Made by a program: the position numbers and the translations under genes. Positions 1 to 64,000 of a DNA stretch of 64,000 bases are shown in pieces. This DNA comes from a bacterium (GTDB taxonomy: Bacteria; Patescibacteriota; Patescibacteriia; 2-12-FULL-60-25): positions 1,184,625-1,248,624 of the forward strand of contig JAJYXM010000016.1 of assembly GCA_021796435.1 (NCBI GenBank), in the 5' to 3' direction. The notes beneath the pieces are model-generated. The model did not search any database and was not told the origin of the DNA. It worked only from the letters and a program-made list of their open reading frames with translations. Numbering within the stretch: the first letter of the stretch is position 1; each line of letters opens with the position of its first letter.

Positions 1-1
1 G

Positions 2-325
2 CCGCTGCAGAAGATCACGACCGTAGACCGCAATGTCTTGCGCATCGGCGCGTATGAACTGGTCTTCGATGCGGACATACCGTCCAAGGTCGCCATCAAT
101 GAAGCGATCGAGTTGGCCAAGACTTTCGGCGGTGAATCTTCGGGTAAATTCGTGAACGGCGTATTGGGCGCAGTGTACCGCGACCAACAGGCGCAAGGCA
201 TCATGAAAGAGGCGGACAAACAAAAAGAAAAGAAGAAAGACGAGGAAGGCGAAAAAAAACAAAACGATAAAGATAATTCTAACGAAGAAAAAGACGAAAC
301 GACTTCGATGAAGGACACGGAATAA
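2..325 (+). CDS. nusB: NusB transcription antitermination factor, C-terminal part (5' truncated)
   Basis: The reading frame enters from the left edge, so only the last 107 codons are seen. The first 60 residues carry the NusB C-terminal core, with the stretches [13 protein letters not shown] and [12 protein letters not shown] followed by [13 protein letters not shown]. NusB pairs with NusE (S10) on boxA RNA during rRNA transcription. The last 47 residues form a Lys/Glu/Asp-rich tail that ordinary NusB proteins lack; it looks disordered. The gene is 39 bp upstream of rnc on the same strand, so the two rRNA-related genes are probably co-transcribed. The assignment is firm; the start lies outside the window. 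Confidence 0.93.
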
Positions 326-364
326 TCCGTTGACTTCGTTGACGTCGTTCCCAAGCGAACGACT

Positions 365-1078
365 ATGAGCGAAAATTACATCCCAAATCTCGCGGTGCTG
401 GAGGAACGTTTAGGTTATACCTTCAAGGACAAGACCTACATCAACGAAGCCTTGACGCACCGTTCCTATCTGAACGAGCATCCCAGCTTCCCCTTCACGC
501 ATAACGAGCGTCTGGAGTTCTTGGGCGATGCGGTCCTGGAAGTGATCGTGACGGAATATCTCTTCAGGAACTACGCCAATCCGGAGGGAGAGCTGACCAA
601 CTGGCGCGCCGCTTTGGTGAACGCCAAGACCCTAGCCGGAATCGCGACACAACTCGAATTCGAAGAGTTCCTGCTGCTTTCGAAAGGCGAAGCACGAGAC
701 AAGAATTCGAAGGCTCGCATGTACATCCTGGCTAACGCCATCGAAGCCATCATCGGCGCCATCTATCTGGACGGCGGCATGGAAGGCGCGACCGGATTCA
801 TCCATAAACACATACTTTCGCATCTTGATTTCATCCTGAAGAACGAACTGTACGTGGATCCGAAGAGCAAGTTCCAAGAGACTGCCCAGGAGCTTTTGGG
901 CATTACGCCGGTGTACAAGGTGTTGGAAGAAAAAGGGCCGGATCACGCCAAGGAATTCACGGTCGGCGTGTTTTTGGAGAAAGAGATGGTTGCTGTCGGC
1001 GAAGGCAGCTCAAAACAGGAAGCCCAAGTAGCAGCGGCACAAGCCGGGTTGGAAGCCAAAGGGTGGAACACGAAATAA
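365..1078 (+). CDS. rnc: Ribonuclease III
   Basis: A 237-residue enzyme of normal length that cuts double-stranded RNA and matures rRNA precursors. The N-terminal catalytic domain carries the signature NERLEFLGDAVL at residues 47-58, which supplies acidic metal ligands, and a second acidic helix NAIEAIIGAIYLDGG. A double-stranded RNA binding domain follows from about residue 165 (DPKSKFQETAQ) to the end. The ATG at 365 gives the canonical start. It follows nusB closely and is followed by a strong bidirectional hairpin shared with the convergent tRNA-Arg gene. Confidence 0.97.
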   Translation: MSENYIPNLAVLEERLGYTFKDKTYINEALTHRSYLNEHPSFPFTHNERLEFLGDAVLEVIVTEYLFRNYANPEGELTNWRAALVNAKTLAGIATQLEFEEFLLLSKGEARDKNSKARMYILANAIEAIIGAIYLDGGMEGATGFIHKHILSHLDFILKNELYVDPKSKFQETAQELLGITPVYKVLEEKGPDHAKEFTVGVFLEKEMVAVGEGSSKQEAQVAAAQAGLEAKGWNTK

Positions 1079-1090
1079 GAAGAAATCATC

Positions 1091-1122
1091 AGACAAAACC
1101 CGGCTTCAACCGGGTTTTGTCT
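1091..1122. terminator. Bidirectional hairpin terminator between rnc and tRNA-Arg
   Basis: A perfect 13-bp inverted repeat (AGACAAAACCCGG and its complement) with a 6-nt loop. A-rich and T-rich outer arms allow it to act in both directions. It sits exactly between the stop of rnc and the 3' end of the convergent tRNA. Confidence 0.85.
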
Positions 1123-1123
1123 A

Positions 1124-1200
1124 TGGTGCGCCAGGAGGGATTCGAACCCCCGACCTTCAGCTTCGAAGGCTGTTGCTCTATCCAGCTGAGCTACTGGCGC
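1124..1200 (-). tRNA. tRNA-Arg(TCG)
   Basis: A 77-nt cloverleaf with encoded CCA. The acceptor stem starts GCGCCAG, the D-stem is GCTC/GAGC, the anticodon loop is CTTCGAA (anticodon TCG, reading CGA), and the T-loop is TTCGAAT. Unlike the other tRNA genes in the window it has no broken copies nearby. Confidence 0.95.
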
Positions 1201-1257
1201 ATGACTCTTGTCGCATGCGGAATATACGGTTTTCGACCCGATTCGTCAATTAACGAA

Positions 1258-1279
1258 AGCAGCCCGGGGCAGGGCTGCT
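1258..1279 (-). terminator. Hairpin terminator after the small membrane protein gene
   Basis: An 8-bp inverted repeat AGCAGCCC/GGGCTGCT with a short loop, followed on the minus strand by a T-rich stretch. It lies 29 bp past the stop of the minus-strand gene. Confidence 0.7.
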
Positions 1280-1307
1280 AGGTGGAAGAGACGGCGAGAT
1301 GACGCGG

Positions 1308-1943
1308 CTACTCGACGCTCCAGGAGATGAGCCGACGGAAGTTGATGCCTTTGGGGACGAGCGCTTCGTCCAGCTTGCTCAACATGAGCGCCTGGAGTGC
1401 GTCGGTCTGGCGCTGATCGTACGGGTTGTAGAACCTGGCCAGCTCCTTGGAGTTGGCGTTGTTGAACTCGTAGATCTCGAACATCACCACATCGTGGAGC
1501 CGACAGTTACGCGGACCTTGATCTGGACAGCTCGTGTCCGGCCGAAGATCGACGCTGCGGGCGAAGAGGATCGGATCCACGATTTCGACCTCGATCCGAT
1601 ACTTGAGGTGCCGTACCTTGGGGTTCTCGGTGATGGGTCGGACCTCGCCTTCGACTTCCGTCTTCTTGGCCAGCTCGATGCACTCACGGTGCCAGCACAT
1701 CGTGGGTTCGCTGAACTCGGAGAGATGTATGCCGTCGAAGCGTATACCGGACTCGCCCGGCGAAGGGATGTAGCTGTATCGATGCAGGGCGAAGATGCCC
1801 GCGAGGCACGGAAGCGAGGCGAGAATGAAGACGCGTTTGCCTAAGCGTTGGCGGCTCTTCAATGGCTCGGTACACATGCCGATTGCCGCGACGGCGGCGA
1901 TAGAGAATACGACGAAGACGGATGCGATGAGATAGAACGCCAT
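1308..1943 (-). CDS. Membrane-anchored hypothetical protein, possibly SPFH-like
   Basis: 211 residues. Two hydrophobic segments lie at the N-terminus (about residues 3-23 and 37-55), followed by a soluble domain. The part YRIEVEIVDPILFARSV and the later helix with LMLSKLDEAL faintly recall SPFH/band-7 domains, but this is not strong enough for a family call. The start ATG is preceded by AAAGG about 8 nt upstream. The gene stands alone with its own terminator, opposite in orientation to rnc. Function unknown. Confidence 0.7.
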   Translation of the reverse strand: MAFYLIASVFVVFSIAAVAAIGMCTEPLKSRQRLGKRVFILASLPCLAGIFALHRYSYIPSPGESGIRFDGIHLSEFSEPTMCWHRECIELAKKTEVEGEVRPITENPKVRHLKYRIEVEIVDPILFARSVDLRPDTSCPDQGPRNCRLHDVVMFEIYEFNNANSKELARFYNPYDQRQTDALQALMLSKLDEALVPKGINFRRLISWSVE

Positions 1944-2013
1944 GAGCGACCGCCTTTCATGGGAATGAACAGCCAGAATTTGGCACGGATGAGCGGATCA
2001 GTCAATACACAAG

Positions 2014-2035
2014 ATCCCGGGTCTCTGCCCGGGAT
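2014..2035 (-). terminator. Hairpin terminator of the envelope operon
   Basis: An 8-bp perfect inverted repeat ATCCCGGG/CCCGGGAT with a 6-nt loop, just beyond the stop of the last gene of the GT4-DUF4012-DUF11 operon on the minus strand. Confidence 0.6.
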
Positions 2036-2063
2036 GATCCTTAACTTTAGCTGATGAATGGTC

Positions 2064-3998
2064 TTACGATTTCCTGACTACGCCTTTGTTCTTGGCGCCG
2101 TCATCGTTCTGCAGATCGGTCGTCAGATGGTCTTTGGTCATGGTCAACGCATCGCCATTCTGGACATCCTTGGCGTCGAAGCGCGTCTCCCCCACCAGTT
2201 CGGCGAAGCGGTTGGCGTCGAATTCGGTCGGCGTCAGCTGTACATCGAACTCCGCCGTTATCTCCGTTATGTCGGTCGGCATCTTATTGAGGGTCCAGGT
2301 CACCATCCGTGTCTTTTCATCGTACGTCAATTCACCGGCGGATACGTCGATAGTCCCGGGCCAGACGACATTATCCGGCAATTTTGCGCTGACCTTCAGG
2401 TCGGACAACTCATGCAAACTCTTATCCACGGTCCATAAAATCCGATAAGAAGTAGTCTGTCCGACTTCGGGGGGCAAAGGCCCCGTCCCCATGGGTGCAC
2501 CTTCTTCGGTGAAATAGCGCGCCTCGGTAGTGAGCTTGGCGTCGGAGCGCAGCCGGAACACCATAGGTTTGGTGCGTACGACGCGATCGAGTTTGGCACC
2601 GCCGACGAACTCGACATCAGCTTCGGCCGTGGCTTGGAATGCGTCGAACAGCGTCCCGGAAGCGGCCGAGGAGATGAGCGGAACAGAGAATTCGATGACG
2701 CCATCCTGACCTGTCGGCATCCGTTCCAGCATCTCCAAGGAGCTCTTGTCCCAGACGAGTTGGTTGTCACGTTGCGTTCCGGAGCTGTTGTCGAACAGTC
2801 CCGACCAATCCAAGAGGTCGAAATCCGAGGGTTTCTTGGGCACGACCGGAGACGTACCGGAGGCAGAGAGCGGTTCGAATATGACATGTAAGACGATGTT
2901 CTTGAGTTCTTCGCCGGAAGTATTCTCGTAGCCCAAGGAAAAATGCAGAGCATCGCCGAGGTTGACGGAGCGGTCGGCATCAGAGCCATTGGCGACGAGT
3001 TTGAGACCTAGATCTCCAGCCAAGAGCGAGACGACCGTGTCCGTCTTTTGCGCCGCCAAGAAACTCCCGTCGAGACCTATCTTACCGGTCTCCCCCAGCA
3101 CGTGCAGTTCACCGCCTGATCCGGAAGCGAAAATTCCGCTTACGCTAAGCGTCGAAGAGGCGCCGGCAGGCAGCTCACCGATGGGCATGACTACCATATC
3201 GCCGTCAGAAGCGGTGGATGAGGTGGCGTCGCGCACAAAACCATGCGGCAGTGTGAGGTGTGCCTCCAGCCCATCGAGCGGGATCGAACCCGTATTGCTG
3301 ACCGAGTAGACAAACGTGACTTTGTCGCCCGGTATCATCTTTTCGGGAGCGCTGATGGAACCAGACAGGACGCTATCAGAATATTCCAGCTGTTGCGTCG
3401 CGAGCGCCTCGAAATCGCTGTTGAACGAAGCAGGCCGATAAGTGCCAACAGCCTGGATGGCTGACTTGGTGCCTAAAGCGCCGAGGAAAACCCCTTTGAC
3501 CTGGATGGTGCCACGTCCGCCATACTCGATGGAGCCCAGACGCCATGTCATGCCGGCTGCCGGCATTTCCGGATTAGTGCTGATGATCCTGAAATCAGTG
3601 GGGAAACTGACGCGCACCTCTGCCGAGGCCAGCGGCTCGTTGGAGACGTTGCTGTAATTGATGAAGTAAGTGCTCTCCTGGCCCAATGTCACGCGTGCGG
3701 GCCCGTCGATCTTGAGCTGCAAACCTTGACCACCGAAGCCCTTGAACGGTTTGAAGAAGATGAATCCCGCCCAGACGGAAGCCAGAAGCAGCGTCAGGAA
3801 TATGATCATTCCGGCGACGACATAGAGGATCCAAGGACGGCGCCTGATCTCGAGCTTACTCATGTCCGGGACTGCACCATCAGCATCCTTAAAAATGGTG
3901 GACAAACCCTTGTCCATCTCATCTTCCTTCTTCTTCCCTATCTCGACGCTTTCCGGATCCTCAAGGAGCACTGGCGGTTTTGTTTTCTTCTTGCCCAT
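2064..3998 (-). CDS. Membrane-anchored DUF11-type repeat protein
   Basis: 644 residues. A charged cytoplasmic N-terminus of about 55 residues is followed by one transmembrane helix (WILYVVAGMIIFLTLLL region), then a long extracytoplasmic part made of repeated beta-sandwich units. Phrases such as TYFINYSN, KVTFVYSVSNTG and LHFSLGYENTSGE are typical of DUF11/CARDB-like adhesive repeats. It is the last gene of a three-gene operon and overlaps the DUF4012 gene by 38 bp, so translation is probably coupled. Likely a cell-surface structural or adhesion protein; no enzymatic motif seen. Confidence 0.8.
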   Translation of the reverse strand: MGKKKTKPPVLLEDPESVEIGKKKEDEMDKGLSTIFKDADGAVPDMSKLEIRRRPWILYVVAGMIIFLTLLLASVWAGFIFFKPFKGFGGQGLQLKIDGPARVTLGQESTYFINYSNVSNEPLASAEVRVSFPTDFRIISTNPEMPAAGMTWRLGSIEYGGRGTIQVKGVFLGALGTKSAIQAVGTYRPASFNSDFEALATQQLEYSDSVLSGSISAPEKMIPGDKVTFVYSVSNTGSIPLDGLEAHLTLPHGFVRDATSSTASDGDMVVMPIGELPAGASSTLSVSGIFASGSGGELHVLGETGKIGLDGSFLAAQKTDTVVSLLAGDLGLKLVANGSDADRSVNLGDALHFSLGYENTSGEELKNIVLHVIFEPLSASGTSPVVPKKPSDFDLLDWSGLFDNSSGTQRDNQLVWDKSSLEMLERMPTGQDGVIEFSVPLISSAASGTLFDAFQATAEADVEFVGGAKLDRVVRTKPMVFRLRSDAKLTTEARYFTEEGAPMGTGPLPPEVGQTTSYRILWTVDKSLHELSDLKVSAKLPDNVVWPGTIDVSAGELTYDEKTRMVTWTLNKMPTDITEITAEFDVQLTPTEFDANRFAELVGETRFDAKDVQNGDALTMTKDHLTTDLQNDDGAKNKGVVRKS

Positions 3999-6618
3999 TA
4001 TTGGTGGTCATTAAGGCCGCTACGACCTTGTCTTTATCCCAAAGCCCGGAATATCCCAATCCGCTCGAGGTCTCGTCAGGCTTGCGGCTCCAGGCCAAGC
4101 TCCAGCTTTGCGGATATTCGACGGAAGAGATGAGTTTACGGTCGCTCTTCCCGGATTGGCTCGTCAGGAGCAGCAGATATGCTCCCCGGGCATTATCTGT
4201 ACCGGACGTCTGGTCCGTGTCGAGCTTGGAAAGGAGGTCGCCAGTAGTGAACGGCAACTTATAGCTCAAGGCTACTGTCTGTGATCGTCCCGGATCGAGC
4301 TGCAGCCAACCGCTGATGACGGTGCGGTCGCCTTCCTGCCCGACCTTCACGCCGTCCGCGTAATCATTCATCGTCGATTCGACGGCGGCGATCTCGGGAT
4401 CCGGCAGATCCTCCGCCAAAGGCTGTTTGAAGAACTTCTGGTCAGGGGTATTGAAACCAGCGGCCGTTACGAGCTTACTTCCCTTGGGTACATAGACACG
4501 CAGATAGACCACGTTACGTACGCCGCTGAATGGCTCGTTCTTGATGCCGTTATGCGTGCGGTACAGCGTCAGATGATCGGTGATCGAGCCGTCCTCGCCT
4601 ATCTCCACCCGATGCTCGACGGATTCGTCTATGACGCCGTCCGTCTTCTGACCTGCGATATTCGTCTCGATGACGGCCAAGCTGTCGCCAGCGACAGGTT
4701 TAAGCCGACCGCTCCAATCGAACTTTTCGGCTAAGGCTTCATCGTCCGGGTCGGTGAAATACAACTGGATGTCTTTCGTCGATATGGATTCAGCCGCCAA
4801 GGCAGCCAGCTTGAGCCATTCGTCCTTGCCGAAAGACTTACTGCGCTCCATGACCTTGTCCATAAGGTCACCGACGAATTTCTTAGGCGTATTGGCCGTC
4901 TTGTCGTATTCGAGTTCGACCGCTTTCTGCGTCTCGGTCTGGAAATTAGAGGCATCGATCGTCTTACCGTACTCCGGCATCTCGATCGGACCGGTGACGG
5001 CCAAGACCTTTTCCATGAACGTGGAATTGACGGTGATTATCCCGTCGACCGTGGGCTGGCCCGACTTACTCCAGAACCAACGGATCTTTTCGGCGCTGGT
5101 CGGGAAATCCGGGAACCAGTTGGCGTCCTGGAATTGCCATAAGGTATTGATGAGTTCGAGCGGCTGCGGCGGCAAGACGCGGGCAGTCAGTTGGCCTTTG
5201 ATGTCATATGTGCCGCCTGCGGGAACATTGATCTTCGCTATCGCGCCCCGATCGAGCGCGACTTCGGCGTACGAACCCATGAAACCGCCGGTCGGACGGA
5301 TTTCGGCCGGGTTCTGGAAGATCACGAGGTAATTATGCTTGTAGTCACGTCCGGCCAGGCGAGAGAGGAAATCAGCCAACAGAGTGAATTCACGGACAGC
5401 TTGAGTCGAATCATCGAGCTGCGGCAGGATCTTCGCGATCTGGTCGCGCTGTTCCGGCGGCAGCGAATTGACGTCGATGGTGGCCGCGGCTTTGGCCGAG
5501 TCGGACAACAGGTTCTGCGCGGTGCGGGCATAGGCGGCCATGACATCCAATCTCTCATCGAGCCGGCGATCGGGTTCGCTGAAGACTTTATCGAAACCTA
5601 CGGCCAAGAGCCTGGCGGCCTCGGCGGTCTTATCCCCCACTTCGAGCAAAGCTTTGGCGCTGCGGTACTTGCCGGAGAACAAGCTGGCCGCGGCTGTCGC
5701 CAAGGCGCTCGTGTTCTCGAGTGCGGTATCGGTATCGCGGAACATGGCGGAAGCCCGCTTGAGGGCTTCGGCAGAACCGGCAGCGGTCGTCGCGGCGCCG
5801 GCGGACATGAGTTCGCCTACGGCCTGTTCTCCCTGCGCTTGGACATCGTCTTTGGTGGACGACAAGGAGCGATACAGCATGACGGCATTCGCCGGCAAAG
5901 TGACGACCAGTATCATGGCCACGAGGCCGATGCCTACGCGGGCAAACGAGAGGCGCGGGACCTCGACCAGACCGATCGACTCTACGGCTTCTTCGGCGAT
6001 CGCCATCTCAACCTTTTCAGCCCTCCTGAACAAACTTCCGAAGACCTGCAAAGCATCGCGTAAACCGCTTGTCAGCCATTCGAAACGGCCGTATACCTTG
6101 CTGTAAGCCTGGTCAAAATCATCTGGCGTGAATTGCCCTGACGCATAGCGCGGGTCGATGCCTAAAGATGTCAGGTCCTTGCCTAAAGCCGAGAAAGCAT
6201 CGATGGAAGGAGCCGCGATGACGGGCGAATCGAACGACTCGGATGCGACTTTGCTGCGTGTAGCTTGTTGGCGAGTCAGCGGAAGGTGCTGCAACGAGAT
6301 GACATAAGGGCTTTGAACGTGCTTGCCTTCTTTTATGCCTACGGCTTTAGCCTTGTCTCCCCCGGTAGGTCTGATGCTCACAGCCAACTCCAAAATGGCT
6401 TTATCGAGCGATGCGACTTCATCCACATGCAACGGCGGGCGCGAAAGCTCGATAGCTTTATTCCATTGTCTCTGCTTGCGTCCGCGGCGTGGACCGAGCG
6501 GAGTCTGCAACACGGCGCCTTCGCGCTCGACGACGGAAGAAAGTTGTTCGTCCAATAGACTATCGCCGCCGTCTTTGGGGCGGCGCTTGGGCGGTACTTT
6601 GTAAGCTTTTACAATCAC
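3961..6618 (-). CDS. DUF4012 domain membrane protein
   Basis: 885 residues with a GTG start that overlaps the stop of the upstream glycosyltransferase by 4 bp (GTGA). A cytoplasmic N-terminal region of about 225 residues precedes one transmembrane helix (residues about 226-248), then an external region. The DUF4012 signature is clear around residues 430-560 (QNPAEIRPTGGFMGSYAEV, then WFPDFPTSAEKIRWFW and VDGIITVN). DUF4012 proteins are common in Patescibacteria and usually sit beside polysaccharide genes; their activity is not established. The neighbours here suggest an envelope glycan role. Confidence 0.88.
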   Translation of the reverse strand: MIVKAYKVPPKRRPKDGGDSLLDEQLSSVVEREGAVLQTPLGPRRGRKQRQWNKAIELSRPPLHVDEVASLDKAILELAVSIRPTGGDKAKAVGIKEGKHVQSPYVISLQHLPLTRQQATRSKVASESFDSPVIAAPSIDAFSALGKDLTSLGIDPRYASGQFTPDDFDQAYSKVYGRFEWLTSGLRDALQVFGSLFRRAEKVEMAIAEEAVESIGLVEVPRLSFARVGIGLVAMILVVTLPANAVMLYRSLSSTKDDVQAQGEQAVGELMSAGAATTAAGSAEALKRASAMFRDTDTALENTSALATAAASLFSGKYRSAKALLEVGDKTAEAARLLAVGFDKVFSEPDRRLDERLDVMAAYARTAQNLLSDSAKAAATIDVNSLPPEQRDQIAKILPQLDDSTQAVREFTLLADFLSRLAGRDYKHNYLVIFQNPAEIRPTGGFMGSYAEVALDRGAIAKINVPAGGTYDIKGQLTARVLPPQPLELINTLWQFQDANWFPDFPTSAEKIRWFWSKSGQPTVDGIITVNSTFMEKVLAVTGPIEMPEYGKTIDASNFQTETQKAVELEYDKTANTPKKFVGDLMDKVMERSKSFGKDEWLKLAALAAESISTKDIQLYFTDPDDEALAEKFDWSGRLKPVAGDSLAVIETNIAGQKTDGVIDESVEHRVEIGEDGSITDHLTLYRTHNGIKNEPFSGVRNVVYLRVYVPKGSKLVTAAGFNTPDQKFFKQPLAEDLPDPEIAAVESTMNDYADGVKVGQEGDRTVISGWLQLDPGRSQTVALSYKLPFTTGDLLSKLDTDQTSGTDNARGAYLLLLTSQSGKSDRKLISSVEYPQSWSLAWSRKPDETSSGLGYSGLWDKDKVVAALMTTNNGQEENKTASAP

Positions 6619-7730
6619 ACTCGATTTTTGGCTGAATAATATGCCTCAAGGGTCGTCTTTGCGGTTTTATTCCAGTCGTGGCGCAGTCGCAGATCTTGCG
6701 CTGCCGCTCGCGCAGACTCCCGGGCTTTTTTCGTGTCGCTTAACACCTTTTCTACAGCCAAAAGTATACCATTTTCATCGCCGGCATGAAAGAACTCGAC
6801 GCCTCGCGTGCCCAACACTTCGGGCAAGGATGTCGCATCCGAGCTGACGACGGGGCAACCATGCGCCAAAGCCTCCAGTGGAGGCAGACCAAAACCTTCG
6901 AAATGCGAAGGGAAGACCAACATCTCGGCTCCACGATAGAGCTTAACCAGATCGTCATCGCCGACCTTACCGAGATACTCAACTCCGTCCTGTCGGAAGT
7001 GCTTCTCTTGCGTACGTCGCATGAAGACATCCATCTCACCTGCTATCTTGAGACGCAAATCAGGATGACGAGCGGAGATTTTCGGCCAGGCAGCCAACAG
7101 ATCATCAAGTCCTTTGTGGGGGTAGGCCGAGCCGACGTAGAGCAGGTACCCAGCATCAACATCCGGCCTTTCGGCTGCAAGGTTCGAAGCATCGATTTGA
7201 GGCATACCTTCGCCGGTGACGGTGATCTTGTCTTTGGAGCCGGGATAGAAGCTCTCGATGTCATGTCGGGTGAACTCGGTCGGGACAAGGATTTTTCTTG
7301 CGCTTTTCACGGCGTGCCTGAGCACGGCACGATACAGGAAACGTTTCAGAAGACGGGTCGGCCAACTGCGCCTGGAGGTCTTGGCGCTGGCAGGGAAATG
7401 ACGGAGCAATAGATCATGTACGGTCACGACAAGCGGACCGTGATAAAACAACGGCACGTTCCAATGCGGCACGTGGACGATGTCTGCGCCGATGCGTTTG
7501 AGGATTCCTGGCAGCTTGGTCTGCTCATCCAAACCATACCAACCGATAGGAGCAATGACGCTGCTGACGCGGGGGTGACCGATGAACGGATGCACGGGGT
7601 CTTTGACGACCAGGATGAACTCATCCGATGTCCCGAGATCCAACATGGCACGGATCAATTCTTCGATATATCGCCCTATTCCGCGGGTATTATCCGCGCC
7701 CATCATGCGTGCATCGATGGCGATCTTCAT
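6615..7730 (-). CDS. GT4-family glycosyltransferase
   Basis: 371 residues, GT-B fold. The N-terminal half shows GIGRYIEELIRAM and VTVHDLLLRHFP; the C-terminal half carries the GT4 donor-binding segment FEGFGLPPLEALAHGCPVV with the spaced glutamates. It transfers a sugar from a nucleotide donor to a growing glycan. First gene of the envelope operon. Its ATG lies only 6 nt after a -10 box TAACTT paired with TTGTCA at 17 nt, so the transcript probably starts at or next to the ATG. Confidence 0.92.
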   Translation of the reverse strand: MKIAIDARMMGADNTRGIGRYIEELIRAMLDLGTSDEFILVVKDPVHPFIGHPRVSSVIAPIGWYGLDEQTKLPGILKRIGADIVHVPHWNVPLFYHGPLVVTVHDLLLRHFPASAKTSRRSWPTRLLKRFLYRAVLRHAVKSARKILVPTEFTRHDIESFYPGSKDKITVTGEGMPQIDASNLAAERPDVDAGYLLYVGSAYPHKGLDDLLAAWPKISARHPDLRLKIAGEMDVFMRRTQEKHFRQDGVEYLGKVGDDDLVKLYRGAEMLVFPSHFEGFGLPPLEALAHGCPVVSSDATSLPEVLGTRGVEFFHAGDENGILLAVEKVLSDTKKARESARAAAQDLRLRHDWNKTAKTTLEAYYSAKNRV

Positions 7731-7736
7731 GCCAAC

Positions 7737-7765
7737 AAGTTAAGGCCAATGCTGCGGATTGACAA
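7737..7765 (-). promoter_or_regulatory. Promoter of the GT4-DUF4012-DUF11 operon
   Basis: Minus strand TTGTCA, 17-nt spacer, TAACTT. The predicted start of transcription coincides with the ATG of the glycosyltransferase, implying a leaderless mRNA. Confidence 0.6.
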
Positions 7766-7822
7766 GTGCGACTTTTTGTGGCATCAATACCTAGTTCTGT
7801 TTGTCCGAAACGGAGAGGGGTG

Positions 7823-8266
7823 ATGAGCAAGATGAATCCCAGACCGATCCTCACGGTCGTCAAACGCAACTTGACCGCACCTTCCAAACCCGACGAGCTG
7901 GATCAGTGCCGTGTCATCGCAGAAGCCATCATGCGGATGGAGATCACGGATGCGGTCATGCTGGACTCGGCTGGCTGCACGGTCAGCGTGCGCTATCGAG
8001 GCGCGGCTCGACCCAAACCCTACTGGAGCGATTGGACCATCGCCCAGATCGGCCTCGTGGGCTCCAATAGCCACTGGCTAGCAAAAATCGGCGCCGTGGT
8101 CCCGCAGACCAAGGAGCTGACGCTCATCCCACGGCCAGATAAGCTGGACGTCTCCCTGGCGCTTCAAGCGAAGGAGGAGACAGCCATCCATCAGGTCGCT
8201 TTCATCAGGCTGAGCGTGGTCTTCAAGCCATTCCAGTGCTCACGCATCTTCCACCTCGTGCAATGA
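7823..8266 (+). CDS. Hypothetical protein, 147 residues
   Basis: No family recognised. The start is the ATG preceded by a purine-rich GGAGAGGGG site; an upstream in-frame ATG at 7766 has no ribosome site and would add 19 poor residues. The product is a soluble mixed alpha/beta-looking protein with no signal peptide or transmembrane segment and no recognisable catalytic motif. It is a single gene with its own terminator, flanked by unrelated genes, and belongs to the class of isolated orphan genes in this window. Confidence 0.6.
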   Translation: MSKMNPRPILTVVKRNLTAPSKPDELDQCRVIAEAIMRMEITDAVMLDSAGCTVSVRYRGAARPKPYWSDWTIAQIGLVGSNSHWLAKIGAVVPQTKELTLIPRPDKLDVSLALQAKEETAIHQVAFIRLSVVFKPFQCSRIFHLVQ

Positions 8267-8283
8267 CAGCTCACTGCTCAAAA

Positions 8284-8308
8284 AGCCCCGCCCTAAAAAG
8301 GTGGGGCT
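8284..8308. terminator. Hairpin between convergent orphan gene and sensor kinase
   Basis: AGCCCCGCC paired with GGTGGGGCT (one G-U pair) around the A-rich loop CTAAAAA. It serves the gene ending at 8266 and may also stop transcripts of the convergent kinase gene. Confidence 0.7.
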
Positions 8309-8335
8309 ATCTCGTTATCCATCTTTCATGCCCAA

Positions 8336-11300
8336 TCAAACTTCTTCGGTCTTGATCGGTATCTCGAACCAGAACTTACTGCCCTTGCCTTCCTTAGAAT
8401 CAAAGCCTATCTTTCCGCCGTGCTGTTCGACGAAGTATTTCGATATGGAGAGACCCAGACCGGTGGCGTCAGGTTTCATCTGTGACGCGTTGGTCGCACG
8501 ATAGAAGCGCGAGAAGATCTGGTGCTGTTCCGCTTGCGGTATGCCGACGCCGGTATCGCTGACCTCGAAGCGCAGGGAATCGCCGGACCTACCGATCTTG
8601 ACTTCGATCTTGCCCTTGGGCGGAGTGTAGATGACTGCGTTATCCGTAAGATTGGTCATGACGGTGCGCATCTTCTGTTGGTCGATGTGCATGGCTGGCA
8701 GTTCCTCCTCGGGTCCGACGAAGCTACAGGTCAGATCCTTAAGGTCGCATTTGCGTTTCCACTCGTTCATGACGGAGCCCCACAGGCTGACGAAGGATGT
8801 CGGCTCCAGGTTTATATAGACCTTGCCTTCTTCGATGTCCATGGCGGTCAACATGGTCTCGAGACGGTCGATGATCTCGGTGTTGGCGGCATAGACGACG
8901 CGCATGAATTCCTTCTGTTCAGGCTTGAGCTTGCCCAACTCTTCCGAAAGCACCGATTCCAGGTTCCAGCGCATGGCGTTCAGAGGCGTACGCAGCTGAT
9001 GCGACATGATCTGGATGAATTTGTTACGCAGGGCACTCAACTGCTTGATATGCCTCTCTGATTCGATGCGCTCTATGACGCTGGTCAGGACACGGGCCAT
9101 GGTGAAAAGCATGTCCACATCGTTCTTAGGCCACTCATAAGCCTGCAAGCAACGATCGAAACCTATGAAGCCCCAGATACCGCCAGCTGTCATCAAAGGC
9201 ACCATGAGTATCGACTTGACCTGGATGGATTTTAGCAGTAGCTGTTCTTTCTTGTGTACCATCTTATCCACGTCAGATACGTTGACCACCTGTCCTGATT
9301 TGAGAGTTTCGTTGAACCAGGGGAAGGCGGTGGCAGAAACACGTTGCAGCCTCTGCTTTTGCGGACGGATGCCTTCAGCGACCCATTCCACTATATCATC
9401 AGAGGTATCATCCTCAAGGTTGTATCTGAAGACATATGCGCGGCTCACTCCGAGTGCAGAACCGATGTGGTTCATCGCATCCTCAAGGAACGGCGATAAC
9501 TGTTCCTCACTCACCCGGATAGCTTTGCGCGAGATGTCATCGAGCAGGTTCTCATAACCTAGACGGCGCACCAACTCTTCCCGGTTAGTCCGCTCTTCCG
9601 TGATGTCCTCTGCCGAAAACATTATGCCGGATATGCCCAATTGCTCATCCCGCAATATGGCATTATGGAATTTGCATAGCCTCAGCTCATTATTGCGCGT
9701 AAGGACCTGATTCTCGAAGAATTCCACCGAAGCTATTTCGCCCTTCAGCAGTTTACGGAAGACTGGCCATACCCTAGACCGATCCTGTTCGGGCACGCAT
9801 GTATCGATCCAATTCTTGCCGACAAGCTCCTCGGGCCTATAGCCCAGCATATCGGCACCGTGATTATTGATCATCGTGATGTTCGCCTCATTATCCAAAG
9901 CGACCATAAGGTAAGGAGCGATATCCAGATACATGGTGGCACGGTCGCGTTCGCGCGAAATGGCTCTGCTGACCTCCATCTGTTCCGAGACATCGATGAA
10001 GTGGCCGACGATGGCCGGACGGCCTTCGAAATTCGCCGGGGACGAGAACATCTCGATCGTGATGGCAGCGCCATCCTTGCGGAGCGCCCGAGGCGTGTAG
10101 CGCTTTGCCGGTCCGATGCCTTTTTGGCGCTCGGGCATGCCCGAAGATATGACAAGCTGATGGTCTTCGGGGAAGATGAACTTTTTCCATGGTTGGCCGA
10201 TCACTTCATCCAGCGAATCATAGCCGAGGATGCGTAAGAAGGCGGGATTGACCATCTTAATCTTGTCGTCCTGCAAGACATAAATCCCGGCCAAGGAATT
10301 ATCGAAGATCGCCTTATACCGCTGGCTGAGCAGTTCCAATGATTTTGTCCTTCTATCCACTTCCTGCTCGAGATATTTAGCATGCTGCGCGACTTCTTCC
10401 TCCAAGTATTTCCTTTCCGTGATGTCATTGACGATCAACATCAAGCTCTGCAATTTTTTGGATCCCGGATCCTTGAGGGGAATACCGAAATATTCACGAT
10501 AGGACGGCTTTCCGGCTGTCTGCGAGATGTATGGCGTCTCGACATGGAACGGTTCGCCGGCCAAACCCAGCCTGAAATACTTATCCATCCCCACGTCCTT
10601 ATAGCTCTCCATGCGGAAGACATCCAAGCCCATGATCTGTTTCGCATCCGTAGCACCGGCAAGTTCGAGCATCTTGGGGTTGAATGAGTCGATTATGCCT
10701 TTTTGGTTGATGGTATATATGCCCATCGGGGAATTCCTGAAGACAGCTTCCATCTTCTCGGCCTTTATCTTCAGCTCCTTCGATTGCTTACCCAAAGTAC
10801 ACAAAAGCATTAGCGCCATCAGAAGGATAAAGATACCAACCAATAGCCAAATCACATCTTCGAAATTACCGACCTGCCCGAACAACGGCGTTATATCGCA
10901 ATATATCTTGACTACTCCGAGGAAGGTATTTTGGTTGACCAAGGGGAACGCTATGACATAGAGATGCTTGGATCCCGATTGACCCGCCATCGCACTGGAC
11001 GCGGGCTGTATAGAAACGTCCTGGTTAAAGACACCATTAACATTGATGTCCATGACGTGCTGGCCCGTGCTTTGGCTACGATAGGAAGAGTAGATCAGTG
11101 TTCCATCCGGACTTACGAAATCGAAATCAGTCGCCCAAATCGAGGAAAGGTCGCTGAAGAACAGCGTCCAGTTAGTTTTTTTGGCGTCATCAGTACTCAA
11201 CACATGGTTATCATGCGTCACAAGATGTTCGACGGCACTGATTGTGGCGACGTGGGCGGCATTGGAGCTGAACTGATTAAGCGTCTGTTGCCGCAACAGG

Positions 11301-11416
11301 CGATTAAAGACGAAAGCGAATACCGTGAACAACAAGATGACGGAAATCAGGATCAACAACCCGCCTTTGCGCAAGGTATCTTTAGATTCCCTGATACAGG
11401 AGAAGAATCCTTCCAT
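8336..11416 (-). CDS. Hybrid-sensor-like membrane histidine kinase with PAS and GAF domains
   Basis: 1026 residues. Transmembrane helices at about 17-39 and 184-204 enclose an extracytoplasmic sensor domain of about 145 residues. Cytoplasmic order: three PAS/PAC units (about 220-345, 360-480, 490-620), a GAF-like domain (about 630-790), a HisKA dimerisation helix with MSHQLRTPLNAMRWN carrying the phosphorylated His, and a HATPase domain with NLTDNAVIYTPP, SDTGVGIP and TGLGLSISKY. No receiver domain and no adjacent response regulator, so its partner lies elsewhere. It starts 1 nt after the stop of the UPF0173 gene, indicating co-transcription. Confidence 0.93.
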   Translation of the reverse strand: MEGFFSCIRESKDTLRKGGLLILISVILLFTVFAFVFNRLLRQQTLNQFSSNAAHVATISAVEHLVTHDNHVLSTDDAKKTNWTLFFSDLSSIWATDFDFVSPDGTLIYSSYRSQSTGQHVMDINVNGVFNQDVSIQPASSAMAGQSGSKHLYVIAFPLVNQNTFLGVVKIYCDITPLFGQVGNFEDVIWLLVGIFILLMALMLLCTLGKQSKELKIKAEKMEAVFRNSPMGIYTINQKGIIDSFNPKMLELAGATDAKQIMGLDVFRMESYKDVGMDKYFRLGLAGEPFHVETPYISQTAGKPSYREYFGIPLKDPGSKKLQSLMLIVNDITERKYLEEEVAQHAKYLEQEVDRRTKSLELLSQRYKAIFDNSLAGIYVLQDDKIKMVNPAFLRILGYDSLDEVIGQPWKKFIFPEDHQLVISSGMPERQKGIGPAKRYTPRALRKDGAAITIEMFSSPANFEGRPAIVGHFIDVSEQMEVSRAISRERDRATMYLDIAPYLMVALDNEANITMINNHGADMLGYRPEELVGKNWIDTCVPEQDRSRVWPVFRKLLKGEIASVEFFENQVLTRNNELRLCKFHNAILRDEQLGISGIMFSAEDITEERTNREELVRRLGYENLLDDISRKAIRVSEEQLSPFLEDAMNHIGSALGVSRAYVFRYNLEDDTSDDIVEWVAEGIRPQKQRLQRVSATAFPWFNETLKSGQVVNVSDVDKMVHKKEQLLLKSIQVKSILMVPLMTAGGIWGFIGFDRCLQAYEWPKNDVDMLFTMARVLTSVIERIESERHIKQLSALRNKFIQIMSHQLRTPLNAMRWNLESVLSEELGKLKPEQKEFMRVVYAANTEIIDRLETMLTAMDIEEGKVYINLEPTSFVSLWGSVMNEWKRKCDLKDLTCSFVGPEEELPAMHIDQQKMRTVMTNLTDNAVIYTPPKGKIEVKIGRSGDSLRFEVSDTGVGIPQAEQHQIFSRFYRATNASQMKPDATGLGLSISKYFVEQHGGKIGFDSKEGKGSKFWFEIPIKTEEV

Positions 11417-11417
11417 A

Positions 11418-12083
11418 TCAAATCTCGATACCGTTACCCGGCAGCAATATCTTCATCTTGGTCGGTTTGCATCTGTCCCCAAAATCACCGGGATCCGAGT
11501 GGATCAATGGCCAGGTGTCATAATGCATCGGGATAGCCATCTTAGGCTTGAGCAATTTGATGGCTTCAGCCGCCTGCACGGCGTCCATGCAAAAAAATCC
11601 ACCTATCGGGAGCATCGCGACATCCAGTTTGCCAAAGAATTTCGGGATGAACGCCATGTCGGAGAAAAATGCAGTATCACCTGCGTGATAAACCCTTTTA
11701 CCGTCCAATTCGACGACAAAGCCGGCTGGGGTGCCAGCCGAACAACTATGGATCGCAGGGGTCATGGAGATCTTGATGCAATCGACCGATAGCGTGCCTC
11801 CTATGTTCATGCCGATGGCAGGCGGATTGAGTTTTTTCGCTGCAGGCAGCTGCGAAATCTCAAAAATAGCAACAAGCGTGGCATTGTTTTTCTTGGCTAT
11901 CACGAATGCATCACCCAGGTGGTCAAAATGATCATGCGTGACCAGCACGTAGTCTATCTTCGGAAGATTGCCGACACCCAAAGAAGCCTTAGGGTTACCG
12001 GTCAAATATGGATCAATGATCACCGTTTTCGTCCCTTGTAAGAGAACCGCACAGTGACCCAAAAAAGTAAGTTTGACGGACAT
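11418..12083 (-). CDS. UPF0173-type metal-dependent hydrolase (metallo-beta-lactamase fold)
   Basis: 221 residues, the usual length for UPF0173. It opens with FLGHCAVLLQG and IDPYLTGNP, has the metal-binding motif THDHFDHLGD near residues 50-59, a further His in PAIHSCSAG and the Asp of YHAGDTAFF. The fold hydrolyses an unknown substrate with two metal ions. It is immediately upstream of the sensor kinase gene in one transcription unit, which hints that kinase and hydrolase may respond to one condition. Substrate unknown. Confidence 0.9.
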   Translation of the reverse strand: MSVKLTFLGHCAVLLQGTKTVIIDPYLTGNPKASLGVGNLPKIDYVLVTHDHFDHLGDAFVIAKKNNATLVAIFEISQLPAAKKLNPPAIGMNIGGTLSVDCIKISMTPAIHSCSAGTPAGFVVELDGKRVYHAGDTAFFSDMAFIPKFFGKLDVAMLPIGGFFCMDAVQAAEAIKLLKPKMAIPMHYDTWPLIHSDPGDFGDRCKPTKMKILLPGNGIEI

Positions 12084-12156
12084 ATGTAAAAAATATGGCT
12101 TGAACCATCATGAGTGTACCATATTTAATACTCTGGAGGCAGGGATGATGAGAACA

Positions 12157-14034
12157 TCAAACCCTATTTATAACATTTACGACTCCTCTGTTTGCATCGA
12201 CTTCGACTTCATCGCCGTCGTGCAGGACCTTGGTGGCGATCTTGGTGCCGATGACGCAGGGTTTATTGAGCTCACGGGCGACAATCGCGGCATGCGAGGT
12301 TACGCCACCTTGGTTGGTCACATAGGCCGCGGCTTTCTTCATGGCAGGCAAGAGATCCGGCTGCGTACTGATAGACACAAGGATGTCGCCCTCCTCTACC
12401 TTTACCATATCTGCTGTCACATCGACGATCTTGACCCGGCCGTGAGCAACACCAGGACAACCGCACTGACCGTGGATCTCATCCACATCTTCTAGGCCTT
12501 CATCGCCGATCAGTTCAGCGATTCGTTGTGCCTGCGCTCCGGAATAGAATGTGTAGCCCTGTCCGTCGACGTAATAGACCGAGAAAGGCACGCGTTGTTT
12601 AATCTCATCAGCATCCCAGAAACCGTCCGCGAGTGCGCGACGGATCTCTTCAGTCGTCATGAACTTAGTCTGCTTGATCGTAAGACCTAAACGTTTTCCT
12701 ATCTCTTCAATCACCGCCACCATCCTATAAAGGGCATATATCTGGGCATATCTACGGTAGATCTTAGTGACCATGAACTCGCCCCAGGCCGCAAAAAATT
12801 GCTTCTGCTTCGGTGTGAGCGCTAGCTGTCGGATAAGTTCGTTCCGTTTCGCTAAAGCGGCAGCCGTGTCAGCCCTATCCTTCTCCAGTGTTTTGCGTAT
12901 ATCCGCATCCCCATTCACTAACCTGACGAGCGCCTTAAGATAATGTTCGAAACTATAGACGCCCTGCTCTTCAGTGAAAAGAAACTTACCGTAGTAGTAT
13001 TTAGCATAATGGTCTTGCAGATCCTTCTTGATGTCGGGGCGAATGCTACCAATGAGATGGCTGACGTACTGTTCAAATCGTTCTTCATGTTGTGCGTTGT
13101 GTTCATACAGACCGAACATCTTCAGCTCTTCCTCCCTGAACTTACTGAAAAGGTCCTTAAAGACCGCAAGCTGTTGCGGATCCTGTTGAACCTTTATGCC
13201 AATCTCAGAAAATTCGTCTTGTTCTATCTTGATCATAGAAGGACGTGAGGGCTGGTTCAGGATAGTCAGATATTCGTTGATCTTTTCTTCTGGTACTCCG
13301 ATGCTGGTAAGAATCTTCTTACCCCGGTCGGTCAGGTTGTTGGACAGCATATCCGCGGCCTGAGGTATCCAGCACCAACTATAGAATTCGCTATGGATCT
13401 TCTCATGGTCGCGATAAAACCCCCAAAGCTTCTTATTACTTGTTTTGTCCAATCGATCTTCCGGCAACTTGTCGGCGAATGACCTCAGCTCATCCGCGAT
13501 ACGCACGATGTTGTGGTTGACCTCATCCATGAAAGCAGGGTCAGACTCCATGCGGTCTACCAGGTGTTTGCCGACCTCAAAAGCGTCCTGCTCACCAAAA
13601 TAGAACCAGACATGGTATTCACGAAAAATAGCCATGACCTTCTTATATGCCCGGCCACTAGTCTTACCGAATTCCTTGACGAAGGAATCCAGACCGATCT
13701 TGTTGAAAAAGGGGCACATGTTAGGGATGTCCTCGGCGAGTATCCAGTCTACAGTGAAACGTTTTTCAAAGTCTGCGGATTCAACAACGGAAAACAGCTC
13801 CACCAATTTCTTGGCTACCGGATTGGCATGATCAAGAGCATATTCCTTATTTCCCCTGTCCTGACTGATACGGACCAGCCCTTCTGCGCGTAGCTTAGAC
13901 AATTCACGTAAGACGTTGGCCGGATCCTTGTGGATGGCCTTAGCCAGTTCACTCAACGAAAAAGCATACCCCACCCTGGAGCCAAGAAGTGCTAGAAGTT
14001 CGTAAGAAGTAGCCGATTTAAATAATGCTTTCAT
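12157..14034 (-). CDS. Winged-helix protein fused to helical region and PEP-utiliser swivelling His domain
   Basis: 625 residues. Residues about 1-80 form a winged-helix DNA-binding domain (FSLSELAKAIHKDPANVLR, then LRAEGLVRIS). A long helical region follows; its last part (residues about 410-500) resembles the helical linker of rifampin phosphotransferase and PEP-synthase relatives (IGKRLGLT, MTTEEIRRAL). Residues about 520-620 are a PEP-utiliser mobile domain with GGVTSHAAIVARELN; His581 is the expected phosphorylated residue. No ATP-grasp or TIM-barrel domain. A palindrome sits against its ATG. I infer a phosphohistidine-controlled regulator, but an enzyme with a DNA-binding appendix is also possible. 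Confidence 0.82.
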   Translation of the reverse strand: MKALFKSATSYELLALLGSRVGYAFSLSELAKAIHKDPANVLRELSKLRAEGLVRISQDRGNKEYALDHANPVAKKLVELFSVVESADFEKRFTVDWILAEDIPNMCPFFNKIGLDSFVKEFGKTSGRAYKKVMAIFREYHVWFYFGEQDAFEVGKHLVDRMESDPAFMDEVNHNIVRIADELRSFADKLPEDRLDKTSNKKLWGFYRDHEKIHSEFYSWCWIPQAADMLSNNLTDRGKKILTSIGVPEEKINEYLTILNQPSRPSMIKIEQDEFSEIGIKVQQDPQQLAVFKDLFSKFREEELKMFGLYEHNAQHEERFEQYVSHLIGSIRPDIKKDLQDHYAKYYYGKFLFTEEQGVYSFEHYLKALVRLVNGDADIRKTLEKDRADTAAALAKRNELIRQLALTPKQKQFFAAWGEFMVTKIYRRYAQIYALYRMVAVIEEIGKRLGLTIKQTKFMTTEEIRRALADGFWDADEIKQRVPFSVYYVDGQGYTFYSGAQAQRIAELIGDEGLEDVDEIHGQCGCPGVAHGRVKIVDVTADMVKVEEGDILVSISTQPDLLPAMKKAAAYVTNQGGVTSHAAIVARELNKPCVIGTKIATKVLHDGDEVEVDANRGVVNVINRV

Positions 14035-14092
14035 ATTGTCTATCAGACAATTTTATTTTGTTTACTTTACTAAAAAAAACTTCGTTTGTCAA
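14035..14092 (-). promoter_or_regulatory. Promoter and candidate operator of the winged-helix/His-domain gene
   Basis: Minus strand TTGACA (14087-14092), 17-nt spacer, TAAAGT (14064-14069). Directly before the ATG is the palindrome ATTGTC-5 nt-GACAAT (14035-14051). A palindrome at this position suits autorepression by the encoded winged-helix protein; that is inference. Confidence 0.6.
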
Positions 14093-14123
14093 ATATATAA
14101 TGATTTATTGGCAATAATACCTA

Positions 14124-14152
14124 TTGACAGGAAAGCATATTCGTGATATATT
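14124..14152 (+). promoter_or_regulatory. Promoter of the first SixA-like gene
   Basis: TTGACA, 17-nt spacer, TATATT. The downstream leader of about 60 nt is related to the leader of the second SixA-like gene: both contain AGATTCGCT and AGACATCGGTCATT at the same distance from the start codon. Confidence 0.7.
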
Positions 14153-14218
14153 AATATGTTTAAAGCTGGTAGATTCGCTGCTAGCTGGAGACATCGGTCA
14201 TTCACAGGGAGCGTTGAA

Positions 14219-14741
14219 ATGCGCATCGAATTGCGTCGTCATTCAATCAAGGGCGTCGGAGACCAGAAAGATGTTCTCTCTGGAGGGGATCAAGCTGGCG
14301 CGGAACGTCGGAGCCGAACAGATGAGCGGCAAGAACTACACACACGTCCTCACTTCCACATTCTTCCGCACCATGCAGACCGCGTGCGCCTTCGCTGAGG
14401 GCGCAGGTGACTTCACGGTTGCGCGCTTCGATACCTCGGAGGCGCTCAACAGCGAGGAGATGAAGGAATGGGGCGCGTACATCAAACTGCACGGAGCAAG
14501 GCTCGTGCAATCCGAGGACTTGATTGTCGAGGAGTCCGGGAGGATGGCGGACGGATTCCAGGCACTCTGCTCACGCCTCCCGGAAAACGCCCGCATGCTC
14601 GCAGTCGGCCACGCTCCGCTGCTGGAGTGTCTCGTCTTCGGCCTGACCGGCGCCGTGATTGATCCTTTGCACGAATGCGAGGGCGTGATCCTCGACTACG
14701 ACGGCAGCAAGTTTGTCCTCGTCGAAGAGATTCGCCTCTAG
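14219..14741 (+). pseudogene. SixA-like histidine phosphatase, frameshifted copy
   Basis: The start codon and RIELRRHSIKG active-site motif lie in one frame; from about 14280 homology continues in another frame (LEGIKLARNVGAEQM to the end). Compared with the intact copy near 21.1 kb, 2 nt are missing where that copy reads CTCTCCCCC and this one CTCTCTG. Past the shift the protein is well preserved, including RTMQTACAFAEGAG and AVGHAPLLE, so the lesion is recent or a sequencing error. An internal ATG in the second frame would lack the catalytic RHS motif. Family activity: removal of phosphate from phosphohistidine proteins. Confidence 0.75.
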
Positions 14742-14765
14742 CTACCCAAGGCCACCTCAACACAC

Positions 14766-14796
14766 AAGCCCGCCAGCAATCCTCGCTGACGGGCTT
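14766..14796 (+). terminator. Terminator of the first SixA-like gene
   Basis: AAGCCCGCCAGC pairs with GCTGACGGGCTT around AATCCT with one mismatch. The equivalent hairpin at 21660-21690 pairs perfectly. Confidence 0.75.
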
Positions 14797-14811
14797 CGTC
14801 GTTTCGATTTT

Positions 14812-14874
14812 GTCATCCCGGACTTGATCCGGGATCTCAGGGCCTCTAGATCCCGGCTCGGTGGCCGGGATGAC
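14812..14874. repeat. Bipartite GTCAT...ATGAC palindromic element, copy A
   Basis: Two adjacent hairpins built on CCCGG/CCGGG stems, bounded by GTCATCCCGG and CCGGGATGAC, with a linker ending CTCTAG. Further copies lie at 21706-21768, 23039-23116 and 45360-45437. They look like dispersed non-coding palindromic repeats. Confidence 0.75.
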
Positions 14875-14980
14875 ATTTTCGGTTTACGCACGCTTGATGA
14901 CTTTTACCATTCCCCTATCCGCATCCATCCCGACGTGCGCCGGGATTTCCTCCGCAGTGCTGGAGTGCGCTCTATCTTTG

Positions 14981-16432
14981 TTAGTATTTTTTTCTTAGTA
15001 TCCTTACTATTCCCTTTTCGGCGTCAACTTCCACTTCATCTCCGTCGTGGAGGACGCTTGTCGCGACCCTAGTACCGATAATGCATGGCTTCTTGAGTTC
15101 GCGTGAAACAATGGCGGCATGGCAAGTGATACCACCTTCGTCGGTGATGATGGCGGAAGCTATCTTCATCAATGGCACGGATTCGGGACGGGTCATAGAG
15201 GTGACTAACACCTCACCGGCTTTGAAGGAGGCAAAATCCTTTTGGCTATAGATTACCCTGACTGGACCTATCACCTTTCCGGGACAAGCTACCTGACCCT
15301 CCAGCTCGGAGACGTCTTGTCCGCCCTGCGGCTTCAAAGCTACATCCATCCGGGCATCCGCCTGATCCGGACTCGTGTATTCGAAGTGAGCACCTTCAGC
15401 ATCGAAAAAGACCGCGCATTCCCTACGACGTTCGAGTTCCGCCTTGAAACCCGGCATGGCGTAGCCGCCGGCGGACCAATCACTATAGATGGTATAGGGA
15501 AAAAGGCTTTGTTCTATGCCGCGTTCCTTCAACACGGCCTTGCCGGTCATTGAGATCATGGTAAGGACCGGCTGCAGATAGGTTTTCCTGACATCGCGTA
15601 TCTCCATGGCCAATTGCGTGAAATCGAAGAGCTGGCGCAACGTCGGATCCAGATTTTCGGAAAATCCACGGACCTTGGCGCGGTTCCCCTCTATCTCGGA
15701 TTCGAGTTGGGCGATCTCCTTTTCGAGCCCAGCCGCCCCACCTTTAGAATCCAATTCGGCCCGCATCTTCGCCTCAGTCTCTTCGAGGCTCAAGGCGTCG
15801 AAGTAATCCGTATATAGCCAGGTCGTACGGGAAACGTCTTGGTCAACGGCAAAACGTGAGATGACCTTATCGGAACGCAGCGAGAAGGATTCGAAGGTCG
15901 GCAGTGACGCGAAAGCCAGAAAGTCGGAAAAGTTTTCTTGCGTACCGCCCAATTCGAGATAAATATCATGCACAAGATCCTCATAGACGGCTTCGGAAAA
16001 CAAGGACGAAGAAAGCAGACGGCAGAATTCGTCGTAACGTTTTGCCAACATGCCGACAAGCTCTTTTTCATCGTAAGCCGATAAATCCATGGCAAGAAAT
16101 GATTCGAATGAAGCGGCTATCTCGGCGCAAGTAGCACGAAAATCCCTGACTTCCGGCAAATCATCGAGGGATACACCGGGCGCCAAACGCTTGAAGGTCG
16201 TACGAGTGGTTCGCTTATAAGATTCGAGATTGAAGAAAAGTTTGCCGTGGTGCGGTCTGACGAGGAAAAGGAAGCTGCCGAAATCGAAACCGTAATAACG
16301 CGTGAAGTATGGAGCGTAACACTCGGGCAGCAGGCTCATATACAAAGCCAACGAGAAATTTCCTTCCTGCTTTGTGATATCTTCAGGTCTTATATCTGAA
16401 AGGTAGCGTTCGACGTTATTCATGAGATTCAA
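14981..16432 (-). CDS. PEP-utiliser swivelling His-domain protein (483 residues, distal gene of operon)
   Basis: The first ~330 residues are helical and unassigned (with a coiled-coil-like stretch LEKEIAQLESEIEGN). A helix block IRDVRKTYLQPVLTMISMTG resembles the middle domain of rifampin-phosphotransferase-like proteins. The C-terminal ~100 residues are the mobile domain with VACPGKVIGPVRV and GGITCHAAIVSRELK; His438 is the expected phospho-acceptor. No ATP-grasp or PEP-binding domain. The start overlaps the upstream HD gene by 17 bp. The last 46 codons lie within the 362-bp repeat and encode the same residues as the 368-residue paralogue. Confidence 0.85.
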   Translation of the reverse strand: MNLMNNVERYLSDIRPEDITKQEGNFSLALYMSLLPECYAPYFTRYYGFDFGSFLFLVRPHHGKLFFNLESYKRTTRTTFKRLAPGVSLDDLPEVRDFRATCAEIAASFESFLAMDLSAYDEKELVGMLAKRYDEFCRLLSSSLFSEAVYEDLVHDIYLELGGTQENFSDFLAFASLPTFESFSLRSDKVISRFAVDQDVSRTTWLYTDYFDALSLEETEAKMRAELDSKGGAAGLEKEIAQLESEIEGNRAKVRGFSENLDPTLRQLFDFTQLAMEIRDVRKTYLQPVLTMISMTGKAVLKERGIEQSLFPYTIYSDWSAGGYAMPGFKAELERRRECAVFFDAEGAHFEYTSPDQADARMDVALKPQGGQDVSELEGQVACPGKVIGPVRVIYSQKDFASFKAGEVLVTSMTRPESVPLMKIASAIITDEGGITCHAAIVSRELKKPCIIGTRVATSVLHDGDEVEVDAEKGIVRILRKKY

Positions 16433-17048
16433 TATTTTCTAACTTTTGCAGCTCCTCTTGGGCTAATCGACGAAATTCCGGATAAAAGAAGTCATCCAGC
16501 ATCTTGCGTAGTTCATTAAGCATCTGTTCTCGGCCATAATATCCTCCAGCGACCATCTTGCTCAAACGCCTTTCGTTATAGCGATCCAAGGAATCCAGAT
16601 CGTGGAAGACCTGCTTATTCGAAGTATCATACAATGATCGCCAGTCGTCTAATCCGGTCAGCTGATCAGCATCATGCATGGATATGATCTCTACGATCTC
16701 AGAAGACTTATCTGAAGGATATCCCACGGCCGACAGGATATCGCGAGCGATCTTTGCGCCTGCCAACATGTGCACCAATTTTCCGTTCCGTACCTTCTGT
16801 GAGCCCGTGACATACTTGAAATGCTCCGGCAGGATCGCGGAATGTCCGATGTCGTGGAGCATGGCAACTGGGATCAAGACGTCCGGATCGAACGGTACGA
16901 TGTCGGCGAAGCGCAACACGTTTGCGACTGTCTCAGCCGCGTGCTCATCGTCGCCTGGCCGACCCTGTTTCAGCAACGGAAGGCTAGCCTCCCAGATAGG
17001 CTTATACTTATCCGGGATATCGATCGTATTACCTTGGAGTTGCGACAT
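16416..17048 (-). CDS. HD-domain phosphohydrolase
   Basis: 210 residues. The HD signature is complete: His36 in DDEHAAE, His65-Asp66 in AMLHDIGHSA, further His residues in KLVHMLAGA and ISMHDADQL, and a terminal Asp in FHDLDSLDRYN. Such domains bind two metals and hydrolyse phosphate esters, often nucleotides. It lies inside an operon of three His-domain proteins, overlapping the downstream one and starting 5 nt after the upstream one, so its substrate is probably tied to that pathway. No signal or membrane segments. Confidence 0.88.
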   Translation of the reverse strand: MSQLQGNTIDIPDKYKPIWEASLPLLKQGRPGDDEHAAETVANVLRFADIVPFDPDVLIPVAMLHDIGHSAILPEHFKYVTGSQKVRNGKLVHMLAGAKIARDILSAVGYPSDKSSEIVEIISMHDADQLTGLDDWRSLYDTSNKQVFHDLDSLDRYNERRLSKMVAGGYYGREQMLNELRKMLDDFFYPEFRRLAQEELQKLENIESHE

Positions 17049-17052
17049 AACG

Positions 17053-18504
17053 TTATAGTTTTATGACAGTACCATGGTTAGCATTAACCTCGACTTGGTC
17101 GCCATCCTTAAGCATCTTGGTCGCGACCTGCGTGCCGATGATGCACGGAATACCGAGTTCGCGCGCGACGATCGCGGCGTGGCAGGTGATGCCGCCTTCA
17201 TCAGTCACGATGCCGGCGGCGAGTTTCATGATCGGCAGATATTCGGGACGCGTCATGGCCGCGACAAGGATGTCGTCTTTCTGCATCTTACCGAAATCAT
17301 CCTGTCCTAAGATGACCTTAGCGACACCCAAGGCCTTGCCGGGTTGCGCGATGTTGCCGCGGATCTCGGATTTTTCGAGGCTTTTCTCGAACTTATCATA
17401 GATTTTCCTGACCTGTTCCCCCGTGTCGAACGGCAAATCGCCGTTTTCGGAATAACAAAGGCAACCATAGCGCTCTCGCTCCTCCAGCACAGCGACCATC
17501 TCGGGTTCAGCCAGCAGACGAGGCAATTCATAAACGTTCGCCCAGAGGATTATCTTGAGGTCCTTACCCAGGATCTCGGCCAGCCTCTCGGCGACGACGA
17601 ATAGATAATAGCTGCTGATGCAGTTATATTTCTTCCGGTCGTCGCGCAAGTTAGTGAAGAGGCTCATGAGATCAAGTTGCGTCTTGGTTTGCTGGTCTAG
17701 CTCGAGACGGTCGATGAGTTCGGCCTTGGCGTCAGCCACCTGCTTCATCTTGGAGATCAGGGCTTGCGCCTCTTCGGAGAGGACCGGATTAGATAACCAC
17801 GTATCGAGCACGCCGCGGAAATACGAGACGTCGAGGAAATCGACCTTCTCATAATCATTCTTGATCCAGTGATAAGCCGCGGAGTGCTGCACCAAAAGAC
17901 GCTCGACTTCCGCATCGTCTCGACCTCTGGCCTTAGCCAACTCGAAGATCTTAAGCATGTCGGCCTGTTCCTTCTGCAGATTGGACGGCTCGTCAGGGCT
18001 CAAAAGCATGTTTATCTCCTTCTTGCCCAGCGCTGACCCGTGCTCGCCGAAGATGCGCCTGATGGCCATCTCCTCGAAAGGATCCAGCAGGTCGACGAAA
18101 AGCGAGTTCTCCCAAAAACGATGGCAGCCTTCGATGAAATTGTCGTAAGCCGACCTGAAACCTGGGTCGTGGATGGAAATCGCCTTGAGCCTCTCCCCGG
18201 CCGCGATCGTGTCGGAGCCGCCGGCGGAAAATCTTTGGGCCAGCGTACGGAACTTCTCCGGGTCGTGTCTCATGGCATCCAAAATCTTCTCCGCCTCTTC
18301 TATGTTCTTGTCGTAATCGATGAAGTGACCCATCACGTTGCGGCCGTTCTCTTTCACGACGATGAAGACATCATTGGGAAAGACGAAGCCGGAGGCTTTT
18401 TTCATGCGTTGCTGGATAGAGACCCAGGGCATGGAGAGATACAACAGGCTGGCGGCGCATGACTGCTTGTACCAAGTGATGTCAGGAGGGTTGTACATAA
18501 TCAA
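17053..18504 (-). CDS. PEP-utiliser swivelling His-domain protein (483 residues, second gene of operon)
   Basis: A helical N-terminal region of about 240 residues is followed by a block resembling the linker domain of rifampin phosphotransferase relatives (LTNLRDD-like region, FVVAERLAEILGK, NVYELPRLLAE at about 270-330). The mobile domain occupies about residues 375-483 with IAQPGKALGVAKVI and GGITCHAAIVARELG; His442 is the predicted phosphorylated residue. No nucleotide-binding domain is present, so phosphate must come from another protein, plausibly the separate ATP-grasp protein at 24.3-25.2 kb. It shares only its architecture with its operon neighbours in the N-terminal half. Confidence 0.85.
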   Translation of the reverse strand: MIMYNPPDITWYKQSCAASLLYLSMPWVSIQQRMKKASGFVFPNDVFIVVKENGRNVMGHFIDYDKNIEEAEKILDAMRHDPEKFRTLAQRFSAGGSDTIAAGERLKAISIHDPGFRSAYDNFIEGCHRFWENSLFVDLLDPFEEMAIRRIFGEHGSALGKKEINMLLSPDEPSNLQKEQADMLKIFELAKARGRDDAEVERLLVQHSAAYHWIKNDYEKVDFLDVSYFRGVLDTWLSNPVLSEEAQALISKMKQVADAKAELIDRLELDQQTKTQLDLMSLFTNLRDDRKKYNCISSYYLFVVAERLAEILGKDLKIILWANVYELPRLLAEPEMVAVLEERERYGCLCYSENGDLPFDTGEQVRKIYDKFEKSLEKSEIRGNIAQPGKALGVAKVILGQDDFGKMQKDDILVAAMTRPEYLPIMKLAAGIVTDEGGITCHAAIVARELGIPCIIGTQVATKMLKDGDQVEVNANHGTVIKL

Positions 18505-18513
18505 ATCAAATAA

Positions 18514-20049
18514 TTAATCTTTCAGTTTCTTCACGATACCGAGATCGGCATCGACCTCGACCTTATCGCCATCCTTAAACGTTCGGGTCGCGAATTTAGT
18601 GCCGACGACGCATGGCTTACGAAGTTCACGCGCCACGATCGCGGCGTGCGAAGTGATGCCTCCCGTATCGGTCACGAATGCCGCAGCACGCTTCATGGCG
18701 ACGATCAGATCAGGATTAGTGGCAGGCGAGACAAGGATATCACCAGCTTCCAACTTATCGATATCGGCTACGGAGGCAATTATCTTAACGGTGCCGATAG
18801 CCTTTCCGGCAAAAGCAGTTGAACCCTTGAGTTCTCCAAACCCGTCTTGCGGCAAACTTTCCAGGCTTTCCAGACTCCCGATCTTTTCCTTGATTTTGCG
18901 ACCGCACTCTTCACCTGAAAAAATTCTCATGTTCCCGTCGCGGATGCTCATGCAGCTCAGCTCGGTCCGCGCCTTCACTTCTTGGTGAACATCAAAATCA
19001 ACCCTTCCCGAGAGGCACGCTTCAACCTCCTCGAAGGTAAGGAATTTAGATTCCGGTAGCGATATCCCGAGCCGCTTGGCGATTTCAGCCAGGACGTTGT
19101 CCATGGCCAAGTAAGACCTTTGATACACTCCCTTCCGGAAATCCTTGAGTCGCATAAGCGCAGCAGACGCCTCAAGCAATTTGACGAGATCTGCCGGTGG
19201 ATCGAGCTCCTTAAGCAACGCAGATTTGCGGGTGCGCTGTTCATCCATGCCTTTGACCTTACGTTCAAGCTGCTCTTGCGGATCGCCATTCTCAAGATCG
19301 GCTTTCAGCACTTTGAGCAGATATCCGGCTTCCATCGCTGGTCCAGCATAAGCGTAAGTCAACCAACCGAATTCTTGCAGGTGTTTTTCGATGGCATGTC
19401 GTGCATCAGGGAAGGCGGTCAGATTATCTCCTCGTTTGATCGCAGCTTCGATCTCGATCCCGGAAGGCATGGATAGAATCTCGCGCAACATCAACAATCG
19501 TGCCAGCTCCTCTTGCGCCACTTCGCTCGGTGAATCGCTCGAAGTCAGTAAGGAATAATAAGCAGGCGATTTTTCCGCTTGACCGCATGTAGCCAGGAAA
19601 GACCGGAGCTTCGCTTGGACCAAATCGGTCAGCCATGCCTTGTCCACCCCATCAAGGATCGGCGGAACCCATCCCCAAAGACGGAGCTCACGCGTCAACC
19701 TGATATATCGAGAGTAATAATCCTTGAGCTCGTCATTCTTCAGGAGACCGGCGTCAAGACGCCCCACTTCGCGGCTAAAGGCGTCCATGTCCGCGCTCTT
19801 CTCCTTAACCTCACGCTCGACCTGATCCATGAAGCCGTCTTCCGTCACGATCCTTTCCAGCAACTTTTCACCCATGCGTCCGAAGTCCTTAAGGTCATAG
19901 AAGGCGTACGCATGACTGCGCCTGAAAACCCAAAAACTTTCGGACATGTTCATGCCGGTCAGGTTTTCCATATCTTTCGTCAAGACGGAATCCGCCAAAC
20001 AAAAAGGATATGGGTACATCGGTTCCCGGTCGAATATCTTATCCAACAT
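18514..20049 (-). CDS. PEP-utiliser swivelling His-domain protein (511 residues, first gene of operon)
   Basis: First gene of a four-gene minus-strand operon, divergent from a TrmB regulator. The N-terminal half is helical and unassigned. Residues about 320-360 (NVLAEIAKRLGISLPESKFLTFEEVEACL) match the PEP-synthase-like linker seen in its paralogues. The mobile domain at about 405-511 has GITSHAAIVARELRKP, with His468 as acceptor. It reads PDLIVAMKRAAAFVTD before the motif, like the winged-helix paralogue. Function is inferred only from the domain: it should accept a phosphoryl group on His468 and pass it to a substrate bound by the N-terminal part. Confidence 0.85.
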   Translation of the reverse strand: MLDKIFDREPMYPYPFCLADSVLTKDMENLTGMNMSESFWVFRRSHAYAFYDLKDFGRMGEKLLERIVTEDGFMDQVEREVKEKSADMDAFSREVGRLDAGLLKNDELKDYYSRYIRLTRELRLWGWVPPILDGVDKAWLTDLVQAKLRSFLATCGQAEKSPAYYSLLTSSDSPSEVAQEELARLLMLREILSMPSGIEIEAAIKRGDNLTAFPDARHAIEKHLQEFGWLTYAYAGPAMEAGYLLKVLKADLENGDPQEQLERKVKGMDEQRTRKSALLKELDPPADLVKLLEASAALMRLKDFRKGVYQRSYLAMDNVLAEIAKRLGISLPESKFLTFEEVEACLSGRVDFDVHQEVKARTELSCMSIRDGNMRIFSGEECGRKIKEKIGSLESLESLPQDGFGELKGSTAFAGKAIGTVKIIASVADIDKLEAGDILVSPATNPDLIVAMKRAAAFVTDTGGITSHAAIVARELRKPCVVGTKFATRTFKDGDKVEVDADLGIVKKLKD

Positions 20050-20110
20050 CGTGTTATTTAGGTCGCTCAGTCCTTTCGTATTATTGGGCTTTGCGCTATC
20101 CTGTGTGGAG

Positions 20111-20139
20111 AAAATAGCAGAAAATCGCTAATTTTTCAA
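20111..20139 (-). promoter_or_regulatory. Promoter of the four-gene His-domain/HD operon with inverted repeat
   Basis: Minus strand TTGAAA (20134-20139), 17-nt spacer, TATTTT (20111-20116) with an extended TGC. The inverted repeat AAAATAGC/GCTAATTTT (20111-20118 and 20127-20135) covers the -10 box. It lies between the operon and the divergent TrmB gene, a good place for a TrmB operator. Confidence 0.55.
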
Positions 20140-20169
20140 CGGTCCTGTCGTCAAAAATAAACAACAATT

Positions 20170-20952
20170 ATGAATAAGAACGAGATCAAACATACGCTGA
20201 CTTACCTGGGACTAAAAGAGGATACGGCTGGCGCATATTTAGCCTGTCTCTCATTGGGCTCTGCTACGGCGAGCGATATAGCTAAGGCCGCTAAGTTGCC
20301 ACGGACAGTAGCTTATGGCCACTTGGATGAATTGGAGACGCGCGGTTTGGTCAGCGCTTCGATTTCCGGAGGTACCAAAAAATTCACGGCCAATGATCCC
20401 GACATCCTACTCAAGATAGCGGATCAACAGAAGGAAGAGCTGCAGTCTGCCCTGCCTGCCCTACTGGACATCTTCACCTCCTCCAGCTCCAACCGCCCTA
20501 AATTACGGTTCTATGCTGATCTCCTGGGCATCAAGACTTTCCACGAGAGTATCCTGGATAGTCAAGACAAGTTCTATCGGGTTATGGGTTCGATCAACGA
20601 CGAGGAGTTGCATAAGACAGTAGGCGTCAAATACGTCTTGGACTGGACGCAGCGTCGCATCGAACTGGGCATAGACCACAAGAGCCTGCGGCCGCTCTCG
20701 AGCAAACCGAAAGGTGATGCCAAAAAGAGCCTGCTGACCCAGTCGAACAGAGAGGTGTTGCGCGAGATCCGTTATGCGCCAGAAAGCATCAGACTGCCGA
20801 TATTGATATATCTGTTCGACAATAAGGCCGCTTTCGTGAGCGGCCGTGCCGGGAACCTATACGCCGCAGTCCTGGAATCAAAGGATGTCTTCGATTCACT
20901 GGTCAGCATCTTCGAAGCAATCTGGGCAATCTCAGAAAAGGTAGATAATTAA
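20170..20952 (+). CDS. TrmB-family transcriptional regulator
   Basis: 260 residues. The N-terminal winged helix (LKEDTAGAYLACLSLGSATA, then LPRTVAYGHLDELETRGLV) is followed by a short helical connector (IADQQKEELQSALPALLDIF) and the TrmB C-terminal sensor-like domain (LRFYADLLGIKTFHESIL). TrmB regulators bind sugars or related metabolites. It faces away from the four-gene His-domain operon and lies upstream of the intact SixA-like gene, so it is the natural local controller. Its terminator overlaps the promoter of the next gene. Confidence 0.88.
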   Translation: MNKNEIKHTLTYLGLKEDTAGAYLACLSLGSATASDIAKAAKLPRTVAYGHLDELETRGLVSASISGGTKKFTANDPDILLKIADQQKEELQSALPALLDIFTSSSSNRPKLRFYADLLGIKTFHESILDSQDKFYRVMGSINDEELHKTVGVKYVLDWTQRRIELGIDHKSLRPLSSKPKGDAKKSLLTQSNREVLREIRYAPESIRLPILIYLFDNKAAFVSGRAGNLYAAVLESKDVFDSLVSIFEAIWAISEKVDN

Positions 20953-21003
20953 GCGGTTTTCCAACCTCAAGATAGAACCCGGTGTTGTCATAAAAAGAAG
21001 ACA

Positions 21004-21030
21004 CGGCCCTTGACCAAAGAGCCGTTTTTT
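21004..21030 (+). terminator. Terminator of the TrmB gene
   Basis: CGGCCCT pairs with AGAGCCG (one mismatch) and is followed by six T residues. The loop contains the -35 box of the next gene's promoter, so the two signals are interleaved. Confidence 0.7.
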
Positions 21031-21038
21031 GATATATT
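21010..21038 (+). promoter_or_regulatory. Promoter of the intact SixA-like gene
   Basis: TTGACC, 17-nt spacer, TATATT. Same -10 and spacing as the first copy at 14124-14152, with a related 60-nt leader. Confidence 0.7.
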
Positions 21039-21104
21039 GCGGGGTCAAAAACTGGGAGATTCGCTTTCAGCCAAAGACATCGGTCATTTGCAAGGAGTAG
21101 CAGG

Positions 21105-21626
21105 ATGCTCATCGAGATTCGTAGGCATTCACTCAAGGGCAAGGACGAGAAGAAGAACGTGCTCTCCCCCGAGGGGATCGAGCTGGCGCGTCGCATCGGC
21201 GCCGAGGAGATGCGCGGCAAGAAGTTCACTTTCATCCTCACGTCCGGGTGCTTCCGGACGGCACAGACGGTCTGTGCGTTCGCTGAAGGCGCAGGCGACT
21301 TCACGGTTGCCCGCTTCAAGTCGTGCGACGCTCTCGACAGCCAGAGGATGAAGGAGTGGGGCGAGTACTACAAGCTCCACGACGCGAACCTGGTGTCGTG
21401 CCAGCTGGTCGACGAGGAAGCCCGCCGCATGGCCGACAAGTACCGGGAAGAGCTCAGAGAGCTTCCGAGTGACGCCCATGTGCTCGGCGCCGGTCACACT
21501 CCGTTCATCGAGTGCTCGGTCTTCGGGATGACCGGCACGATCATCCGCCCGCTCGGAGAGTGCGAGGGAGTGATCCTCGACTACGACGGCAGCAAGTTCG
21601 TCCTCGTCGAGGAGATCCGTCTCTAG
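21105..21626 (+). CDS. SixA-like histidine phosphatase family protein
   Basis: 173 residues. Branch-1 histidine phosphatase features: RRHS with catalytic His8, Arg51 in TSGCFRTAQT, and a second His131 in LGAGHTPFIE. Length and motifs fit SixA, which in Escherichia coli removes phosphate from phosphohistidine proteins. The ATG follows an AAGGAG ribosome site. Because the surrounding genes encode six proteins with a phosphorylatable His, I infer that this enzyme may dephosphorylate them. The C-terminal residues and downstream terminator are shared with the frameshifted copy. Confidence 0.88.
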   Translation: MLIEIRRHSLKGKDEKKNVLSPEGIELARRIGAEEMRGKKFTFILTSGCFRTAQTVCAFAEGAGDFTVARFKSCDALDSQRMKEWGEYYKLHDANLVSCQLVDEEARRMADKYREELRELPSDAHVLGAGHTPFIECSVFGMTGTIIRPLGECEGVILDYDGSKFVLVEEIRL

Positions 21627-21650
21627 CGCCCCTTCCAGATGAATCCCGCC

Positions 21651-22012
21651 TCAACATACAAGCCCGTCAGCAATCCTCGCTGACGGGCTTCGTCGTTTCG
21701 ATTTTGTCATCCCGGACTTGATCCGGGATCTCAGGGCCTCTAGATCCCGGCTCGGTGGCCGGGATGACATTTTCGGTTTACGCGCGCTTGATGACTTTTA
21801 CCATTCCCCTATCCGCATCCATCCCGACGTGCGCCGGGATTTCCTCCGCAGTGCTGGAGTGCGCTCTATCTTTGTTAGTATTTTTTTCTTAGTATCCTTA
21901 CTATTCCCTTTTCGGCGTCAACTTCCACTTCATCTCCGTCGTGGAGGACGCTTGTCGCGACCCTAGTACCGATAATGCATGGCTTCTTGAGTTCGCGTGA
22001 AACAATGGCGGC
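21651..22012. repeat. Long direct repeat, copy 2 (partner at 14757-15118)
   Basis: Holds the SixA-like terminator (21660-21690, perfect 12-bp stem), a GTCAT bipartite palindrome (21706-21768) and the 3' end of the 368-residue His-domain gene. About 99% identical to copy 1. Confidence 0.95.
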
Positions 22013-22981
22013 GTGCGAGAGGATGCTGCCGCGATCGGTGATGATAGCGCCAGCGTCTTTCATGAAAGGCAGATAGCGTACGTCGGTCATGTCGCAGACG
22101 AGAATGTCACCAGGAGTGAATTCAGCAGTTTCAGGCTCTAGCATGATGTGTACACGGCCAGAAGCATGACCCGGACAAGCGACCGCACCCCTGACGACGT
22201 CTGCAGCCTCTTCTGCGACACTAAGCTCGACGAACTCCGGCAGATATTTGGGAAGCAACCGGTTGTAGTCGATGATGTAAACCTTATTATCCGGCCAGAC
22301 AGTGGATTCGAAATAGCCTTTCAGATAACCGTGCGCGAATTCCGCATTCAATTCTTGACCGAGCTTGGCCTGCACGCTTTCGTCTTCCGTCTTGAGAAGC
22401 TCCAGCATACGCGAGACTTGCTGTGCCGCTTCCGTATCGACTTCGGGAGACCAGCGCCACTCGTCAAAATCCCAGGCGAATTGGTAAAGTTGATTTTCGG
22501 TATAACCATGCGTGAGTTGACTGTGCAGGCCGCGGACAATCTCGCCGTATACTCCCCTCTCGTTGACGACGAACGTCGCAGACCAGAGCAAGGTCTCGGA
22601 ATGAGGGCAGATGAACGCATCGTAATCGTCCGGATCGATCTGCTGTTTCAAGAACCAATTCTCGTAACAATCCTGGATAGTCAGGCCGCGTTGGCGGAGC
22701 TTAGGGAGTTCCGGCTTCTTCGGCACCAGACGGATGGCACAGAGTTCTTGACCGCGCTCATCGAGGATTGACTTAAAATTCGGAGCGAGATCGCTAAGAT
22801 CCCGAGCAGAGAGCTTTTCGGGACGTTCATACGGCACGCCCATGATCTGAAAGAGAATCTCGAGGCGCTTAGCCTTGCGGTTATCTTCCTCGCGGAAGGC
22901 GTTGGATTCTTCGGCTTGGCCTATTGCGGCCAGCCATTCAGTCATGGATATCTGATGCGAGGTAACGACGGGTTGGGACAT
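21875..22981 (-). CDS. PEP-utiliser swivelling His-domain protein (368 residues)
   Basis: The N-terminal ~250 residues differ from the other paralogues: IMGVPYERPEKLSARDLSDL, then SETLLWSATFVVNERGVYGEIVRG, which recalls part of an ATP-grasp-like fold but without a complete nucleotide site. The mobile domain is at about residues 260-368 with VACPGHASGRVHI and GSILSHAAIVSREL; His323 is retained although GGITC is replaced by GSILS. The last 46 codons are in the 362-bp repeat. It lies alone between two palindromic elements, convergent with the SixA-like gene. Confidence 0.82.
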   Translation of the reverse strand: MSQPVVTSHQISMTEWLAAIGQAEESNAFREEDNRKAKRLEILFQIMGVPYERPEKLSARDLSDLAPNFKSILDERGQELCAIRLVPKKPELPKLRQRGLTIQDCYENWFLKQQIDPDDYDAFICPHSETLLWSATFVVNERGVYGEIVRGLHSQLTHGYTENQLYQFAWDFDEWRWSPEVDTEAAQQVSRMLELLKTEDESVQAKLGQELNAEFAHGYLKGYFESTVWPDNKVYIIDYNRLLPKYLPEFVELSVAEEAADVVRGAVACPGHASGRVHIMLEPETAEFTPGDILVCDMTDVRYLPFMKDAGAIITDRGSILSHAAIVSRELKKPCIIGTRVATSVLHDGDEVEVDAEKGIVRILRKKY

Positions 22982-23038
22982 GGGAAAGTAAGTTAGAAGT
23001 AGATAGTAGGTGGGATGTAGAGGGTGGTTTAATTTAGT

Positions 23039-23116
23039 GTCATTCCCGTGAAGACGGGAATCCAGGCCCGGATTACTAGATCCCCGACGTCGGCGCCTGG
23101 CCTCCTCGGGGATGAC
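23039..23116. repeat. Bipartite GTCAT...ATGAC palindromic element, copy C
   Basis: Two hairpins, CCCGTGAAGACGGG and a CCCCGA...TCGGGG arm, bounded by GTCATTCCCG and CGGGGATGAC. The element at 45360-45437 is the same composite in the opposite orientation. Confidence 0.75.
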
Positions 23117-23145
23117 AAGCGGGGGTAAAATCTGTTAATTGATAC

Positions 23146-24294
23146 TTATCTCAGCTTATTTACGCTCCCCTCTTCCAGATCCAATTCAACCATATCTCCG
23201 TCGTTAAGGACAGACGTCGCATTTTTTGTCCCGACGATACACGGTATCTTCATCTCGCGTGAGAGTATGGCGGCGTGACAGGTGATGCCGCCTTCGTCCG
23301 TGATGATGGCTTTGACGTCTTTAAGATACGGGATGTAATGCGGGGTAGTCTGGATAGCGACAAGGATCTTGCCGGCTATGAGATCTTTTTTGGATTCGAG
23401 GTCTTCCTTGGACTCGATCACGACGACTTCGCCTTTGATCGATCCAGGTCCGACAAAAGCAGTTTGGCCTTTTAGCGTACCGTCCGTGGGCTGAGATACG
23501 GATTCCGGAGAGGAAAATTGCGCTTCGATCCGTGCAATCAGCTCCGCATCATCTATGACACGACGCTCATCATGCGAATCGTGATACACAAAACCTTGGC
23601 GCTGGCGCGTCCGGACCACGTCATCGACATAGCCGCCTACGCCATCAAGAAAAGACAGGACTTCAATCAACGAAAGATAGCGCATCAGATCCAAAGCCGA
23701 AGATTCGAGTCGCCTGCGCTCGGCCATGAAGACGAAGAAGTCGTACCACGATTCGCCCATGAGTTCCTCCTTAAGCGCGACCTGATTGCGCCATGCGTCA
23801 TGCTGGGCAAGGACTCCTTCGTACCGCGTGCTGCGTACCGCGTTCAGCTCGGTGAGCTTGAGGCCGAGGGAGAAGATGACGATGAATTGCGCGCCGGTCT
23901 CGGCGTAAGATGCAGAGACTTCCTTGTATGCTTCGATCGCCGCAGGTTCATCACCTGCTTTGACGGCGCGATCCAAGGCCTCACATTCACGTGCGATGCG
24001 GACCCAAAGTTTGTCGTTCTCCTTGATGCGGGCCGACAGGATGAACGGATCTTCCTTGACCTTGGCGAGGCTGACTTCATGGAACGCCTTGGCTTGCTCG
24101 ACGTTGATCACGCGGACGGGTTGGCCGTTCAGCGGCGCCAGCAGAGTCTCGGCGAAGTCCAGGCCGTGCATGTCTTTGACATGACGTCGCACACCTTCCT
24201 GTTTGCTGGAATAAAAAAGCAACGAAGCATCCGCGCGCACACCGAAGAACCATTTTTGCGATTTCAGGTATGCGAGAAGCTCGTCGGGGGTCAT
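23146..24294 (-). CDS. PEP-utiliser swivelling His-domain protein paired with ATP-grasp gene
   Basis: 382 residues. A helical N-terminal region (with MGESWYDFFVFMAERRRLESSA and RYLSLIEVL) precedes the mobile domain at about 275-382, which has TAFVGPGSIKGEVVV and GGITCHAAILSREM; His340 is the predicted acceptor. Its start overlaps the stop of the upstream ATP-grasp gene by 4 bp, so the two are translated together and probably form one two-chain enzyme. An in-frame CGTACCGCG-type tandem repeat near 23.82 kb encodes LNAVRSTRYEG, apparently a later insertion. Confidence 0.86.
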   Translation of the reverse strand: MTPDELLAYLKSQKWFFGVRADASLLFYSSKQEGVRRHVKDMHGLDFAETLLAPLNGQPVRVINVEQAKAFHEVSLAKVKEDPFILSARIKENDKLWVRIARECEALDRAVKAGDEPAAIEAYKEVSASYAETGAQFIVIFSLGLKLTELNAVRSTRYEGVLAQHDAWRNQVALKEELMGESWYDFFVFMAERRRLESSALDLMRYLSLIEVLSFLDGVGGYVDDVVRTRQRQGFVYHDSHDERRVIDDAELIARIEAQFSSPESVSQPTDGTLKGQTAFVGPGSIKGEVVVIESKEDLESKKDLIAGKILVAIQTTPHYIPYLKDVKAIITDEGGITCHAAILSREMKIPCIVGTKNATSVLNDGDMVELDLEEGSVNKLR

Positions 24295-25226
24295 AGCGTC
24301 GTTATCGGTCTGGATTGCACGACATAGAACTTACCGGCTTCCATGCCCCACTCGATGTCGCAGGGAAAGCCGTAATGCTTCTCGATGTCAGTGCAGATCT
24401 TGCCGAGCTCGTTGATCTGCTTACCGTCTATTTTCTGGCTGTCTTTCTTCTCGGCAGGGACAGGCACCTCTTCATTCCCCTGCCCGCTCTTGACCAGCAT
24501 GGTCTCCTGTTCGGAAACGTTGACGTCGATAAGCGAACCGTCGCGCTTGTCGATCACATAGGAATCCGGCGTGACACGACCACCGACGATGAATTCACCC
24601 AAACCCCAACACGCTTCGATGATCATCTGGTTCGGATCCTTGGTGACGGGATGGACCGTAAAGCTGATGCCGGCGACTTCGGACTGCACCATCTTCTGCA
24701 CGACTACGGCGACCGAGACGTGCGTCTTGAGCATGCCTTTTTCGTTGCGATAGACGATAGCGCGCGGCGTGAAGAGCGAAGCCCAGCAACGTTTGACGTT
24801 GTCGAGCAGCGTCGCTTCGGTCGTATTGAGATAGCTTTCGAGCTCGCCCGCCCAGCTCGCGATGGATGAGTCTTCGGCCGTCGCGGAGGAACGGACAGCC
24901 ACGAATTCCGCGTCCAATACTTTGAACGAATCAAGGATATCCTGCTCAAAGTCAATCGGCATCTTGGCGTCATGGATCAGGTCGTGGATGACGCGCGAGG
25001 CGCGCTCGACCGAGGAGACGTCTTCGTAATTCACCTTGTCGAGTTCGGCAGCGACTTCTTGGGATAGATCGGTCTCGGCCAAAAAACGGTCAAAGGCCGG
25101 AGCGAGCACGACAAAGCCAGGCGGGACAGGAATTCCGGCCTGCGTCATCTCGCCTAATGAGGCGCCTTTGCCGCCGGCGACATCTACGTTAGCTTTGGAT
25201 AATTCGCTGAATTTATTGATAAACAT
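24291..25226 (-). CDS. Stand-alone ATP-grasp (PPDK/PEP-synthase N-terminal) protein
   Basis: 311 residues, consisting only of the PEP-synthase/PPDK N-terminal domain. Key parts are present: VDVAGGKGASLGEM, IPVPPGFVV, the nucleotide-binding VRSSATAEDSS, SEVAGISFTVHP, and the closing VVQSRPITTL. Full PEP synthases continue into His and TIM-barrel domains; here the protein stops. The start is taken at MFINKFSEL, which aligns with family starts; the upstream MLIFLRH stretch does not. I infer that it uses ATP to phosphorylate the His of swivelling domains supplied by other proteins, first of all its 4-bp-overlapping partner. Confidence 0.9.
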   Translation of the reverse strand: MFINKFSELSKANVDVAGGKGASLGEMTQAGIPVPPGFVVLAPAFDRFLAETDLSQEVAAELDKVNYEDVSSVERASRVIHDLIHDAKMPIDFEQDILDSFKVLDAEFVAVRSSATAEDSSIASWAGELESYLNTTEATLLDNVKRCWASLFTPRAIVYRNEKGMLKTHVSVAVVVQKMVQSEVAGISFTVHPVTKDPNQMIIEACWGLGEFIVGGRVTPDSYVIDKRDGSLIDVNVSEQETMLVKSGQGNEEVPVPAEKKDSQKIDGKQINELGKICTDIEKHYGFPCDIEWGMEAGKFYVVQSRPITTL

Positions 25227-25292
25227 ATGACGCAGGAAGATTAGCAAGTATAGACCTGGGTGTCTATTGAGGATTTGTCATAAAAATGACAA

Positions 25293-25315
25293 GGCCGCCT
25301 GGTTTAGGGGCGGCC
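25293..25315 (-). terminator. Terminator of the 208-residue orphan gene
   Basis: GGCCGCC paired with GGCGGCC, followed on the minus strand by a T-rich stretch. Adjacent is the palindrome TTGTCAT-AAAA-ATGACAA (25275-25292), which lies upstream of the ATP-grasp gene. Confidence 0.6.
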
Positions 25316-25327
25316 GAGGAGCCAAGG

Positions 25328-25954
25328 TCAGTGCCGTGATGAAGGACCTTCTTCCGGGTCTTCAGGCAGTCCATCCAAGTCGTCGTTGAACGAGACCTCG
25401 ATTTCAGCGTCCGGCACCGGCGGGATAGGTGTCGGTCGGGTTTTAGCGACCAGGAGCGGAAGGTAGTTCCTCGGGACCGGCATCGTGTCATGCCTCCCAG
25501 CGGGCACTTGAGTCACACGTTCGGGCTGCCTTTCCATGGATGACCCGAGGTGCCTAGCGTACGGGAGCTTCGAGGTGGCGCGTTCCTCGTCATCGAAACC
25601 ATCGTCATCCGGCTCCACCAGAGTGAAGGGCTGGTCCCAGTCGGGACGCAGCGTCTTGGCTTCGCCGCGCACCAGCGACTCAAAGCCGTGCAGGCGGGAT
25701 GCCGGAATCGCGGCATAGAACTCCCGCAGCTTCTCCAGGTCGTGATTACGCTTCGCGTCGACCAGAAGCCGCACGTCTGGACCAGCATCCGGTGGAAGCT
25801 GCTGACAAGCACGAAGCGCCGCTTCGAGAAATTCTCTCTCCTCCTCAGAGAGGTCGAGATACTCCATACTTCTCAACCACGAGGGGCTAAGAATGTGCGC
25901 ATCCACGGCCAGATTCCAGGCCGCGGTCCAACGTGCAATCCTTGGATCGGGCAT
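25328..25954 (-). CDS. Hypothetical protein, 208 residues
   Basis: No family recognised. The ATG is chosen because AAAGGAG lies 6 nt upstream; a TTG two codons earlier would overlap that site. The N-terminal half is predicted helical (LSEEEREFLEAALRACQQLP), the C-terminal third is proline- and acid-rich and probably disordered. Not in an operon; it carries its own hairpin terminator and belongs to the orphan class with strong ribosome sites. Cytoplasmic by appearance. Confidence 0.6.
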   Translation of the reverse strand: MPDPRIARWTAAWNLAVDAHILSPSWLRSMEYLDLSEEEREFLEAALRACQQLPPDAGPDVRLLVDAKRNHDLEKLREFYAAIPASRLHGFESLVRGEAKTLRPDWDQPFTLVEPDDDGFDDEERATSKLPYARHLGSSMERQPERVTQVPAGRHDTMPVPRNYLPLLVAKTRPTPIPPVPDAEIEVSFNDDLDGLPEDPEEGPSSRH

Positions 25955-26068
25955 GGTCAACTCCTTTTACGCCGTGTGGGTGTACTCAAACGCAAAAGGA
26001 GCGAATTGTCAATCCTGTTTAGGTTAAAAGCGTATTATTTGACCAAAATTACAACACGTGGCAGCGGT

Positions 26069-26593
26069 ATGTGTATGGACGGATTACATCATCGCCACTC
26101 CATCCGTTTGCATGAATTCGACTATTCATTAGCGGGTGCATATTTTGTGACGATATGCACGCATAAAAGAGAGCGGCTGTTTGGAGACATCCAAGACGGG
26201 AACATGAAATTGAATGGGATTGGGCAAATTATCGATAATTGGTGGAACAAGATTTCCACGAAATATCGGGATGTACGCCTCGATGAATATCGCATCATGC
26301 CGAATCATTTCCATGGGATCGTTTGGATTTTGGATCATGTAGGGGCACCCCTTGTGGGTGCCCAAATAACCAGGGCAGGCACGAGGCCTGCCCCTACATT
26401 GGGTGAGATTGTCGGCGGTTTCAAATCTATTACGACGGTTGAATATATACGATCAGCAGTAGGAAATCCGTGGAAATTATGGCAGCGTAACTATTACGAA
26501 CACATAATCCGTAACGAAAACGAATTGTTCGCAATGCGAAAATATATCATAGAAAATCCATTGAAATGGAGACTGGATTCTGAGAATCGCTAG
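26069..26593 (+). CDS. REP-associated tyrosine transposase (RAYT, IS200-like)
   Basis: 174 residues. The HUH motif is in MPNHFHGIVWI, with the nucleophilic Tyr in RNYYEHIIRNENEL and the closing YIIENPLKW typical of RAYT proteins. The N-terminus HRHSIRLHEFDYSLAGAYFVT also fits. These enzymes cut and paste palindromic repeats. Between the HUH motif and LGEIVGGFKSIT the gene holds about 20 extra codons made entirely from a GTAGGGGC palindrome, in frame. The frame is open far upstream, but that part is antisense to another gene and has no ribosome site. Confidence 0.88.
   Translation: MCMDGLHHRHSIRLHEFDYSLAGAYFVTICTHKRERLFGDIQDGNMKLNGIGQIIDNWWNKISTKYRDVRLDEYRIMPNHFHGIVWILDHVGAPLVGAQITRAGTRPAPTLGEIVGGFKSITTVEYIRSAVGNPWKLWQRNYYEHIIRNENELFAMRKYIIENPLKWRLDSENR
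26339..26397. repeat. GTAGGGGC...GCCCCTAC palindromic repeat inside the RAYT gene
   Basis: 59 bp with outer arms GTAGGGGC/GCCCCTAC and two inner hairpins (GGGGCACCC stem; GGGCAGGC stem). Related 50-bp copies lie at 40089-40138 and 42279-42328, the only others seen here. Confidence 0.85.
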
Positions 26594-26607
26594 GAATGGA
26601 GCTCGCA

Positions 26608-26866
26608 CCCTTCCCGTCCAAGTCCCACTTAGCCCTAAACGAAAATCCCGCTCTCGCGGGATCTTCTCATTTATCCTCCGAAGCTCCGTCAGGAGCGAAG
26701 GGGGATGGTCGGGCCAGTGGGACTTTCACGTTGTCGTTCCACTCCTCCTGGGAACCCAGCGGTTCCCAACCTCCGCAAAGGGGAAACTTCCGTTTCCCCG
26801 ACCCCCTTCCCGTCCAAGTCCCACTTAGCCCTAAACGAAAATCCCGCTCTCGCGGGATCTTCTCAT
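26608..26866. repeat. tRNA-Pro-associated tandem unit with hairpin cassette
   Basis: A 63-bp direct repeat (26608-26670 and 26804-26866, period 196) contains the tRNA terminator hairpin. Between the copies, read in tRNA sense, are an inverted T-arm copy, hairpins GGGGAAAC/GTTTCCCC and GGGAACC/GGTTCCC joined by a linker with TGCGGAGG, and then a 21-bp copy of the tRNA-Pro 3' end with CCA (26705-26725) followed by a TCC...GGA hairpin. No ORF of note. Same design as at tRNA-Phe and tRNA-Gly. Confidence 0.8.
26841..26858 (-). terminator. Terminator of tRNA-Pro
   Basis: ATCCCGC and GCGGGAT around a 4-nt loop, followed by TTTTC on the minus strand, 7 nt beyond the CCA. A second copy lies at 26645-26662. 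Confidence 0.75.
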
Positions 26867-26942
26867 GGTCGGGCCAGTGGGACTTGAACCCACGACCTCC
26901 TGCTCCCAAAGCAGGCGCGCTAGCCAACTGCGCTATGGCCCG
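26866..26942 (-). tRNA. tRNA-Pro(TGG)
   Basis: 77 nt with encoded CCA. Acceptor stem CGGGCCA, anticodon loop TTTGGGA (anticodon TGG), T-arm GTGGG-TTCAAGT-CCCAC. The intact gene; a 3'-end fragment of it recurs at 26705-26725. Confidence 0.95.
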
Positions 26943-27039
26943 AGGATACAAGGATGTAACTCGTAAGATTGTGGCGAAACTATATGCGATATTCACAAAT
27001 CTGTCGAGATACCACTCACATCATCCCAATTAAAACAGA

Positions 27040-27069
27040 AACCGGATCGCCCTGGGTGGGGATCCGGTT
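27040..27069 (-). terminator. Terminator of the MoxR/vWA operon
   Basis: A perfect 9-bp stem AACCGGATC/GATCCGGTT with a 12-nt loop, 11 bp beyond the vWA gene, followed by a T-rich stretch on the minus strand. Confidence 0.75.
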
Positions 27070-27079
27070 CGGAGTGGAT

Positions 27080-28111
27080 TCAGTTGACGGTGCAGCGCTT
27101 GACCGGCGGTTTGAGGATGCCGTTCTCCAGGACTTCCTGGTAGACGTCAGCACACTCACGGAGTGTTGCGTTTTGCGCTCCGAGCAGCACAGCGTGGAGC
27201 TTGATGCCCGCCGCATCCAATTCGCGACGTACGGCTTCCTCGCTGAAGTTCTTGTCCTCGCCGTCGGTGACGATCATGAGCTCCTTCTGGTCAAAGGCTT
27301 CGCGCTTGAGATCCTCTATCGCGATCCCTATGGCTTTACCAATATCGGTGCCGCCCCTGTAATGGAGTTGTCGGACCAAAGCCTCGATGCGCTGCATCGC
27401 CTGCTCCGTTTCCGCCGATTCCAGATCACCCACACTGTCCGTAAAGGTGCGCAGCATGATTGTCGCTCGCTCGTTCAGACAACGACGGACCAAGAACAGG
27501 GTGATGCCACGCCACAGCGGGATTTTCCATTCGCTGTTTTCTTCACCCATGGAGCCGGAAACGTCGAGCAAGAGATACAGGACACGCTTGCCTTCGCGGT
27601 AGATCGGCTCGGTGATGGGCTCGGTGATCGGGCGTCGCTCGAGGTTGGCCATGACCAGAGATTGGCCGGTGATGGAGCGGATCATGCGTGTCGCCGGATC
27701 ACTGGTGCGTTCCGACGGCAGCATGGACGGCAGCTCACCCATGTCACTGATTGGCCTGACCAGGATGTCATCTGCCGGATACGGGCTTTCCTCGGCGATC
27801 TGGCCGATCTGGCGATGTCCCACAGTCTTGTGACCGACCAGGACACGCTGCCTGGAGAAAGCGACATGGCTCACGACTTCCTGGACCGTTTCCGCCGTCG
27901 TGAGCCGAGGCGGACGCACCGGCTGCGGAGGACCAGAGTCTTGGGGTTGCGGAGGCGACGGGAGCTGCGGAGCACCATTCCCGGCGTCGGCTTGGGGCGA
28001 CGGGAGCTGCGACGGCTGTTTCCCTTGCTTACGCCGACGCAACAGATACCAGAGCAGGGTCAGGAGTCCGATACCTCCGGTGGCCAGGAGTGCGATGGTG
28101 AGCGGCGTCAT
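27080..28111 (-). CDS. Membrane-anchored von Willebrand A (vWA) domain protein
   Basis: 343 residues. An N-terminal transmembrane helix (LTIALLATGGIGLLTLLWYLL) is followed by a Pro/Gln-rich linker (about residues 30-75), a short conserved region and a vWA domain. The MIDAS metal site is complete: DVSGS, then Thr in GGTDIGKA, then Asp in VTDGED. Such proteins work with MoxR ATPases; the MoxR gene is 12 bp upstream on the same strand. Together they resemble the RavA-ViaA type chaperone pairs, although sequence alone does not identify the client. Confidence 0.88.
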   Translation of the reverse strand: MTPLTIALLATGGIGLLTLLWYLLRRRKQGKQPSQLPSPQADAGNGAPQLPSPPQPQDSGPPQPVRPPRLTTAETVQEVVSHVAFSRQRVLVGHKTVGHRQIGQIAEESPYPADDILVRPISDMGELPSMLPSERTSDPATRMIRSITGQSLVMANLERRPITEPITEPIYREGKRVLYLLLDVSGSMGEENSEWKIPLWRGITLFLVRRCLNERATIMLRTFTDSVGDLESAETEQAMQRIEALVRQLHYRGGTDIGKAIGIAIEDLKREAFDQKELMIVTDGEDKNFSEEAVRRELDAAGIKLHAVLLGAQNATLRECADVYQEVLENGILKPPVKRCTVN

Positions 28112-28123
28112 GTTGGCCTCCAG

Positions 28124-29362
28124 CTATACACGCTTGATGCAGGCGTCGACTTCGGAACGCTTGGCTTCGATCGTCGCCATGACTTCCGCCTTGCTTCCGG
28201 CAGCCGCGGGCGAAGACGTGGCGTAGCTTTCGACTTCGCGCTGCAACCGCAGGATATCGCGCAAAAGATCGACCAGCTCGGTGGCAGGAATCTGTTGCGG
28301 ATCCGCGGGCGGGATGCGCTGCCGGAACGAATCGATCGCCGCAAGTTCGGCATCCGTCTTAGCCTGGTGCGCTTGGTCCTGCCACTTGGCCCCGATCTGG
28401 GTGAGCGCGTCCGCGAAGTACTGCTTGTCGTCCGGCTTCTCGATCAGGATCTTGCCCACCTGCGACAGGTCGTCCCATGAGGCTTCCTGACGGCCGGAGA
28501 GCAAGGCCGAGGCCTCGAGCATCTGGGCGCCCTTGTTGAAGCGACGATCGGTCGAAGGCTTGCCGCGCTTGTCACCAAAGATCCGCACCAGCTCTTCGTA
28601 GGCCTGGATGAGGTAGGGATCCTGGACCAGGTTCTCGCAGAGCACGACGCCCGAGACCCTGACCACATCCTCAAGCTTGAGCGGCGGCAGAGGTTCGCTC
28701 TGCTTGCGCTCGAGGAACATCTTGAGCATGCGCAAGCGGTTGGACGGCTCCTTGACCGGCTCAACGTCAATCCAGAACAAGAAGCGGTCGAGTACGGCCT
28801 CGAGCTGCGGCTTCTCCTCCACTACCTTGTAGGGCGGAGAGTTGGTGTTGGCGAGCGCAGTCATGAGCGGAATGTTGAGGCGCTGCGGACCGCGGATGAA
28901 TTCGCGCTCGTTCAGCACGCGCAGGAGCGAGCGCAGAAGCGCGTCGTTCGTATCCAGGAATTCACCTAGGACCGCGACATGCGCGTCGAGTAACGAACCT
29001 TCGGTGCGGTGCATGAGCACGCCCGTCTCTTGGGCGCGTTTGACGTCGAAGTCGCCGAAGACATGCGCTTCGGACATGAAGCGCGACATATCGCAACGCC
29101 ACTGGCGCGCCCCTTCGATGCCCATGACGACCGCGTCGGTCAGCGCGGTCTTGGCCGTACCCGGAGGACCGGACACGAGCACGTGCTCGCGCAGCAAGAG
29201 TGCGTACATGATGACTTCGGCGAGGGCGTCGCGTTCCACGAACCTGTCCTTGATGGCCGTGAAGAACGTCCTGATCTTGCCGGCCGATTCCCCGACCTGG
29301 TCCCAAGTCGTTTCTTCGGTCCTGCCGCTCTGGATGTCGAAATACCTGACATTGGCTGCCAT
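28124..29362 (-). CDS. MoxR-family AAA+ ATPase
   Basis: 412 residues. Walker A GPPGTAKT at residues 65-72; a Walker B region around HVAVLGEFLDTNDALLRSLLRVLNER; sensor-1 TALANTNSPP; C-terminal helical lid and an extra helical domain. MoxR ATPases remodel proteins together with vWA partners, and the downstream vWA gene fits. The ATG is preceded by AAAGGAAG. A 503-codon open frame on the opposite strand is a shadow of this pair. Confidence 0.9.
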   Translation of the reverse strand: MAANVRYFDIQSGRTEETTWDQVGESAGKIRTFFTAIKDRFVERDALAEVIMYALLLREHVLVSGPPGTAKTALTDAVVMGIEGARQWRCDMSRFMSEAHVFGDFDVKRAQETGVLMHRTEGSLLDAHVAVLGEFLDTNDALLRSLLRVLNEREFIRGPQRLNIPLMTALANTNSPPYKVVEEKPQLEAVLDRFLFWIDVEPVKEPSNRLRMLKMFLERKQSEPLPPLKLEDVVRVSGVVLCENLVQDPYLIQAYEELVRIFGDKRGKPSTDRRFNKGAQMLEASALLSGRQEASWDDLSQVGKILIEKPDDKQYFADALTQIGAKWQDQAHQAKTDAELAAIDSFRQRIPPADPQQIPATELVDLLRDILRLQREVESYATSSPAAAGSKAEVMATIEAKRSEVDACIKRV

Positions 29363-29531
29363 GGCTCTTCCTTTCGATTCTTACGTTGCAAGGAGCGCTC
29401 CTCCGACTGACAAGCCAGAATTTTGCATAAAATGACCAATAAGTCAACCGCAAATGGTAGATATTATGACTTTAAAGGGCGTATTGCCTGCTCAGGAATT
29501 TTGAGTTAAGATGCATGCCTAGAAAGATCAG

Positions 29532-29572
29532 GCGGGTATCGTACCTGCCTGCCGGCAGGCAGGTAGTGGCTA
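29532..29572 (+). repeat. Broken 5' copy of tRNA-Gly with a 20-bp palindrome inserted
   Basis: The first 21 nt of tRNA-Gly, interrupted after nt 12 by the perfect palindrome CCTGCCTGCCGGCAGGCAGG (29544-29563), with no target-site duplication visible. Beyond nt 21 similarity to the tRNA ends. The rest of the 29363-29619 gap holds no gene. Confidence 0.85.
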
Positions 29573-29619
29573 GGCAAAAGAGCAATATCAGGCACATACC
29601 GGTAACAAAAATCAAACAA

Positions 29620-29694
29620 GCGGGTATCGTATAGTGGCTATTATGCGACCCTTCCAAGGTTGAGAGGCGGGTTCGATTCCCGCTACCCGCTCCA
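29620..29694 (+). tRNA. tRNA-Gly(TCC)
   Basis: 75 nt with encoded CCA. Acceptor stem GCGGGTA, anticodon loop CTTCCAA (anticodon TCC), T-arm GCGGG-TTCGATT-CCCGC. Flanked by a 5' fragment copy upstream and a 3' fragment copy downstream. Confidence 0.95.
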
Positions 29695-29741
29695 AACGAA
29701 ATGCGCCCGCAAGGGTGTGTTTTGTTTGTGTCGGCCAGCAA

Positions 29742-29860
29742 GGGAATCGAACATGGGAGGGGTCGGGAACCAACAGGTTCCTGTGGAGGAAGCATTGAAA
29801 CCGCAGGGTTTAAAAGAGTCCGTCCTGGACGGACGAGTGAGATTCCCGCTACCCGCTCCA
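29742..29860 (+). ncRNA. tRNA-Gly-associated hairpin cassette ending in a tRNA 3' copy (candidate structured RNA)
   Basis: Begins with GGGAATCGAAC, the inverse complement of the tRNA-Gly T-arm, continues with hairpins GGGAACC/GGTTCC, GAAACC/GGTTT and GTCCGTCC/GGACGGAC, and ends with a 20-nt copy of the tRNA-Gly 3' end including CCA (29841-29860). The linker TGTGGAGG matches TGCGGAGG in the tRNA-Pro cassette. The two T-arm pieces can pair and close the structure. Whether it is transcribed as a functional RNA or is a mobile relic is unknown. Confidence 0.5.
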
Positions 29861-29891
29861 TCGCGTTGTACGCGATTACCAGAAGCAGAAG

Positions 29892-29913
29892 CCGACGTTA
29901 GACGTCGGTTTTC
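29892..29913 (+). terminator. Terminator after the tRNA-Gly cassette
   Basis: CCGACGT/ACGTCGG with a 3-nt loop then TTTTCT. The preceding hairpin TCGCGT/ACGCGA plus TACCAG directly after CCA (29861-29882) is also found after tRNA-Ile(TAT) at 47890-47911. Confidence 0.7.
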
Positions 29914-29997
29914 TGTTTAGGCCGATTTAGAATACATAAATCTTGTTTAATGGTTCATAAAAAGCTAAGATTATCTGCGAATAGAGTCACGACCACA

Positions 29998-30759
29998 ATG
30001 AACAACAACCTCCTCTCTTGGCTGATCGATACTGGTTTGGATGAACAACGAGCGAAATTATATTTGGCCTGCCTGTCCAAAAGCGAAGCCAGAGCAAGCG
30101 ACCTTGCCGCGGAACTGAAGATCGGACGTACGGCGGTGTATGACAACCTCCGTTTCCTGGTGGACAAGGGATACATAAAAGTGATCAACGAAGGGAAAAG
30201 GCAACTCTTCATCCCGTTGCATCCCAAAGAGCTCTACAAAAAGATTTCCCAACAAAAAGAGCAACTGAAGGATCTTTTACCCGACTTCATGGCGCTGTAT
30301 GCCGATGAGGCGAGCCAACCTTTCGTGCAGCTCTACACCGGCAAATACGCATCCAGGGAAGTGTATGAAGACATCCTAAAGGTCACGCAAAAAGAATACG
30401 TGTATTTCGTGAACCCAGCCGAAACCTACAAGGCGCTAGATAAGACCTACATCAAACATTGGGTGAGACGACGGGTAGACAAGAAGATCTCATGCCGCAG
30501 GCTACAGGTGCAACAGGCCGCAGGGCAAACAGTGCTGGATCCGATATTCACCAAGGAACAAGATTATCTGAGGCAGATACGTTATCTACCGATGTACGTG
30601 GACCTGAAATCGACCATCTACATCTATGAAAACAAGATCGGGATAATCTCCTCGGCTGGGGAAGAATCAGCGGTGATAATATCCTCCCCCAGCCTGGCGT
30701 ATTCCCTAAAAAAACTTTTCGAGTTCATGTGGAGCATCGGCGGCAAGAGCCAGCTCTGA
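29998..30759 (+). CDS. TrmB-family transcriptional regulator (second copy)
   Basis: 253 residues from the ATG at 29998, which aligns with the start of the TrmB protein near 20.2 kb (MNNNLLSWLIDTGL versus MNKNEIKHTLTYLGL). Winged helix with LKIGRTAVYDNLRFLVDKGYI, connector ISQQKEQLKDLLPDFM, then the sensor-like domain with FVQLYTGKYASREVYEDIL. No clear Shine-Dalgarno. It converges with the SHMT/aldolase fusion gene, with 12 bp between the stops, and may regulate that gene or the His-domain island. Confidence 0.87.
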   Translation: MNNNLLSWLIDTGLDEQRAKLYLACLSKSEARASDLAAELKIGRTAVYDNLRFLVDKGYIKVINEGKRQLFIPLHPKELYKKISQQKEQLKDLLPDFMALYADEASQPFVQLYTGKYASREVYEDILKVTQKEYVYFVNPAETYKALDKTYIKHWVRRRVDKKISCRRLQVQQAAGQTVLDPIFTKEQDYLRQIRYLPMYVDLKSTIYIYENKIGIISSAGEESAVIISSPSLAYSLKKLFEFMWSIGGKSQL

Positions 30760-30771
30760 TGCAGACAGCTT

Positions 30772-32634
30772 TCAGGTCTTTGCCGCGAATTTTTCGATCA
30801 GCTCGATGCAGCCTGGCAGCGTCTTGTGATGCATGACTAGACCGTGCTTGCGGATGAAGACGATGTTTCCTTGGCTGCAAGCTTCCGCTACAGCTTCCGC
30901 CAACTTGATGGAGCCGTATTCTTGAGGCGCAATAACCTTGATGTGATGTTCGGCGATCTCTTTGTCGCTCGGCAGATAATGGTTGTGGACCACGAAGTTC
31001 GACGCTGTGTCGCGAAGCACCAAAAAGTGGAGCAAGGCTTCGGATGACGGGACGGAGACCCCTTCATAATGCAGGATGTTACCTTGTTTACCCACGATCT
31101 CCGCAAAGTCGGCTGGTTTCAGGTTCTTCATGTATGAGCCGCTGGTGGTGACGAATATCCGTTCTCCTTTTTTCAGGCTTAAGTTTCCTGTGCTGTCGGT
31201 CTGCTGCTTAACCTTAACCGCCTTGTCGGCCAACTCCATGGCGGCACGAAATACATCATCCTCCAGACGGCAATTCTTCTGGTCCTGCGAGAAATCGACC
31301 CAGCGCGGGGACACCTCCCCTTGCCTCTTCCTGCCCGCCACTCCATCCCCAGCCGCAACAACATCACGAGGCAAGCAGAAGCGAATCTGTCCCTTCTTCT
31401 TGAGCATGAAGCGCTCTACTTCTAGGCGGATGTTCTCCGCACCCTCGCCCTGCAAAAGCAACCGCACAAACCAATCCGCGATCAGATCCAGCTCATCATG
31501 CGTGACGCCTCGGCGCGTGATCTCCTGCACGCCAATCCGGAGGGCATCGACGTTCTCGAAAGGCACGGTCCTGTTCACTGCGATGTTCGCCTCGAGCAAA
31601 GAACGCATGATCAGCGGACCGGAGCCGAGATCCGTGACGTCGATGTAGAACTGATGGATCCTGGTGAAACCGTGTGCTTTGCCGATGATCCTGAAGCCCT
31701 TCTCGTCCAACCGGTGCGCCAGATACCGCGCGTTCTCGACGACTTCCTTGGTGTACTGCTCGCCGAAAGCCAACATCTCATGCAATGCGATGAACAGGCT
31801 GACCGAAGAAGCCGTATGTTGGCTCGAGACCAATCCGGACGACAGGTTGTAGCTGATCTTTTCCATCAGGGCGCGATTGTTGCTGACGATGATGCCTTTC
31901 TGCGGTCCGAACAGGGTCTTGTGAGTGTTCGCCTGCAGGATGTCCGCGCCATCATGCAGAGGATTGGGATATTGTTTGCCGGCGATCAGACCGATGACGT
32001 GCGACCCGTCGAAAACGATGGTGGTATCTCCGACTATTTCGCGCAGCTTGGAGATCGAGAACGGGAAGACATAGTTCATGGCGTCGATGTAGATCAGCGT
32101 CGGTCTCTCCTTTTCGAACACCTTTTTGGTCTTCTCGACATCGAAATCGAACGTCTGCCGGTCGATCACGCAGCAGCAATCCTTGCGGCCCAACAATTTT
32201 ATCAAGTGCTCCGTAGCGAAGTGGCCGCCGTCTTTCGTGGAGAACCTCATTATCTTGTCGCCCGGGTCGGATAACGACACCAGCGTGGTCAACATGGCGT
32301 GCAAACCGGAAAGACAACGGAATTCCGCATACTCGGCGTCGAACAGCTGCCTGCAGCATTCATGCGCCGAGAGCTCTATCTTGTTTATGTTGTCGAGTCC
32401 GCGGAACAGGAATCCGCCCAAACGTGAGGGGGAATCGCCACGCATATCGACATGCTCAAGCAGGTAGCGGTTGGATAAAGGACTGGACAGCACGTCCTGT
32501 GCGTCCGGAGATAGCACCGCTTCATTCGAAGTCAGATGCAAGACACCATCAGAGGCGTCTTCCTCTGCCTTGAATAATCGGTTGATCTCTTCTAAGGATA
32601 ATGTAGACATATATTTTGTTCTGCCATTATCCAT
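30772..32634 (-). CDS. Fusion of SHMT-like PLP enzyme and class II aldolase
   Basis: 620 residues, two enzymes in one chain. Residues about 1-420 resemble serine hydroxymethyltransferase: IYIDAMNYVFPFSISKL, Asp209 and His212 in VFDGSHVIGL, and the PLP lysine at about 239 in ANTHKTLFGPQKG. Residues about 440-620 are a class II aldolase/adducin domain: GNLSLKK, VTTSGSYMKNL, the zinc His pair in VVHNHYLP and RKHGLVM. The usual SHMT tetrahydrofolate-binding features are not clear, so it may be an aldol-type enzyme on amino and keto substrates. Start uncertain: ATG at 32634 has GGAG only 2 nt away; ATG at 32610 has none. Confidence 0.83.
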   Translation of the reverse strand: MDNGRTKYMSTLSLEEINRLFKAEEDASDGVLHLTSNEAVLSPDAQDVLSSPLSNRYLLEHVDMRGDSPSRLGGFLFRGLDNINKIELSAHECCRQLFDAEYAEFRCLSGLHAMLTTLVSLSDPGDKIMRFSTKDGGHFATEHLIKLLGRKDCCCVIDRQTFDFDVEKTKKVFEKERPTLIYIDAMNYVFPFSISKLREIVGDTTIVFDGSHVIGLIAGKQYPNPLHDGADILQANTHKTLFGPQKGIIVSNNRALMEKISYNLSSGLVSSQHTASSVSLFIALHEMLAFGEQYTKEVVENARYLAHRLDEKGFRIIGKAHGFTRIHQFYIDVTDLGSGPLIMRSLLEANIAVNRTVPFENVDALRIGVQEITRRGVTHDELDLIADWFVRLLLQGEGAENIRLEVERFMLKKKGQIRFCLPRDVVAAGDGVAGRKRQGEVSPRWVDFSQDQKNCRLEDDVFRAAMELADKAVKVKQQTDSTGNLSLKKGERIFVTTSGSYMKNLKPADFAEIVGKQGNILHYEGVSVPSSEALLHFLVLRDTASNFVVHNHYLPSDKEIAEHHIKVIAPQEYGSIKLAEAVAEACSQGNIVFIRKHGLVMHHKTLPGCIELIEKFAAKT

Positions 32635-32773
32635 AACTCCACTAAGTACGTAAAAAAGATTTCGATTCGTTCCCCTACCAGATGTATATGCACTAAATTT
32701 AGCCGAATATTTTTTTGGGTGTCATTTATTTTTGACACAAATGATTCGGTGAGACGCCGAACCATGAATCGAA

Positions 32774-32799
32774 AGCACCCGCCTGGCAGAACGGGTGCT
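32774..32799 (-). terminator. Terminator of the NADAR-like gene
   Basis: AGCACCCG/CGGGTGCT with a 10-nt loop, 53 bp past the stop on the minus strand. The gap 32635-32851 also contains GTGTCA-8 nt-TGACAC (32719-32738), a possible operator upstream of the SHMT/aldolase gene. Confidence 0.7.
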
Positions 32800-32851
32800 C
32801 GTGAGGAGTATAGGTCAGCTCGTGAAGCTGCGGGAGCCGAAGCCCTTGGTT

Positions 32852-33352
32852 TCAGCCATGCAGAAGCTGACGCAGGCAGATGTCGACTTCGGGGTCGTCC
32901 TCGTCCCGCAGATCCTCCAGGATGCCGCAGAAGATGTCCGCAGGAAGAGCGGTATCCTCTGACGTCTCACCGACATCATGGGTAAGCTTCAGGCCGCGTG
33001 TCGAACGCAACAGGACATGCGCCCAGGGGTTCTGGCGGAAGCTGGCTTCGATGGCACGGACGATCGTCTTGTGGTGCCACGCGGATCCGTACGGGATCCT
33101 TTCGCCATTCCACCAGATATATGTTCCCGCACCGCCGTGGGTGATGTCGTATCCCATTCTCTTGGCGGTGACGCCGGCGGAGGCGAAGGCCTTCTCGCGC
33201 AGCGGATGACCCGGGGGGAATTTCGTCCCTTGGATGAAGCCTTCGACCGAGGCGAGCGTCACACCATCGAGGACGAAGGGGCGCTTCATGAGATTACTCA
33301 ACTCACGCTCGCGGATGTCCGCTGACCTGCTGTCTACGTTGATGGTATCCAT
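32852..33352 (-). CDS. NADAR-like domain protein (tentative)
   Basis: 166 residues. The order of motifs recalls NADAR/YbiA proteins: VLDGVTLASVEGFIQGTKF near the N-terminus, then AGVTAKRMG, TIVRAIEASFRQNP, and LLRSTRGLKLTHDVGE near the C-terminus. NADAR proteins act on N-glycosidic bonds, for example in riboflavin intermediates or ADP-ribosylated bases. The conserved NADAR glutamate and tryptophan positions cannot all be placed, so the call is tentative. A strong GGAGG site precedes the ATG; the gene is a single unit with its own terminator. Confidence 0.5.
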   Translation of the reverse strand: MDTINVDSRSADIRERELSNLMKRPFVLDGVTLASVEGFIQGTKFPPGHPLREKAFASAGVTAKRMGYDITHGGAGTYIWWNGERIPYGSAWHHKTIVRAIEASFRQNPWAHVLLRSTRGLKLTHDVGETSEDTALPADIFCGILEDLRDEDDPEVDICLRQLLHG

Positions 33353-33429
33353 GATGGATTACACCTCCGAAAAGACCTGACCATGATTTATCATTTTTTG
33401 GGCTGAGGGGCAAGAAAGGTTAAGACAAC

Positions 33430-33656
33430 AAAACACGATGACGTAATTGCCATCGTGTTTTGCTGGTGCTGACTGGCCTGCCGGTAGGCAGGGGGCCAGG
33501 ATTTCCGTCGCTGCGCTCCCACGAAAGGGTTTCCACCCTCTCGTGAGCTCTCCCCTGCATCCGTGAAAACCTCACGGTTTTCAAACTTTCCCTTGTTCAA
33601 TCCTGGCCAGCTCACAGCAATAGAAAAACACGATGACGTAATTGCCATCGTGTTTT
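33430..33656. repeat. tRNA-Phe-associated tandem unit with hairpin cassette
   Basis: The terminator AAAACACGATG/CATCGTGTTTT occurs twice (33430-33461 and 33625-33656, period 195). Between them, on the plus strand, lie a tRNA-Phe 3'-end copy split by a CCTGCC/GGCAGG palindrome (33464-33503), hairpins GAGGG...CCCTTTC and GAAAACC/GGTTTTC, and the inverse T-arm copy GTTCAATCCTGGCC (33595-33608). The layout and period match the tRNA-Pro locus. No gene is present between 33353 and 33659. Confidence 0.8.
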
Positions 33657-33659
33657 TTC

Positions 33660-33734
33660 TGGTGCCGAGGGCCAGGATTGAACTGGCGACGCAAGGATTT
33701 TCAGTCCTTCGCTCTACCACTGAGCTACCTCGGC
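33660..33734 (-). tRNA. tRNA-Phe(GAA)
   Basis: 75 nt with encoded CCA. Acceptor stem GCCGAGG, anticodon loop CTGAAAA (anticodon GAA), T-arm CCAG-TTCAATC-CTGG. Terminator immediately downstream at 33625-33656. Confidence 0.95.
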
Positions 33735-33969
33735 TTAGATTCTATCTTTTAAATACCTTCTGCCAAAACCCGTCTTAAAGTACTTTTCTCTAGCAATCGC
33801 CTTTTCTCGATCAAGACAAGCTTCGTAGTATATTACTTTCCATGGCTTGTCGGGTCGAGTGGCATCTACTTTACCGCTATTATGTTCATGCAACCTTCTT
33901 TTAAGGTCCTGAGAATCCTACATATCTTTTGTTTGTCTTAAGACTTTCAAGTACGTAGGTGTAGTGCAT
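33735..33969 (-). pseudogene. GIY-YIG endonuclease (YhbQ-like), frameshifted
   Basis: The frame opens with MHYTYVLESLKTNKRYVGFS, the GIY-YIG motif, then hits a stop. One base of shift restores LKRRLHEHNSGKVDAT, PWKVIYYEACLDREKAI and REKYFKTGFGRRYLK, the rest of the domain. The likely lesion is one extra G before the LKRR codon. The stop codon abuts the 5' end of tRNA-Phe, and the gene lies between the intact tRNA and a broken 5' copy of it, so it may have been cargo of the event that duplicated the tRNA. Confidence 0.8.
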
Positions 33970-33971
33970 AT

Positions 33972-34049
33972 TCAGTCCTTCGCTCCCCGCCCGCAACGCC
34001 TCGCAAGCTCGGCTTGCGTGGCGGGTGGGTACCACTGAGCTACCTCGGC
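33972..34049 (-). repeat. Broken 5' half copy of tRNA-Phe with a 44-bp palindromic insert
   Basis: Two pieces that together match the first 34 nt of tRNA-Phe (34030-34049 and 33972-33985) are separated by a GC-rich hairpin (33986-34029; stems CCCGCCCGC and CGCAAGC/GCTTGCG). The insertion is in the D-arm after GTGGTA and is clean. Confidence 0.82.
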
Positions 34050-34057
34050 GGGAATTT

Positions 34058-34543
34058 TTATTTTTCGCACTTGTCCTTCTTGAGCAATCGGTTGATGAAA
34101 CCTTTGCGTTCCGCTTCATCACCCATCAGCTTGGCATCCAGAGGTCCGAAGATGGCCAAGAGTATCAGCGCGATGAGCGATACGGCGAGCGCGATCTCGT
34201 AGAACCCGAAACCGCAAGCGATGCCGATACCGGCGACGACCCACATGGTCGCTGCCGTCGTCAGACCGCGGACAGTCCCGGCGGATTGGATGATGGCTCC
34301 GGCTCCCAAGAAACCGATGCCTTGAACCACAAGCGATGCGATGCGCGTAGGATCGGAGATCGTGGGCGCGAGCGAAGCGGCGAAGATGCCGCTGATCGTC
34401 ATGGATGCGGAACCGAGCCCGATAAGGGCATTCGTCCTCACGCCGGCCGGCTTTCCCCTGACTTCGCGTTCGATGCCAATCAGGCCGGTCAACACAGTCG
34501 CCAGGACCAAACGTACCAAGATGTCTTGTATAGGGAGCTCCAT
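34058..34543 (-). CDS. MgtC/SapB family membrane protein
   Basis: 161 residues with about four or five transmembrane helices. The family signature is plain: LVLATVLTGLIGIEREVRGKPAG (written in two parts: helix one, then the conserved EREVRGKPAGVRTN), VQGIGFLGAGAII and VRGLTTAATMW. MgtC proteins act at the inner membrane in magnesium stress and control of ATP synthase or phosphate in pathogens; in free-living bacteria the role is less clear. The gene stands alone between tRNA-Phe and tRNA-Ile loci. Confidence 0.92.
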   Translation of the reverse strand: MELPIQDILVRLVLATVLTGLIGIEREVRGKPAGVRTNALIGLGSASMTISGIFAASLAPTISDPTRIASLVVQGIGFLGAGAIIQSAGTVRGLTTAATMWVVAGIGIACGFGFYEIALAVSLIALILLAIFGPLDAKLMGDEAERKGFINRLLKKDKCEK

Positions 34544-34607
34544 AAGGACGGCGGAATAATAACTTTTCTGTCGATTTTCCGCAAGTCTCTGGAGTGGATT
34601 AAAAGCC

Positions 34608-34636
34608 TTGCCAAGTCCGGAAGTATCAGGTAATCT
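34608..34636 (+). promoter_or_regulatory. Promoter of the tRNA-Ile(GAT) locus
   Basis: TTGCCA, 17-nt spacer, TAATCT. Transcription would start near 34643 and run through the 5' half copy, the intact tRNA and the 3' half copy to the terminator at 34937-34962. Confidence 0.6.
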
Positions 34637-34650
34637 AGGCGCACAAATTA

Positions 34651-34686
34651 GGGCGTGTAGCTCAGGTGGTTAGAGCGTCACACTGA
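34651..34686 (+). other. tRNA-Ile(GAT) 5' half copy (nt 1-36)
   Basis: Identical to the first 36 nt of the intact tRNA-Ile downstream, stopping between the second and third anticodon bases. What follows (starting CCTGCCCGCC) is a GC-rich arm whose inverse complement precedes the 3' half. Confidence 0.95.
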
Positions 34687-34736
34687 CCTGCCCGCCAATG
34701 CCTGCGCATTCAAAAATCTATTCGGCCATTATTAGT

Positions 34737-34813
34737 GGGCGTGTAGCTCAGGTGGTTAGAGCGTCACACTGATAATGTGAAGGTCCCTGGTTCGAGTCCA
34801 GGCACGCCCACCA
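34737..34813 (+). tRNA. tRNA-Ile(GAT)
   Basis: 77 nt with encoded CCA. Acceptor stem GGGCGTG, anticodon stem TCACA/TGTGA, loop CTGATAA (anticodon GAT), T-arm CCTGG-TTCGAGT-CCAGG. It is nested inside a 167-bp segment (34687-34853) that separates the two halves of another tRNA-Ile copy. Confidence 0.96.
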
Positions 34814-34853
34814 TATAGTGGCCGAGTGCGCAGACATAGGCATGGCAGGCGGG

Positions 34854-34894
34854 TAATGTGAAGGTCCCTGGTTCGAGTCCAGGCACGCCCACCA
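34854..34894 (+). other. tRNA-Ile(GAT) 3' half copy (nt 37-77)
   Basis: Identical to the last 41 nt of the intact tRNA-Ile, including CCA. With the 36-nt 5' half it sums exactly to one 77-nt tRNA, without loss or overlap. After CCA comes the hairpin ATCCCACTC...GGGAT also found after the tRNA-Pro 3' copy. Confidence 0.95.
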
Positions 34895-34936
34895 TCCCAC
34901 TCCGCTCCCTGACGGGAGCTTCGAGGGATAAATGGG

Positions 34937-34962
34937 AAATCGTCCCGACAACGGGGCGATTT
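34937..34962 (+). terminator. Terminator of the tRNA-Ile locus
   Basis: AAATCGTCCCG/CGGGGCGATTT (one G-U pair) with a 4-nt loop, then TCTT. A further perfect 13-bp hairpin at 35006-35035 belongs to the convergent gene. Confidence 0.75.
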
Positions 34963-35005
34963 TCTTATCCGAAAGATCTTCTGCCTGGACGAGAACCTAT
35001 AAGGA

Positions 35006-35035
35006 AACGCCGTCGAACGAGAGTTCGACGGCGTT
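35006..35035 (-). terminator. Terminator of the 586-residue GH15-like gene
   Basis: A perfect 13-bp stem AACGCCGTCGAAC with a GAGA tetraloop, 30 bp past the stop on the minus strand. Confidence 0.8.
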
Positions 35036-35065
35036 GATGATCGGAAATCCGTTGGTGTCGTCCTG

Positions 35066-36826
35066 TCACAATACGCCTTGCAGCCATATGAACGCATCCC
35101 AGAGAGATGCTTGGGCCCAGGCAAGCGGCGTGTTGACCCCAGCAAAGGCGCGATCGACGTAGTAAGCAGGCTCGCCGACGGCGCCACCGTTTACACGCAC
35201 CCATTCCCATGCTTCGGGGACAGACAAGAAAGGACATGGTTGACCGTTGGATTTGACTCCGCCTGCGTCAGTAATGCGAGCAAGGGCGCGGTAGAGATGC
35301 ACCACGGCCTGGCGGAGAGCGTTCTCTTCCATTCGTGCCAGGGACAGCTTCGTGTCATTGTCCTGGACCGACTTCAGCGCCACCCTGATGCGTTCGACCT
35401 GCCGGCTCCATGCACGCGAAAGGTCAGAGACCATGAACCATTCGGCTTCACGATCAGGGATGGCGAGGGCGCACCGAGCCCGGAAAACTTCGGGGTCGCT
35501 GGCATCCTTGGATCCGAATTCCTGCAGCATGCGCATCCGTGGCGGGTTGAGACAACCCGTCTCGTCCAGAGCCAGCCAGTAGTTGCAGGCAAGGTACGAG
35601 TCAGGCAAGCACTCATCGTCCAGCTGACTCATGCGGAAAGGAGCATAGCGGATCATGCCGTGACGGCGCACCAGATGCTTCTCGAGGCTTTCCAGGAGCT
35701 CTTCAAAGCGATGGATATCCTCGACGGCATCATCGGAGAGCTTGAGGTCGGACGATTGGGCGACGAAGACGAGCGCAGCATCATGCTCGCGGCGGCCAGG
35801 GGCTTCGGCCAGATAGTGGGTGCGGACCCGGGAAAGTCCCTGACCGATCAGATCATCCAAGCCGTCGAGCCTGCCCAGACAGGTCGGATAACCGGGATAA
35901 AGTCGAGCCGCCGTCTCCAACACTTTGCCCCAGACGTCAGGCCGCTCCGACTGCAGCAGCTTGAGCTTGGCGAATGCGGCACGACCGGCTTCCGCGTCCC
36001 AGGTCAGACCACCCGGGAAAGGCATCTCTTCCCAGCACCCGGCTGACGGCGCAGTGGCGTATCCGATGGCCTCGAGGTATCTCGCGAGATTGGCGACGAC
36101 GCGCAACCGCGCCGCAGAAGGCGGGACGGCCTCGAGCAGCAGCTCTTCGACGAAGGCGCCAAGCGCCAACGCATGCGACTCGAGGCGTGCGTTGTTGAAC
36201 CATTCGGAATCCCGTACGAGCTGTCCGTCGCGGATCCGGAAGATGTGCGCCACGCCGTTCTTGCGATCCGCCTGGTAATAGCCAGGCTGCGTGATGCAGA
36301 GCGAGAACGCCTCGCGCTCGACAGGACCGTCGTAGAAAGTCTCGAGGGTCTTGAGCACCCTTTTCCGCTGCGCGGGATCGAGTAGGGCGAGCGTGCGCAC
36401 ACTGTCGGTGACCCAGCGATTGATGTGCATGGCGGGGTTCTCATCGGCAGCACAGGTCGTGACGAGCCCTGTCGCTGCATCGATATTCACCTCGAAAACT
36501 CCATGCTCTTGGCAGAGCTCCTGCAGACGGTGGATGAGCAGACACGAAGGTCCCTCGGTCAGCCACGGTGCGAGCGTCGCACTGTGGACCGAAAGGGTCG
36601 TAGATCCGACAACGACCTCGCGTGGTGGAGTCGCTTCCCATGCGTGGACCACACGCAGCGAGTTCCAGACACGCGACGAGAGCAGATCATCGACACCCAG
36701 ACCGGTGTCGTGCTCTTTTCCGGCGAAACGCCATGGCGTCTTGCGCCTGGTCGGTTCGACCAGATCGCGGCCGAGCAGTTCGAGCTCTGAAATGACAGGG
36801 AGGATGGGTCTGTTCGGCTGATTCAT
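35066..36826 (-). CDS. Hypothetical protein with GH15/phosphorylase-kinase-like features
   Basis: 586 residues. Blocks such as HINRWVTDSVRTLALLDPA, SGCWEEMPFPGGLTWDAEAG and NARLESHALALGAFVEEL, with regularly spaced helices, recall the alpha/alpha-barrel of glycoside hydrolase family 15 and phosphorylase-kinase relatives, where CWEE carries a catalytic Glu. Signal peptide and binding modules are absent, and the second catalytic Glu cannot be placed, so activity is uncertain. A single gene with its own strong terminator and a GGGG-type site before the ATG. Low-lysine composition differs from the core genes. Confidence 0.6.
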   Translation of the reverse strand: MNQPNRPILPVISELELLGRDLVEPTRRKTPWRFAGKEHDTGLGVDDLLSSRVWNSLRVVHAWEATPPREVVVGSTTLSVHSATLAPWLTEGPSCLLIHRLQELCQEHGVFEVNIDAATGLVTTCAADENPAMHINRWVTDSVRTLALLDPAQRKRVLKTLETFYDGPVEREAFSLCITQPGYYQADRKNGVAHIFRIRDGQLVRDSEWFNNARLESHALALGAFVEELLLEAVPPSAARLRVVANLARYLEAIGYATAPSAGCWEEMPFPGGLTWDAEAGRAAFAKLKLLQSERPDVWGKVLETAARLYPGYPTCLGRLDGLDDLIGQGLSRVRTHYLAEAPGRREHDAALVFVAQSSDLKLSDDAVEDIHRFEELLESLEKHLVRRHGMIRYAPFRMSQLDDECLPDSYLACNYWLALDETGCLNPPRMRMLQEFGSKDASDPEVFRARCALAIPDREAEWFMVSDLSRAWSRQVERIRVALKSVQDNDTKLSLARMEENALRQAVVHLYRALARITDAGGVKSNGQPCPFLSVPEAWEWVRVNGGAVGEPAYYVDRAFAGVNTPLAWAQASLWDAFIWLQGVL

Positions 36827-36909
36827 GATTAAACCCCGCTTTTCTTACGGCAACCTCGTATTCGGAAAAGGACCGTGCCAATCCTACACCTCAAAAGTCT
36901 TTTGTCCAG

Positions 36910-36937
36910 AAAACTCCCCGCTTACGCGAGGAGTTTT
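36910..36937 (-). terminator. Terminator of the lipoprotein gene
   Basis: AAAACTCC/GGAGTTTT with an inner GC stem, 22 bp past the stop on the minus strand, followed by T residues. Confidence 0.7.
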
Positions 36938-36958
36938 ATGTTTGGTCAAAACGAGAAC

Positions 36959-37543
36959 CTATTCTCCACCGTCGGCGGTGGTGGACGTATCTTCGTCGGT
37001 CTGGCTGTAGCCGAGCGTGATCATGGTGCCAGGCTTCTCGTCGCTCGAATTGGGCCAGATGCTCAAAGCGACCTTCTTGTTGTCCTTGGTGTATTCGCGG
37101 TACTCGAGGTTGTTGATGGCCGAACTGCTCTCTTCGGTCCAACCTTCAGCCTTGTATTTGGCTTCGTACCATTGCGTCACCTTTTCCGAATCATCCGCCG
37201 TCGTCAAAGTGATGTTGGCGGTGTTATCTTTACGTGAGGTGATGACGGAAGCAGGTTTGGCGCCGTCATAAAGGTAAACGTCGCTGGGGAAATCGCTCGG
37301 GATCTTGATGTTCTCGCCGAAGCCGAAGGTGTCTCCGGTCTTGTTGTCCTTGAACTGCATGCTGCCGTCGTCGGAGTTCACGTCGACTTTACCGCCGGTG
37401 GCTTTGCTCAAGACGCTCTCGGTCACGGATTCAGCCGCCTTCTTGGTCAGCTCATCCTGGGCTTTCTGGAATGGGTTGCAGCCGAAACCCATCAATGACA
37501 AGGGAACGGCGATGGCGACAACGGACAAGATCTTTTTTTGCAT
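36959..37543 (-). CDS. Predicted lipoprotein of unknown function
   Basis: 194 residues. A basic MQKK start, hydrophobic stretch and lipobox LMGFGC place the lipidated residue at Cys22. The mature part has a helical region (AQDELTKKAAESVTESVLSKA) and a C-terminal domain with NITLTTADDSEKVTQWYEAKYKAE cut here as TTADDSEKVTQWYEAKY, reminiscent of small periplasmic domains that bind surfaces. The tail is Asp/Thr-rich. It would be anchored to the outer face of the cytoplasmic membrane. No operon partner. Confidence 0.75.
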   Translation of the reverse strand: MQKKILSVVAIAVPLSLMGFGCNPFQKAQDELTKKAAESVTESVLSKATGGKVDVNSDDGSMQFKDNKTGDTFGFGENIKIPSDFPSDVYLYDGAKPASVITSRKDNTANITLTTADDSEKVTQWYEAKYKAEGWTEESSSAINNLEYREYTKDNKKVALSIWPNSSDEKPGTMITLGYSQTDEDTSTTADGGE

Positions 37544-37569
37544 ATTTGGTTTAGCGAATACTTAAGTAT

Positions 37570-38292
37570 TCAGAATATTTCTTTATGTGCCTGTATTTTA
37601 ACGTTTACCCCGCATTTTTCAAGTATTTCGGTCAAGCCTGTGACGAAGTCCGTGGGACCACACAGGTAATATTCGGCAGTCGCTGGCTCCGGGACGTGCT
37701 TGCGCAAAACCGCCTCGTCGATACGTCCTCGTTCGCCTTGCCACGGCTCCTCGGTCTCGCCGGTCAGCGTAGTGATGCACGAGAAGTTGGGATGCTCGTC
37801 AGCCAGGGCCTTCAATTCAACCAAAAAGCTGAAGGAAGATACGTCGCGATTGGAATACAGGAGTATAAGATCGGAATCAGGGTGCGTCATCAATTTTTCA
37901 CGCAGCATAGAATAGATCGGCGTGATGCCGATGCCTGCAGCCAGCATGACGTGACGTTCGGCGCTTTCGTTCAAAGTGAAACGACCGTACGGCCCTTGGA
38001 CCAAGACGGTATCACCGACCTTCAATTGCTCGGCGCGATGGGTGAAGTCGCCGCGCAGACGGATGGCCAGATCGATCGAGTCCCTTGATTCGGACGGGGC
38101 TCCGGCGATGGAATATGCGGCCTTGGCCCAAATCGTCCCGTCAGGGTTCTGCAGATGCAACATGATGAACTGACCGGCCTGATAGACAAAAAGCGGTTCG
38201 CCATCAGCGGGCACCAATTTTAGGCCGAAGACTCCTTCGGCGATTTTCCTGTTTTCGGTTACGCGGAATTTCCGCGGTTCGAGCATTGGCAT
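37570..38292 (-). CDS. Ferredoxin-NADP reductase-like flavoprotein
   Basis: 240 residues from the ATG that overlaps the ferredoxin stop by one base (TGATG). FAD-binding region with YQAGQFIMLHL and KAAYSIAGAP; pyridine nucleotide region with AAGIGITPIYSML and the late YLCGPTDFV. The single-chain FNR fold moves electrons between NAD(P)H and a small iron-sulfur protein. The translationally coupled ferredoxin is the obvious partner. No transmembrane segments. Direction and physiological donor cannot be told from sequence. Confidence 0.9.
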   Translation of the reverse strand: MPMLEPRKFRVTENRKIAEGVFGLKLVPADGEPLFVYQAGQFIMLHLQNPDGTIWAKAAYSIAGAPSESRDSIDLAIRLRGDFTHRAEQLKVGDTVLVQGPYGRFTLNESAERHVMLAAGIGITPIYSMLREKLMTHPDSDLILLYSNRDVSSFSFLVELKALADEHPNFSCITTLTGETEEPWQGERGRIDEAVLRKHVPEPATAEYYLCGPTDFVTGLTEILEKCGVNVKIQAHKEIF

Positions 38293-38567
38293 CAGAGGGA
38301 GATTTCGGAGAGATCGTCTTCGTAAAGATGGATGGCACCGACGGGACAAGCGCGTGCCGCCTCGATGATGATGTCGCGCGGGTCCATCGTGACGGTATTC
38401 GGGGCTTCGACTACGCCGCTCTGGTTCTTTTCTTCGGGACCCAGGTCTTCATTCAGGATATAGCATTTGCCGTCTGGATTGAGCTTGAACGATTGGGCTG
38501 CGATCATGACGCAAGAGCCGTCACCGATGCACACGTTCTGGTCTACTTTGATAAGCATAATGGCCAT
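38292..38567 (-). CDS. Single-cluster ferredoxin with Asp in the cluster motif
   Basis: 91 residues. The cluster motif is CIGDGSC (Cys13, Asp16, Cys19) with the final ligand Cys74 in ARACPVGAI. This C-x2-D-x2-C form, with Asp replacing the usual second Cys, is known from Pyrococcus furiosus ferredoxin, which holds a [4Fe-4S] cluster with Asp ligation and can convert to [3Fe-4S]. It is the upstream gene of a two-gene unit with the FNR-like reductase. Start at the first ATG; a second ATG three codons later is possible. Confidence 0.9.
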   Translation of the reverse strand: MAIMLIKVDQNVCIGDGSCVMIAAQSFKLNPDGKCYILNEDLGPEEKNQSGVVEAPNTVTMDPRDIIIEAARACPVGAIHLYEDDLSEISL

Positions 38568-38602
38568 AGATTAACGGAGAACCAAAAGTTGCGCAAATGG
38601 AA

Positions 38603-38625
38603 GGACCCCGCTTGCGGCGGAGTCC
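38603..38625 (-). terminator. Hairpin after the 214-residue orphan gene
   Basis: GGACCCCGC pairs imperfectly with GGCGGAGTCC; T-rich sequence follows on the minus strand. Confidence 0.5.
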
Positions 38626-38656
38626 GTAGAATCGCAGTCTTCGTGGAGAACAGGCT

Positions 38657-39301
38657 TCAGCGCCTGCCGCTGAGATAGGTGGCGAGCCACCAGGTAACGG
38701 GTTCGACGGGCAAAAGCTCGTCGAGGAACGCAGGGCGCTCATCCGAGGGATGGTACCTCAAGTCGTGGGTGATGAGCCTGCCCAGGACGGCATCATGCAG
38801 CGCGTCCATGGTCTGCATGTGGTCTAGGATGTCTTCCCGGAGCTTGTTCAACGCGGACCTGAGGCTCGGGTCTTTGAGCAAGTCCGGAAGGGGTATGCCG
38901 CGGCGTACGGCTTGCCACAGACTCTCGAGGTCATCCCGGGCCAAGACGATGGCCAGGCCGGCAAAGCCCTCCTCTTCCCAAGCGTTGCGCTCGCGGTAGC
39001 GGATGGCGCGGAAGGCGCTGGAGAAGGCGAACGAGGTCTTGCGCGACTCTTCGGTCAACACCGCCATGATGTCCACCTCATGCAGTGCGTCGTGGCATGC
39101 CCGCAGCGCGCGACGACGACAAGGCGTGCCGATGGGGCAGAAGCGCAGCAGGCGCCCCATGCAGACCATGAATTTTCCGGGATTCTCCCGGCCTACCTTC
39201 AATGCCTCTTGCAGTACTCCCCTCATGGCCCTCGGGAGCGATTGCGTGTCGCTGAACGATTGCGACCAGGCAGCGAGGTACCGAGGGTTACGTTCCACCA
39301 T
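38657..39301 (-). CDS. Hypothetical protein, 214 residues
   Basis: No family recognised. Largely helical by appearance, Arg- and Leu-rich, with one Cys cluster (FMVCMGRLLRFCPIGTPC) that could be a metal site but has no matching second pair. GGAGGAAC directly before the ATG is a strong ribosome site. A single gene with its own terminator; no membrane segments. One of the isolated orphan genes of the window. Confidence 0.6.
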   Translation of the reverse strand: MVERNPRYLAAWSQSFSDTQSLPRAMRGVLQEALKVGRENPGKFMVCMGRLLRFCPIGTPCRRRALRACHDALHEVDIMAVLTEESRKTSFAFSSAFRAIRYRERNAWEEEGFAGLAIVLARDDLESLWQAVRRGIPLPDLLKDPSLRSALNKLREDILDHMQTMDALHDAVLGRLITHDLRYHPSDERPAFLDELLPVEPVTWWLATYLSGRR

Positions 39302-39394
39302 TGTTCCTCCAATGACTCCTGAATGTGCCCTGATTTCCTACAATATTTTGACGATTCGGTCAAGCTTGAAGGCCTGACTGACGAAAAACTGATT

Positions 39395-39790
39395 TCAAAA
39401 ATATGCAGCCAAAACTTCGTCTTTCTGGAGTAATTCGACGTTCTTCTTTACCTGGGTCCAGAATTTCGGATGATGGATGACGCGCACGAAATGGAACCAT
39501 TTCCGATATAACCGCGGCGGAGCTTGGTGGTGTGCGAGCTCGTGGCAGACGACGCGCAGGATGGCGTCGAGCTTGCGCGGTTTCATGGTGCGAGGAGTGT
39601 AGAGATCCACGGTTATGAGTTTCTCGCCGAGTTTGGTGTAACCGAGGGCGTAAGAGCGCAGCTTCCCTCTCCCCCGCACACGACGGCGCAACGGACGCAA
39701 TTCGAACCCGGGCATATCCAAAACCAAGCATGCTCGCTTGAACAGGTGTTCGACGAGCGCCTCATGCCGTGGATCGATGATGTCGGACAT
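39395..39790 (-). CDS. YgjP/SprT-like zinc metallopeptidase
   Basis: 131 residues. Zinc motif HELAH (His83, Glu84, His87) in VVCHELAHHQAPP, with the third His in IHHPKFWTQVKK at about 106-107. The spacing and the HxPKFW end match the YgjP (DUF45) and SprT group of small peptidases. It lacks the long N-terminal part of full YgjP proteins. Physiological substrate unknown. It runs in the same direction as the orphan gene before it, with 93 bp between. Confidence 0.78.
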   Translation of the reverse strand: MSDIIDPRHEALVEHLFKRACLVLDMPGFELRPLRRRVRGRGKLRSYALGYTKLGEKLITVDLYTPRTMKPRKLDAILRVVCHELAHHQAPPRLYRKWFHFVRVIHHPKFWTQVKKNVELLQKDEVLAAYF

Positions 39791-40052
39791 GAAGGGAAGG
39801 ATATGACATGCGCATTAAAACCGAAAGAGACGTGTGTGAGCCTGTCTATATTCTGTTGAATGATCTTCCAACGAAAAAATATAGCCTTCATCCGTTACTT
39901 TCATGACTGAAAGTAACCAAAGGTCCCGGGGGTCCATGATGCGCTCTCAAAGAAACAACTTCAGCCCTTTTACTTACACGCTTAGCATGTCCCCCCGGAC
40001 CCCCACGTCACTTACGAATCGTGACTCTCAGGCAACAACCGGAAGACTTCAC
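39791..40052. other. Intergenic region with palindromes, no gene seen
   Basis: Contains the palindrome GTTACTTTCA-TGA-CTGAAAGTAAC (39894-39917) and an inverted pair of GGGGGTCC/GGACCCCC arms (about 39930 and 40000). No credible ORF, tRNA or promoter found. Confidence 0.6.
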
Positions 40053-40053
40053 A

Positions 40054-40204
40054 CAAAACCCGCCGGGCGGCGGGCTTGTGCGATTTTTGTAGGGGCAGGC
40101 CTTGTGCCTGCCCGGGCACCCGCAAGGGGCGCCCCTACGATTTTCTAGATCATCAATGAGACCAAGAGCAACGCGACGATGTTCAGGATCTTGATCATGG
40201 GGTT
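40054..40204. repeat. 151-bp duplication of the hppA tail, truncated copy
   Basis: Nearly identical to 42244-42394: terminator hairpin CCCGCCG/CGGCGGG, a GTAGGGGC palindrome (40089-40138), then the last ~20 codons of hppA. Here the hppA part has no gene body; it joins the 3' end of the PRTase-like gene, whose last codons also resemble out-of-frame hppA sequence. Confidence 0.92.
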
Positions 40205-42033
40205 CACGGCTGGGCTGGTTGAGCATCGAAGTATTCCGCCAGGAAAAATTTTGCAACACTAAGATTATCGTTAGCCAACGCTTCCGAGGAAATGGTCGAA
40301 CATTGTTGGCGGGTAAGCGGCAACACGCGTGACATTTTTTTCAAGAGCATATACTGTTTTTTCCCAAAAACCTCATCCGCCATCTTACCCAAAGCCTCAC
40401 CATCGCCCCGTGCGTGCTTCGCGCCAAAAAAACGGTCCATGGCCTCATTGGTCAAAGCACCCATCTCGGTCGGATCGTACTTCTCGCTTTTTCTGGAATA
40501 GAGCGTGGGTTTGGCCCCCGGAGACGCATCGGGTGCGATGAATCCCGTGCCGCCTCCAGGATCCCAGTTGCCGAACAATTTACTATCGCCTGCACTGTGG
40601 ACATCCGTATGTCCAGTAAGCGTCCAGATTTTGATCCGTCGGTCATCACCCACCAAACCAGAGAACAGATCTTTCATCTCGGACAGAGTCCTGCCATAAT
40701 CTATGGTGGCATCAACCAGGAGCACATCCTTACCGCCGTTCCGGATATCTTTGATCAGCCCGGGATATTCTTCGCGTATCAACTCCAATGCTTCCTCGCG
40801 ACCTAGCACACTCTTAAAACCTAACATTTTTCCACGTTTGCTCAAGTGTTTGGGATTCAAAAAATATATCGTAGGCTGTTGCTCCGCACCACTTTCCTGC
40901 CAGAATCGTTTAAGCATTCGACCGGCTGCGCGCCCTTCCGCATCAAACGCTACGGCTGCCGAAATATCTTCCGGGCGAGGCACTCTTTTTTCCTCCAGCA
41001 ATCTGGAATAAGAACCCCAAGCGTCTTCGGCAACCTCGTAAAACCATGCAATCTGATTTCCACGAGCCCTTGCCCATTCATACCCCAAGTTTTCACCAAG
41101 CCATTGCTTCCCATATTCGTCCTGCGTCAACTTCAGACCAGCTTCAGCGTGTTCTGAGACATATTCTGAAACCGAAGGTAAAATTATTTTCCGGAAGACT
41201 TCCCTAGTGCCTTCAGCCGGATCGAGACCACCAACATCTTGTTCGTTCCGATATTTCCCCGGGTAGAGCAAGCGATCGGTCGCCGCAATTGCGGCCATTA
41301 AACCTGCATTAAGAATCATTTCTTGAACGTGCTCACTCGGTTTATGGTAGTCATTCTTCTGGATGAACTCCCGGGCTTCCTGGTCAGCCATGGCATCCTC
41401 ATACAGCTGAGCGTATTCAGTCAGGACATTTTTGGATTCTTTTGACGTGACTTCTTCCAAGTAAGCGTCGAAGCTCCGCTCCAGAGCATCCATCACTGCC
41501 GGGTATTGTTCCGCGCCACATTTGTTCCGGAAAGACCTGTCAAAAGAACGTTTGCGGATCAATGCGTTAAACGCCACTTGGACACACGATAGCGGTCTCT
41601 CCGAGATTGCCCAGGAACAGTTATCATGCCACAAACCATCAGTAGCGTAATTAATATCAAAATCCTCTAGCAGACTGGGATAAAGGTCGAGAAGCTTCAG
41701 GAATTTATCTGAAGACAAAACCCTTAACATGCGTTCGAAACCTGTTCGGATAGTGTCTTCGCCGATCTCCCGTCTCCAGTCTTCTCTATGGAGCTTAATG
41801 CTGAAGTCGATATTGACCAGTTTAAACACAAACATCTCGCCTTTCTCGCCAAATTTCTCTCGGTACATCGACAATAGCGCATCAAATTTTAGCTTGAGTT
41901 CTGAAGATTCTGCCTCGATGTTCAGATCAAAGCTACGTCGAGCATTCAAGTATTTTAATCTGGCCTCCCCGTTGCGTTCCTCGACGGTTTTCTCAGTGAC
42001 GGTTGGACCTGCCTTGAAAGGGTTTTCGTTCAT
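40204..42033 (-). CDS. Large protein with C-terminal phosphoribosyltransferase-like domain
   Basis: 609 residues, no membrane segments. The first ~400 residues are helical and unassigned. Residues 437-450, VLLVDATIDYGRTL, match the PRPP-binding loop of phosphoribosyltransferases (VDD-x-x-x-T/S-G-x-T pattern, slightly altered), preceded by a strand KPTIYFLNP-like region and followed by KIWTLTGH. A conserved-looking motif VLPLTRQQ near the C-terminus also occurs in the DUF4012 protein. The last six residues come from sequence homologous to hppA in another frame, so the original C-terminus may have been replaced. Bracketed by 151-bp direct repeats. Confidence 0.65.
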   Translation of the reverse strand: MNENPFKAGPTVTEKTVEERNGEARLKYLNARRSFDLNIEAESSELKLKFDALLSMYREKFGEKGEMFVFKLVNIDFSIKLHREDWRREIGEDTIRTGFERMLRVLSSDKFLKLLDLYPSLLEDFDINYATDGLWHDNCSWAISERPLSCVQVAFNALIRKRSFDRSFRNKCGAEQYPAVMDALERSFDAYLEEVTSKESKNVLTEYAQLYEDAMADQEAREFIQKNDYHKPSEHVQEMILNAGLMAAIAATDRLLYPGKYRNEQDVGGLDPAEGTREVFRKIILPSVSEYVSEHAEAGLKLTQDEYGKQWLGENLGYEWARARGNQIAWFYEVAEDAWGSYSRLLEEKRVPRPEDISAAVAFDAEGRAAGRMLKRFWQESGAEQQPTIYFLNPKHLSKRGKMLGFKSVLGREEALELIREEYPGLIKDIRNGGKDVLLVDATIDYGRTLSEMKDLFSGLVGDDRRIKIWTLTGHTDVHSAGDSKLFGNWDPGGGTGFIAPDASPGAKPTLYSRKSEKYDPTEMGALTNEAMDRFFGAKHARGDGEALGKMADEVFGKKQYMLLKKMSRVLPLTRQQCSTISSEALANDNLSVAKFFLAEYFDAQPAQP

Positions 42034-42243
42034 ACCGAAACTAAGTATACATCAGTTTCTAGTATTCAATAGAGACGGGAACTACCCCGTCTCTAATGCT
42101 TTTTTACTTGATTCTGGATTCCAGCCGGAGCCTACCTTGTCAAACGACGAGGAAAAAAGAGATTCCCCGGTTAAACCGTGGAATGACAAAAGAGGGGCCG
42201 TGACATGATAAAAGGAGACGAGGGATGGCATTGAAGATTACAC

Positions 42244-42394
42244 AAAAACCCGCCGGGCGGCGGGCTTGTGCGATTTTTGTAGGGGCAGGCCTTGTGCCTG
42301 CCCGGGCACCCGCAAGGGGCGCCCCTACGATTTTCTAGATCATCAATGAGACCAAGAGCAACGCGACGATGTTCAGGATCTTGATCATGGGGTT
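42244..42394. repeat. 151-bp repeat at the true hppA 3' end
   Basis: Partner of 40054-40204, offset 2190 bp. Holds the hppA terminator and a GTAGGGGC palindrome (42279-42328). The gap 42034-42243 has a hairpin AGAGACGGG/CCCGTCTCT (42071-42094) and degenerate GTCAT-type repeats but no gene. Confidence 0.92.
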
Positions 42395-44326
42395 GATGGC
42401 CGGGCCGGCAGTGTCCTTGTACGGATCGCCGACGGTATCACCCGTGACAGCAGCCTGGTGAGCAAAGGATTTCTTGCCGCCGAAGTGACCTGATTCGATG
42501 TATTTCTTGGCGTTGTCCCAAGCGCCTCCGCCGGAAGTCATGGAGATGGCGACGAAGAGGCCGGTCACGATGGAGCCGACGAGCACGCCACCGAGTGCGA
42601 CCGGGCCGAGCAGCCAAGCCACCAGCATCGGGACGACGACTGGGAGCAAGGCGGGCACGATCATCTGGCGGATGGCAGCCTTGGTCACGATATCGACCGA
42701 AGCGCCGTAATCAGGCTTAGCAGTGCCTTCCATGATGCCTTTGATCTCGCGGAACTGACGGCGGACTTCCTCGACGACCGCGCCGGCAGTCTTACCGACG
42801 GCTTCCATGGCGAAAGCGCCGAAGAGGTACGGAAGCAAGCCGCCGATGAACAGACCAGCCAAGAGCTTCGGATCCTCCAGGGAGAAGACGAGTTTGGTGC
42901 CGCGGTCCGCGAATTCTTGGGTATAGGACGAGAACAACACTAGCGCAGCCAGACCGGCAGAAGCGATGGCATAACCTTTGGTGACTGCCTTGGTGGTGTT
43001 GCCGACCGCATCAAGAGGATCGGTGATGTCGCGCACGCTCTCCGGCAGTTCAGACATCTCGGCGATACCGCCGGCGTTATCCGTGATCGGGCCGTAAGCG
43101 TCGATGGCGACGATGATGCCGGCTAAAGACAACATGCTCATGGCGGCGATGGCGACACCGAAGAGTCCGCCCCAGTGGAACGCGAGCAACATGGAGGCCA
43201 CGATGGCGAGTACCGGGAAAGCCGTGGACTTCATGCTCATGGCCAATCCGGCGATGACGTTGGTGCCGTGTCCGGTCTCCGAAGCCTTGGCGATATTCTG
43301 GACAGGCTTATGTTTGGTCGAAGTGTAGTATTCGGTGATCCAGACCATGAAGCCGGTCAAAGCCAGACCGACCAAGGATGCCTTGTAGACGGTACCTGGT
43401 TCGATGACGCCGCCGACCGGGAAGAATTTGTAGGCGACATAATAGAACGCGACGGCGGCGATGATGCCGGTGGCGATCAAGCCTTTGTACAGAGCGCCCA
43501 TGATGTTCGTACCGCTCAAACGGATGAAGAAGGTCCCGACGATGGAAGCCAAGATGGCGACGCCGCCGATGATGAGCGGATACATGAGGATCGATTCGTT
43601 CTTCGGGAAAAGCAGACCGCCGAGCAACATCGCGGCGACAGCCGTGACGGCATAGGTCTCGAACAAGTCAGCGGCCATGCCGGCGCAGTCTCCGACGTTA
43701 TCACCGACGTTATCGGCTATGACGGCCGGGTTGCGCGGATCGTCTTCCGGGATTCCGGCTTCGACTTTACCGACCAAGTCGGCACCGACGTCCGCGGCTT
43801 TGGTGAAGATACCGCCACCCAAACGGGCAAAGACGGAAATCAACGAACCTCCGAAGCCTAAGCCGACAAGCGCTTTGACGTCATGCGTGAAGTAATAGAA
43901 AGCTGCGACACCAAGCAGACCGAGCGAAACGACGAACAGGCCGGTGACGGTTCCGCCTTTGACGGCGACTTCCAAGGCCTGCTTCATCCCCTTCTTGGCG
44001 GCTTCGGTAGTGCGGACGTTCGAGCGGACAGAGACGAACATGCCGATGTATCCGGCTAAAGCCGAAAGACATGCGCCGACCAAGAATCCGAGCGCCGTGT
44101 TGCGGCCCAAGAGCCACCACAGGACCAGGAAGATGACCACGCCGATGTAGCCGATGGTCTTATATTGCCGATTCAAGTAGGCCATGGCGCCTTCTTGGAT
44201 GGCTTTAGAGATCTCCACCATTTTCCCCTCTCCTGTGGGTTGGCGCAGGATCCAGCGAACGAGATACGCGCCCCAGAGCAGGCCGATACCGGCGGCTACC
44301 AGGGCAAAATATAAAGCATTCTGCAT
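42335..44326 (-). CDS. hppA: Membrane-bound proton-translocating pyrophosphatase, K+-independent type
   Basis: 663 residues with about 15-16 transmembrane helices. Substrate motifs [21 protein letters not shown] and [12 protein letters not shown] hold pyrophosphate and magnesium (first quoted in part). The diagnostic [13 protein letters not shown] has Lys where K+-dependent enzymes have Ala, so it should be potassium-independent and pump protons. It conserves energy from pyrophosphate, useful in a fermentative cell. The start at MQNALYF follows a -10 box CATAAT by 12 nt. Its 3' end and terminator are duplicated at 40.1 kb. Confidence 0.97.
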
Positions 44327-44338
44327 ATGAATGTCGTT

Positions 44339-44368
44339 ATTATGCGCAAAAAAGCACGAAAACGTCAA
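44339..44368 (-). promoter_or_regulatory. Promoter of hppA
   Basis: Minus strand TTGACG, 18-nt spacer, CATAAT, 12 nt before the ATG. Confidence 0.55.
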
Positions 44369-44418
44369 TATTCAAAGGCGGCCTCGATGGGCCGCCTTAG
44401 ATCAATCAAAAGTGGATC

Positions 44419-44604
44419 CTATTCCAATTCTTTGGCCTTTTCTGCAATTTCAGCCCGCTTTTCCGGCTTTTGCAGCTCTTTCAGGTCTTCGTGATGCATG
44501 CTGACCTTATGCTTGATGCAGGCGTCGACGGCCTCATCTACATGACGCCCCTTCATGACGGCGTTGCAGTCGTATCCGAAATCGCGGCAGGCAATAACTT
44601 TCAT
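44419..44604 (-). CDS. DUF1059 small protein
   Basis: 61 residues. MKVIACRDFGYDCNAVMKG with two Cys, then EAVDACIKHKVSMHHED, the full DUF1059 pattern of conserved Cys and His. A possible small metal-binding protein; no function established. It overlaps nothing and is divergent from the RNase HII gene, 99 bp away. Confidence 0.85.
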   Translation of the reverse strand: MKVIACRDFGYDCNAVMKGRHVDEAVDACIKHKVSMHHEDLKELQKPEKRAEIAEKAKELE

Positions 44605-44703
44605 ATGCAGGAATTGTGCCAGAATTCAAGGGTTTTGGCAAGGGAAGGCAGCAAACGAGGCATTTTTCTGTACGCGGCACGCGGTACGCGGTACGCTTTC
44701 TGC

Positions 44704-45339
44704 ATGCGATTATCTGTCGGTATCGACGAAGCAGGGCGCGGTTGCGTGATCGGACCGCTCGTGGTGGTATGCGTCGCTGCAGATGAAGCTGACAGGAAAT
44801 GGTTTTGGGCGCACAACGTGAGGGATTCCAAGATCGTACCCGGTCCGCAACGCGATAAGCTGGCGGAGATGATTAAGGAGCGGTGCTGGTTCCAACTGAA
44901 GATATTTCATCCCACGGCGATCGACGAAGCGGTGCGTGACCGATCGCGGACACTCAACGGATTGGAGTTGGAGGCCATGGCGGAATTGTTGGATGACTTC
45001 TTGGACGAATTCCCTGAACGCGAGGCCGTCGCGCTCGTCGATGCACCAAGCATCAGCGCGCAACATTATCTGGAGAAACTTTACGACCGCAGCCAGTGGT
45101 CAGACATGAAAAGACTGAAGGCCAAACACGAGGCGGACAGGAAAGACAGGACCGTGGCGGCGGCTTCAATCTTGGCGAAAGCTGAACGGGAAAGGTTGAT
45201 CGCGAAACTCAAGAAAGAACTTGGAGTGGATTTCGGCTGCGGATATTCACACGATGAAGTCACGCGGGAGCATCTGAAGACGTGTGAACGCGAAGCTGAC
45301 TACGTGAGATGGAGTTGGAAAACTACAAGCGTGCAGTAA
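44704..45339 (+). CDS. rnhB: Ribonuclease HII, archaeal-type
   Basis: 211 residues. Active-site motif GIDEAGRGCVIGPLVV at the start, DSK at about 42-44, and ADRKDRTVAAASILAKAERE carrying the later catalytic Asp. It removes RNA primers and single ribonucleotides from DNA. The reading GIDEAGRG-x-VIGPLV and the HEAD/HKAD-like KHEADRKD are characteristic of archaeal and eukaryotic enzymes, not of typical bacterial RnhB (GVDEVGRG-x-LAGPVV). The ATG at 44704 is chosen because the upstream frame runs through a GCGGTACGC tandem repeat. Confidence 0.9.
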   Translation: MRLSVGIDEAGRGCVIGPLVVVCVAADEADRKWFWAHNVRDSKIVPGPQRDKLAEMIKERCWFQLKIFHPTAIDEAVRDRSRTLNGLELEAMAELLDDFLDEFPEREAVALVDAPSISAQHYLEKLYDRSQWSDMKRLKAKHEADRKDRTVAAASILAKAERERLIAKLKKELGVDFGCGYSHDEVTREHLKTCEREADYVRWSWKTTSVQ

Positions 45340-45359
45340 AATAAATTCGTCCAGTTTTT

Positions 45360-45437
45360 GTCATCCCCGAGGAGGCCGAGTGCCGACGTCGGGGATCCAG
45401 TTTTTCGGACCTGGATTCCCGCCTGCGCGGGAATGAC
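45360..45437. repeat. Bipartite GTCAT...ATGAC palindromic element, copy D
   Basis: The same composite as 23039-23116 in the opposite orientation: a CCCCGAGGAGG arm, the linker GGATCCAG, then CCTGGATTCCCGC-type hairpin ending GGGAATGAC. Confidence 0.75.
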
Positions 45438-45451
45438 AATCGCAATAAGAA

Positions 45452-45489
45452 GCGCTCCGCCCTCGGAGAGTTAGAGGAGAGCGGAGCGC
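45452..45489 (-). terminator. Terminator of the 288-residue orphan gene
   Basis: GCGCTCCGC/GCGGAGCGC, 9-bp perfect stem with a 20-nt loop, 17 bp past the stop on the minus strand. Confidence 0.65.
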
Positions 45490-45505
45490 GGAGGGGATCT
45501 TGTGG

Positions 45506-46372
45506 CTACTGGAGGTACTCGACGATCGGGTGATCCTGGCGCGTGAAGTCGCTCACGCTGAAGGTGATCTCCTTGTCGTCGAAGCCGTAGTCCACCAGCA
45601 TGTCGGTGCCGAGCATGTAGCCGAGCTGGATATTGTGCATGGGGAACGGCTTGCCCCACTGCGGCGAGACGTTGCGGTTCACCGGGTTGAACGTCAGCAC
45701 GCGGCCGATCTTGTCGGTGAAGTTCACGAGGAGCTTGACGTCAGCGCCGACGATCCGCGGGCGGGAGATGGAGACGACGTTCTTGTCGCTCCAGAAGCTC
45801 TCCCAGATCCGGGTGTCGCCGAGGCGGCCCTGGTTCTGCTGGAACTCCTCGAAGGTGAGGCTGCCGACCAGAACATCGTGCGCGACGCGCCGCACCGCGA
45901 AGAAGCGGTCGAGGCCAGGGACGAAGCGGACGTGCGTGATGCCGTCCTGCGGGTCCTTGTTCAGCTTCATCAGCTCTCCCTGCCTGGTCAGCAGGAATTG
46001 GCTCGACTGCCAGCCGAAGCCGACGAAGTACAGGTCCTGGGCGATCCGGCCGTTCTTGTCCGGAATCTCGAGGAAATACTGGAGCGCACCGATGATCGCC
46101 GGCCCGTACTTGTCGTCCGTCGTGCCGAAGGCGATCGAACCGTCCTTGATCTTGACGACCGACAACAGGTCGACGCCCTTGCTCGGCGGCCGCATGATCT
46201 GGCCTTTGGTATCGATATCGAAGCCGCGCGTGGTGTAGATGTCCACCTTCCCGTCGCGGAACGACACCTTCGCGATCTGGTCGGCCGTGATGCCTTCCGT
46301 GCGGATGAAGCGTCCGATATCCGTGATGGCGAGCGTGTTGATGGTGATTCCGTCTTGGCTTGAGATCTGCAT
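45506..46372 (-). CDS. Hypothetical protein, 288 residues
   Basis: No family recognised. Beta-rich by appearance, with repeated short strands (KVDIYTTRGFDIDTKG, VKIKDGSIAFGTTDD) that could form a propeller-like or sandwich fold. No signal peptide. The ATG at 46372 is taken as start; a GTG five codons earlier is possible but has no ribosome site. The gene stands alone with its own terminator. Confidence 0.55.
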   Translation of the reverse strand: MQISSQDGITINTLAITDIGRFIRTEGITADQIAKVSFRDGKVDIYTTRGFDIDTKGQIMRPPSKGVDLLSVVKIKDGSIAFGTTDDKYGPAIIGALQYFLEIPDKNGRIAQDLYFVGFGWQSSQFLLTRQGELMKLNKDPQDGITHVRFVPGLDRFFAVRRVAHDVLVGSLTFEEFQQNQGRLGDTRIWESFWSDKNVVSISRPRIVGADVKLLVNFTDKIGRVLTFNPVNRNVSPQWGKPFPMHNIQLGYMLGTDMLVDYGFDDKEITFSVSDFTRQDHPIVEYLQ

Positions 46373-46486
46373 TATCCTGTACCCCACTGGACTGTTTGTG
46401 CCCTTAAGCTATATAGCCCGAAAAGTGCAAGAGCCCAGATGATAAATCATGGCTCCAGATCGGTCAAGGGTCAGCGTAAAAAGAAG

Positions 46487-46516
46487 CAGCGCTCCGACAA
46501 GTTCGTCGAGGCGCTG
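46487..46516 (-). terminator. Terminator of the 125-residue orphan gene
   Basis: CAGCGC/GCGCTG outer stem with inner TCCGAC/GTCGAG pairs, directly after the stop, followed by TTCTTTTT on the minus strand. Confidence 0.7.
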
Positions 46517-46519
46517 TAG

Positions 46520-46897
46520 TCATGGCTTGGGGACCCCGGGGGGTTTGGGCAGGATGATCTCCGGAATGGTCGCGACAGGCTCCCTGTATAACGGATCTGT
46601 TTCTGGCGGCAGTGAAGGCAATCTCGTAGGTGGTATGGACAACGTACCCACGACTTCAACGAGCTCGATCACTTCGCTGATGAAGGCAGCGGTCCCGACT
46701 TCCAGTTTGAGACGTTGACCCGCCACTATTTCATCAATAGGAATCAATCCGCCTTCGAGAGAAGCTGCGACTCCGCCCAGGAGACGACAGCCTACGAGGT
46801 TAGTCGCCATTTTGGCGTGTCCCCTATCCAGGACATCAGAACAATAGCCGTTGGCTATCGAAAAAATCAAGGTGCGTGTGTGGTAGAAGAATGCCAT
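46520..46897 (-). CDS. Hypothetical protein, 125 residues
   Basis: No family recognised. A possible amphipathic N-terminus, a central segment with GLIPIDEIVAGQRLKLEVG and a proline-rich C-terminal third (PPTRLPSLPPETDP, ILPKPPGVPKP) that is probably disordered. GGAGGT 5 nt before the ATG supports the start. Single gene with its own terminator. Confidence 0.55.
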   Translation of the reverse strand: MAFFYHTRTLIFSIANGYCSDVLDRGHAKMATNLVGCRLLGGVAASLEGGLIPIDEIVAGQRLKLEVGTAAFISEVIELVEVVGTLSIPPTRLPSLPPETDPLYREPVATIPEIILPKPPGVPKP

Positions 46898-47019
46898 CGG
46901 CTACCTCCGGTTACATCTAAATCAATGGGAGCGGATATTGCAAGCACAGAAGACATTGACGCCGAAGCAGGAAACAAGTAATTTCGGATATCGACACATA
47001 CAGCTAGAAGGATCGTGTC

Positions 47020-47613
47020 ATGTCCAATGTCCTTTCCGTCCTTTCCAGCCTCTGCATCCTGGCTGTGTACCTGACGTACTACATTCAGGTGCGGAAAGGG
47101 ACTTCAGTCCCTAATCCTGCGACCTGGCTCATTTGGACCGTGGTGATCCTGATGAACTCGGTGACATATTTCTCGTTCATGCACGGCGACTGGCTCAAGA
47201 GCCTGTATACGGCCGTAGCGGCCGTGTGCGTCGCCTCCCTGTTCATCTTCTCTGTGGTGAAGGGGAAGTTCGGACGCATCGGCTGGACCGAATGGGCAGC
47301 ACTCGCGTTATGCATCTTTGTTGGCGTCCTCTGGAAGACGACGGGCAATGCGATCGTGGCCAACTTGGCGTTGCAGACCGTCCTGTTCATCTCGTTCTTG
47401 CCTACAGCCATCGGCTTGCTGAAGAAAGAGTTGCGTGAAGGCCCTATGCCTTGGAGCCTGGCGACTTTCGCCTATGTACTGACGGTCATTTCCTTGCTCC
47501 TCGACTGGCGTCCGGGCAACGCATCCTCACTCGCGTATCCGATCGTGAATGGAGTCATGGGGAACGGCCTCATCGCTGCCATCGCATGGCGACAGAAACT
47601 GGCATCACGTTAA
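47020..47613 (+). CDS. Polytopic membrane protein of unknown function
   Basis: 197 residues, about six transmembrane helices starting at the N-terminus. The stretches VPNPATWLIWTVV and GNAIVANLALQTVLFISFLP, each with a Pro-containing loop and repeated at half-length, suggest an internal duplication of three helices such as in SWEET/PQ-loop transporters, but the diagnostic PQ is not clear. AAGGA precedes the ATG. It stands alone upstream of the tRNA-Ile(TAT) locus. Confidence 0.65.
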   Translation: MSNVLSVLSSLCILAVYLTYYIQVRKGTSVPNPATWLIWTVVILMNSVTYFSFMHGDWLKSLYTAVAAVCVASLFIFSVVKGKFGRIGWTEWAALALCIFVGVLWKTTGNAIVANLALQTVLFISFLPTAIGLLKKELREGPMPWSLATFAYVLTVISLLLDWRPGNASSLAYPIVNGVMGNGLIAAIAWRQKLASR

Positions 47614-47710
47614 CCAACGAGACCGAGCCTTGCTCCGGCAGAACAGTCGGGGCTTTCTTTTTTCCAGTCTTGAACATTTCGTGAAGATTGCGTAATATCG
47701 CTCCGCATAG

Positions 47711-47753
47711 GCGCGCGTAGCTCCTGCTTGCGCCTTCGGCTACGGCAGGCAGG
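47711..47753 (+). repeat. Broken 5' copy of tRNA-Ile(TAT) with palindromic insert
   Basis: GCGCGCGTAGCT, the first 12 nt of the tRNA, followed by an imperfect 31-bp palindrome (47723-47753, arms CCTGC/GCAGG), after which degraded tRNA similarity resumes (ATAGTCAGGACATCTG). The insertion point in the D-arm matches those at tRNA-Gly and tRNA-Phe. Confidence 0.75.
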
Positions 47754-47813
47754 CCATAGTCAGGACATCTGCTCATTAAAGTTTGTGGTCAGCGCTTAGA
47801 GAAACACCATCAA

Positions 47814-47889
47814 GCGCGCGTAGCTCAATGGTTAGAGCATCTGTCTTATACACAGAGGGTTGAAGGTTCGAGTCCTTCCGCGCGCACCA
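47814..47889 (+). tRNA. tRNA-Ile(TAT)
   Basis: 76 nt with encoded CCA. Acceptor stem GCGCGCG, anticodon stem TCTGT/ACAGA, seven-base loop CTTATAC (anticodon TAT, reading AUA), T-arm GAAGG-TTCGAGT-CCTTC. A Val reading (TAC) would break the seven-base loop. Most bacteria read AUA with a lysidine-modified CAU tRNA; an encoded UAU tRNA is uncommon. Confidence 0.88.
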
Positions 47890-47922
47890 TCGCGTTTGAC
47901 GCGAATACCAGGAAAACGAAAG

Positions 47923-47944
47923 GCGACGTTGTACGTCGCTTTTT
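47923..47944 (+). terminator. Terminator of tRNA-Ile(TAT)
   Basis: GCGACGT/ACGTCGC, 3-nt loop, then TTTTT. The trailer before it (47890-47911) is shared with the tRNA-Gly locus. Confidence 0.8.
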
Positions 47945-47965
47945 GCATAGGGAAAGAAGAAAATA

Positions 47966-47974
47966 TGCTATACT
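47966..47974 (+). promoter_or_regulatory. Extended -10 promoter of the VKOR-like/pilin unit
   Basis: TGCTATACT, an extended -10 element, 15 nt before the ATG; no good -35 box, as allowed for this class. Confidence 0.55.
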
Positions 47975-47989
47975 GTCTTTGATTCTTTT

Positions 47990-48232
47990 ATGACCAGCAA
48001 ATCGAGTCTCCAAATCCTAGTCGCTCTGGGATATCTAGGCATGGCTTTCTCGGGTTATCTCTCTTACGGCGAGTTATATGGAAATTCCGCAGCATCGTGT
48101 TCGCTCCAAGGCGGCAGCTGCAACATCATGGGTTACCCGGCCTGCATCTACGGTTTCTTCATGTTCGCGGCGGTGACCATCATCGCTTGCATGGGTCATC
48201 GTTCACTAGATAAGAAAAGCACGAAAAAATAA
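47990..48232 (+). CDS. Small VKOR-like membrane protein
   Basis: 80 residues with two transmembrane helices. Cys37, Cys44 and Cys52 lie in CSLQGGSCNIMGYPACIYGFF, resembling the region around the active site of vitamin-K-epoxide-reductase family proteins (GSC...P-x-x-G/YGF). It is much shorter than full VKOR (about 140 or more residues with CxxC), so it is either a minimal or partial member. It lies 9 bp upstream of a pilin gene that encodes a Cys pair, which suggests a role in disulfide formation outside the membrane; this is inference. Confidence 0.65.
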   Translation: MTSKSSLQILVALGYLGMAFSGYLSYGELYGNSAASCSLQGGSCNIMGYPACIYGFFMFAAVTIIACMGHRSLDKKSTKK

Positions 48233-48241
48233 AGACCATCT

Positions 48242-48694
48242 ATGAAACTAAGCACATTGAAGACGGCTAGGGGCTTCACACTCATCGAAGTCCTGTTGGT
48301 CATCGCCATCATCGCAGTCCTAGCGGCCATCGTGCTCATCGCCATCAATCCGCCGCGCAGCATCGCCCAAGCCAATAACGCTCGCCGTTGGAGCAACGTG
48401 AACGCGATAATCAACGCCGTCCATCAATACGCGATCGACAACAACGGCATACTCCCTGCGACCATCAGTACGGCATCGACGGAGATCTGCAAGACGGATG
48501 CGGGTAGCTGCGCCGGTCTGATCGATTTGGGCGTCCTGACGTTCGAGGAACGCTACATTTTGAAACTTCCGACGGATCCGACGAGCGCTTCAGCCAACGG
48601 CACCGGTTACTACATATTCAGGGATGCCTATAATCGCATCACGGTCGAAGCGCCTTTCGCCCAACTTGGAGAAACGATCGAAGTGAGCCGGTAA
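48242..48694 (+). CDS. Type IV pilin-like protein
   Basis: 150 residues. A short basic leader ends at Gly11, then FTLIEVLLVIAIIAVLAAIV, the classic type III signal with Glu5 of the mature protein. The globular part contains Cys83 and Cys90, a pair 7 residues apart that could form a disulfide. Major or minor pilin cannot be told. It follows the VKOR-like gene by 9 bp and ends in a clear terminator. Confidence 0.92.
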   Translation: MKLSTLKTARGFTLIEVLLVIAIIAVLAAIVLIAINPPRSIAQANNARRWSNVNAIINAVHQYAIDNNGILPATISTASTEICKTDAGSCAGLIDLGVLTFEERYILKLPTDPTSASANGTGYYIFRDAYNRITVEAPFAQLGETIEVSR

Positions 48695-48713
48695 GACAAA
48701 AAACGAAACGACA

Positions 48714-48733
48714 AACCCCGCACAAGCGGGGTT
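48714..48733 (+). terminator. Terminator of the VKOR-like/pilin unit
   Basis: AACCCCGC/GCGGGGTT with an ACAA loop and a T-rich tail; it may also serve the convergent surface-protein gene. Confidence 0.8.
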
Positions 48734-48766
48734 TTGGTTTGCATCGAGGATGTCGGCTTGCGATCG

Positions 48767-50374
48767 CTAGAAGGCTTGGTCGGGCGTCTTTGCCGCATCA
48801 AGCTCCACCATGGCATCGTAATCGGCTTTCGAGAAGACGCTCGCTCCGACGGCATAATCACCATAGAACTCCTCCGGCAGTTCGATTATCTTGTAGTTCC
48901 AATTGGCGCCAAATATATCGATAGCCGCCTGCGGACTGCGTATCCAACGCAACTGCCGAGGGCCTGACACGACGAAGATGCGCGGATCGCTCTTCATCTT
49001 GAGCAGACCGATGCCGGGACGGATGGTTACGTTCGACCCGATCGCGAAGGCCAGAAGATCAGTCTTGGGCACTACTTTGACCGCCCTGTAGTCCTGATAC
49101 CAAGTGAAATAGACCTTGGTGTAGGGAAAGGGATGGCGCAGACAATCAGCTCCGATATACCAGATGGTCGAATCCTCTTGAGTCAGCGGATTGCCGTCGC
49201 TCGGCATCTTGAGCAGTGTGCCCGGCAACAGGGTAGAGCGACAGAGTTGGGCGGCGAGCACCGGATTCGCGCCAGCTTGGCCTGAACCGGATGAAGAGCC
49301 AGAGCCAGTACTAGGCGAACCAGGGGTTGGATTGAAGAACTCGACGACTGGCCTTTGCTCCAATGGCATGCCGCCGGCGATGGCCGTGATCAAACTCTTG
49401 CCTACCTGGCCATAGGTCAACTTGAAGACAGCTTTACCGTCGGTTCCGGTGATGGCGATGCCGGGATCGATACCCAGATCGAGCAGGGTGGACCTCAAGA
49501 CGACCGCTTGGCCGGATAACGCGGTCGAAGAAGCATCGCGCGCAGTGACCGTCAGCGTAATGGGACTGCGACCATCAGGCAGTGCCGGAGAACCTGCGAT
49601 ATCGACAGTCGATAAGAATGGCGACACCAAGCTCGAACTCACGTAGCCTACATCTGTAGTCTGGGAACCGACATCGACGACTTTGAGGACTTCCGTCTTG
49701 ACCAGGCTATTGTTGACATAGACCATCAGAGCCGCGTTACCGGTCACGGTCGCACGAATCGGGAAGCTGGCATAACCTATCCTATCCGTCGTGGTCGCCG
49801 ATTTGTCGATATACATGCCCGGCAGGTTCGTCTGGATATCGACCGGAACGTAAGCCATGGTCGTACTGGCCGTACTGTAGGTATTCACCGTCACATATGC
49901 AGTCTGCGAATTATCAGCCTGGATGGTGGTGGGCGAAAGCGAAACCTTGGTCTTACCCAGATCAAGGACATAGTTGATGCTGCTCTGCAGGTCTATGATG
50001 TCATAGCCGCATTCCCCGTCATTCGGCATCTTGTAGGCAGAGCGGTTCTCGAGCCTGTTCGCGGCCGTGACGGAGATGTAATAGTTTCCGCTGGCCAAAG
50101 CCATCCAAGCCTCACCGATAGAGTTCGTGTTCACGATGGCGTCAGCCGTTCCGGCGCGCGACAAATCATCCGCGACAGAGACGTAGTTGGCATCCGTATA
50201 GACTTTGACCTGCGCGCCGGTCAGGGGCGTACCGCTAGCGAGGACTTTGACGACCAAGAGGTGGTTGGTGCCTTTGCAGTCGATCGTCTGGGCGGAAACG
50301 CCAGAGACTGAAGACAACAAGCAGATCACCAGGGCGGGAAAGATCACATAAAAATATCGTTCGAAGAGTCTCAT
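48767..50374 (-). CDS. Exported protein with Ig-like repeats and C-terminal YFTWY module
   Basis: 535 residues from ATG 50374. Signal peptide with hydrophobic YFYVIFPALVICLLSS and cleavage near VSAQ. Then Ig-like or CarboxypepD_reg-like domains (VKVLASGTPLTGAQVKVYTD, VTARDASSTALSGQAVVLRS), a Gly/Ser-rich linker, and a C-terminal ~150-residue module (KMPSDG, WYIGADCLRHPFP, KVYFTWYQDYRAV, IGSNVTIRPG, LRWIRSP). The same module ends the protein at 57.4-58.2 kb. It is likely displayed on the cell surface; the module is common in Patescibacteria by my recollection, and its role is unknown. Confidence 0.8.
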   Translation of the reverse strand: MRLFERYFYVIFPALVICLLSSVSGVSAQTIDCKGTNHLLVVKVLASGTPLTGAQVKVYTDANYVSVADDLSRAGTADAIVNTNSIGEAWMALASGNYYISVTAANRLENRSAYKMPNDGECGYDIIDLQSSINYVLDLGKTKVSLSPTTIQADNSQTAYVTVNTYSTASTTMAYVPVDIQTNLPGMYIDKSATTTDRIGYASFPIRATVTGNAALMVYVNNSLVKTEVLKVVDVGSQTTDVGYVSSSLVSPFLSTVDIAGSPALPDGRSPITLTVTARDASSTALSGQAVVLRSTLLDLGIDPGIAITGTDGKAVFKLTYGQVGKSLITAIAGGMPLEQRPVVEFFNPTPGSPSTGSGSSSGSGQAGANPVLAAQLCRSTLLPGTLLKMPSDGNPLTQEDSTIWYIGADCLRHPFPYTKVYFTWYQDYRAVKVVPKTDLLAFAIGSNVTIRPGIGLLKMKSDPRIFVVSGPRQLRWIRSPQAAIDIFGANWNYKIIELPEEFYGDYAVGASVFSKADYDAMVELDAAKTPDQAF

Positions 50375-50508
50375 ATCATCAGGAAGGATACACAAATCGG
50401 TGCGTTTTGACGAATGAAAACACTAGCTCGATGAGACCGCAGGATGATTGGATGATATGATATACAGGTCAACGGACAGAACCGAACAAGATACAAAAAA
50501 ATCAACAG

Positions 50509-52365
50509 ATGAAAAACAAGAAACCTATAGTTTCGCCATTAAACGAAGAAGCTCGCGAGATCGGACTGATCGTCTTGACAGTGGCTGGCTTCGCATTGGC
50601 CTACGGCGTTCCAGCCAGCGGACCCTATCCCCTTTTGATCGCTTCTTTCTTCGCTACGCTGCCGACTTTCATCGAAGCATGGCAGGGTGTCAAACGTTTC
50701 CGCATAACCATCGACGTCTTCAATTCTTTCGCCGTGTTGGTTTCGTATGCCGTCAATGAATTCCCCAGTGCGGCGTTCATCGGGCTCATGCTGACCTTCG
50801 CGCGGCTGCTCGAACATCGGACCTCGCGACGTATGCATCGCGCCGTCGAGGAACTGCTGAAACTGAAACCGACCAAAGCCCTGGTCGAAACCGAGGGTGA
50901 GCTGAAAGAAATCGCCGCGGACAAAGTGAAGACCGGAGACATAGTGATCATCAAGAGCGGTGACCGCGTGCCGGTCGACGGCAGCATCATCTTCGGCCGC
51001 GGTTCGGCGAACGAAGCCTCGGTGACCGGCGAGTCGCTACCCGTAGACAAGTTCGTAGGCGACAAACTGTTGAGTTCGACATTGCTCGAAAGCGGAAGCG
51101 TGAAGATGCGGGCAGAGCGCGTCGGCAAAGACAGTACGATAGAACGCATCGCCGCATTGGTCCGATCCGCCACGGCGCATAAATCGAAGACCGAGAAGAT
51201 GGCTGATCGTTTCGCCGGCTTCTTCTTGCCGATAGTGGCGCTGCTCGGACTCGGTACCTGGGCGGTCACGGGCGACGCGACCAAGATGACCGCCATATTC
51301 CTCGTGGCCTGTGCAGACGATCTGGCGGTCGCGATTCCCTTGGCGGTCACTGCTTCGCTCGGCATGGCCGCGCGCAAAGGCGTGTTGATAAAAGGCGGCG
51401 AATACCTGCAAGCGCTGAATGACCTGAAGACGCTGCTGCTGGATAAGACCGGTACGCTGACATTCGGGAAGATAGACATCTCGGCGGCACACATCGAGCC
51501 GGGCGTGGATGAAGACGACTTCTGGCACAAAGTCGCGATCGCGGAAAAGTTCTCCGAACATAGCGTAGGCAAAGCGGTCTTCCGGCAGGCCGCCAAAAGG
51601 TTCGAATCCATCCCCGATCCGGACGGCTTCGAGGTCGCAAAAGGCGCGGGCGTACGCGTCACCCACTCCGGACAAGAGATAATACTGGGCAGCGAAAAGA
51701 TCTTGGATGAATTCGGCCTCGAATTACCCCGACAAGTGGCGGAAGAGATTGTCGCACGGGATGACGGCCATCTGAAGACCAATTTCCTGGTCTTCATCGA
51801 CAAGAGATTCGCAGGCAGCGTCACCGTATCCGACATCCCGCGGCCTGAAGCGGCGCACAGCCTAAGACGCCTGGAGAAACTTGGCGTCGAAAGGATAGTC
51901 ATGTTGACCGGTGACAATGAAGCGACGGCGAAAGACATCGCCAAGGAACTCAAGATCACGGAGTTCCATGCCAGCATGACGCCGGAACAGAAGCTGAAGT
52001 TCATCGATGGCGTGGACGGAAAAGGAGCGGTAGGCATGGTGGGCGATGGGATAAACGATGCGCCCGCGCTGGCCAGGACGAACGTCGGCATAGCCATGGG
52101 AGGTACAGCCACGGCCGTCGCGGTCGAGGCGGCCGACGTGGTGATACTGACCGACGAGCTGTCACGCATCCCGGACATGGTGGATTTGAGCCGTCGAACC
52201 GTCTCCGTCATAAAGATAGACATCGTCATCTGGGCCATCAGCAACTGTTTCGGCTTCGCCTTGGTGCTGACCGGCATCGCAGGACCGGCTTTGGCGGCTT
52301 TCTATAATTTCGCGACAGACTTCTTGCCTATCCTGAACTCCACCCGGCTGTTCAAGCGAAAATGA
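50509..52365 (+). CDS. P-type ATPase of heavy-metal (P1B) type with altered CPC motif
   Basis: 618 residues. Actuator loop with SVTGESLPVDK, phosphorylation site DKTGTLTFG (Asp312), MLTGDN and hinge VGDGINDAPALA, as in P1B pumps. No N-terminal metal-binding domain. The membrane motif that is normally CPC reads CADD (Cys268-Ala-Asp270-Asp271) followed by LAVAIP, and the HP locus reads SEHSV. The ligands for the transported ion are therefore changed from two Cys to Cys plus two Asp, so its ion may differ from Cu/Zn. Otherwise of normal length. Confidence 0.88.
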   Translation: MKNKKPIVSPLNEEAREIGLIVLTVAGFALAYGVPASGPYPLLIASFFATLPTFIEAWQGVKRFRITIDVFNSFAVLVSYAVNEFPSAAFIGLMLTFARLLEHRTSRRMHRAVEELLKLKPTKALVETEGELKEIAADKVKTGDIVIIKSGDRVPVDGSIIFGRGSANEASVTGESLPVDKFVGDKLLSSTLLESGSVKMRAERVGKDSTIERIAALVRSATAHKSKTEKMADRFAGFFLPIVALLGLGTWAVTGDATKMTAIFLVACADDLAVAIPLAVTASLGMAARKGVLIKGGEYLQALNDLKTLLLDKTGTLTFGKIDISAAHIEPGVDEDDFWHKVAIAEKFSEHSVGKAVFRQAAKRFESIPDPDGFEVAKGAGVRVTHSGQEIILGSEKILDEFGLELPRQVAEEIVARDDGHLKTNFLVFIDKRFAGSVTVSDIPRPEAAHSLRRLEKLGVERIVMLTGDNEATAKDIAKELKITEFHASMTPEQKLKFIDGVDGKGAVGMVGDGINDAPALARTNVGIAMGGTATAVAVEAADVVILTDELSRIPDMVDLSRRTVSVIKIDIVIWAISNCFGFALVLTGIAGPALAAFYNFATDFLPILNSTRLFKRK

Positions 52366-52366
52366 T

Positions 52367-52395
52367 TTCGCCGGATGCGACAAATAAGATATAAT
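52367..52395 (+). promoter_or_regulatory. Promoter of the AI-2E transporter gene
   Basis: A perfect -10 TATAAT ends 6 nt before the ATG; the -35 (TTCGCC, 17-nt spacing) is weak. Predicted transcripts would begin at the ATG. Confidence 0.6.
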
Positions 52396-52401
52396 CAGGG
52401 C

Positions 52402-53430
52402 ATGCGGCAGGATAAGACTCAGCTATATTTTTTCATCGGTCTGCTTTTGGCGATCGGCGGTCTTACGTTCAGCGTTTTCCTGCCTTACATCGGTACGCTC
52501 ATCCTGGCAGCCACGGCCGCCATCATCCTGCGTCCAGCTTACGAAAAATTGCTCAAGGCGTTGGCCGGACATCGTCGTCCGGCGGCGCTCGTCACCATCA
52601 TCCTGACCTTCATCCTGCTGCTCGTACCGTTAGGTCTTTTCGGCTATAAACTCGTGGCCGAGTCGATCGATCTATATTCGAAGATGAACATCAGCCGCGA
52701 TGCCTATTCCGACATCCTGACCACGGCCATCCTCTACCTCCGGCAATATTTTCCTGGACTGAACATAGACGCTTCAGGCCTGGCGACACAGGCTTTCACC
52801 TGGATCGCGAACAACATCGGGGCGATATTCTCGAGCACGATACAGACCTTCTTCAACATCTTCCTGGGTTTCATGGCGCTGTATTACTTCCTGATAGACG
52901 GCCCGAAATTCCTCGATAAGCTCGTGGAGTACAGCCCTTTGGCCGATCGCTATGACAGACGCATACTCAAGAAGCTTTCGCTCGCCGTCACGTCAGTCGT
53001 CAAAGGGACGCTGTTCATCGCCGTAATCCAAGGCGCCCTGATGGGCATCGGCTTCTGGATCTTCGGCGTGCCACACGGAACCCTATGGGGGACGTGCGCC
53101 GCCATAGCCTCTTTGATCCCAGGCGTAGGCACAGCGGTCGTGCTCATCCCAGCCGTGGCTTTCCTTATCGCGACGCAGGATTATTATGCCGCCGCCGGAT
53201 TGTTCTTCTGGGGCGCAGGCATCGTAGGACTGATCGACAACCTGTTGCGGCCTTACTTGGTAGGCTATGGCGCAAGCCTGCATCCCTTCTTCGTGCTGCT
53301 TTCTGTCTTGGGAGGTATAGCCTTCTTCGGTCCGCTCGGTTTCCTGTATGGGCCGATACTCATCAGCCTGCTTTTCGCCCTGTTGGAAATCTATCGCTAC
53401 ATCGTGCTAAAACAGAAAGAGGAACTCTGA
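52402..53430 (+). CDS. AI-2E family (PerM/YdiK) membrane transporter
   Basis: 342 residues, seven to eight transmembrane helices. Family features: long loop after the third helix, then FNIFLGFMALYYFLIDGPKF, SVVKGTLFIAVIQGALMGIG and the Pro/Gly-rich PHGTLWGTCAAIASLIPGVG, closing with LRPYLVGYGASLHP and GPLGFLYGP. Members export small molecules or ions and do not necessarily handle autoinducer-2. The ATG at 52402 is preferred to an earlier one because of the TATAAT box. A gene of unknown function follows after 9 bp. Confidence 0.92.
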   Translation: MRQDKTQLYFFIGLLLAIGGLTFSVFLPYIGTLILAATAAIILRPAYEKLLKALAGHRRPAALVTIILTFILLLVPLGLFGYKLVAESIDLYSKMNISRDAYSDILTTAILYLRQYFPGLNIDASGLATQAFTWIANNIGAIFSSTIQTFFNIFLGFMALYYFLIDGPKFLDKLVEYSPLADRYDRRILKKLSLAVTSVVKGTLFIAVIQGALMGIGFWIFGVPHGTLWGTCAAIASLIPGVGTAVVLIPAVAFLIATQDYYAAAGLFFWGAGIVGLIDNLLRPYLVGYGASLHPFFVLLSVLGGIAFFGPLGFLYGPILISLLFALLEIYRYIVLKQKEEL

Positions 53431-53439
53431 ACCAAGAAT

Positions 53440-53889
53440 ATGAATCTAGACATGCTACCGAATAAATATGTGCGGCCAACGAAAAAGACGGAGAACCAAA
53501 ACTCCGTTACCGGCGAACGCTTGGTATTCGAGATGCTGACGCAAATGTCGCTCGGAGACGCCTCACAGGCGCGCAAGGCACTGGAGAGGAGTGTCCTGCA
53601 GGTAATCCAAGAGAACCTGAAGAAGATCCCCAAGACGATGTTGGACATGCTCAAGCAACCGCCATATGCCATCGATCTTGAGAGCGGAGACTCGCCCGGA
53701 CTCCAGAATTTCACGCAATTGGTCAGCAACACGCTATCCATGGATGAACGCTGGAAAGACAGGCTGCAGCAAGCCAAAAAATCGACCGAGGCCGGAGGCC
53801 GACCGGACCTGGATACTTGTTCGGAACTTTACCGTTCCATAACCAAAGCCACCCAAGCCGCATTGCGCGCCGCGTACGAAAAAAGGTGA
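53440..53889 (+). CDS. Hypothetical protein, 149 residues
   Basis: No family recognised. Entirely helical by appearance, soluble, moderately charged; a basic N-terminal PNKYVRPTKKTENQN is followed by helices such as GERLVFEMLTQMSLGDASQAR. Probably co-transcribed with the AI-2E gene (9 bp). Ends before a strong terminator. Confidence 0.6.
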   Translation: MNLDMLPNKYVRPTKKTENQNSVTGERLVFEMLTQMSLGDASQARKALERSVLQVIQENLKKIPKTMLDMLKQPPYAIDLESGDSPGLQNFTQLVSNTLSMDERWKDRLQQAKKSTEAGGRPDLDTCSELYRSITKATQAALRAAYEKR

Positions 53890-53914
53890 ACGGAAAGTAA
53901 GCAAAAAATCAGCG

Positions 53915-53941
53915 AGCCCTCGACCTGTGCGGTCGAGGGCT
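53915..53941. terminator. Hairpin between convergent genes
   Basis: AGCCCTCGACC/GGTCGAGGGCT, 11-bp perfect stem with a 5-nt loop, followed by TTGTTT on the plus strand; serves genes on both sides. Confidence 0.85.
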
Positions 53942-53951
53942 TTGTTTCGAG

Positions 53952-54389
53952 TCAGTTCACGGATTGGAGCGCTGTCCCGCCGGTGAACCAGAGGTCTGTA
54001 GGGTGTGCCTGAATCTGCCAGGCGAGCGCGATTACGCCGAAGGCGTTGCGCGCAGCCAGATAGGCGCCGTTCGTGCTGGAGAGCAGGCGCTCAGCAGTCG
54101 GATCGCTTTCCGGGACCCAGCCAATCTCGCACTTGATCCGATGGAGCGAGACAATCATCGCCTCATCATAGCGTGCTGAGCCCTTGTCCCGGAGCTCGTC
54201 GATCAAACCCTCAAGCACATCGAGGTCGGCATGCGTCAACTCTCCGAACGGCCTGACCGCATCGGTCATCAACCCTCTGATCGCCTCCTGAACGCCGGCA
54301 TACAGCGGGTCTTCATCGTCGATGTGGCTCAAAGCGAGGTCAGTGACCACGCTTTCCGTCAGTGACAACTGCAAGGTCGCACTTCTCAT
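53952..54389 (-). CDS. Hypothetical protein, 145 residues
   Basis: No family recognised. Helical, acidic, soluble; LTHADLDVLEGLIDELRDKG and similar amphipathic helices dominate. The ATG at 54389 is preceded by GGAGGG; upstream codons in frame have no site. Single gene sharing the terminator with its convergent neighbour. Confidence 0.58.
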   Translation of the reverse strand: MRSATLQLSLTESVVTDLALSHIDDEDPLYAGVQEAIRGLMTDAVRPFGELTHADLDVLEGLIDELRDKGSARYDEAMIVSLHRIKCEIGWVPESDPTAERLLSSTNGAYLAARNAFGVIALAWQIQAHPTDLWFTGGTALQSVN

Positions 54390-54457
54390 GGTGCAGCCCT
54401 CCGTGGCAAAAGGTTCTACGGCAGATATACACGAAATTCCCCTTTTTGTCAATCCTT

Positions 54458-54466
54458 TGTTATGAT
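54458..54466 (+). promoter_or_regulatory. Extended -10 promoter of the RluD-type gene
   Basis: TGTTATGAT ends 7 nt before the ATG at 54474 with no ribosome site between, consistent with a leaderless transcript. Confidence 0.55.
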
Positions 54467-54473
54467 GGTGAAC

Positions 54474-55436
54474 ATGAAAAATACATGGAAAGTAAATGCG
54501 GATGCGGATAGGCAGCGGTTGGACGTATTTTTGGCCGGAAAGACCGGGATTTCACGCAGCCAAGCGGCAAAATCCATCAAGAACTGCGAGGTCACGGTCA
54601 ACGGGAAAAAAGCCAGCGTACACAAATTCCTGAATACCGGAGATAAGGTGGTCCTGCTGGAGGGAGAGACCATAGATTCGGCAGGAAAGAAACACGACAT
54701 CCCCGAACCCGCGCATCACGAAACACCCTACCTGAAGGTAATAGACGAGACGGATGATTTCATCGTCTTGGACAAACAGCATGGCGTGATGGTGCACCCG
54801 GACGACAAGCAGGAGAGCGGCACGCTCGTCGATGCGCTGGTGGAGCACTATCCCAAGATCGCCAAAATCGGCGAGGATCCGCAACGCCCGGGCATCATGC
54901 ATCGCTTAGACAAGGAAGTCAGCGGCTTGATGGTGGTGGCCAAGAAGCAAGACGCCTTCGATGATCTGAAGAAGCAATTCGCGGAACATTCGGTGGACAA
55001 GAAATATTTGGCATTGGTCCAAGGCACCATGAGCCAGGATGAGGGCGACATCAAATTCCGCATCGCCAGATCGAGCTCGAAGGGCAGGATGGCGGCGCGG
55101 CCAGTACATGAAGAGCAGGGCAAAGCCGCATGGACGCACTACAAGGTAGTGAAGCGATTCAGGAACGCAACACTGCTCGAACTTTCCATCTTTTCCGGAC
55201 GCACGCACCAGATACGCGCGCATCTTTTGGCGCTCGGCCATCCGGTAATGGGAGACAACCTATACACGGTACGCGGTACGCGGTACGCGGTACGCAATCG
55301 TGCTCCGCGACTGATGCTGCAATGCATCCACCTGGGCTTCAAGGATCCCGCGACCGGTGAAGACAGGGAATACGATCTTCCGCCGGTACCGGAATTCGCG
55401 GCTGTGATGGCTAAGCTGAAACCACCTTCCGTATAA
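54474..55436 (+). CDS. RluD-family 23S rRNA pseudouridine synthase
   Basis: 320 residues. N-terminal S4 RNA-binding domain (RLDVFLAGKTGISRSQAAK), then the catalytic domain with HRLDKEVSGLMVVA; Asp146 is the nucleophile. Further RluA/RluD features are VDKKYLALVQG and FSGRTHQIRAHL. At about residues 264-274 the gene carries an in-frame GCGGTACGC tandem repeat (TVRGTRYAVRN) where relatives have a short loop. Which uridine is modified cannot be told; RluD is the likeliest. Start at MKNTWKV; two earlier ATGs overlap the -10 box. Confidence 0.9.
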   Translation: MKNTWKVNADADRQRLDVFLAGKTGISRSQAAKSIKNCEVTVNGKKASVHKFLNTGDKVVLLEGETIDSAGKKHDIPEPAHHETPYLKVIDETDDFIVLDKQHGVMVHPDDKQESGTLVDALVEHYPKIAKIGEDPQRPGIMHRLDKEVSGLMVVAKKQDAFDDLKKQFAEHSVDKKYLALVQGTMSQDEGDIKFRIARSSSKGRMAARPVHEEQGKAAWTHYKVVKRFRNATLLELSIFSGRTHQIRAHLLALGHPVMGDNLYTVRGTRYAVRNRAPRLMLQCIHLGFKDPATGEDREYDLPPVPEFAAVMAKLKPPSV

Positions 55437-55475
55437 CCAAAGGGCGCGACGAATCGCGCCACTACAACAAATACT

Positions 55476-56048
55476 ATGATCATCTCAATTTCAGGCGTGC
55501 CCGGGTCGGGCAAAAGCAGCGTGTCACAGATAATCGCCGAGAAGCTCGGTATGAAACATTATTCGATGGGCGCATTGCGCGGCAAGATGGCGATGGAAAA
55601 AGGGATGACGATAGACGAGCTGAACAAGCTGGGGGAAAAAGACCACACGACTGATACGAGCATAGATGATTACCAGAAAGAGCTGGGCAAGAAAGAAGAT
55701 GATTTCGTCGTCGAGGGCAGGATGTCGTGGTATTGCATCCCCCATTCGTTCAAGGTCTTCTTGGGTTGCGAAGCGGACGAAGGAGCGAAACGCGTGGCGT
55801 CTTCACGCCTCAAGCACGAACGACCCGATGAAGACATGACATCCGAACCTGCAGCCATCAAAGCCGAGATAGCGGCGCGCATGGCGTCAGACACCAAGCG
55901 TTACACGACAATCTACGGGGTCGATTATCTGGATCCCAAGAATTACGATCTGGTGATCGATACGACGAACCTGAAGAGCGCACAGGAAACAGCGGATAAG
56001 ATATTGACCTCTCTACCCCTTGCGAAGGGGGAGCAGGAGGGGGTGTAG
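55476..56048 (+). CDS. Cytidylate-kinase-like P-loop protein (archaeal CMK type)
   Basis: 190 residues. P-loop GVPGSGKSS at the N-terminus, then MGALRGKMAMEKGMTIDELN, VEGRMSWYCIP and DTKRYTTIYGVDY. The order resembles archaeal (d)CMP kinases and the AAA_33/Cmk2 group rather than bacterial Cmk. It would phosphorylate CMP using ATP. Short intergenic distance to the RluD-type gene (39 bp) suggests one transcription unit. Could also be a related nucleotide kinase. Confidence 0.8.
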   Translation: MIISISGVPGSGKSSVSQIIAEKLGMKHYSMGALRGKMAMEKGMTIDELNKLGEKDHTTDTSIDDYQKELGKKEDDFVVEGRMSWYCIPHSFKVFLGCEADEGAKRVASSRLKHERPDEDMTSEPAAIKAEIAARMASDTKRYTTIYGVDYLDPKNYDLVIDTTNLKSAQETADKILTSLPLAKGEQEGV

Positions 56049-56117
56049 CCGGGGCTCGACCTCCCCTACCCCCTCCTTCGTAAGGAGGGGAAAATCGCGC
56101 ATCTTTGAATCGAAACA

Positions 56118-56165
56118 CCCGCCTCGCGAGATGGACGTCAGACGTCCTTGCGAGGCGGGGTTTTT
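56118..56165. terminator. Bidirectional terminator with cloverleaf-like hairpin
   Basis: Outer stem CCCGCCTCGC/GCGAGGCGGG with an inner hairpin GGACGT/ACGTCC, then TTTTT. It lies between convergent genes. The preceding 56000-56100 stretch has inverted CTCCCC/GGGGAG repeats. Confidence 0.75.
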
Positions 56166-56180
56166 GGAAGGAGGGCAGAC

Positions 56181-56768
56181 CTACTCCTGGCTAGCCAGGA
56201 AGTCAGCAAGTCTGGCCCGGTATGCAATCGCCTCCTTCACCCCGGCGATGCGTTGTTCGACTCTAGCACAGGTGCCGACAACGAAGTCGTATTCACGCAA
56301 TTGACCCTGAAGCCCAAGCCCGGTCAGCACTTCTTTGAACTTCGGGATGACCAGGTCACGGAGTGAAGTTCCGTTCTTGTGTGCTTCCGCGGCACCCTCG
56401 CCCAGCACGTGATCAATGGCAGTACGACGTTCGTCGCATTGCTCAGGGGTCAGGTGGAAGGCTAGACAGAGACAAGAGACGTTTGCCTCAGGGTACGAGA
56501 TAGCCTCAAGCAGTTGCTCGTAGAACCTCTGGACTATCGGAATCGCTTCCTCTTCCGCCACCGACACCCGCAGATCGACGCCAAGCCGCGTTAAGCGTTC
56601 GCAATCTGACTTCAGCCGCATCTGATCTTCGACGAGAAGAGAAACTCGTCGGAACAGTTTTTCGTTTTCCGCCAGAGCCGTCCAGAACTCCTTGCCGACA
56701 CCGACCTTGCGACCCGTGACGACCACTTCGTGCACCAAACCGAGATCCTTACCGAAATCGCTAGCCAT
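56181..56768 (-). CDS. Hypothetical protein, 195 residues
   Basis: No family recognised. Helical and soluble with one Cys-rich stretch (VSCLCLAFHLTPEQC). The ATG at 56768 is chosen: AGGAG lies 9 nt upstream, and a promoter TTGACA-17 nt-TATATT lies about 85 nt before it, so the longer frame would include untranslated leader. A textbook single-gene unit with promoter, ribosome site and terminator, typical of the orphan class here. Confidence 0.62.
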   Translation of the reverse strand: MASDFGKDLGLVHEVVVTGRKVGVGKEFWTALAENEKLFRRVSLLVEDQMRLKSDCERLTRLGVDLRVSVAEEEAIPIVQRFYEQLLEAISYPEANVSCLCLAFHLTPEQCDERRTAIDHVLGEGAAEAHKNGTSLRDLVIPKFKEVLTGLGLQGQLREYDFVVGTCARVEQRIAGVKEAIAYRARLADFLASQE

Positions 56769-56858
56769 GATGACACTCTCCTGTGTTGACGCACCCCACT
56801 CCGAAATAGAGCGGGACACACGGTTGGGAAACGTGGAATAGAAAGACCTTGATTGTTG

Positions 56859-56887
56859 AATATACTTCAATTTTGGGGTTTTGTCAA
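56859..56887 (-). promoter_or_regulatory. Promoter of the 195-residue orphan gene
   Basis: Minus strand TTGACA, 17-nt spacer, TATATT; the best consensus match in the window. Confidence 0.75.
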
Positions 56888-56915
56888 GGATTGGACGCAT
56901 TTTGCGTTATTTCTC

Positions 56916-56944
56916 TTGACCAAATCGTAAAAATCAATTAATCT
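56916..56944 (+). promoter_or_regulatory. Promoter of rplS
   Basis: TTGACC, 17-nt spacer, TAATCT, 20 nt before the ATG. Confidence 0.65.
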
Positions 56945-56964
56945 AGCGCACATCACATAAACAT

Positions 56965-57330
56965 ATGGCCGAAGCAACCAAATACGAAATCCTGGAGCCG
57001 ATCGCCGTGAAAACAGGCATGCAGATCCGGGTACACCAGAAAGTAAAAGAAATGAACACCAAGGGCGAGGTGAAGGAGCGTATCCAGGTCTTCGAAGGCT
57101 TGGTCTTGACGGTCAAAGGCGCCGGCAACAAGCGCACCATGACCGTGCGCAAGGTGTCGGAAGGCGTGGGCGTGGAGCGTATCTACCCCATATTTTCGCC
57201 CATCATCGCCAAGATCGAATTGGTCCGCGAATACAAGACGCGCCGCAAGAACATCGGACACGTGAGAAAGACGGACTTCAAACGCAAACTCAAGGAGATC
57301 AAGAAAGTGGAAACCAAAAAAGAGGCCTAA
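56965..57330 (+). CDS. rplS: 50S ribosomal protein L19
   Basis: 121 residues. Typical L19 motifs: [20 protein letters not shown] region, [34 protein letters not shown] and [11 protein letters not shown], then a basic C-terminus. It lies at the 30S-50S interface. Single gene with its own promoter; the stop codon is inside the stem of a terminator AGAGGC/GCCTCT (57316-57341). Confidence 0.98.
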
Positions 57331-57341
57331 GCCTCTTTTTT
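57316..57341 (+). terminator. Terminator of rplS
   Basis: AAAAAGAGGC/GCCTCTTTTT with a CTAA loop that includes the rplS stop codon. Confidence 0.85.
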
Positions 57342-57356
57342 CTTGCCTGGTCCGAC

Positions 57357-58214
57357 TCATTCCAATCCCTTGTCGATATTGATGTTGGCGGATTGTGAGC
57401 GGATGATGTCGAGCGGAGCGTCGAGCGAGCTTTCGATCGGGTTGCCGAACCTGTAGTTCACGTAGAACGACTCGGAGATGTCGTCCACCTGGTGGATCCA
57501 ATCGGAGCCGAAAAGACCGCTGGCCACTTCTTCGGTCTTGACCCAACGCAACATCCCGTTCTTGGTCGGCAGATACGTCTTCACGTCGGTCTGGAATTTG
57601 ACGAGCTTCGAGCCGGGCTTGTAAGTGACGTTGGAACCGATGGGGATGAGGGACATCTGGTCGATCGGGATGGTCTTCACGGCGCTGAAATCCTTGTACC
57701 AGGTAAAATAGACTTTTTCGTTCGGAAAGACGTAGCGCTTGCCGTCTGCGCCGTAATAATAGACGGCCGTGTCGTTAAGCGTGTTCGCATCGCCGTCGTC
57801 CGGTATCTTGATCAGGTCGCCGACCGAAATATCCCAGCTCAACCCGCCGGAATAATCGATGGTCACGTCGCGCTGGATCAGGACGCCATCCGCCGTCGCG
57901 GTGTATGTCGAAGCGCCGTTCTTGAGCGACGAGACAAGGAAATAGGCCTTACCCAAGGAATCGGTCGTGTCGCTTTCGGTCTTGATCTCATCCACCTTGC
58001 CGCGGGATGAGGTCAGCACGACCTTGATGCCGCTCATGGCAGCCAAATTGATGTCTTTGACCGTCACGGTGATGCGTGAATTCTCGATACCGTCGGCTTT
58101 GAGTGCGCTCTTCTGGGAAGAGATGCGGCTATTCACCGCGTCGACGGAAGCCGCAGAGACCGCGAGCGGCAATAGGACGAACAATATCGCGGAAACAAAA
58201 AAAGTCTTCTTCAT
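57357..58214 (-). CDS. Exported protein with Ig-like domain and C-terminal YFTWY module
   Basis: 285 residues from ATG 58214 (MKKTFFVSAILFVLLPLAVSA is a signal peptide, quoted as its first residues MKKTFFVSAILF). One Ig-like domain (VTVKDINLAAMSGIKVVLTSS) precedes the module VGDLIKIPDDG, VYYYGADGKRYVFP, KVYFTWYKDFSAV, IGSNVTYKPGS and LRWVKTEE, homologous to the end of the protein at 48.8-50.4 kb. A TGCTATCAT box ends 9 nt before the ATG. Surface or periplasmic; role unknown. Confidence 0.8.
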   Translation of the reverse strand: MKKTFFVSAILFVLLPLAVSAASVDAVNSRISSQKSALKADGIENSRITVTVKDINLAAMSGIKVVLTSSRGKVDEIKTESDTTDSLGKAYFLVSSLKNGASTYTATADGVLIQRDVTIDYSGGLSWDISVGDLIKIPDDGDANTLNDTAVYYYGADGKRYVFPNEKVYFTWYKDFSAVKTIPIDQMSLIPIGSNVTYKPGSKLVKFQTDVKTYLPTKNGMLRWVKTEEVASGLFGSDWIHQVDDISESFYVNYRFGNPIESSLDAPLDIIRSQSANINIDKGLE

Positions 58215-58393
58215 ATCTGTGCCATGATAGCAGAGACTACCCTGCAGGGGTAGTTGTTCGCCCAACTACCCCTGCACCCCAAGGGCGCCCCTGATCTGCG
58301 CTTCTCGCGCGACTGATGCTCGATAAGGGTCCCCGGGGGACAAAAACGAAAAGCAGGCTACTTTGCCCGCTTTTCATGTTTGCTGATTGTCTT

Positions 58394-61279
58394 TTATAGA
58401 GCGGCCTTCAGATATTTAGCGGTCAGGGATCTCTTGTTCTTCGCGACTTCCTCCGGCGTACCTTCGACCAGCACCTCACCGCCGCGCAAGCCGCCTTCTG
58501 GCCCCATATCGATGACCCAGTCGGCGCATTTGACCACGTCCAAATTGTGTTCGATGACCAAGACGGTATTCCCCTTGTCGACCAAGGCCTGAAGCACGAT
58601 GAGCAGTCGTTTGATGTCGTCGAAATGCAATCCGGTCGTAGGTTCGTCAAGGATGTAGAGCGTCTTGCCCGTGGCGCGACGCGAAAGCTCGGTCGAGAGT
58701 TTGACGCGCTGCGCCTCACCGCCGGAAAGTGTCGTAGCTGGCTGACCGAGACGGACGTAGCCCAAGCCGACCTCATGCAGAACGGAAAGCTTTTCGTAGA
58801 TCAACGGCTGATCCACGAAGAAGCGGCGCGCTTCCTCGACGGTCATATCCAGGATGTCGGCGATGGTCTTGCCATGATAATGGATCTCGAGCGCTTCTTT
58901 GTTGTAGCGTTTGCCGTGACACTCGGTGCACTCTACGTAGACGTCCGGCAGGAACTGCATCTGGATCTGCACATAACCTTCGCCGCCGCAGGTCTCGCAG
59001 CGGCCTCCGCCTTTGACGTTGAACGAGAACTTGCCGGCGTCGTATCCACGCATCTTGGCTTCCGGTATCTCGGTGAAGAGGTCGCGGATCACGGTGAAGA
59101 CGCCAGTGTAGGTCGCAGGATTGGAACGCGGTGTGCGGCCGATCGGTGATTGGTCGACGGAAACGACCTTGTCCAGATTGTCGATGCCCTCGATTTTCTT
59201 GTGTGCGCCCGGCATGTCTTTGGCGTTATAGAAATGCGCCGAGAGGGCACGGCCAAGGATATCGAGCACCAGGGTGGATTTCCCGGAACCGGATACGCCC
59301 GTCACACAGACGAACTTACCCAGCGGGAATTTACAGTCGACGTTCTTGAGGTTGAATTCGGAAGCGCCACGGACGGTCACGGCTTTGCCGTTGCCTTTGC
59401 GGCGGACTTTCGGTTTTTCAATCTTCTTCTTGCCCAGGATGTAAGCGCCGGTCAAAGATTCCTTGTTGCGTTTGATCTCGGCCATCGTGCCCTGGGCCAC
59501 GATCTCGCCGCCGTATTCTCCGGCACCCGGGCCGACATCGACGACGTAATCGGCAGCTTCCATCACGGCCTGGTCATGTTCGACGACCAAAACGGTATTG
59601 CCCAGGTCGCGCAGACGTTTCATGGTCAGGATGAGTTTGTCGTTATCGCGCGGATGCAGACCGATGGAAGGCTCGTCCAGGATGTAGATGACACCGGAAA
59701 GTTCGGAACCGAGCTGGACGGCCAAGCGCACGCGCTGTGATTCTCCGCCGGAGAGCGACATGGCGCTGCGATCCAGCGTGAGATAGCCGAGACCTACGTC
59801 GATCAGGTTACGGATGCGGCGTTTCACTTCCTGCGATATCTGATCGACGATGAGGCGTTCACGTTCGGTGAAGCCCTGCGGATCGGCTTTCTTGTCGTTC
59901 TTCAGACGCACGATCTTGGAAGCCTTGGCTTTGACCGGTCCGCGGCCCAAGGATTCGAAGAAAGCGAGGCATTCATCGATGGGCAGACTGACCAGATCAG
60001 AGATGCTCTTATCCGCGACCGTCACGAGCAAAGCTTCGCGGCGCAGGCGCTTGCCTCCGCAATCCGGGCAGACCAAGACGCGCATGTATGATTCGATCTC
60101 TTTCTGCACGTATTCGGAATCCGTCTGACGATATTTATCCTCGAGCGTCGAGAGGATGCCTGGGAAGTTGAGTTTCTTGCCTTCCACGTCGTAGAGCCTG
60201 TCGCCGGTACCTTCAAGCAAGACTTTCAGCGCATCTTTGGAGAGCTTGCCGACTTCGACATGGGCGGAAAATCCGTTGGCTTCGGCGACCGCCTCGAGCA
60301 ATTTCATGAATGACGTCTGATTACCGGCGATGCGCGTCAGCGGCTTGATGGCGCCTTGAGCGATGGTCAAGCGTTTATTCGGGATCACCAGATCGGCATC
60401 CAAGACCAGCTTGTTGCCCAAACCGGTGCAACCCGGACAAGCGCCGTGAGGCGAGTTGAAGGAGAAGAGGCGCGGTTCGAGGACCGGCAGGGAAATATTG
60501 CACGTGGGACAGAACAGGGATTGCGAAAAAGTCGTCTCTTCGCCAGTCTCCTCATCCAGTACCGTTATAAGTCCGTTGCCCAGATCCAAAGCCTGCTTGA
60601 GTATCTCGAGCAAGGATTCCATGACCAGGCTGGATTTCTGTTCGATCCGCGTGACGACCACGTCGACGCTATGCGTCTTGGTCTTATCCGGCCGTGTGCG
60701 CATCAGCTCGTCGATATCTACGACAGTGCCGTCGTACCTGACCTGGGAATACCCCGCACGTTCGGCTCCCTGCAGGACTATCTTATGCTCCCCTTTCTGT
60801 TCGCGGACCATCGGCGCCAAAAGCACCAGAGTGGACTTCTGGATCATGGCCAGGATCTTTTCGGCGATCTCGCGCTGACTCAACTCGCTGACGGCCTTGC
60901 CGCACTGGGGACAATGCGCCCGACCGGCGCGAGAAAAAAGCAGACGGAAAAAATCATACACTTCGGTCACGGTACCGACCGTGGAACGCGGATTATGCGA
61001 AGAGGATTTCTGGTCGATGGCTACGGTCGGCGAGAGGCCGAGTATCTCATCGACATCAGGCTTATCCTGCAGTTCGAGGAACTGGCGCGCGTACGAAGAC
61101 AGACTCTCGATGTAACGGCGCTGGCCTTCGGCATGGATGGTATCGAAGGCGATACTCGACTTCCCTGAACCGGAAAGACCGGTTATGACGATGAATTTAT
61201 TCTTAGGCAAGTCCAAAGAAACGTTCTTCAGGTTATGGACACGGGCGCCCTTGATGGAGATGGTGTTATGTACGCTCAT
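58394..61279 (-). CDS. uvrA: UvrA excinuclease ABC subunit A
   Basis: 961 residues, full length. Two ABC ATPase halves with Walker [10 protein letters not shown] and GVSGSGKST, signature LSGGESQRV and [11 protein letters not shown], Walker [12 protein letters not shown] and [10 protein letters not shown]. Zinc modules include [30 protein letters not shown] and [19 protein letters not shown]. It recognises bulky DNA damage and loads UvrB. No frame damage. Stands alone; UvrB and UvrC are not in the window. Confidence 0.98.
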
Positions 61280-61394
61280 GGTGGTTATAAATGGTTGCCG
61301 CAGAGACTACCACTTTTTTTTCCTCCTGGCAAGCCTGCCACCCGATGCGAAAAAAACAAATACTTTACAATCGGTGCGTCAGGCGCAAAAAATA

Positions 61395-61416
61395 CGCCCC
61401 GGTCGACACCGGGGCG
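61395..61416 (-). terminator. Terminator of the DsbA-like gene
   Basis: CGCCCCGG/CCGGGGCG with a 6-nt loop, followed on the minus strand by TATTTTTTGCG. Confidence 0.8.
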
Positions 61417-61450
61417 CTGCTCTCGCAGCAAGAGCTTGTTAAACGTTGGA

Positions 61451-62209
61451 TTAATTCTGCTCTGCCAGCTGTACTGCGGCTTGGAACATCGCTTCGAAAT
61501 GGTCGGCATCCATAGCGCCATCGACCTTGTGCCCGTTGAAGAAAAAGGTCGGCGTGCCACGGCCTCCGGCGCTGACCGCATCGGCATACGACTTGTCCAC
61601 TTCCGGCAACGTCTGTTTCGAACTTACGCATTGGTTGAAGGCCTGCATGTCGAGTCCTGCACGCTGCGCCATCAAAGCGAGCGCGTCGGGTGTACGGGCA
61701 GAGAGGTTCTCGTACAACATATCGTGGAACACCCAGTACTTATCCTGGCTCTGCAGAAATGCGCACCTGGCGGCGACGGATATGTCTTTGGTCGCAGGAT
61801 GCAGTTCCTCGATCGGGAAGTCGCGGAGGATGAGATACGCATCGTCAGCGTGCTTGGCCATGAACTCGCGCATGACGTTCGCGGTGCGCTGGCAGAACGG
61901 ACAGTCGTAATCGACGAACTCGACTATCTTGACCTTGGCCGAGGGATTTCCCAGGGTCGGATTAACACCTGACTCGATCGTGGAGATCAAGCTATCCGAA
62001 GGATGAGTAGCGGATAAGATGGTTTCGGCGTCGGGCAACAAGGAAATCTGCTCGAGGGTCAAACCTTGCGGTATCTTTCCGCTTTTCATGAGATATATGT
62101 ATTTGACCATGTTGAAACCTATATACCCGATGAAGCCAAGCACGATCAGACCCAAAATCGAGCCGATGAGAGGCAAAGGACGACGGTACCAGGGGCGTTT
62201 TCCATCCAT
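61451..62209 (-). CDS. Membrane-anchored DsbA/DsbG-like thiol oxidoreductase
   Basis: 252 residues. N-terminal transmembrane helix (PLIGSILGLIVLGFIGYIG), then a thioredoxin fold with active site CPFC (Cys103, Cys106) in VDYDCPFCQRT and the cis-Pro loop GRGTPTFFFNG. It should oxidise or shuffle disulfides outside the cytoplasm; the VKOR-like protein at 48 kb could recycle it. Divergent from secG, which shares the upstream region. GAGG lies a few bases before the ATG. Confidence 0.92.
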   Translation of the reverse strand: MDGKRPWYRRPLPLIGSILGLIVLGFIGYIGFNMVKYIYLMKSGKIPQGLTLEQISLLPDAETILSATHPSDSLISTIESGVNPTLGNPSAKVKIVEFVDYDCPFCQRTANVMREFMAKHADDAYLILRDFPIEELHPATKDISVAARCAFLQSQDKYWVFHDMLYENLSARTPDALALMAQRAGLDMQAFNQCVSSKQTLPEVDKSYADAVSAGGRGTPTFFFNGHKVDGAMDADHFEAMFQAAVQLAEQN

Positions 62210-62273
62210 ATGTTTTGCCTCATATTAACACATAATTAGCCATACCCACAGACCTGGAGAAGCGACTTGCGGA

Positions 62274-62302
62274 TTGACTAAGTCGGCATAACAAGCTAAC
62301 CT
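62274..62302 (+). promoter_or_regulatory. Promoter of secG
   Basis: TTGACT, 17-nt spacer, TAACCT, 14 nt before the ATG. Confidence 0.6.
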
Positions 62303-62316
62303 CCAGACACTCAAAT

Positions 62317-62535
62317 ATGCGTTCAATCTTGTTATCCGTCATCCAGATAGCCATATCGATACTCTTGATAACAGCGATCCTGTTGCAGCAACGGGGCACG
62401 GGTCTAGGCGCAGCCTTCGGCGGTGCCAGCGATGTCTTCCGCACCAAGCGCGGCATAGAGAAATCACTGTTCTACGCGACCATAGTGCTGTCGGTCCTGT
62501 TCTTCGTTACGGCCGTCCTAAACGTCGTCCTATAA
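62317..62535 (+). CDS. secG: Preprotein translocase subunit SecG
   Basis: 72 residues with two transmembrane helices and the conserved loop LLQQRGTGLGAAFGGAS, then FRTKRGIEK. It assists SecYE in protein export. It precedes the peptide-binding protein gene by 6 bp, an arrangement I associate with Patescibacteria. Confidence 0.95.
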   Translation: MRSILLSVIQIAISILLITAILLQQRGTGLGAAFGGASDVFRTKRGIEKSLFYATIVLSVLFFVTAVLNVVL

Positions 62536-62541
62536 ACCAAC

Positions 62542-64000
62542 ATGAAACCTTCGGGTCTCATCAACCGTATCAAAAGCCGGTCTGGTCGGGCATTGGGCTG
62601 GTTTTCGCGCTGGCGCAAAACGGAAGAGAAGAACCCGGAACTCGGAAGCGACCATGACCTGGTGGTCAGAGTCACCTCGCCGGAAAAGATGCCGCGCTAT
62701 CGCCAGTTGCGCTATGCCTTGCGCGTCATCCCGCAGAACGAAAAACGCCTCCTCCTGATCGCCTTCGTCATATTCGTATTGTCTTTGACGACGGCCGGCG
62801 TCTTTTGGCTGCAGCCGCATCTGGGGCAAAGACCTGCTTTCGGCGGGACATACACCGAAGCGATCATCGGCCAACCGAAGTACATCAACCCATTCGATGC
62901 GCTCGCCAATGACGCAGACAAGGACCTCACCAAACTGATCTTCTCGGGACTGTATAAGCAGGACGGCCTCGGAGTGACGCCGGATTTGGCCGAATCGCAG
63001 GAACTCTCGGAAGACGGCAAGACACTGACGATAAAATTACGCCACGGAGTGCTTTTCCATGACGGCTCGGAACTCATCGCGAGCGACGTGCAATATACTT
63101 ACGAAGCGGTCCAGGACACGGCACGCATGAGTCCGTTGCAGCCTTTATACAGCAACCTGAAGATCTCCGTGGTCGATGACTATACCGTGGTCTTCACGCT
63201 GGAAAAGCCGGATGCCCTGATCCTGAACAAGCTGACCCTGGGGATCGTGCCGGCGCATCTTTGGCAGGACATGCCGGTCGGCGCAGCCCACGTGTCAGAC
63301 CTGAACCTGAAACCTATCGGCAGCGGACCGTATAAGGTGAAATCATTCAGACGTGACAGCATAGGCAACATCTATTCATATTCCCTGGAGGCTTTCGACG
63401 GCTACTACGGCGAGAAACCGCATATCCAGACGATAGTCATGCAGTATTACCCTGACCAGACGCAAGCTTTGGATGCATTACGTTCCGGTCTGGTCGAAGG
63501 CATGCCTTTCGTCAATGCCACAGATGCCGCGAAGAACAAAGCTTCCGGACGCCTCAAGGACGTGAAGCTGGAACTACCTCAGGAAACCGTCGCCTTCTTC
63601 AACCTGAAAGATTCCCTCTTGTCGTCCAAGGATGTGCGTACGGCACTAGGCTTGGCGGTCAACAAACAAGACATCGTGGATGCCTTGGATGGATCTGCGG
63701 CACAGGTGGACACGCCATTCCCCTTCATGGAGATGTCGACCGGCACTCCGCTGACGCAAGACCTGGATAAAGCACGGACGCTGCTCACCCAAGCCGGTTG
63801 GACCTTGAAAGACGGAGAGAATGTCCGGGCAAAAGCACAAAAGGACAACACAGCCAGCAGCACGCAATTCGCGATCAGCATCCTGACGCCAGATAATCCC
63901 GATCTGCTCAAGATAGCGGAAGCCCTGAAGCGCCAGTGGTCCCTCATCGGAGCCAAGGTTGAGATCGAAGCGATACCGATAGACGAAGTCATGCGTCGTG
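62542..64000 (+). CDS. Membrane-anchored ABC-type peptide-binding protein (SBP_bac_5), 3' truncated
   Basis: The first 486 residues are in the window and the frame runs off the right edge. A basic cytoplasmic start and one transmembrane helix (LLLIAFVIFVLSLTTAGVFWL region) anchor it, followed by the binding-protein fold: PKYINPFDALANDADKDLTKL, LTIKLRHGVLFHDGSEL, IGSGPYKVKSF and VRTALGLAVNKQDIVDAL. Such proteins bind oligopeptides for import; Patescibacteria rely on uptake of peptides. Directly downstream of secG. Confidence 0.93.
   Translation, partial: MKPSGLINRIKSRSGRALGWFSRWRKTEEKNPELGSDHDLVVRVTSPEKMPRYRQLRYALRVIPQNEKRLLLIAFVIFVLSLTTAGVFWLQPHLGQRPAFGGTYTEAIIGQPKYINPFDALANDADKDLTKLIFSGLYKQDGLGVTPDLAESQELSEDGKTLTIKLRHGVLFHDGSELIASDVQYTYEAVQDTARMSPLQPLYSNLKISVVDDYTVVFTLEKPDALILNKLTLGIVPAHLWQDMPVGAAHVSDLNLKPIGSGPYKVKSFRRDSIGNIYSYSLEAFDGYYGEKPHIQTIVMQYYPDQTQALDALRSGLVEGMPFVNATDAAKNKASGRLKDVKLELPQETVAFFNLKDSLLSSKDVRTALGLAVNKQDIVDALDGSAAQVDTPFPFMEMSTGTPLTQDLDKARTLLTQAGWTLKDGENVRAKAQKDNTASSTQFAISILTPDNPDLLKIAEALKRQWSLIGAKVEIEAIPIDEVMRR

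Follow-up and report, generated by a model that had tools for sequence, protein, structure and literature searches.

Relatively few phosphohistidine phosphatases have been established in vivo, as stated in the excerpt of PMC12934123. In E. coli, SixA removes the phosphate from the phosphohistidines of NPr, a protein of the PTS-Ntr, and of Ndk (excerpts of PMC7948535 and PMC12934123), so control of a phosphohistidine protein by a phosphatase has precedent; a further paper, PMC6282199, appears to deal with SixA control of such a protein. Some SixA homologues occur in genomes without phosphocarriers and, if they are phosphatases, must have other substrates (excerpt of PMC7948535). The second group of described systems is formed by phenylphosphate synthase and its aniline counterpart, phenylphosphoamidate synthase, in which a PEP-synthase-like phosphotransferase is split into separate subunits and a conserved His on one of them is phosphorylated (excerpt of PMC7500099).

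Here, we analysed a stretch of 64,000 nucleotides from a 1.63-Mb assembly of an uncultured patescibacterium (the window) and the relatives of its genes, and found that genes for histidine phosphatases recur in the neighbourhood of genes for PF00391 mobile (swivel) domain proteins. This recurrence is the main result. The features of the window on which the analysis is based are as follows.

12157-14034, minus strand: 625-aa protein, divergent from phosphatase copy 1, with a winged-HTH-like N-terminus (HVO_A0114, E 2.5e-4, below the cut-off of that family), a central region and a PF00391 mobile domain
14124-14152, plus strand: promoter-like TTGACA-17-TATATT of copy 1
14158-14218, plus strand: copy 1 leader, with the equivalent hairpin (14166-14172/14178-14184) carrying G-U and U-G changes
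14219-14741, plus strand: second phosphatase copy (copy 1), frameshifted near its start (about 14280)
14981-16432, minus strand: PF00391 mobile-domain protein, convergent with copy 1
16416-17048, minus strand: HD-domain protein (PF01966)
17053-18504, minus strand: PF00391 mobile-domain protein
18514-20049, minus strand: PF00391 mobile-domain protein
20170-20952, plus strand: TrmB-type regulator, immediately upstream of the intact phosphatase gene
21010-21038, plus strand: promoter-like TTGACC-17-TATATT of the intact gene
21044-21104, plus strand: putative leader RNA of the intact gene, with an outer helix (21044-21046/21076-21078) and a hairpin (21052-21058/21064-21070), followed by the Shine-Dalgarno sequence AAGGAG
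21105-21626, plus strand: intact compact histidine phosphatase (branch 1) of SixA-like size, ORF of 173 aa, motif residues R7-H8, R51 and H131
21875-22981, minus strand: PF00391 mobile-domain protein, convergent with the intact phosphatase gene
23146-24294, minus strand: PF00391 mobile-domain protein
24291-25247, minus strand: stand-alone PPDK_N (ATP-grasp) protein of 318 aa (PPDK_N, E 4e-98), presumed kinase of the mobile domains

The region from 12157 to 25247 thus encodes six proteins with a C-terminal PF00391 domain (E 4.2e-23 to 1.4e-26), an HD protein, a TrmB-type protein and a stand-alone PPDK_N protein besides the phosphatase gene. Five of the six acceptors carry the catalytic His motif as GG(I/V)T(S/C)HAA, and the sixth (21875-22981) as GSILSHAA. 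PPDK_N, PF00391 and this GGxTSHAA-like motif are shared with PEP synthase, PPDK and rifampicin phosphotransferase. Unlike in those enzymes, the domains in the window are distributed over separate genes: PPDK_N stands alone in 24291-25247, as does PF00391 in 21875-22981 and 23146-24294, and the scan of ten window proteins reported no PEP-binding domain. The similarity of the mobile-domain proteins to PEP-synthase-type enzymes lies mainly in the mobile domain, extending somewhat upstream of it in 18514-20049. The split architecture has its precedent in the phenylphosphate and phenylphosphoamidate synthases, although there a small molecule is phosphorylated. In phenylphosphate synthase the other subunit is the ATP-binding one; the window differs in having one PPDK_N gene, several unlike swivel proteins (one of them HTH-like) and a linked phosphatase gene. 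The HD protein has a counterpart with 63% identity at L016:1428-2033, likewise situated within the mobile-domain cluster of its genome, and is a candidate for a further phosphohydrolase of the system. An anti-phage defence role was considered and dropped, since in the ten window proteins scanned the PADLOC matches (E up to 0.001) lay solely in the HTH parts of two regulators.

The ORF at 21105-21626 is real and unbroken, and the RH..R..H motifs of the histidine-phosphatase superfamily are in place. In the motif test for branch 1 (PF00300), the RH pair, the second Arg and the C-terminal His stand at homologous positions, which we take to be those of the catalytic residues of histidine phosphatases. 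An alignment of eight homologues has H8 in every row and R7, R51 and H131 each in seven of the eight. The Pfam His_Phos_1 model (PF00300) matched the protein at E 7.5e-4 with 19.6 bits, against a curated cut-off of 21.7 that homologues in three other genomes (G036, G038 and G062) exceed. The preliminary description had called the genes SixA-type. The protein resembles SixA in its RH..R..H motifs, its compact size (173 versus 161 aa) and the function proposed for it, dephosphorylation of a histidine in a protein, but the family models do not support SixA proper. NCBIfam gave no family at E 0.01, and an hhalign comparison with SixA of E. coli K-12 reached a probability of 2.8% (E 0.016), aligning the N-terminal motifs only. 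The best PDB match, an entry named SixA (4hbz), had E 0.0033 over the whole sequence and 0.78 for the best stretch alone, and two homologues matched GpmB weakly. A structure prediction from two sequences had a pLDDT of 42.9 and was not taken into a fold search. The protein is therefore not demonstrably a SixA by the family models, and membership is not claimed; its proposed substrate, a PEP-synthase-type swivel domain and not HPr or NPr, also sets it apart.

Close homologues of the phosphatase are rare, with 13 of 380 genomes of the class having one at E 1e-20 and 2 of 379 genomes in a sample of the phylum, both of its own genus. In six of the 13 the homologue lies within 5 kb of a mobile-domain gene (the window genome G000, G001, G016, G036, G038 and G062). 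These six are among the eight homologue genomes with any PF00391 match, which has a probability of about 5e-7 under random placement with genomes taken as independent. The partner and the orientation vary: in G001 and G016, as in the window, the homologue is convergent with a mobile-domain gene, the partners in G001 and G016 being different members of the core cluster, and in G036, G038 and G062 it is divergent from other mobile-domain genes. The remaining seven (G018, G035, G140, G242, G300, G344 and G372), part of which sit on short contigs, have no mobile-domain neighbour on the DNA examined; at E 1e-5 five of these genomes have no PF00391 match, G242 has one and G035 has six. The G035 homologue (L018:7620-8153), a possible pseudoenzyme, has lost R7, R51 and H131, and at least about 70 kb separate it from the mobile-domain genes listed on its contig. 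Conversely, G002 has the core mobile-domain cluster without the homologue, and G039 likewise combines a mobile-domain cluster with absence of this homologue, although a different histidine phosphatase lies inside that cluster. Of the refutation set out in the preliminary description (homologues in relatives without His-domain neighbours, together with unconserved leaders), only half applies: neighbourhood with PF00391 genes is recurrent but not universal, whereas the leader discussed below is conserved in G001 and G016.

Because proteins combining an HTH with a mobile domain were found next to the phosphatase gene, linkage was tested more broadly. We took 50 genomes that matched an HTH-mobile query, listed their PF00300 matches, counted PF00391 matches per genome and scanned the DNA around each PF00300 match with a mobile-domain profile built from the window proteins, taking 5 kb or less as near. 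The sampled genomes are rich in mobile-domain genes (1 to 40 PF00391 matches per genome) since they were chosen by a mobile-domain query, and the expectations given here come from each genome's own PF00391 count. The list of 75 rows became 73 when the second pieces of split matches in G121:C18 and G039:C1 were merged. Divergent PF00300 members (E above 1e-15) were separated from canonical ones at E 1e-15, a value set after viewing the list, which has a gap from 3.8e-18 to 1.3e-11.

Of the divergent members, 24 of 32 were near a mobile-domain gene, where at most about 4.5 were expected (Poisson-binomial P 6e-16), versus two of 41 canonical members with at most about 5.5 expected (Fisher P 2e-10 between the classes); these P values assume independence, and the genomes share ancestry. 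Four of the 24 are seed loci (G000 through frameshifted copy 1, G036, G038 and G062), and with the four seed genomes removed the count was 20 of 28 (expectation 4.15, P 2e-12; Fisher 4e-9 against the canonical members). Moving the split to 1e-9 gave 23/29 versus 3/44, and with no split at all 26 of 73 were near (at most 10.1 expected, P 8e-7), or 22 of 69 when the four seed rows were taken out (9.7 expected, P 7e-5). The 24 near matches come from 21 genomes, 18 genera and 14 families. Seventeen lie within 250 bp of a mobile-domain gene, and in seven cases the two genes share a strand and are 0-64 bp apart. Among the 32, one (G131) has an internal stop and no ORF, and the window is represented by copy 1, as the intact gene did not reach the listing threshold of E 0.001. 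Six of the eight weak matches that were not near are on short or end-cut contigs (L076, L077, L079 twice, L084 and L085). Of the two near canonical phosphatases, that of G384 is separated by 2 bp from a mobile-domain ORF of 495 aa, and that of G380 adjoins one of 826 aa. A PPDK_N match was also present in one of the near mobile-domain proteins. Fourteen phosphatases of about 300 aa were aligned, 12 near and two not. All match His_Phos_1 at E 0.01 with an invariant RH pair and second Arg, and the C-terminal His is present by eye in 12. The nearest PDB relatives of this class are phosphatases and phosphoglycerate mutases.

The anatomy of these loci includes compact operons. In G247 (L078), PPDK_N (313 aa), phosphatase (294 aa) and a mobile-domain protein (505 aa) follow each other on one strand with gaps of about 20 bp, and in G339 (L074) the phosphatase gene precedes PPDK_N by 8 bp. 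A stand-alone PPDK_N gene was present on the stretch examined in nine of the 24 linked rows, the window included and G339 counted twice. Two loci of G072 have a free-standing swivel domain of 109-111 aa near the phosphatase (L093:7013-7342 and L083:6459-6794), the 109-aa one in L093 being 2 bp from the phosphatase gene. By analogy, these domains are possible phosphocarriers, HPr-like in role. In four loci (window copy 1, G036, G038 and G380) the phosphatase gene is divergent from a gene for an HTH or HTH-like protein with a mobile domain. The HTH part is winged-HTH-like in the window, by a sub-threshold Pfam match, and HTH_26 in the other three. G380 has a full PF00391 match, while the mobile domain is degenerate in the G036 and G038 fusions; that of G036 has lost the His motif and is silent in Pfam, being recognised by the window profile at E 1.5e-12. 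The G380 phosphatase at L072, found by neighbourhood and lying outside the 32 divergent matches, is a weaker PF00300 member (E 0.0036, under the cut-off score). In the same locus, a 1030-aa protein (L072:2549-5641) with PPDK_N and two mobile-domain stretches adjoins the HTH-mobile protein and the histidine phosphatase.

The gene content, the catalytic motifs, the recurrent linkage and the operons of kinase, phosphatase and acceptor genes in relatives are observed. On these grounds, the phosphatase and the mobile-domain genes probably form one system for phosphate signalling or phosphate transfer, and its best reading is a dedicated phosphohistidine phosphatase serving a split PEP-synthase-like phosphorelay. 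We infer the enzymatic steps, the substrate and the direction of signalling as follows. The stand-alone PPDK_N protein (24291-25247) would phosphorylate, at the expense of ATP, several acceptors on their swivel-domain histidines, the N-terminal regions of these acceptors being different; the HTH-like acceptor (12157-14034) could read out its own phosphorylation state as transcription; and the phosphatase would reset or limit the pool of phosphorylated acceptors. Such a system would work like the PTS-Ntr (EI-NPr-EIIA with SixA), with a kinase, a His carrier, an output protein and a His phosphatase, although the kinase and the carrier are from different families. That mobile domains are the substrates had been suggested in the preliminary description. 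The linkage (6/13 and 24/32, or 20/28 without seeds, versus 2/41 for canonical members) gives this strong genomic support, but seven of 13 homologues are without such a neighbour, five of them in genomes without a PF00391 match (E 1e-5). On balance, we consider it slightly favoured that the 21105-21626 phosphatase dephosphorylates the phosphohistidine of the neighbouring swivel-domain proteins. More tentatively, and with clear doubt, Patescibacteria may possess a phosphohistidine signalling unrelated to two-component systems and the PTS, in which one ATP-grasp kinase serves swivel acceptors, some of them DNA-binding, and a dedicated SixA-divergent phosphatase family is the off-switch.

In the main rival reading, the mobile-domain proteins would be phosphotransferases for small molecules, like phenylphosphate synthase or rifampicin phosphotransferase, and the phosphatase would hydrolyse their phosphorylated product or a related metabolite and not phosphohistidine. 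Many small molecules are substrates of histidine phosphatases. There is precedent for split PEP-synthase-like enzymes whose phosphorylated product is a small molecule (excerpt of PMC7500099), and it is mainly in the mobile domain that the mobile-domain proteins of the window match such enzymes. The weak GpmB matches and the PDB neighbours of the 300-aa phosphatases, mutases among them, count in the same direction. However, fusions of an HTH to a mobile domain and a free-standing swivel domain beside a phosphatase fit a carrier or signalling role better, as do several unlike acceptors with one kinase gene in the window, and we regard the small-molecule reading as rather unlikely. Both kinds of genes could also be accessory genes that gather in the same variable regions, their linkage having no functional meaning. 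The five homologue genomes without a PF00391 match agree with this, as does a window cluster that has duplications and a frameshifted copy. Yet linkage is not in excess for the canonical phosphatases of these genomes (2/41), and the linked genes are close together (within 250 bp in 17 of 24 cases, and 0-64 bp apart on one strand in seven), which makes an accidental gathering improbable. The pairing of phosphatase and swivel domain, its breadth in the class and the HTH-swivel partners appear to be new: among the literature matches listed, no paper linked both families in this way in its title or the opening of its abstract. With a phosphohistidine phosphatase as the preferred reading, the linkage points to a testable substrate class for such enzymes, and it offers a way into the function of the many mobile-domain matches in these genomes.

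Two phosphatase genes had been described in the window. Two copies do exist, but copy 1 is broken. A deficit of 2 nt relative to copy 2 (21105-21626) within the first 21 codons puts these codons, which include the catalytic RH, out of frame with the remainder. Past the frameshift, the 152 aligned codons contain no stop and the differences favour third positions (40/32/62 over the three codon positions), so the frameshift is either a recent event or an assembly error. The part of copy 1 past the shift is 58% identical in amino acids to the G001 homologue, versus 53% for copy 2. Both genes and their leaders are contained in one duplicated segment of about 1,040 bp (14144-15177 and 21030-22071, 79% identical overall), with near identity (58-60 of 60 per alignment line) in its 3' part, which comprises the intergenic region and the ends of the mobile-domain genes. 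The described convergence of each copy with a PF00391 gene on the minus strand was borne out (21105-21626 with 21875-22981, copy 1 with 14981-16432). Copy 1 is additionally divergent from the HTH-mobile gene 12157-14034, which had escaped the earlier account. REP-like short intergenic inverted repeats at 14811-14875 and 21705-21769 are near identical between the duplicated segments, and a further pair of this sort is found at 23038-23118 and 45438-45358. The ORF 25550-26593 contains a stretch that we take to be typical of REP-associated transposases.

Both copies have the promoter reported for them, TTGACC-17-TATATT for the intact gene and TTGACA-17-TATATT for copy 1, and promoters with a 17-nt spacer also precede the homologues in G001, G016 and G036. 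The similarity of the two leaders of about 60 nt is likewise real, but as one duplication spans both genes with their leaders, promoters and leaders amount to one observation and not two. Conservation of the leader is seen at four sites in three genomes (the two window copies, G001 and G016). It begins at the predicted transcription start, and all four sequences can form a hairpin of 7 bp with a loop of 5 nt, enclosed by an outer GUC/GAC helix; in G016, two of the seven pairs of the hairpin are broken. This makes the leader a structured and conserved 5' UTR, most likely an ordinary one that serves mRNA stability or translation.

The idea that the leader controls the phosphatase gene, whether as a regulatory RNA (riboswitch-like or protein-bound) or as a DNA operator, draws on this three-genome conservation, on its position at the predicted transcription start and on the pairing, which holds in 95% of the cells versus 42.5-47.5% when the alignment is slid, with three pairs changed on both sides. 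Against it, there are four sequences only, two of them paralogues, the covariation score is equalled by 10 of 500 shuffles, and the folding z-scores run from 0.18 to -2.24. Two Rfam matches were obtained in 13900-22100 at up to E 10, both outside the leaders. A covariance model searched against 33 sources recovered the four founders and one chance-level match (E 3.5), with none at the other homologues searched. When 41 genomes of the family were searched with stricter filters, the best outsider (E 7.8e-4, in G010) was a promoter with a different hairpin and a Shine-Dalgarno sequence before an apparently unrelated gene, and arrangements of this kind precede genes other than the phosphatase gene in G010 and G011. 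In a small sample of 12 promoter-like sites from seven sources, the mean z of hairpins behind the promoter was -0.49, so that hairpin leaders are no clear general rule there. A DNA operator is disfavoured further, since the inverted repeat depends on G-U pairs, which spoil the DNA palindrome, and an RNA hairpin is preferred. Regulation by the leader is thus an unlikely explanation. A coding reading was dropped: by eye, two other frames of the leader look conserved in part, but they have no start codon in common, and the window and L007 differ in the frame of the leader with respect to the gene.

Two operator candidates for the HTH-mobile regulators were also set aside. The perfect palindrome TTGTCTATCAGACAA (14036-14050) before the HTH-mobile gene has one site in the window, with a chance expectation of 1.94 at two or fewer mismatches. 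For the G036 and G038 regulators, the intergenic region of L019 has four TGACTA/TAGTCA half-sites (P 2e-4), and L016, counted over the exact interval tested, has one (P 0.087); as an operator this is suggestive in one genome only.

Elsewhere in the window, the 620-aa product of 30772-32634 joins a serine hydroxymethyltransferase domain to a class II aldolase/adducin domain, a fusion that is unusual to our knowledge. A direct repeat of 177 bp (40042-40218 and 42233-42408, 96% identical) lies at the ends of two long minus-strand ORFs.

Follow-up and report, generated by a model that had tools for sequence, protein, structure and literature searches.

Patescibacteria appear to harbor a small mobile cassette whose cargo is a single tRNA gene. 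The case from which this proposal starts is a complete tRNA-Ile(GAT) gene enclosed, together with a pair of inverted arms, in the anticodon of a second tRNA-Ile(GAT) gene. From this locus and its counterparts in other genomes, we propose that the inserted segment is probably a hairpin-ended cassette without an open reading frame, carrying one complete tRNA, which inserts into a tRNA gene of the same isotype and replaces it. The turnover of essential, single-copy tRNA genes by an element whose sole cargo is the gene that it breaks would be unexpected.

An intact tRNA-Ile lies between the exact halves of another

The window, that is, the whole stretch of DNA that was analyzed, spans 64,000 nucleotides. 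A preliminary description of it had placed an intact tRNA-Ile between the exact halves of a second tRNA-Ile, separated by a 167-bp segment with no base lost or duplicated, and this arrangement held in full. Joining nt 1-36 (GGGCGTGTAGCTCAGGTGGTTAGAGCGTCACACTGA) and nt 37-77 (TAATGTGAAGGTCCCTGGTTCGAGTCCAGGCACGCCCACCA) of the outer gene gave a sequence identical to the inner tRNA at 77 of 77 positions (Table 1). The outer gene is cut between A35 and U36, inside the anticodon, with 0 bases missing or repeated. Because the first and last bases of the insert (C and G) differ from the bases that they displaced (T and A), the junction is unique and lacks a target-site duplication. ARAGORN and the Rfam tRNA model (RF00005, 74.1 bits) both called the inner copy alone, with anticodon GAT. 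The locus showed neither a sigma-70 promoter consensus nor an intrinsic terminator consensus, a result that carries little weight for this phylum.

The same description had noted inverted arms at the ends of the segment with further pairing between them. We found that the arms pair over nearly the whole distance from the ends of the insert to the tRNA, in about 32 base pairs distributed over several helices. Folded as RNA, the insert forms one long interrupted stem with the tRNA as its cap (-81.1 kcal/mol, z -6.0), and folding it as DNA gave the same architecture (z -6.7).

Table 1. Features of the nested tRNA-Ile(GAT) locus, in positions of the window
Feature	Position	Strand	Basis
Outer interrupted tRNA-Ile(GAT), 5' half (nt 1-36)	34651..34686	+	Identical to inner nt 1-36; 5' flank matches the intact locus of G001
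Hairpin-ended cassette, 167 bp, between A35 and U36, no target-site duplication	34687..34853	+	Exact junctions; ends also seen on the Thr(UGU) cassette here and at about 45 other loci
Left terminal sequence CCTGCCCGCC	34687..34696	+	Common to other cassettes; these 10 bases were imposed by the searches
Left arm, pairing with right arm	34687..34736	+	RNA and DNA folds, arm comparison
Intact inner tRNA-Ile(GAT)	34737..34813	+	ARAGORN, Rfam; no other complete tRNA-Ile(GAT) found in this genome
Right arm	34814..34853	+	RNA and DNA folds, arm comparison
Right terminal sequence GGCAGGCGGG	34844..34853	+	Read at the Ile insert; recurs in pattern matches
Outer tRNA-Ile(GAT), 3' half (nt 37-77)	34854..34894	+	Identical to inner nt 37-77

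The orthologous site in a genome of the same genus (G001) holds a single uninterrupted tRNA-Ile. Its 5' flank is 94% identical to that of the window over 167 bp, and this similarity ends exactly at nt 36. In the genome G002, a degenerate tRNA-Ile copy lies immediately upstream of an intact one; in the degenerate copy, a GC-rich hairpin stands in place of the anticodon arm. A derived tRNA-Ile T stem is found in G001-G003 and is absent from the genome under study (G000), whose inner and outer tRNA-Ile alike have the sequence version that is common in the family. Since the two copies are identical and of this common version, a foreign cassette and a duplicated native gene are indistinguishable here by sequence alone.

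Nested tRNA genes recur across Patescibacteria

We searched 84,980 species genomes for places where the 5' half of a tRNA continues into CCTGCCYGCC. The 28 matches comprised 16 nested Patescibacteria loci, including one in the complete genome CP011216, together with seven Bacteroidota tRNA-Arg loci and five archaeal tRNA-Lys genes; the latter are ordinary tRNAs and were set aside. A second, context-free scan used the pattern CCTGCCCGCCN{80,110}GGCAGGCGGG, which does not require a tRNA, on 380 Patescibacteria genomes. It returned 35 matches in 23 genomes, and a reversed-pattern control returned 0. A tRNA was contained in 30 of the 35 matches, and these occupy tRNA genes or their remnants; no tRNA-bearing copy among the 35 matches lay clearly outside a tRNA gene. 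Matches without a tRNA inside also had no outer tRNA. The terminal 10 bases were fixed by the search pattern, but positions beyond them also tend to pair (ATnGCC with GGCnAT). The tRNA-Thr locus described below adds a second insert with these ends in the same genome, and analogous loci across the phylum number about 45. A solo hairpin with cassette-type ends was seen at one further locus (L205).

Inner tRNAs match the isotype of the genes that they interrupt

We compiled 48 loci, chosen for the presence of an inner tRNA. In 28 of these, the seven-base anticodon loop of the inner tRNA is re-formed exactly by the outer halves or is intact right beside the junction. When the outer halves were joined, ARAGORN recognized 22 as tRNAs, 21 of which have the isotype of the inner copy, with one left unclassified. 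Identity between inner and recognizable outer tRNAs ranges from 54 to 88%, and reaches 100% in the window only. Since inner and outer usually differ and the stems of both are paired, these loci are not simple duplications; a tandem duplication with later deletions was rejected as a general account on these grounds. Also consistent with cognate targeting, C34-anticodon genes, which a U34 partner could probably replace, hold cognate inner tRNAs only.

The anticodon loop holds about two thirds of the insertions and the D loop about one third. Cuts fall, among other sites, at 34|35 (Cys), 35|36 (Ile, Thr, Arg, Gly), 36|37 (Pro), and 37|38 (Val, Ala). One locus (L186) is doubly nested: its outermost tRNA-Thr(CGU) holds a tRNA-Thr(CGU) cassette, which is itself interrupted by another such cassette. 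Of the outer genes, more than half have decayed past recognition as tRNAs. Several others (for example, those at L153, L158, L160, and L165) form perfect cloverleaves, with CCA and undamaged stems, and are unlike the tRNA they enclose. From the sequences, we infer that function rests with the inner copy, because it is complete in every compiled locus, all of which were selected for an inner tRNA, and the outer copies are often decayed.

The nested tRNA-Thr of the same genome carries a foreign inner copy

The genome under study contains a second nested case, a tRNA-Thr(UGU) within a tRNA-Thr(UGU), cut at 35|36 and with insert ends like those at the Ile locus. The 5' half ending in AACGGTTTTG is followed by CCTGCCCGCCAATCGCCGGGC, the intact tRNA-Thr(UGU), GGCGTTCGGCAGGCGGG, and then TAAACCGT. 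In a third case, a complete tRNA-Leu(UAG) is enclosed by nt 1-21 and nt 40-87 of another copy; inverted arms flank this tRNA, and there are no CCTGCCCGCC ends at the break. When tRNAs with the same anticodon were compared between this genome and its congener G001, identities were 96-100% except for Thr(UGU) (80%) and Leu(UAG) (86%), and both exceptions are nested loci.

The tRNA-Thr locus precedes rpmG in both genomes, and the copy in G001 is native and intact. In the genome under study, the outer tRNA-Thr has a 5' half resembling this native gene and a decayed 3' half, and the inner tRNA belongs to a different type, 97% identical to a stand-alone tRNA-Thr of a genome in another family. Over its full length of 113 bp, the Thr cassette shares 89% identity with a cassette of a third family (G066), which occupies the D loop instead of the anticodon loop. 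At the threshold used, no match came from any of the nine other family members that the sample listed. Judged from these sequence comparisons, the inner tRNA-Thr(UGU) is demonstrably foreign to the host lineage, and the native tRNA has been replaced in at least this one case.

The Thr arms recur with their tRNA in distant genomes. The presence of related cassettes in different loops argues for separate insertions rather than a single inherited one. Cassettes with the same arms are mostly found at one conserved tRNA-Thr/rpmG locus, so their spread could be partly vertical, although a shared neighborhood is expected given that the target gene resides there. In addition, the body of the tRNA-Thr(UGU) before rpmG differs among all four congeners (L118, L119, L129, and L069). 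Given that the other tRNAs of the genome under study and G001 are nearly identical, these four different bodies suggest recurrent replacement at one locus.

A model of cognate tRNA replacement

We propose that a cassette inserts cleanly, with no target duplication, into a resident tRNA gene whose isotype matches its own, either in the anticodon loop or in the D loop. Insertion would silence the resident gene, the tRNA of the cassette would take over, and the resident halves would then be free to decay. The arms and the tRNA would move as a single unit. Similarity to the cognate tRNA may guide the insertion, through recombination or repair where a tRNA loop has been cut or forms a cruciform. 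Homology- or repair-guided insertion of this kind fits better than random insertion followed by selection: random transposition with loss of lethal insertions is weakened by the lack of clear non-tRNA sites and by the finding that C34 targets hold only cognate inner tRNAs.

The idea that a small tRNA-carrying element had entered the anticodon of a resident gene and supplied its function was already present in the preliminary description, and is supported by the empty site of the congener, the Thr case with its foreign inner tRNA, and the roughly 45 analogous loci. A foreign origin of the inner copy holds for Thr; for Ile, where inner and outer are identical, a local duplication may account for the pair instead. 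Whether cassettes of this type act throughout the phylum as minimal mobile genes, which recognize and destroy one tRNA gene, bring an exact and cognate-directed replacement, and thereby cause repeated turnover between distant lineages, is a broader proposition on which we consider the case evenly balanced. If true, it would provide a mechanism for horizontal tRNA replacement, an experiment of nature on the fit between foreign tRNAs and host synthetases, and an origin for split tRNA genes in bacteria. For tRNA annotation in Patescibacteria, many interrupted and decoy copies are to be expected.

What moves the cassettes, and alternative explanations

One possible mechanism for the cassette model, which we regard as unlikely, is homing by GIY-YIG enzymes: a small endonuclease would cut a tRNA gene, and repair would copy the cassette from a filled allele, with the outer halves serving as homology arms. 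Homing would account for both cognate targeting and the absent target duplication. In this genome, 5 of the 13 small GIY-YIG genes have an intact tRNA on one side and the split copy of that tRNA on the other (Phe, Trp, Pro, Val, and Arg), against 0.35 expected (0 of 20000 simulations reached this association), and Bacteroidota tRNA-Arg loci have a hairpin-interrupted tRNA beside a GIY-YIG-like gene. However, GIY-YIG genes were found within 700 bp of 3 of 48 cassettes and 2 of 46 control loci, which is no enrichment, and similar cassettes occur in different loops. A GIY-YIG gene was therefore rejected as a linked component of the cassette, despite its clear association with other split-tRNA loci here.

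A second explanation is that a hairpin element entered a tRNA gene and that the inner copy was derived from that gene by local duplication or gene conversion, with no horizontal transfer. The identity of inner and outer in the window, the abundance of partial tRNA copies beside intact genes in this genome, and solo hairpins of the same kind in tRNA fragments all speak for it. It is nevertheless improbable, since in the other recognizable cases inner and outer diverge by 12-46% with paired stems in both, the inner tRNA-Thr is far closer to the tRNA of another family than to that of the congener (97% versus 80%), and the Thr arms and tRNA recur together in distant genomes.

We consider it more improbable still that the cassettes are hairpin-ended MITEs moved to random targets by an IS200/IS605-like Y1 transposase, with selection keeping only cognate cargo. 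The hairpin ends and the lack of target duplication do resemble IS200/IS605 elements. Yet a search for Y1 transposases gave no match in 7 of 19 cassette genomes, one of which is a one-contig genome, and only a partial match in the genome under study, so that a Y1 enzyme was rejected as a universal helper; moreover, non-cognate cases number zero despite many C34 isoacceptor targets, and no tRNA-bearing copy lies clearly outside tRNA genes. Phage carriage was rejected as well: no extrachromosomal cassette was found, as nine pattern matches on viral contigs were all free of tRNA and a search of distant phages returned ordinary tRNA similarity only.

The least probable of these explanations is a tRNA intron that contains a tRNA: once the inner copy is excised, the outer halves would be spliced in cis or in trans across the arms, as happens in Nanoarchaeum. 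The likeness to the split tRNAs of Nanoarchaeum that had been pointed out is one of form only. In favor of this explanation, arms pair at the break and several outer genes are perfect cloverleaves differing from the inner tRNA. A functional parallel is opposed by the lack of EndA (PF01974) and RtcB (PF01139) in 12 of 12 genomes, with positive controls detected, which led us to reject splicing by known proteins. Further points against it are that most outer genes are beyond recognition, that the native outer tRNA-Thr of this genome is without its 3' half, and that insertion positions vary between the D loop and four sites around the anticodon; the perfect outer genes could be recent insertions.

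Comparison with known systems

Integrative elements of the Islander type also target and split tRNA genes, restore a working tRNA from their own sequence, and leave a displaced fragment (PMC4383910). Those elements encode a tyrosine integrase and rebuild only one end of the gene, whereas the cassette has no open reading frame and carries a whole tRNA in mid-insert with target halves on both sides; its 167 bp are filled by the tRNA and arms. In Caldiarchaeum, the insertion of a mobile element left an old 5' fragment of tRNA-Thr(GGU) beside a different complete tRNA-Thr (PMC3293823). The nested loci resemble this arrangement, but the archaeal element is 1.8 kb long, encodes a predicted recombinase, and sits in an intron-containing tRNA; it is not nested and lacks hairpin ends (PMC3293823).

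Archaeal split, permuted, and intron-containing tRNAs share with the nested loci the parting of halves in or near the anticodon loop and the pairing arms (PMC3218864, PMC4033280), but here EndA and RtcB are absent, the insert is a complete cognate tRNA, and outer copies are often decayed. A group I intron is also at odds with the locus, since the 5' half ends in A where U is required, and the 167 nt are taken up by the tRNA and arms; Rfam gave no intron match in the window. Like REP and other short palindromic repeats (GTAG- and CGTC-tagged, PMC3733652) and MITEs, the cassettes are short hairpins without an open reading frame and have many copies. Unlike them, they carry a gene and reside in a cognate tRNA gene, and no GTAG or CGTC tag was seen at their ends. 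The small GIY-YIG genes in split tRNA copies of this genome recall the free-standing endonucleases of T4 and intronless homing (PMC2988022), but the hairpin cassettes encode no endonuclease.

The features by which we propose to define the class are conserved ends, an intact inner tRNA, an outer tRNA of the same isotype, and no target duplication, and all four were found. The view that the class is new rests on the failure of the defining features of every known family that was tested; alternatively, the cassettes can be counted as tRNA-carrying MITEs. In open-access texts, we found no description of nested tRNAs, CPR tRNA introns, intronless homing, disrupted tRNA genes, or tRNA-carrying MITEs that matches the cassette.

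Other split tRNAs and hairpins

Many tRNAs (Pro, Phe, Gly, Met, and others) are followed on their 3' side by a structured stretch (26866-26942, 29620-29694, and 33660-33734 with their flanks, and L005). In order, this stretch contains the T arm of the same tRNA as a reverse complement, several hairpins, and a second tRNA 3' end with CCA, and Rfam has no family for it.

At 33759-33914 on the minus strand, a partial GIY-YIG gene lies between a tRNA-Phe 5' fragment, the D loop of which is interrupted by a hairpin, and an intact tRNA-Phe. The gene has an apparent frameshift, and a search of the genome likewise recovered only a partial GIY-YIG. Small GIY-YIG genes also separate intact tRNAs from their split copies for Trp (L088), Pro-GGG (L087), Arg-GCG (L083), and Val-GAC (L075). 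Two further 5' fragments, of tRNA-Gly (29534-29575) and tRNA-Ile(TAT) (47713-47755), stand upstream of intact genes and have their D loops cut by CCTGCC-type hairpins.

At the Bacteroidota loci (L142-L146, L154, and L167), the anticodon arm of a tRNA-Arg(UCU) gene contains the 20-nt palindrome CCTGCCTGCCGGCAGGCAGG. In several of them, a GIY-YIG-like gene comes next, followed at L145 by an intact tRNA-Arg. Degenerate copies of Thr-GGT (L072), Val-GAC (L075), Asp (L084), Arg-GCG (L083), and the Ile of G002 (L009) have a hairpin of the CCCCGGTGnnCACCGGGG type in place of the anticodon arm. Finally, REP-like inverted repeats ending in GTAGGGGC were seen at 40089-40138, 42279-42328, and 26337-26399.
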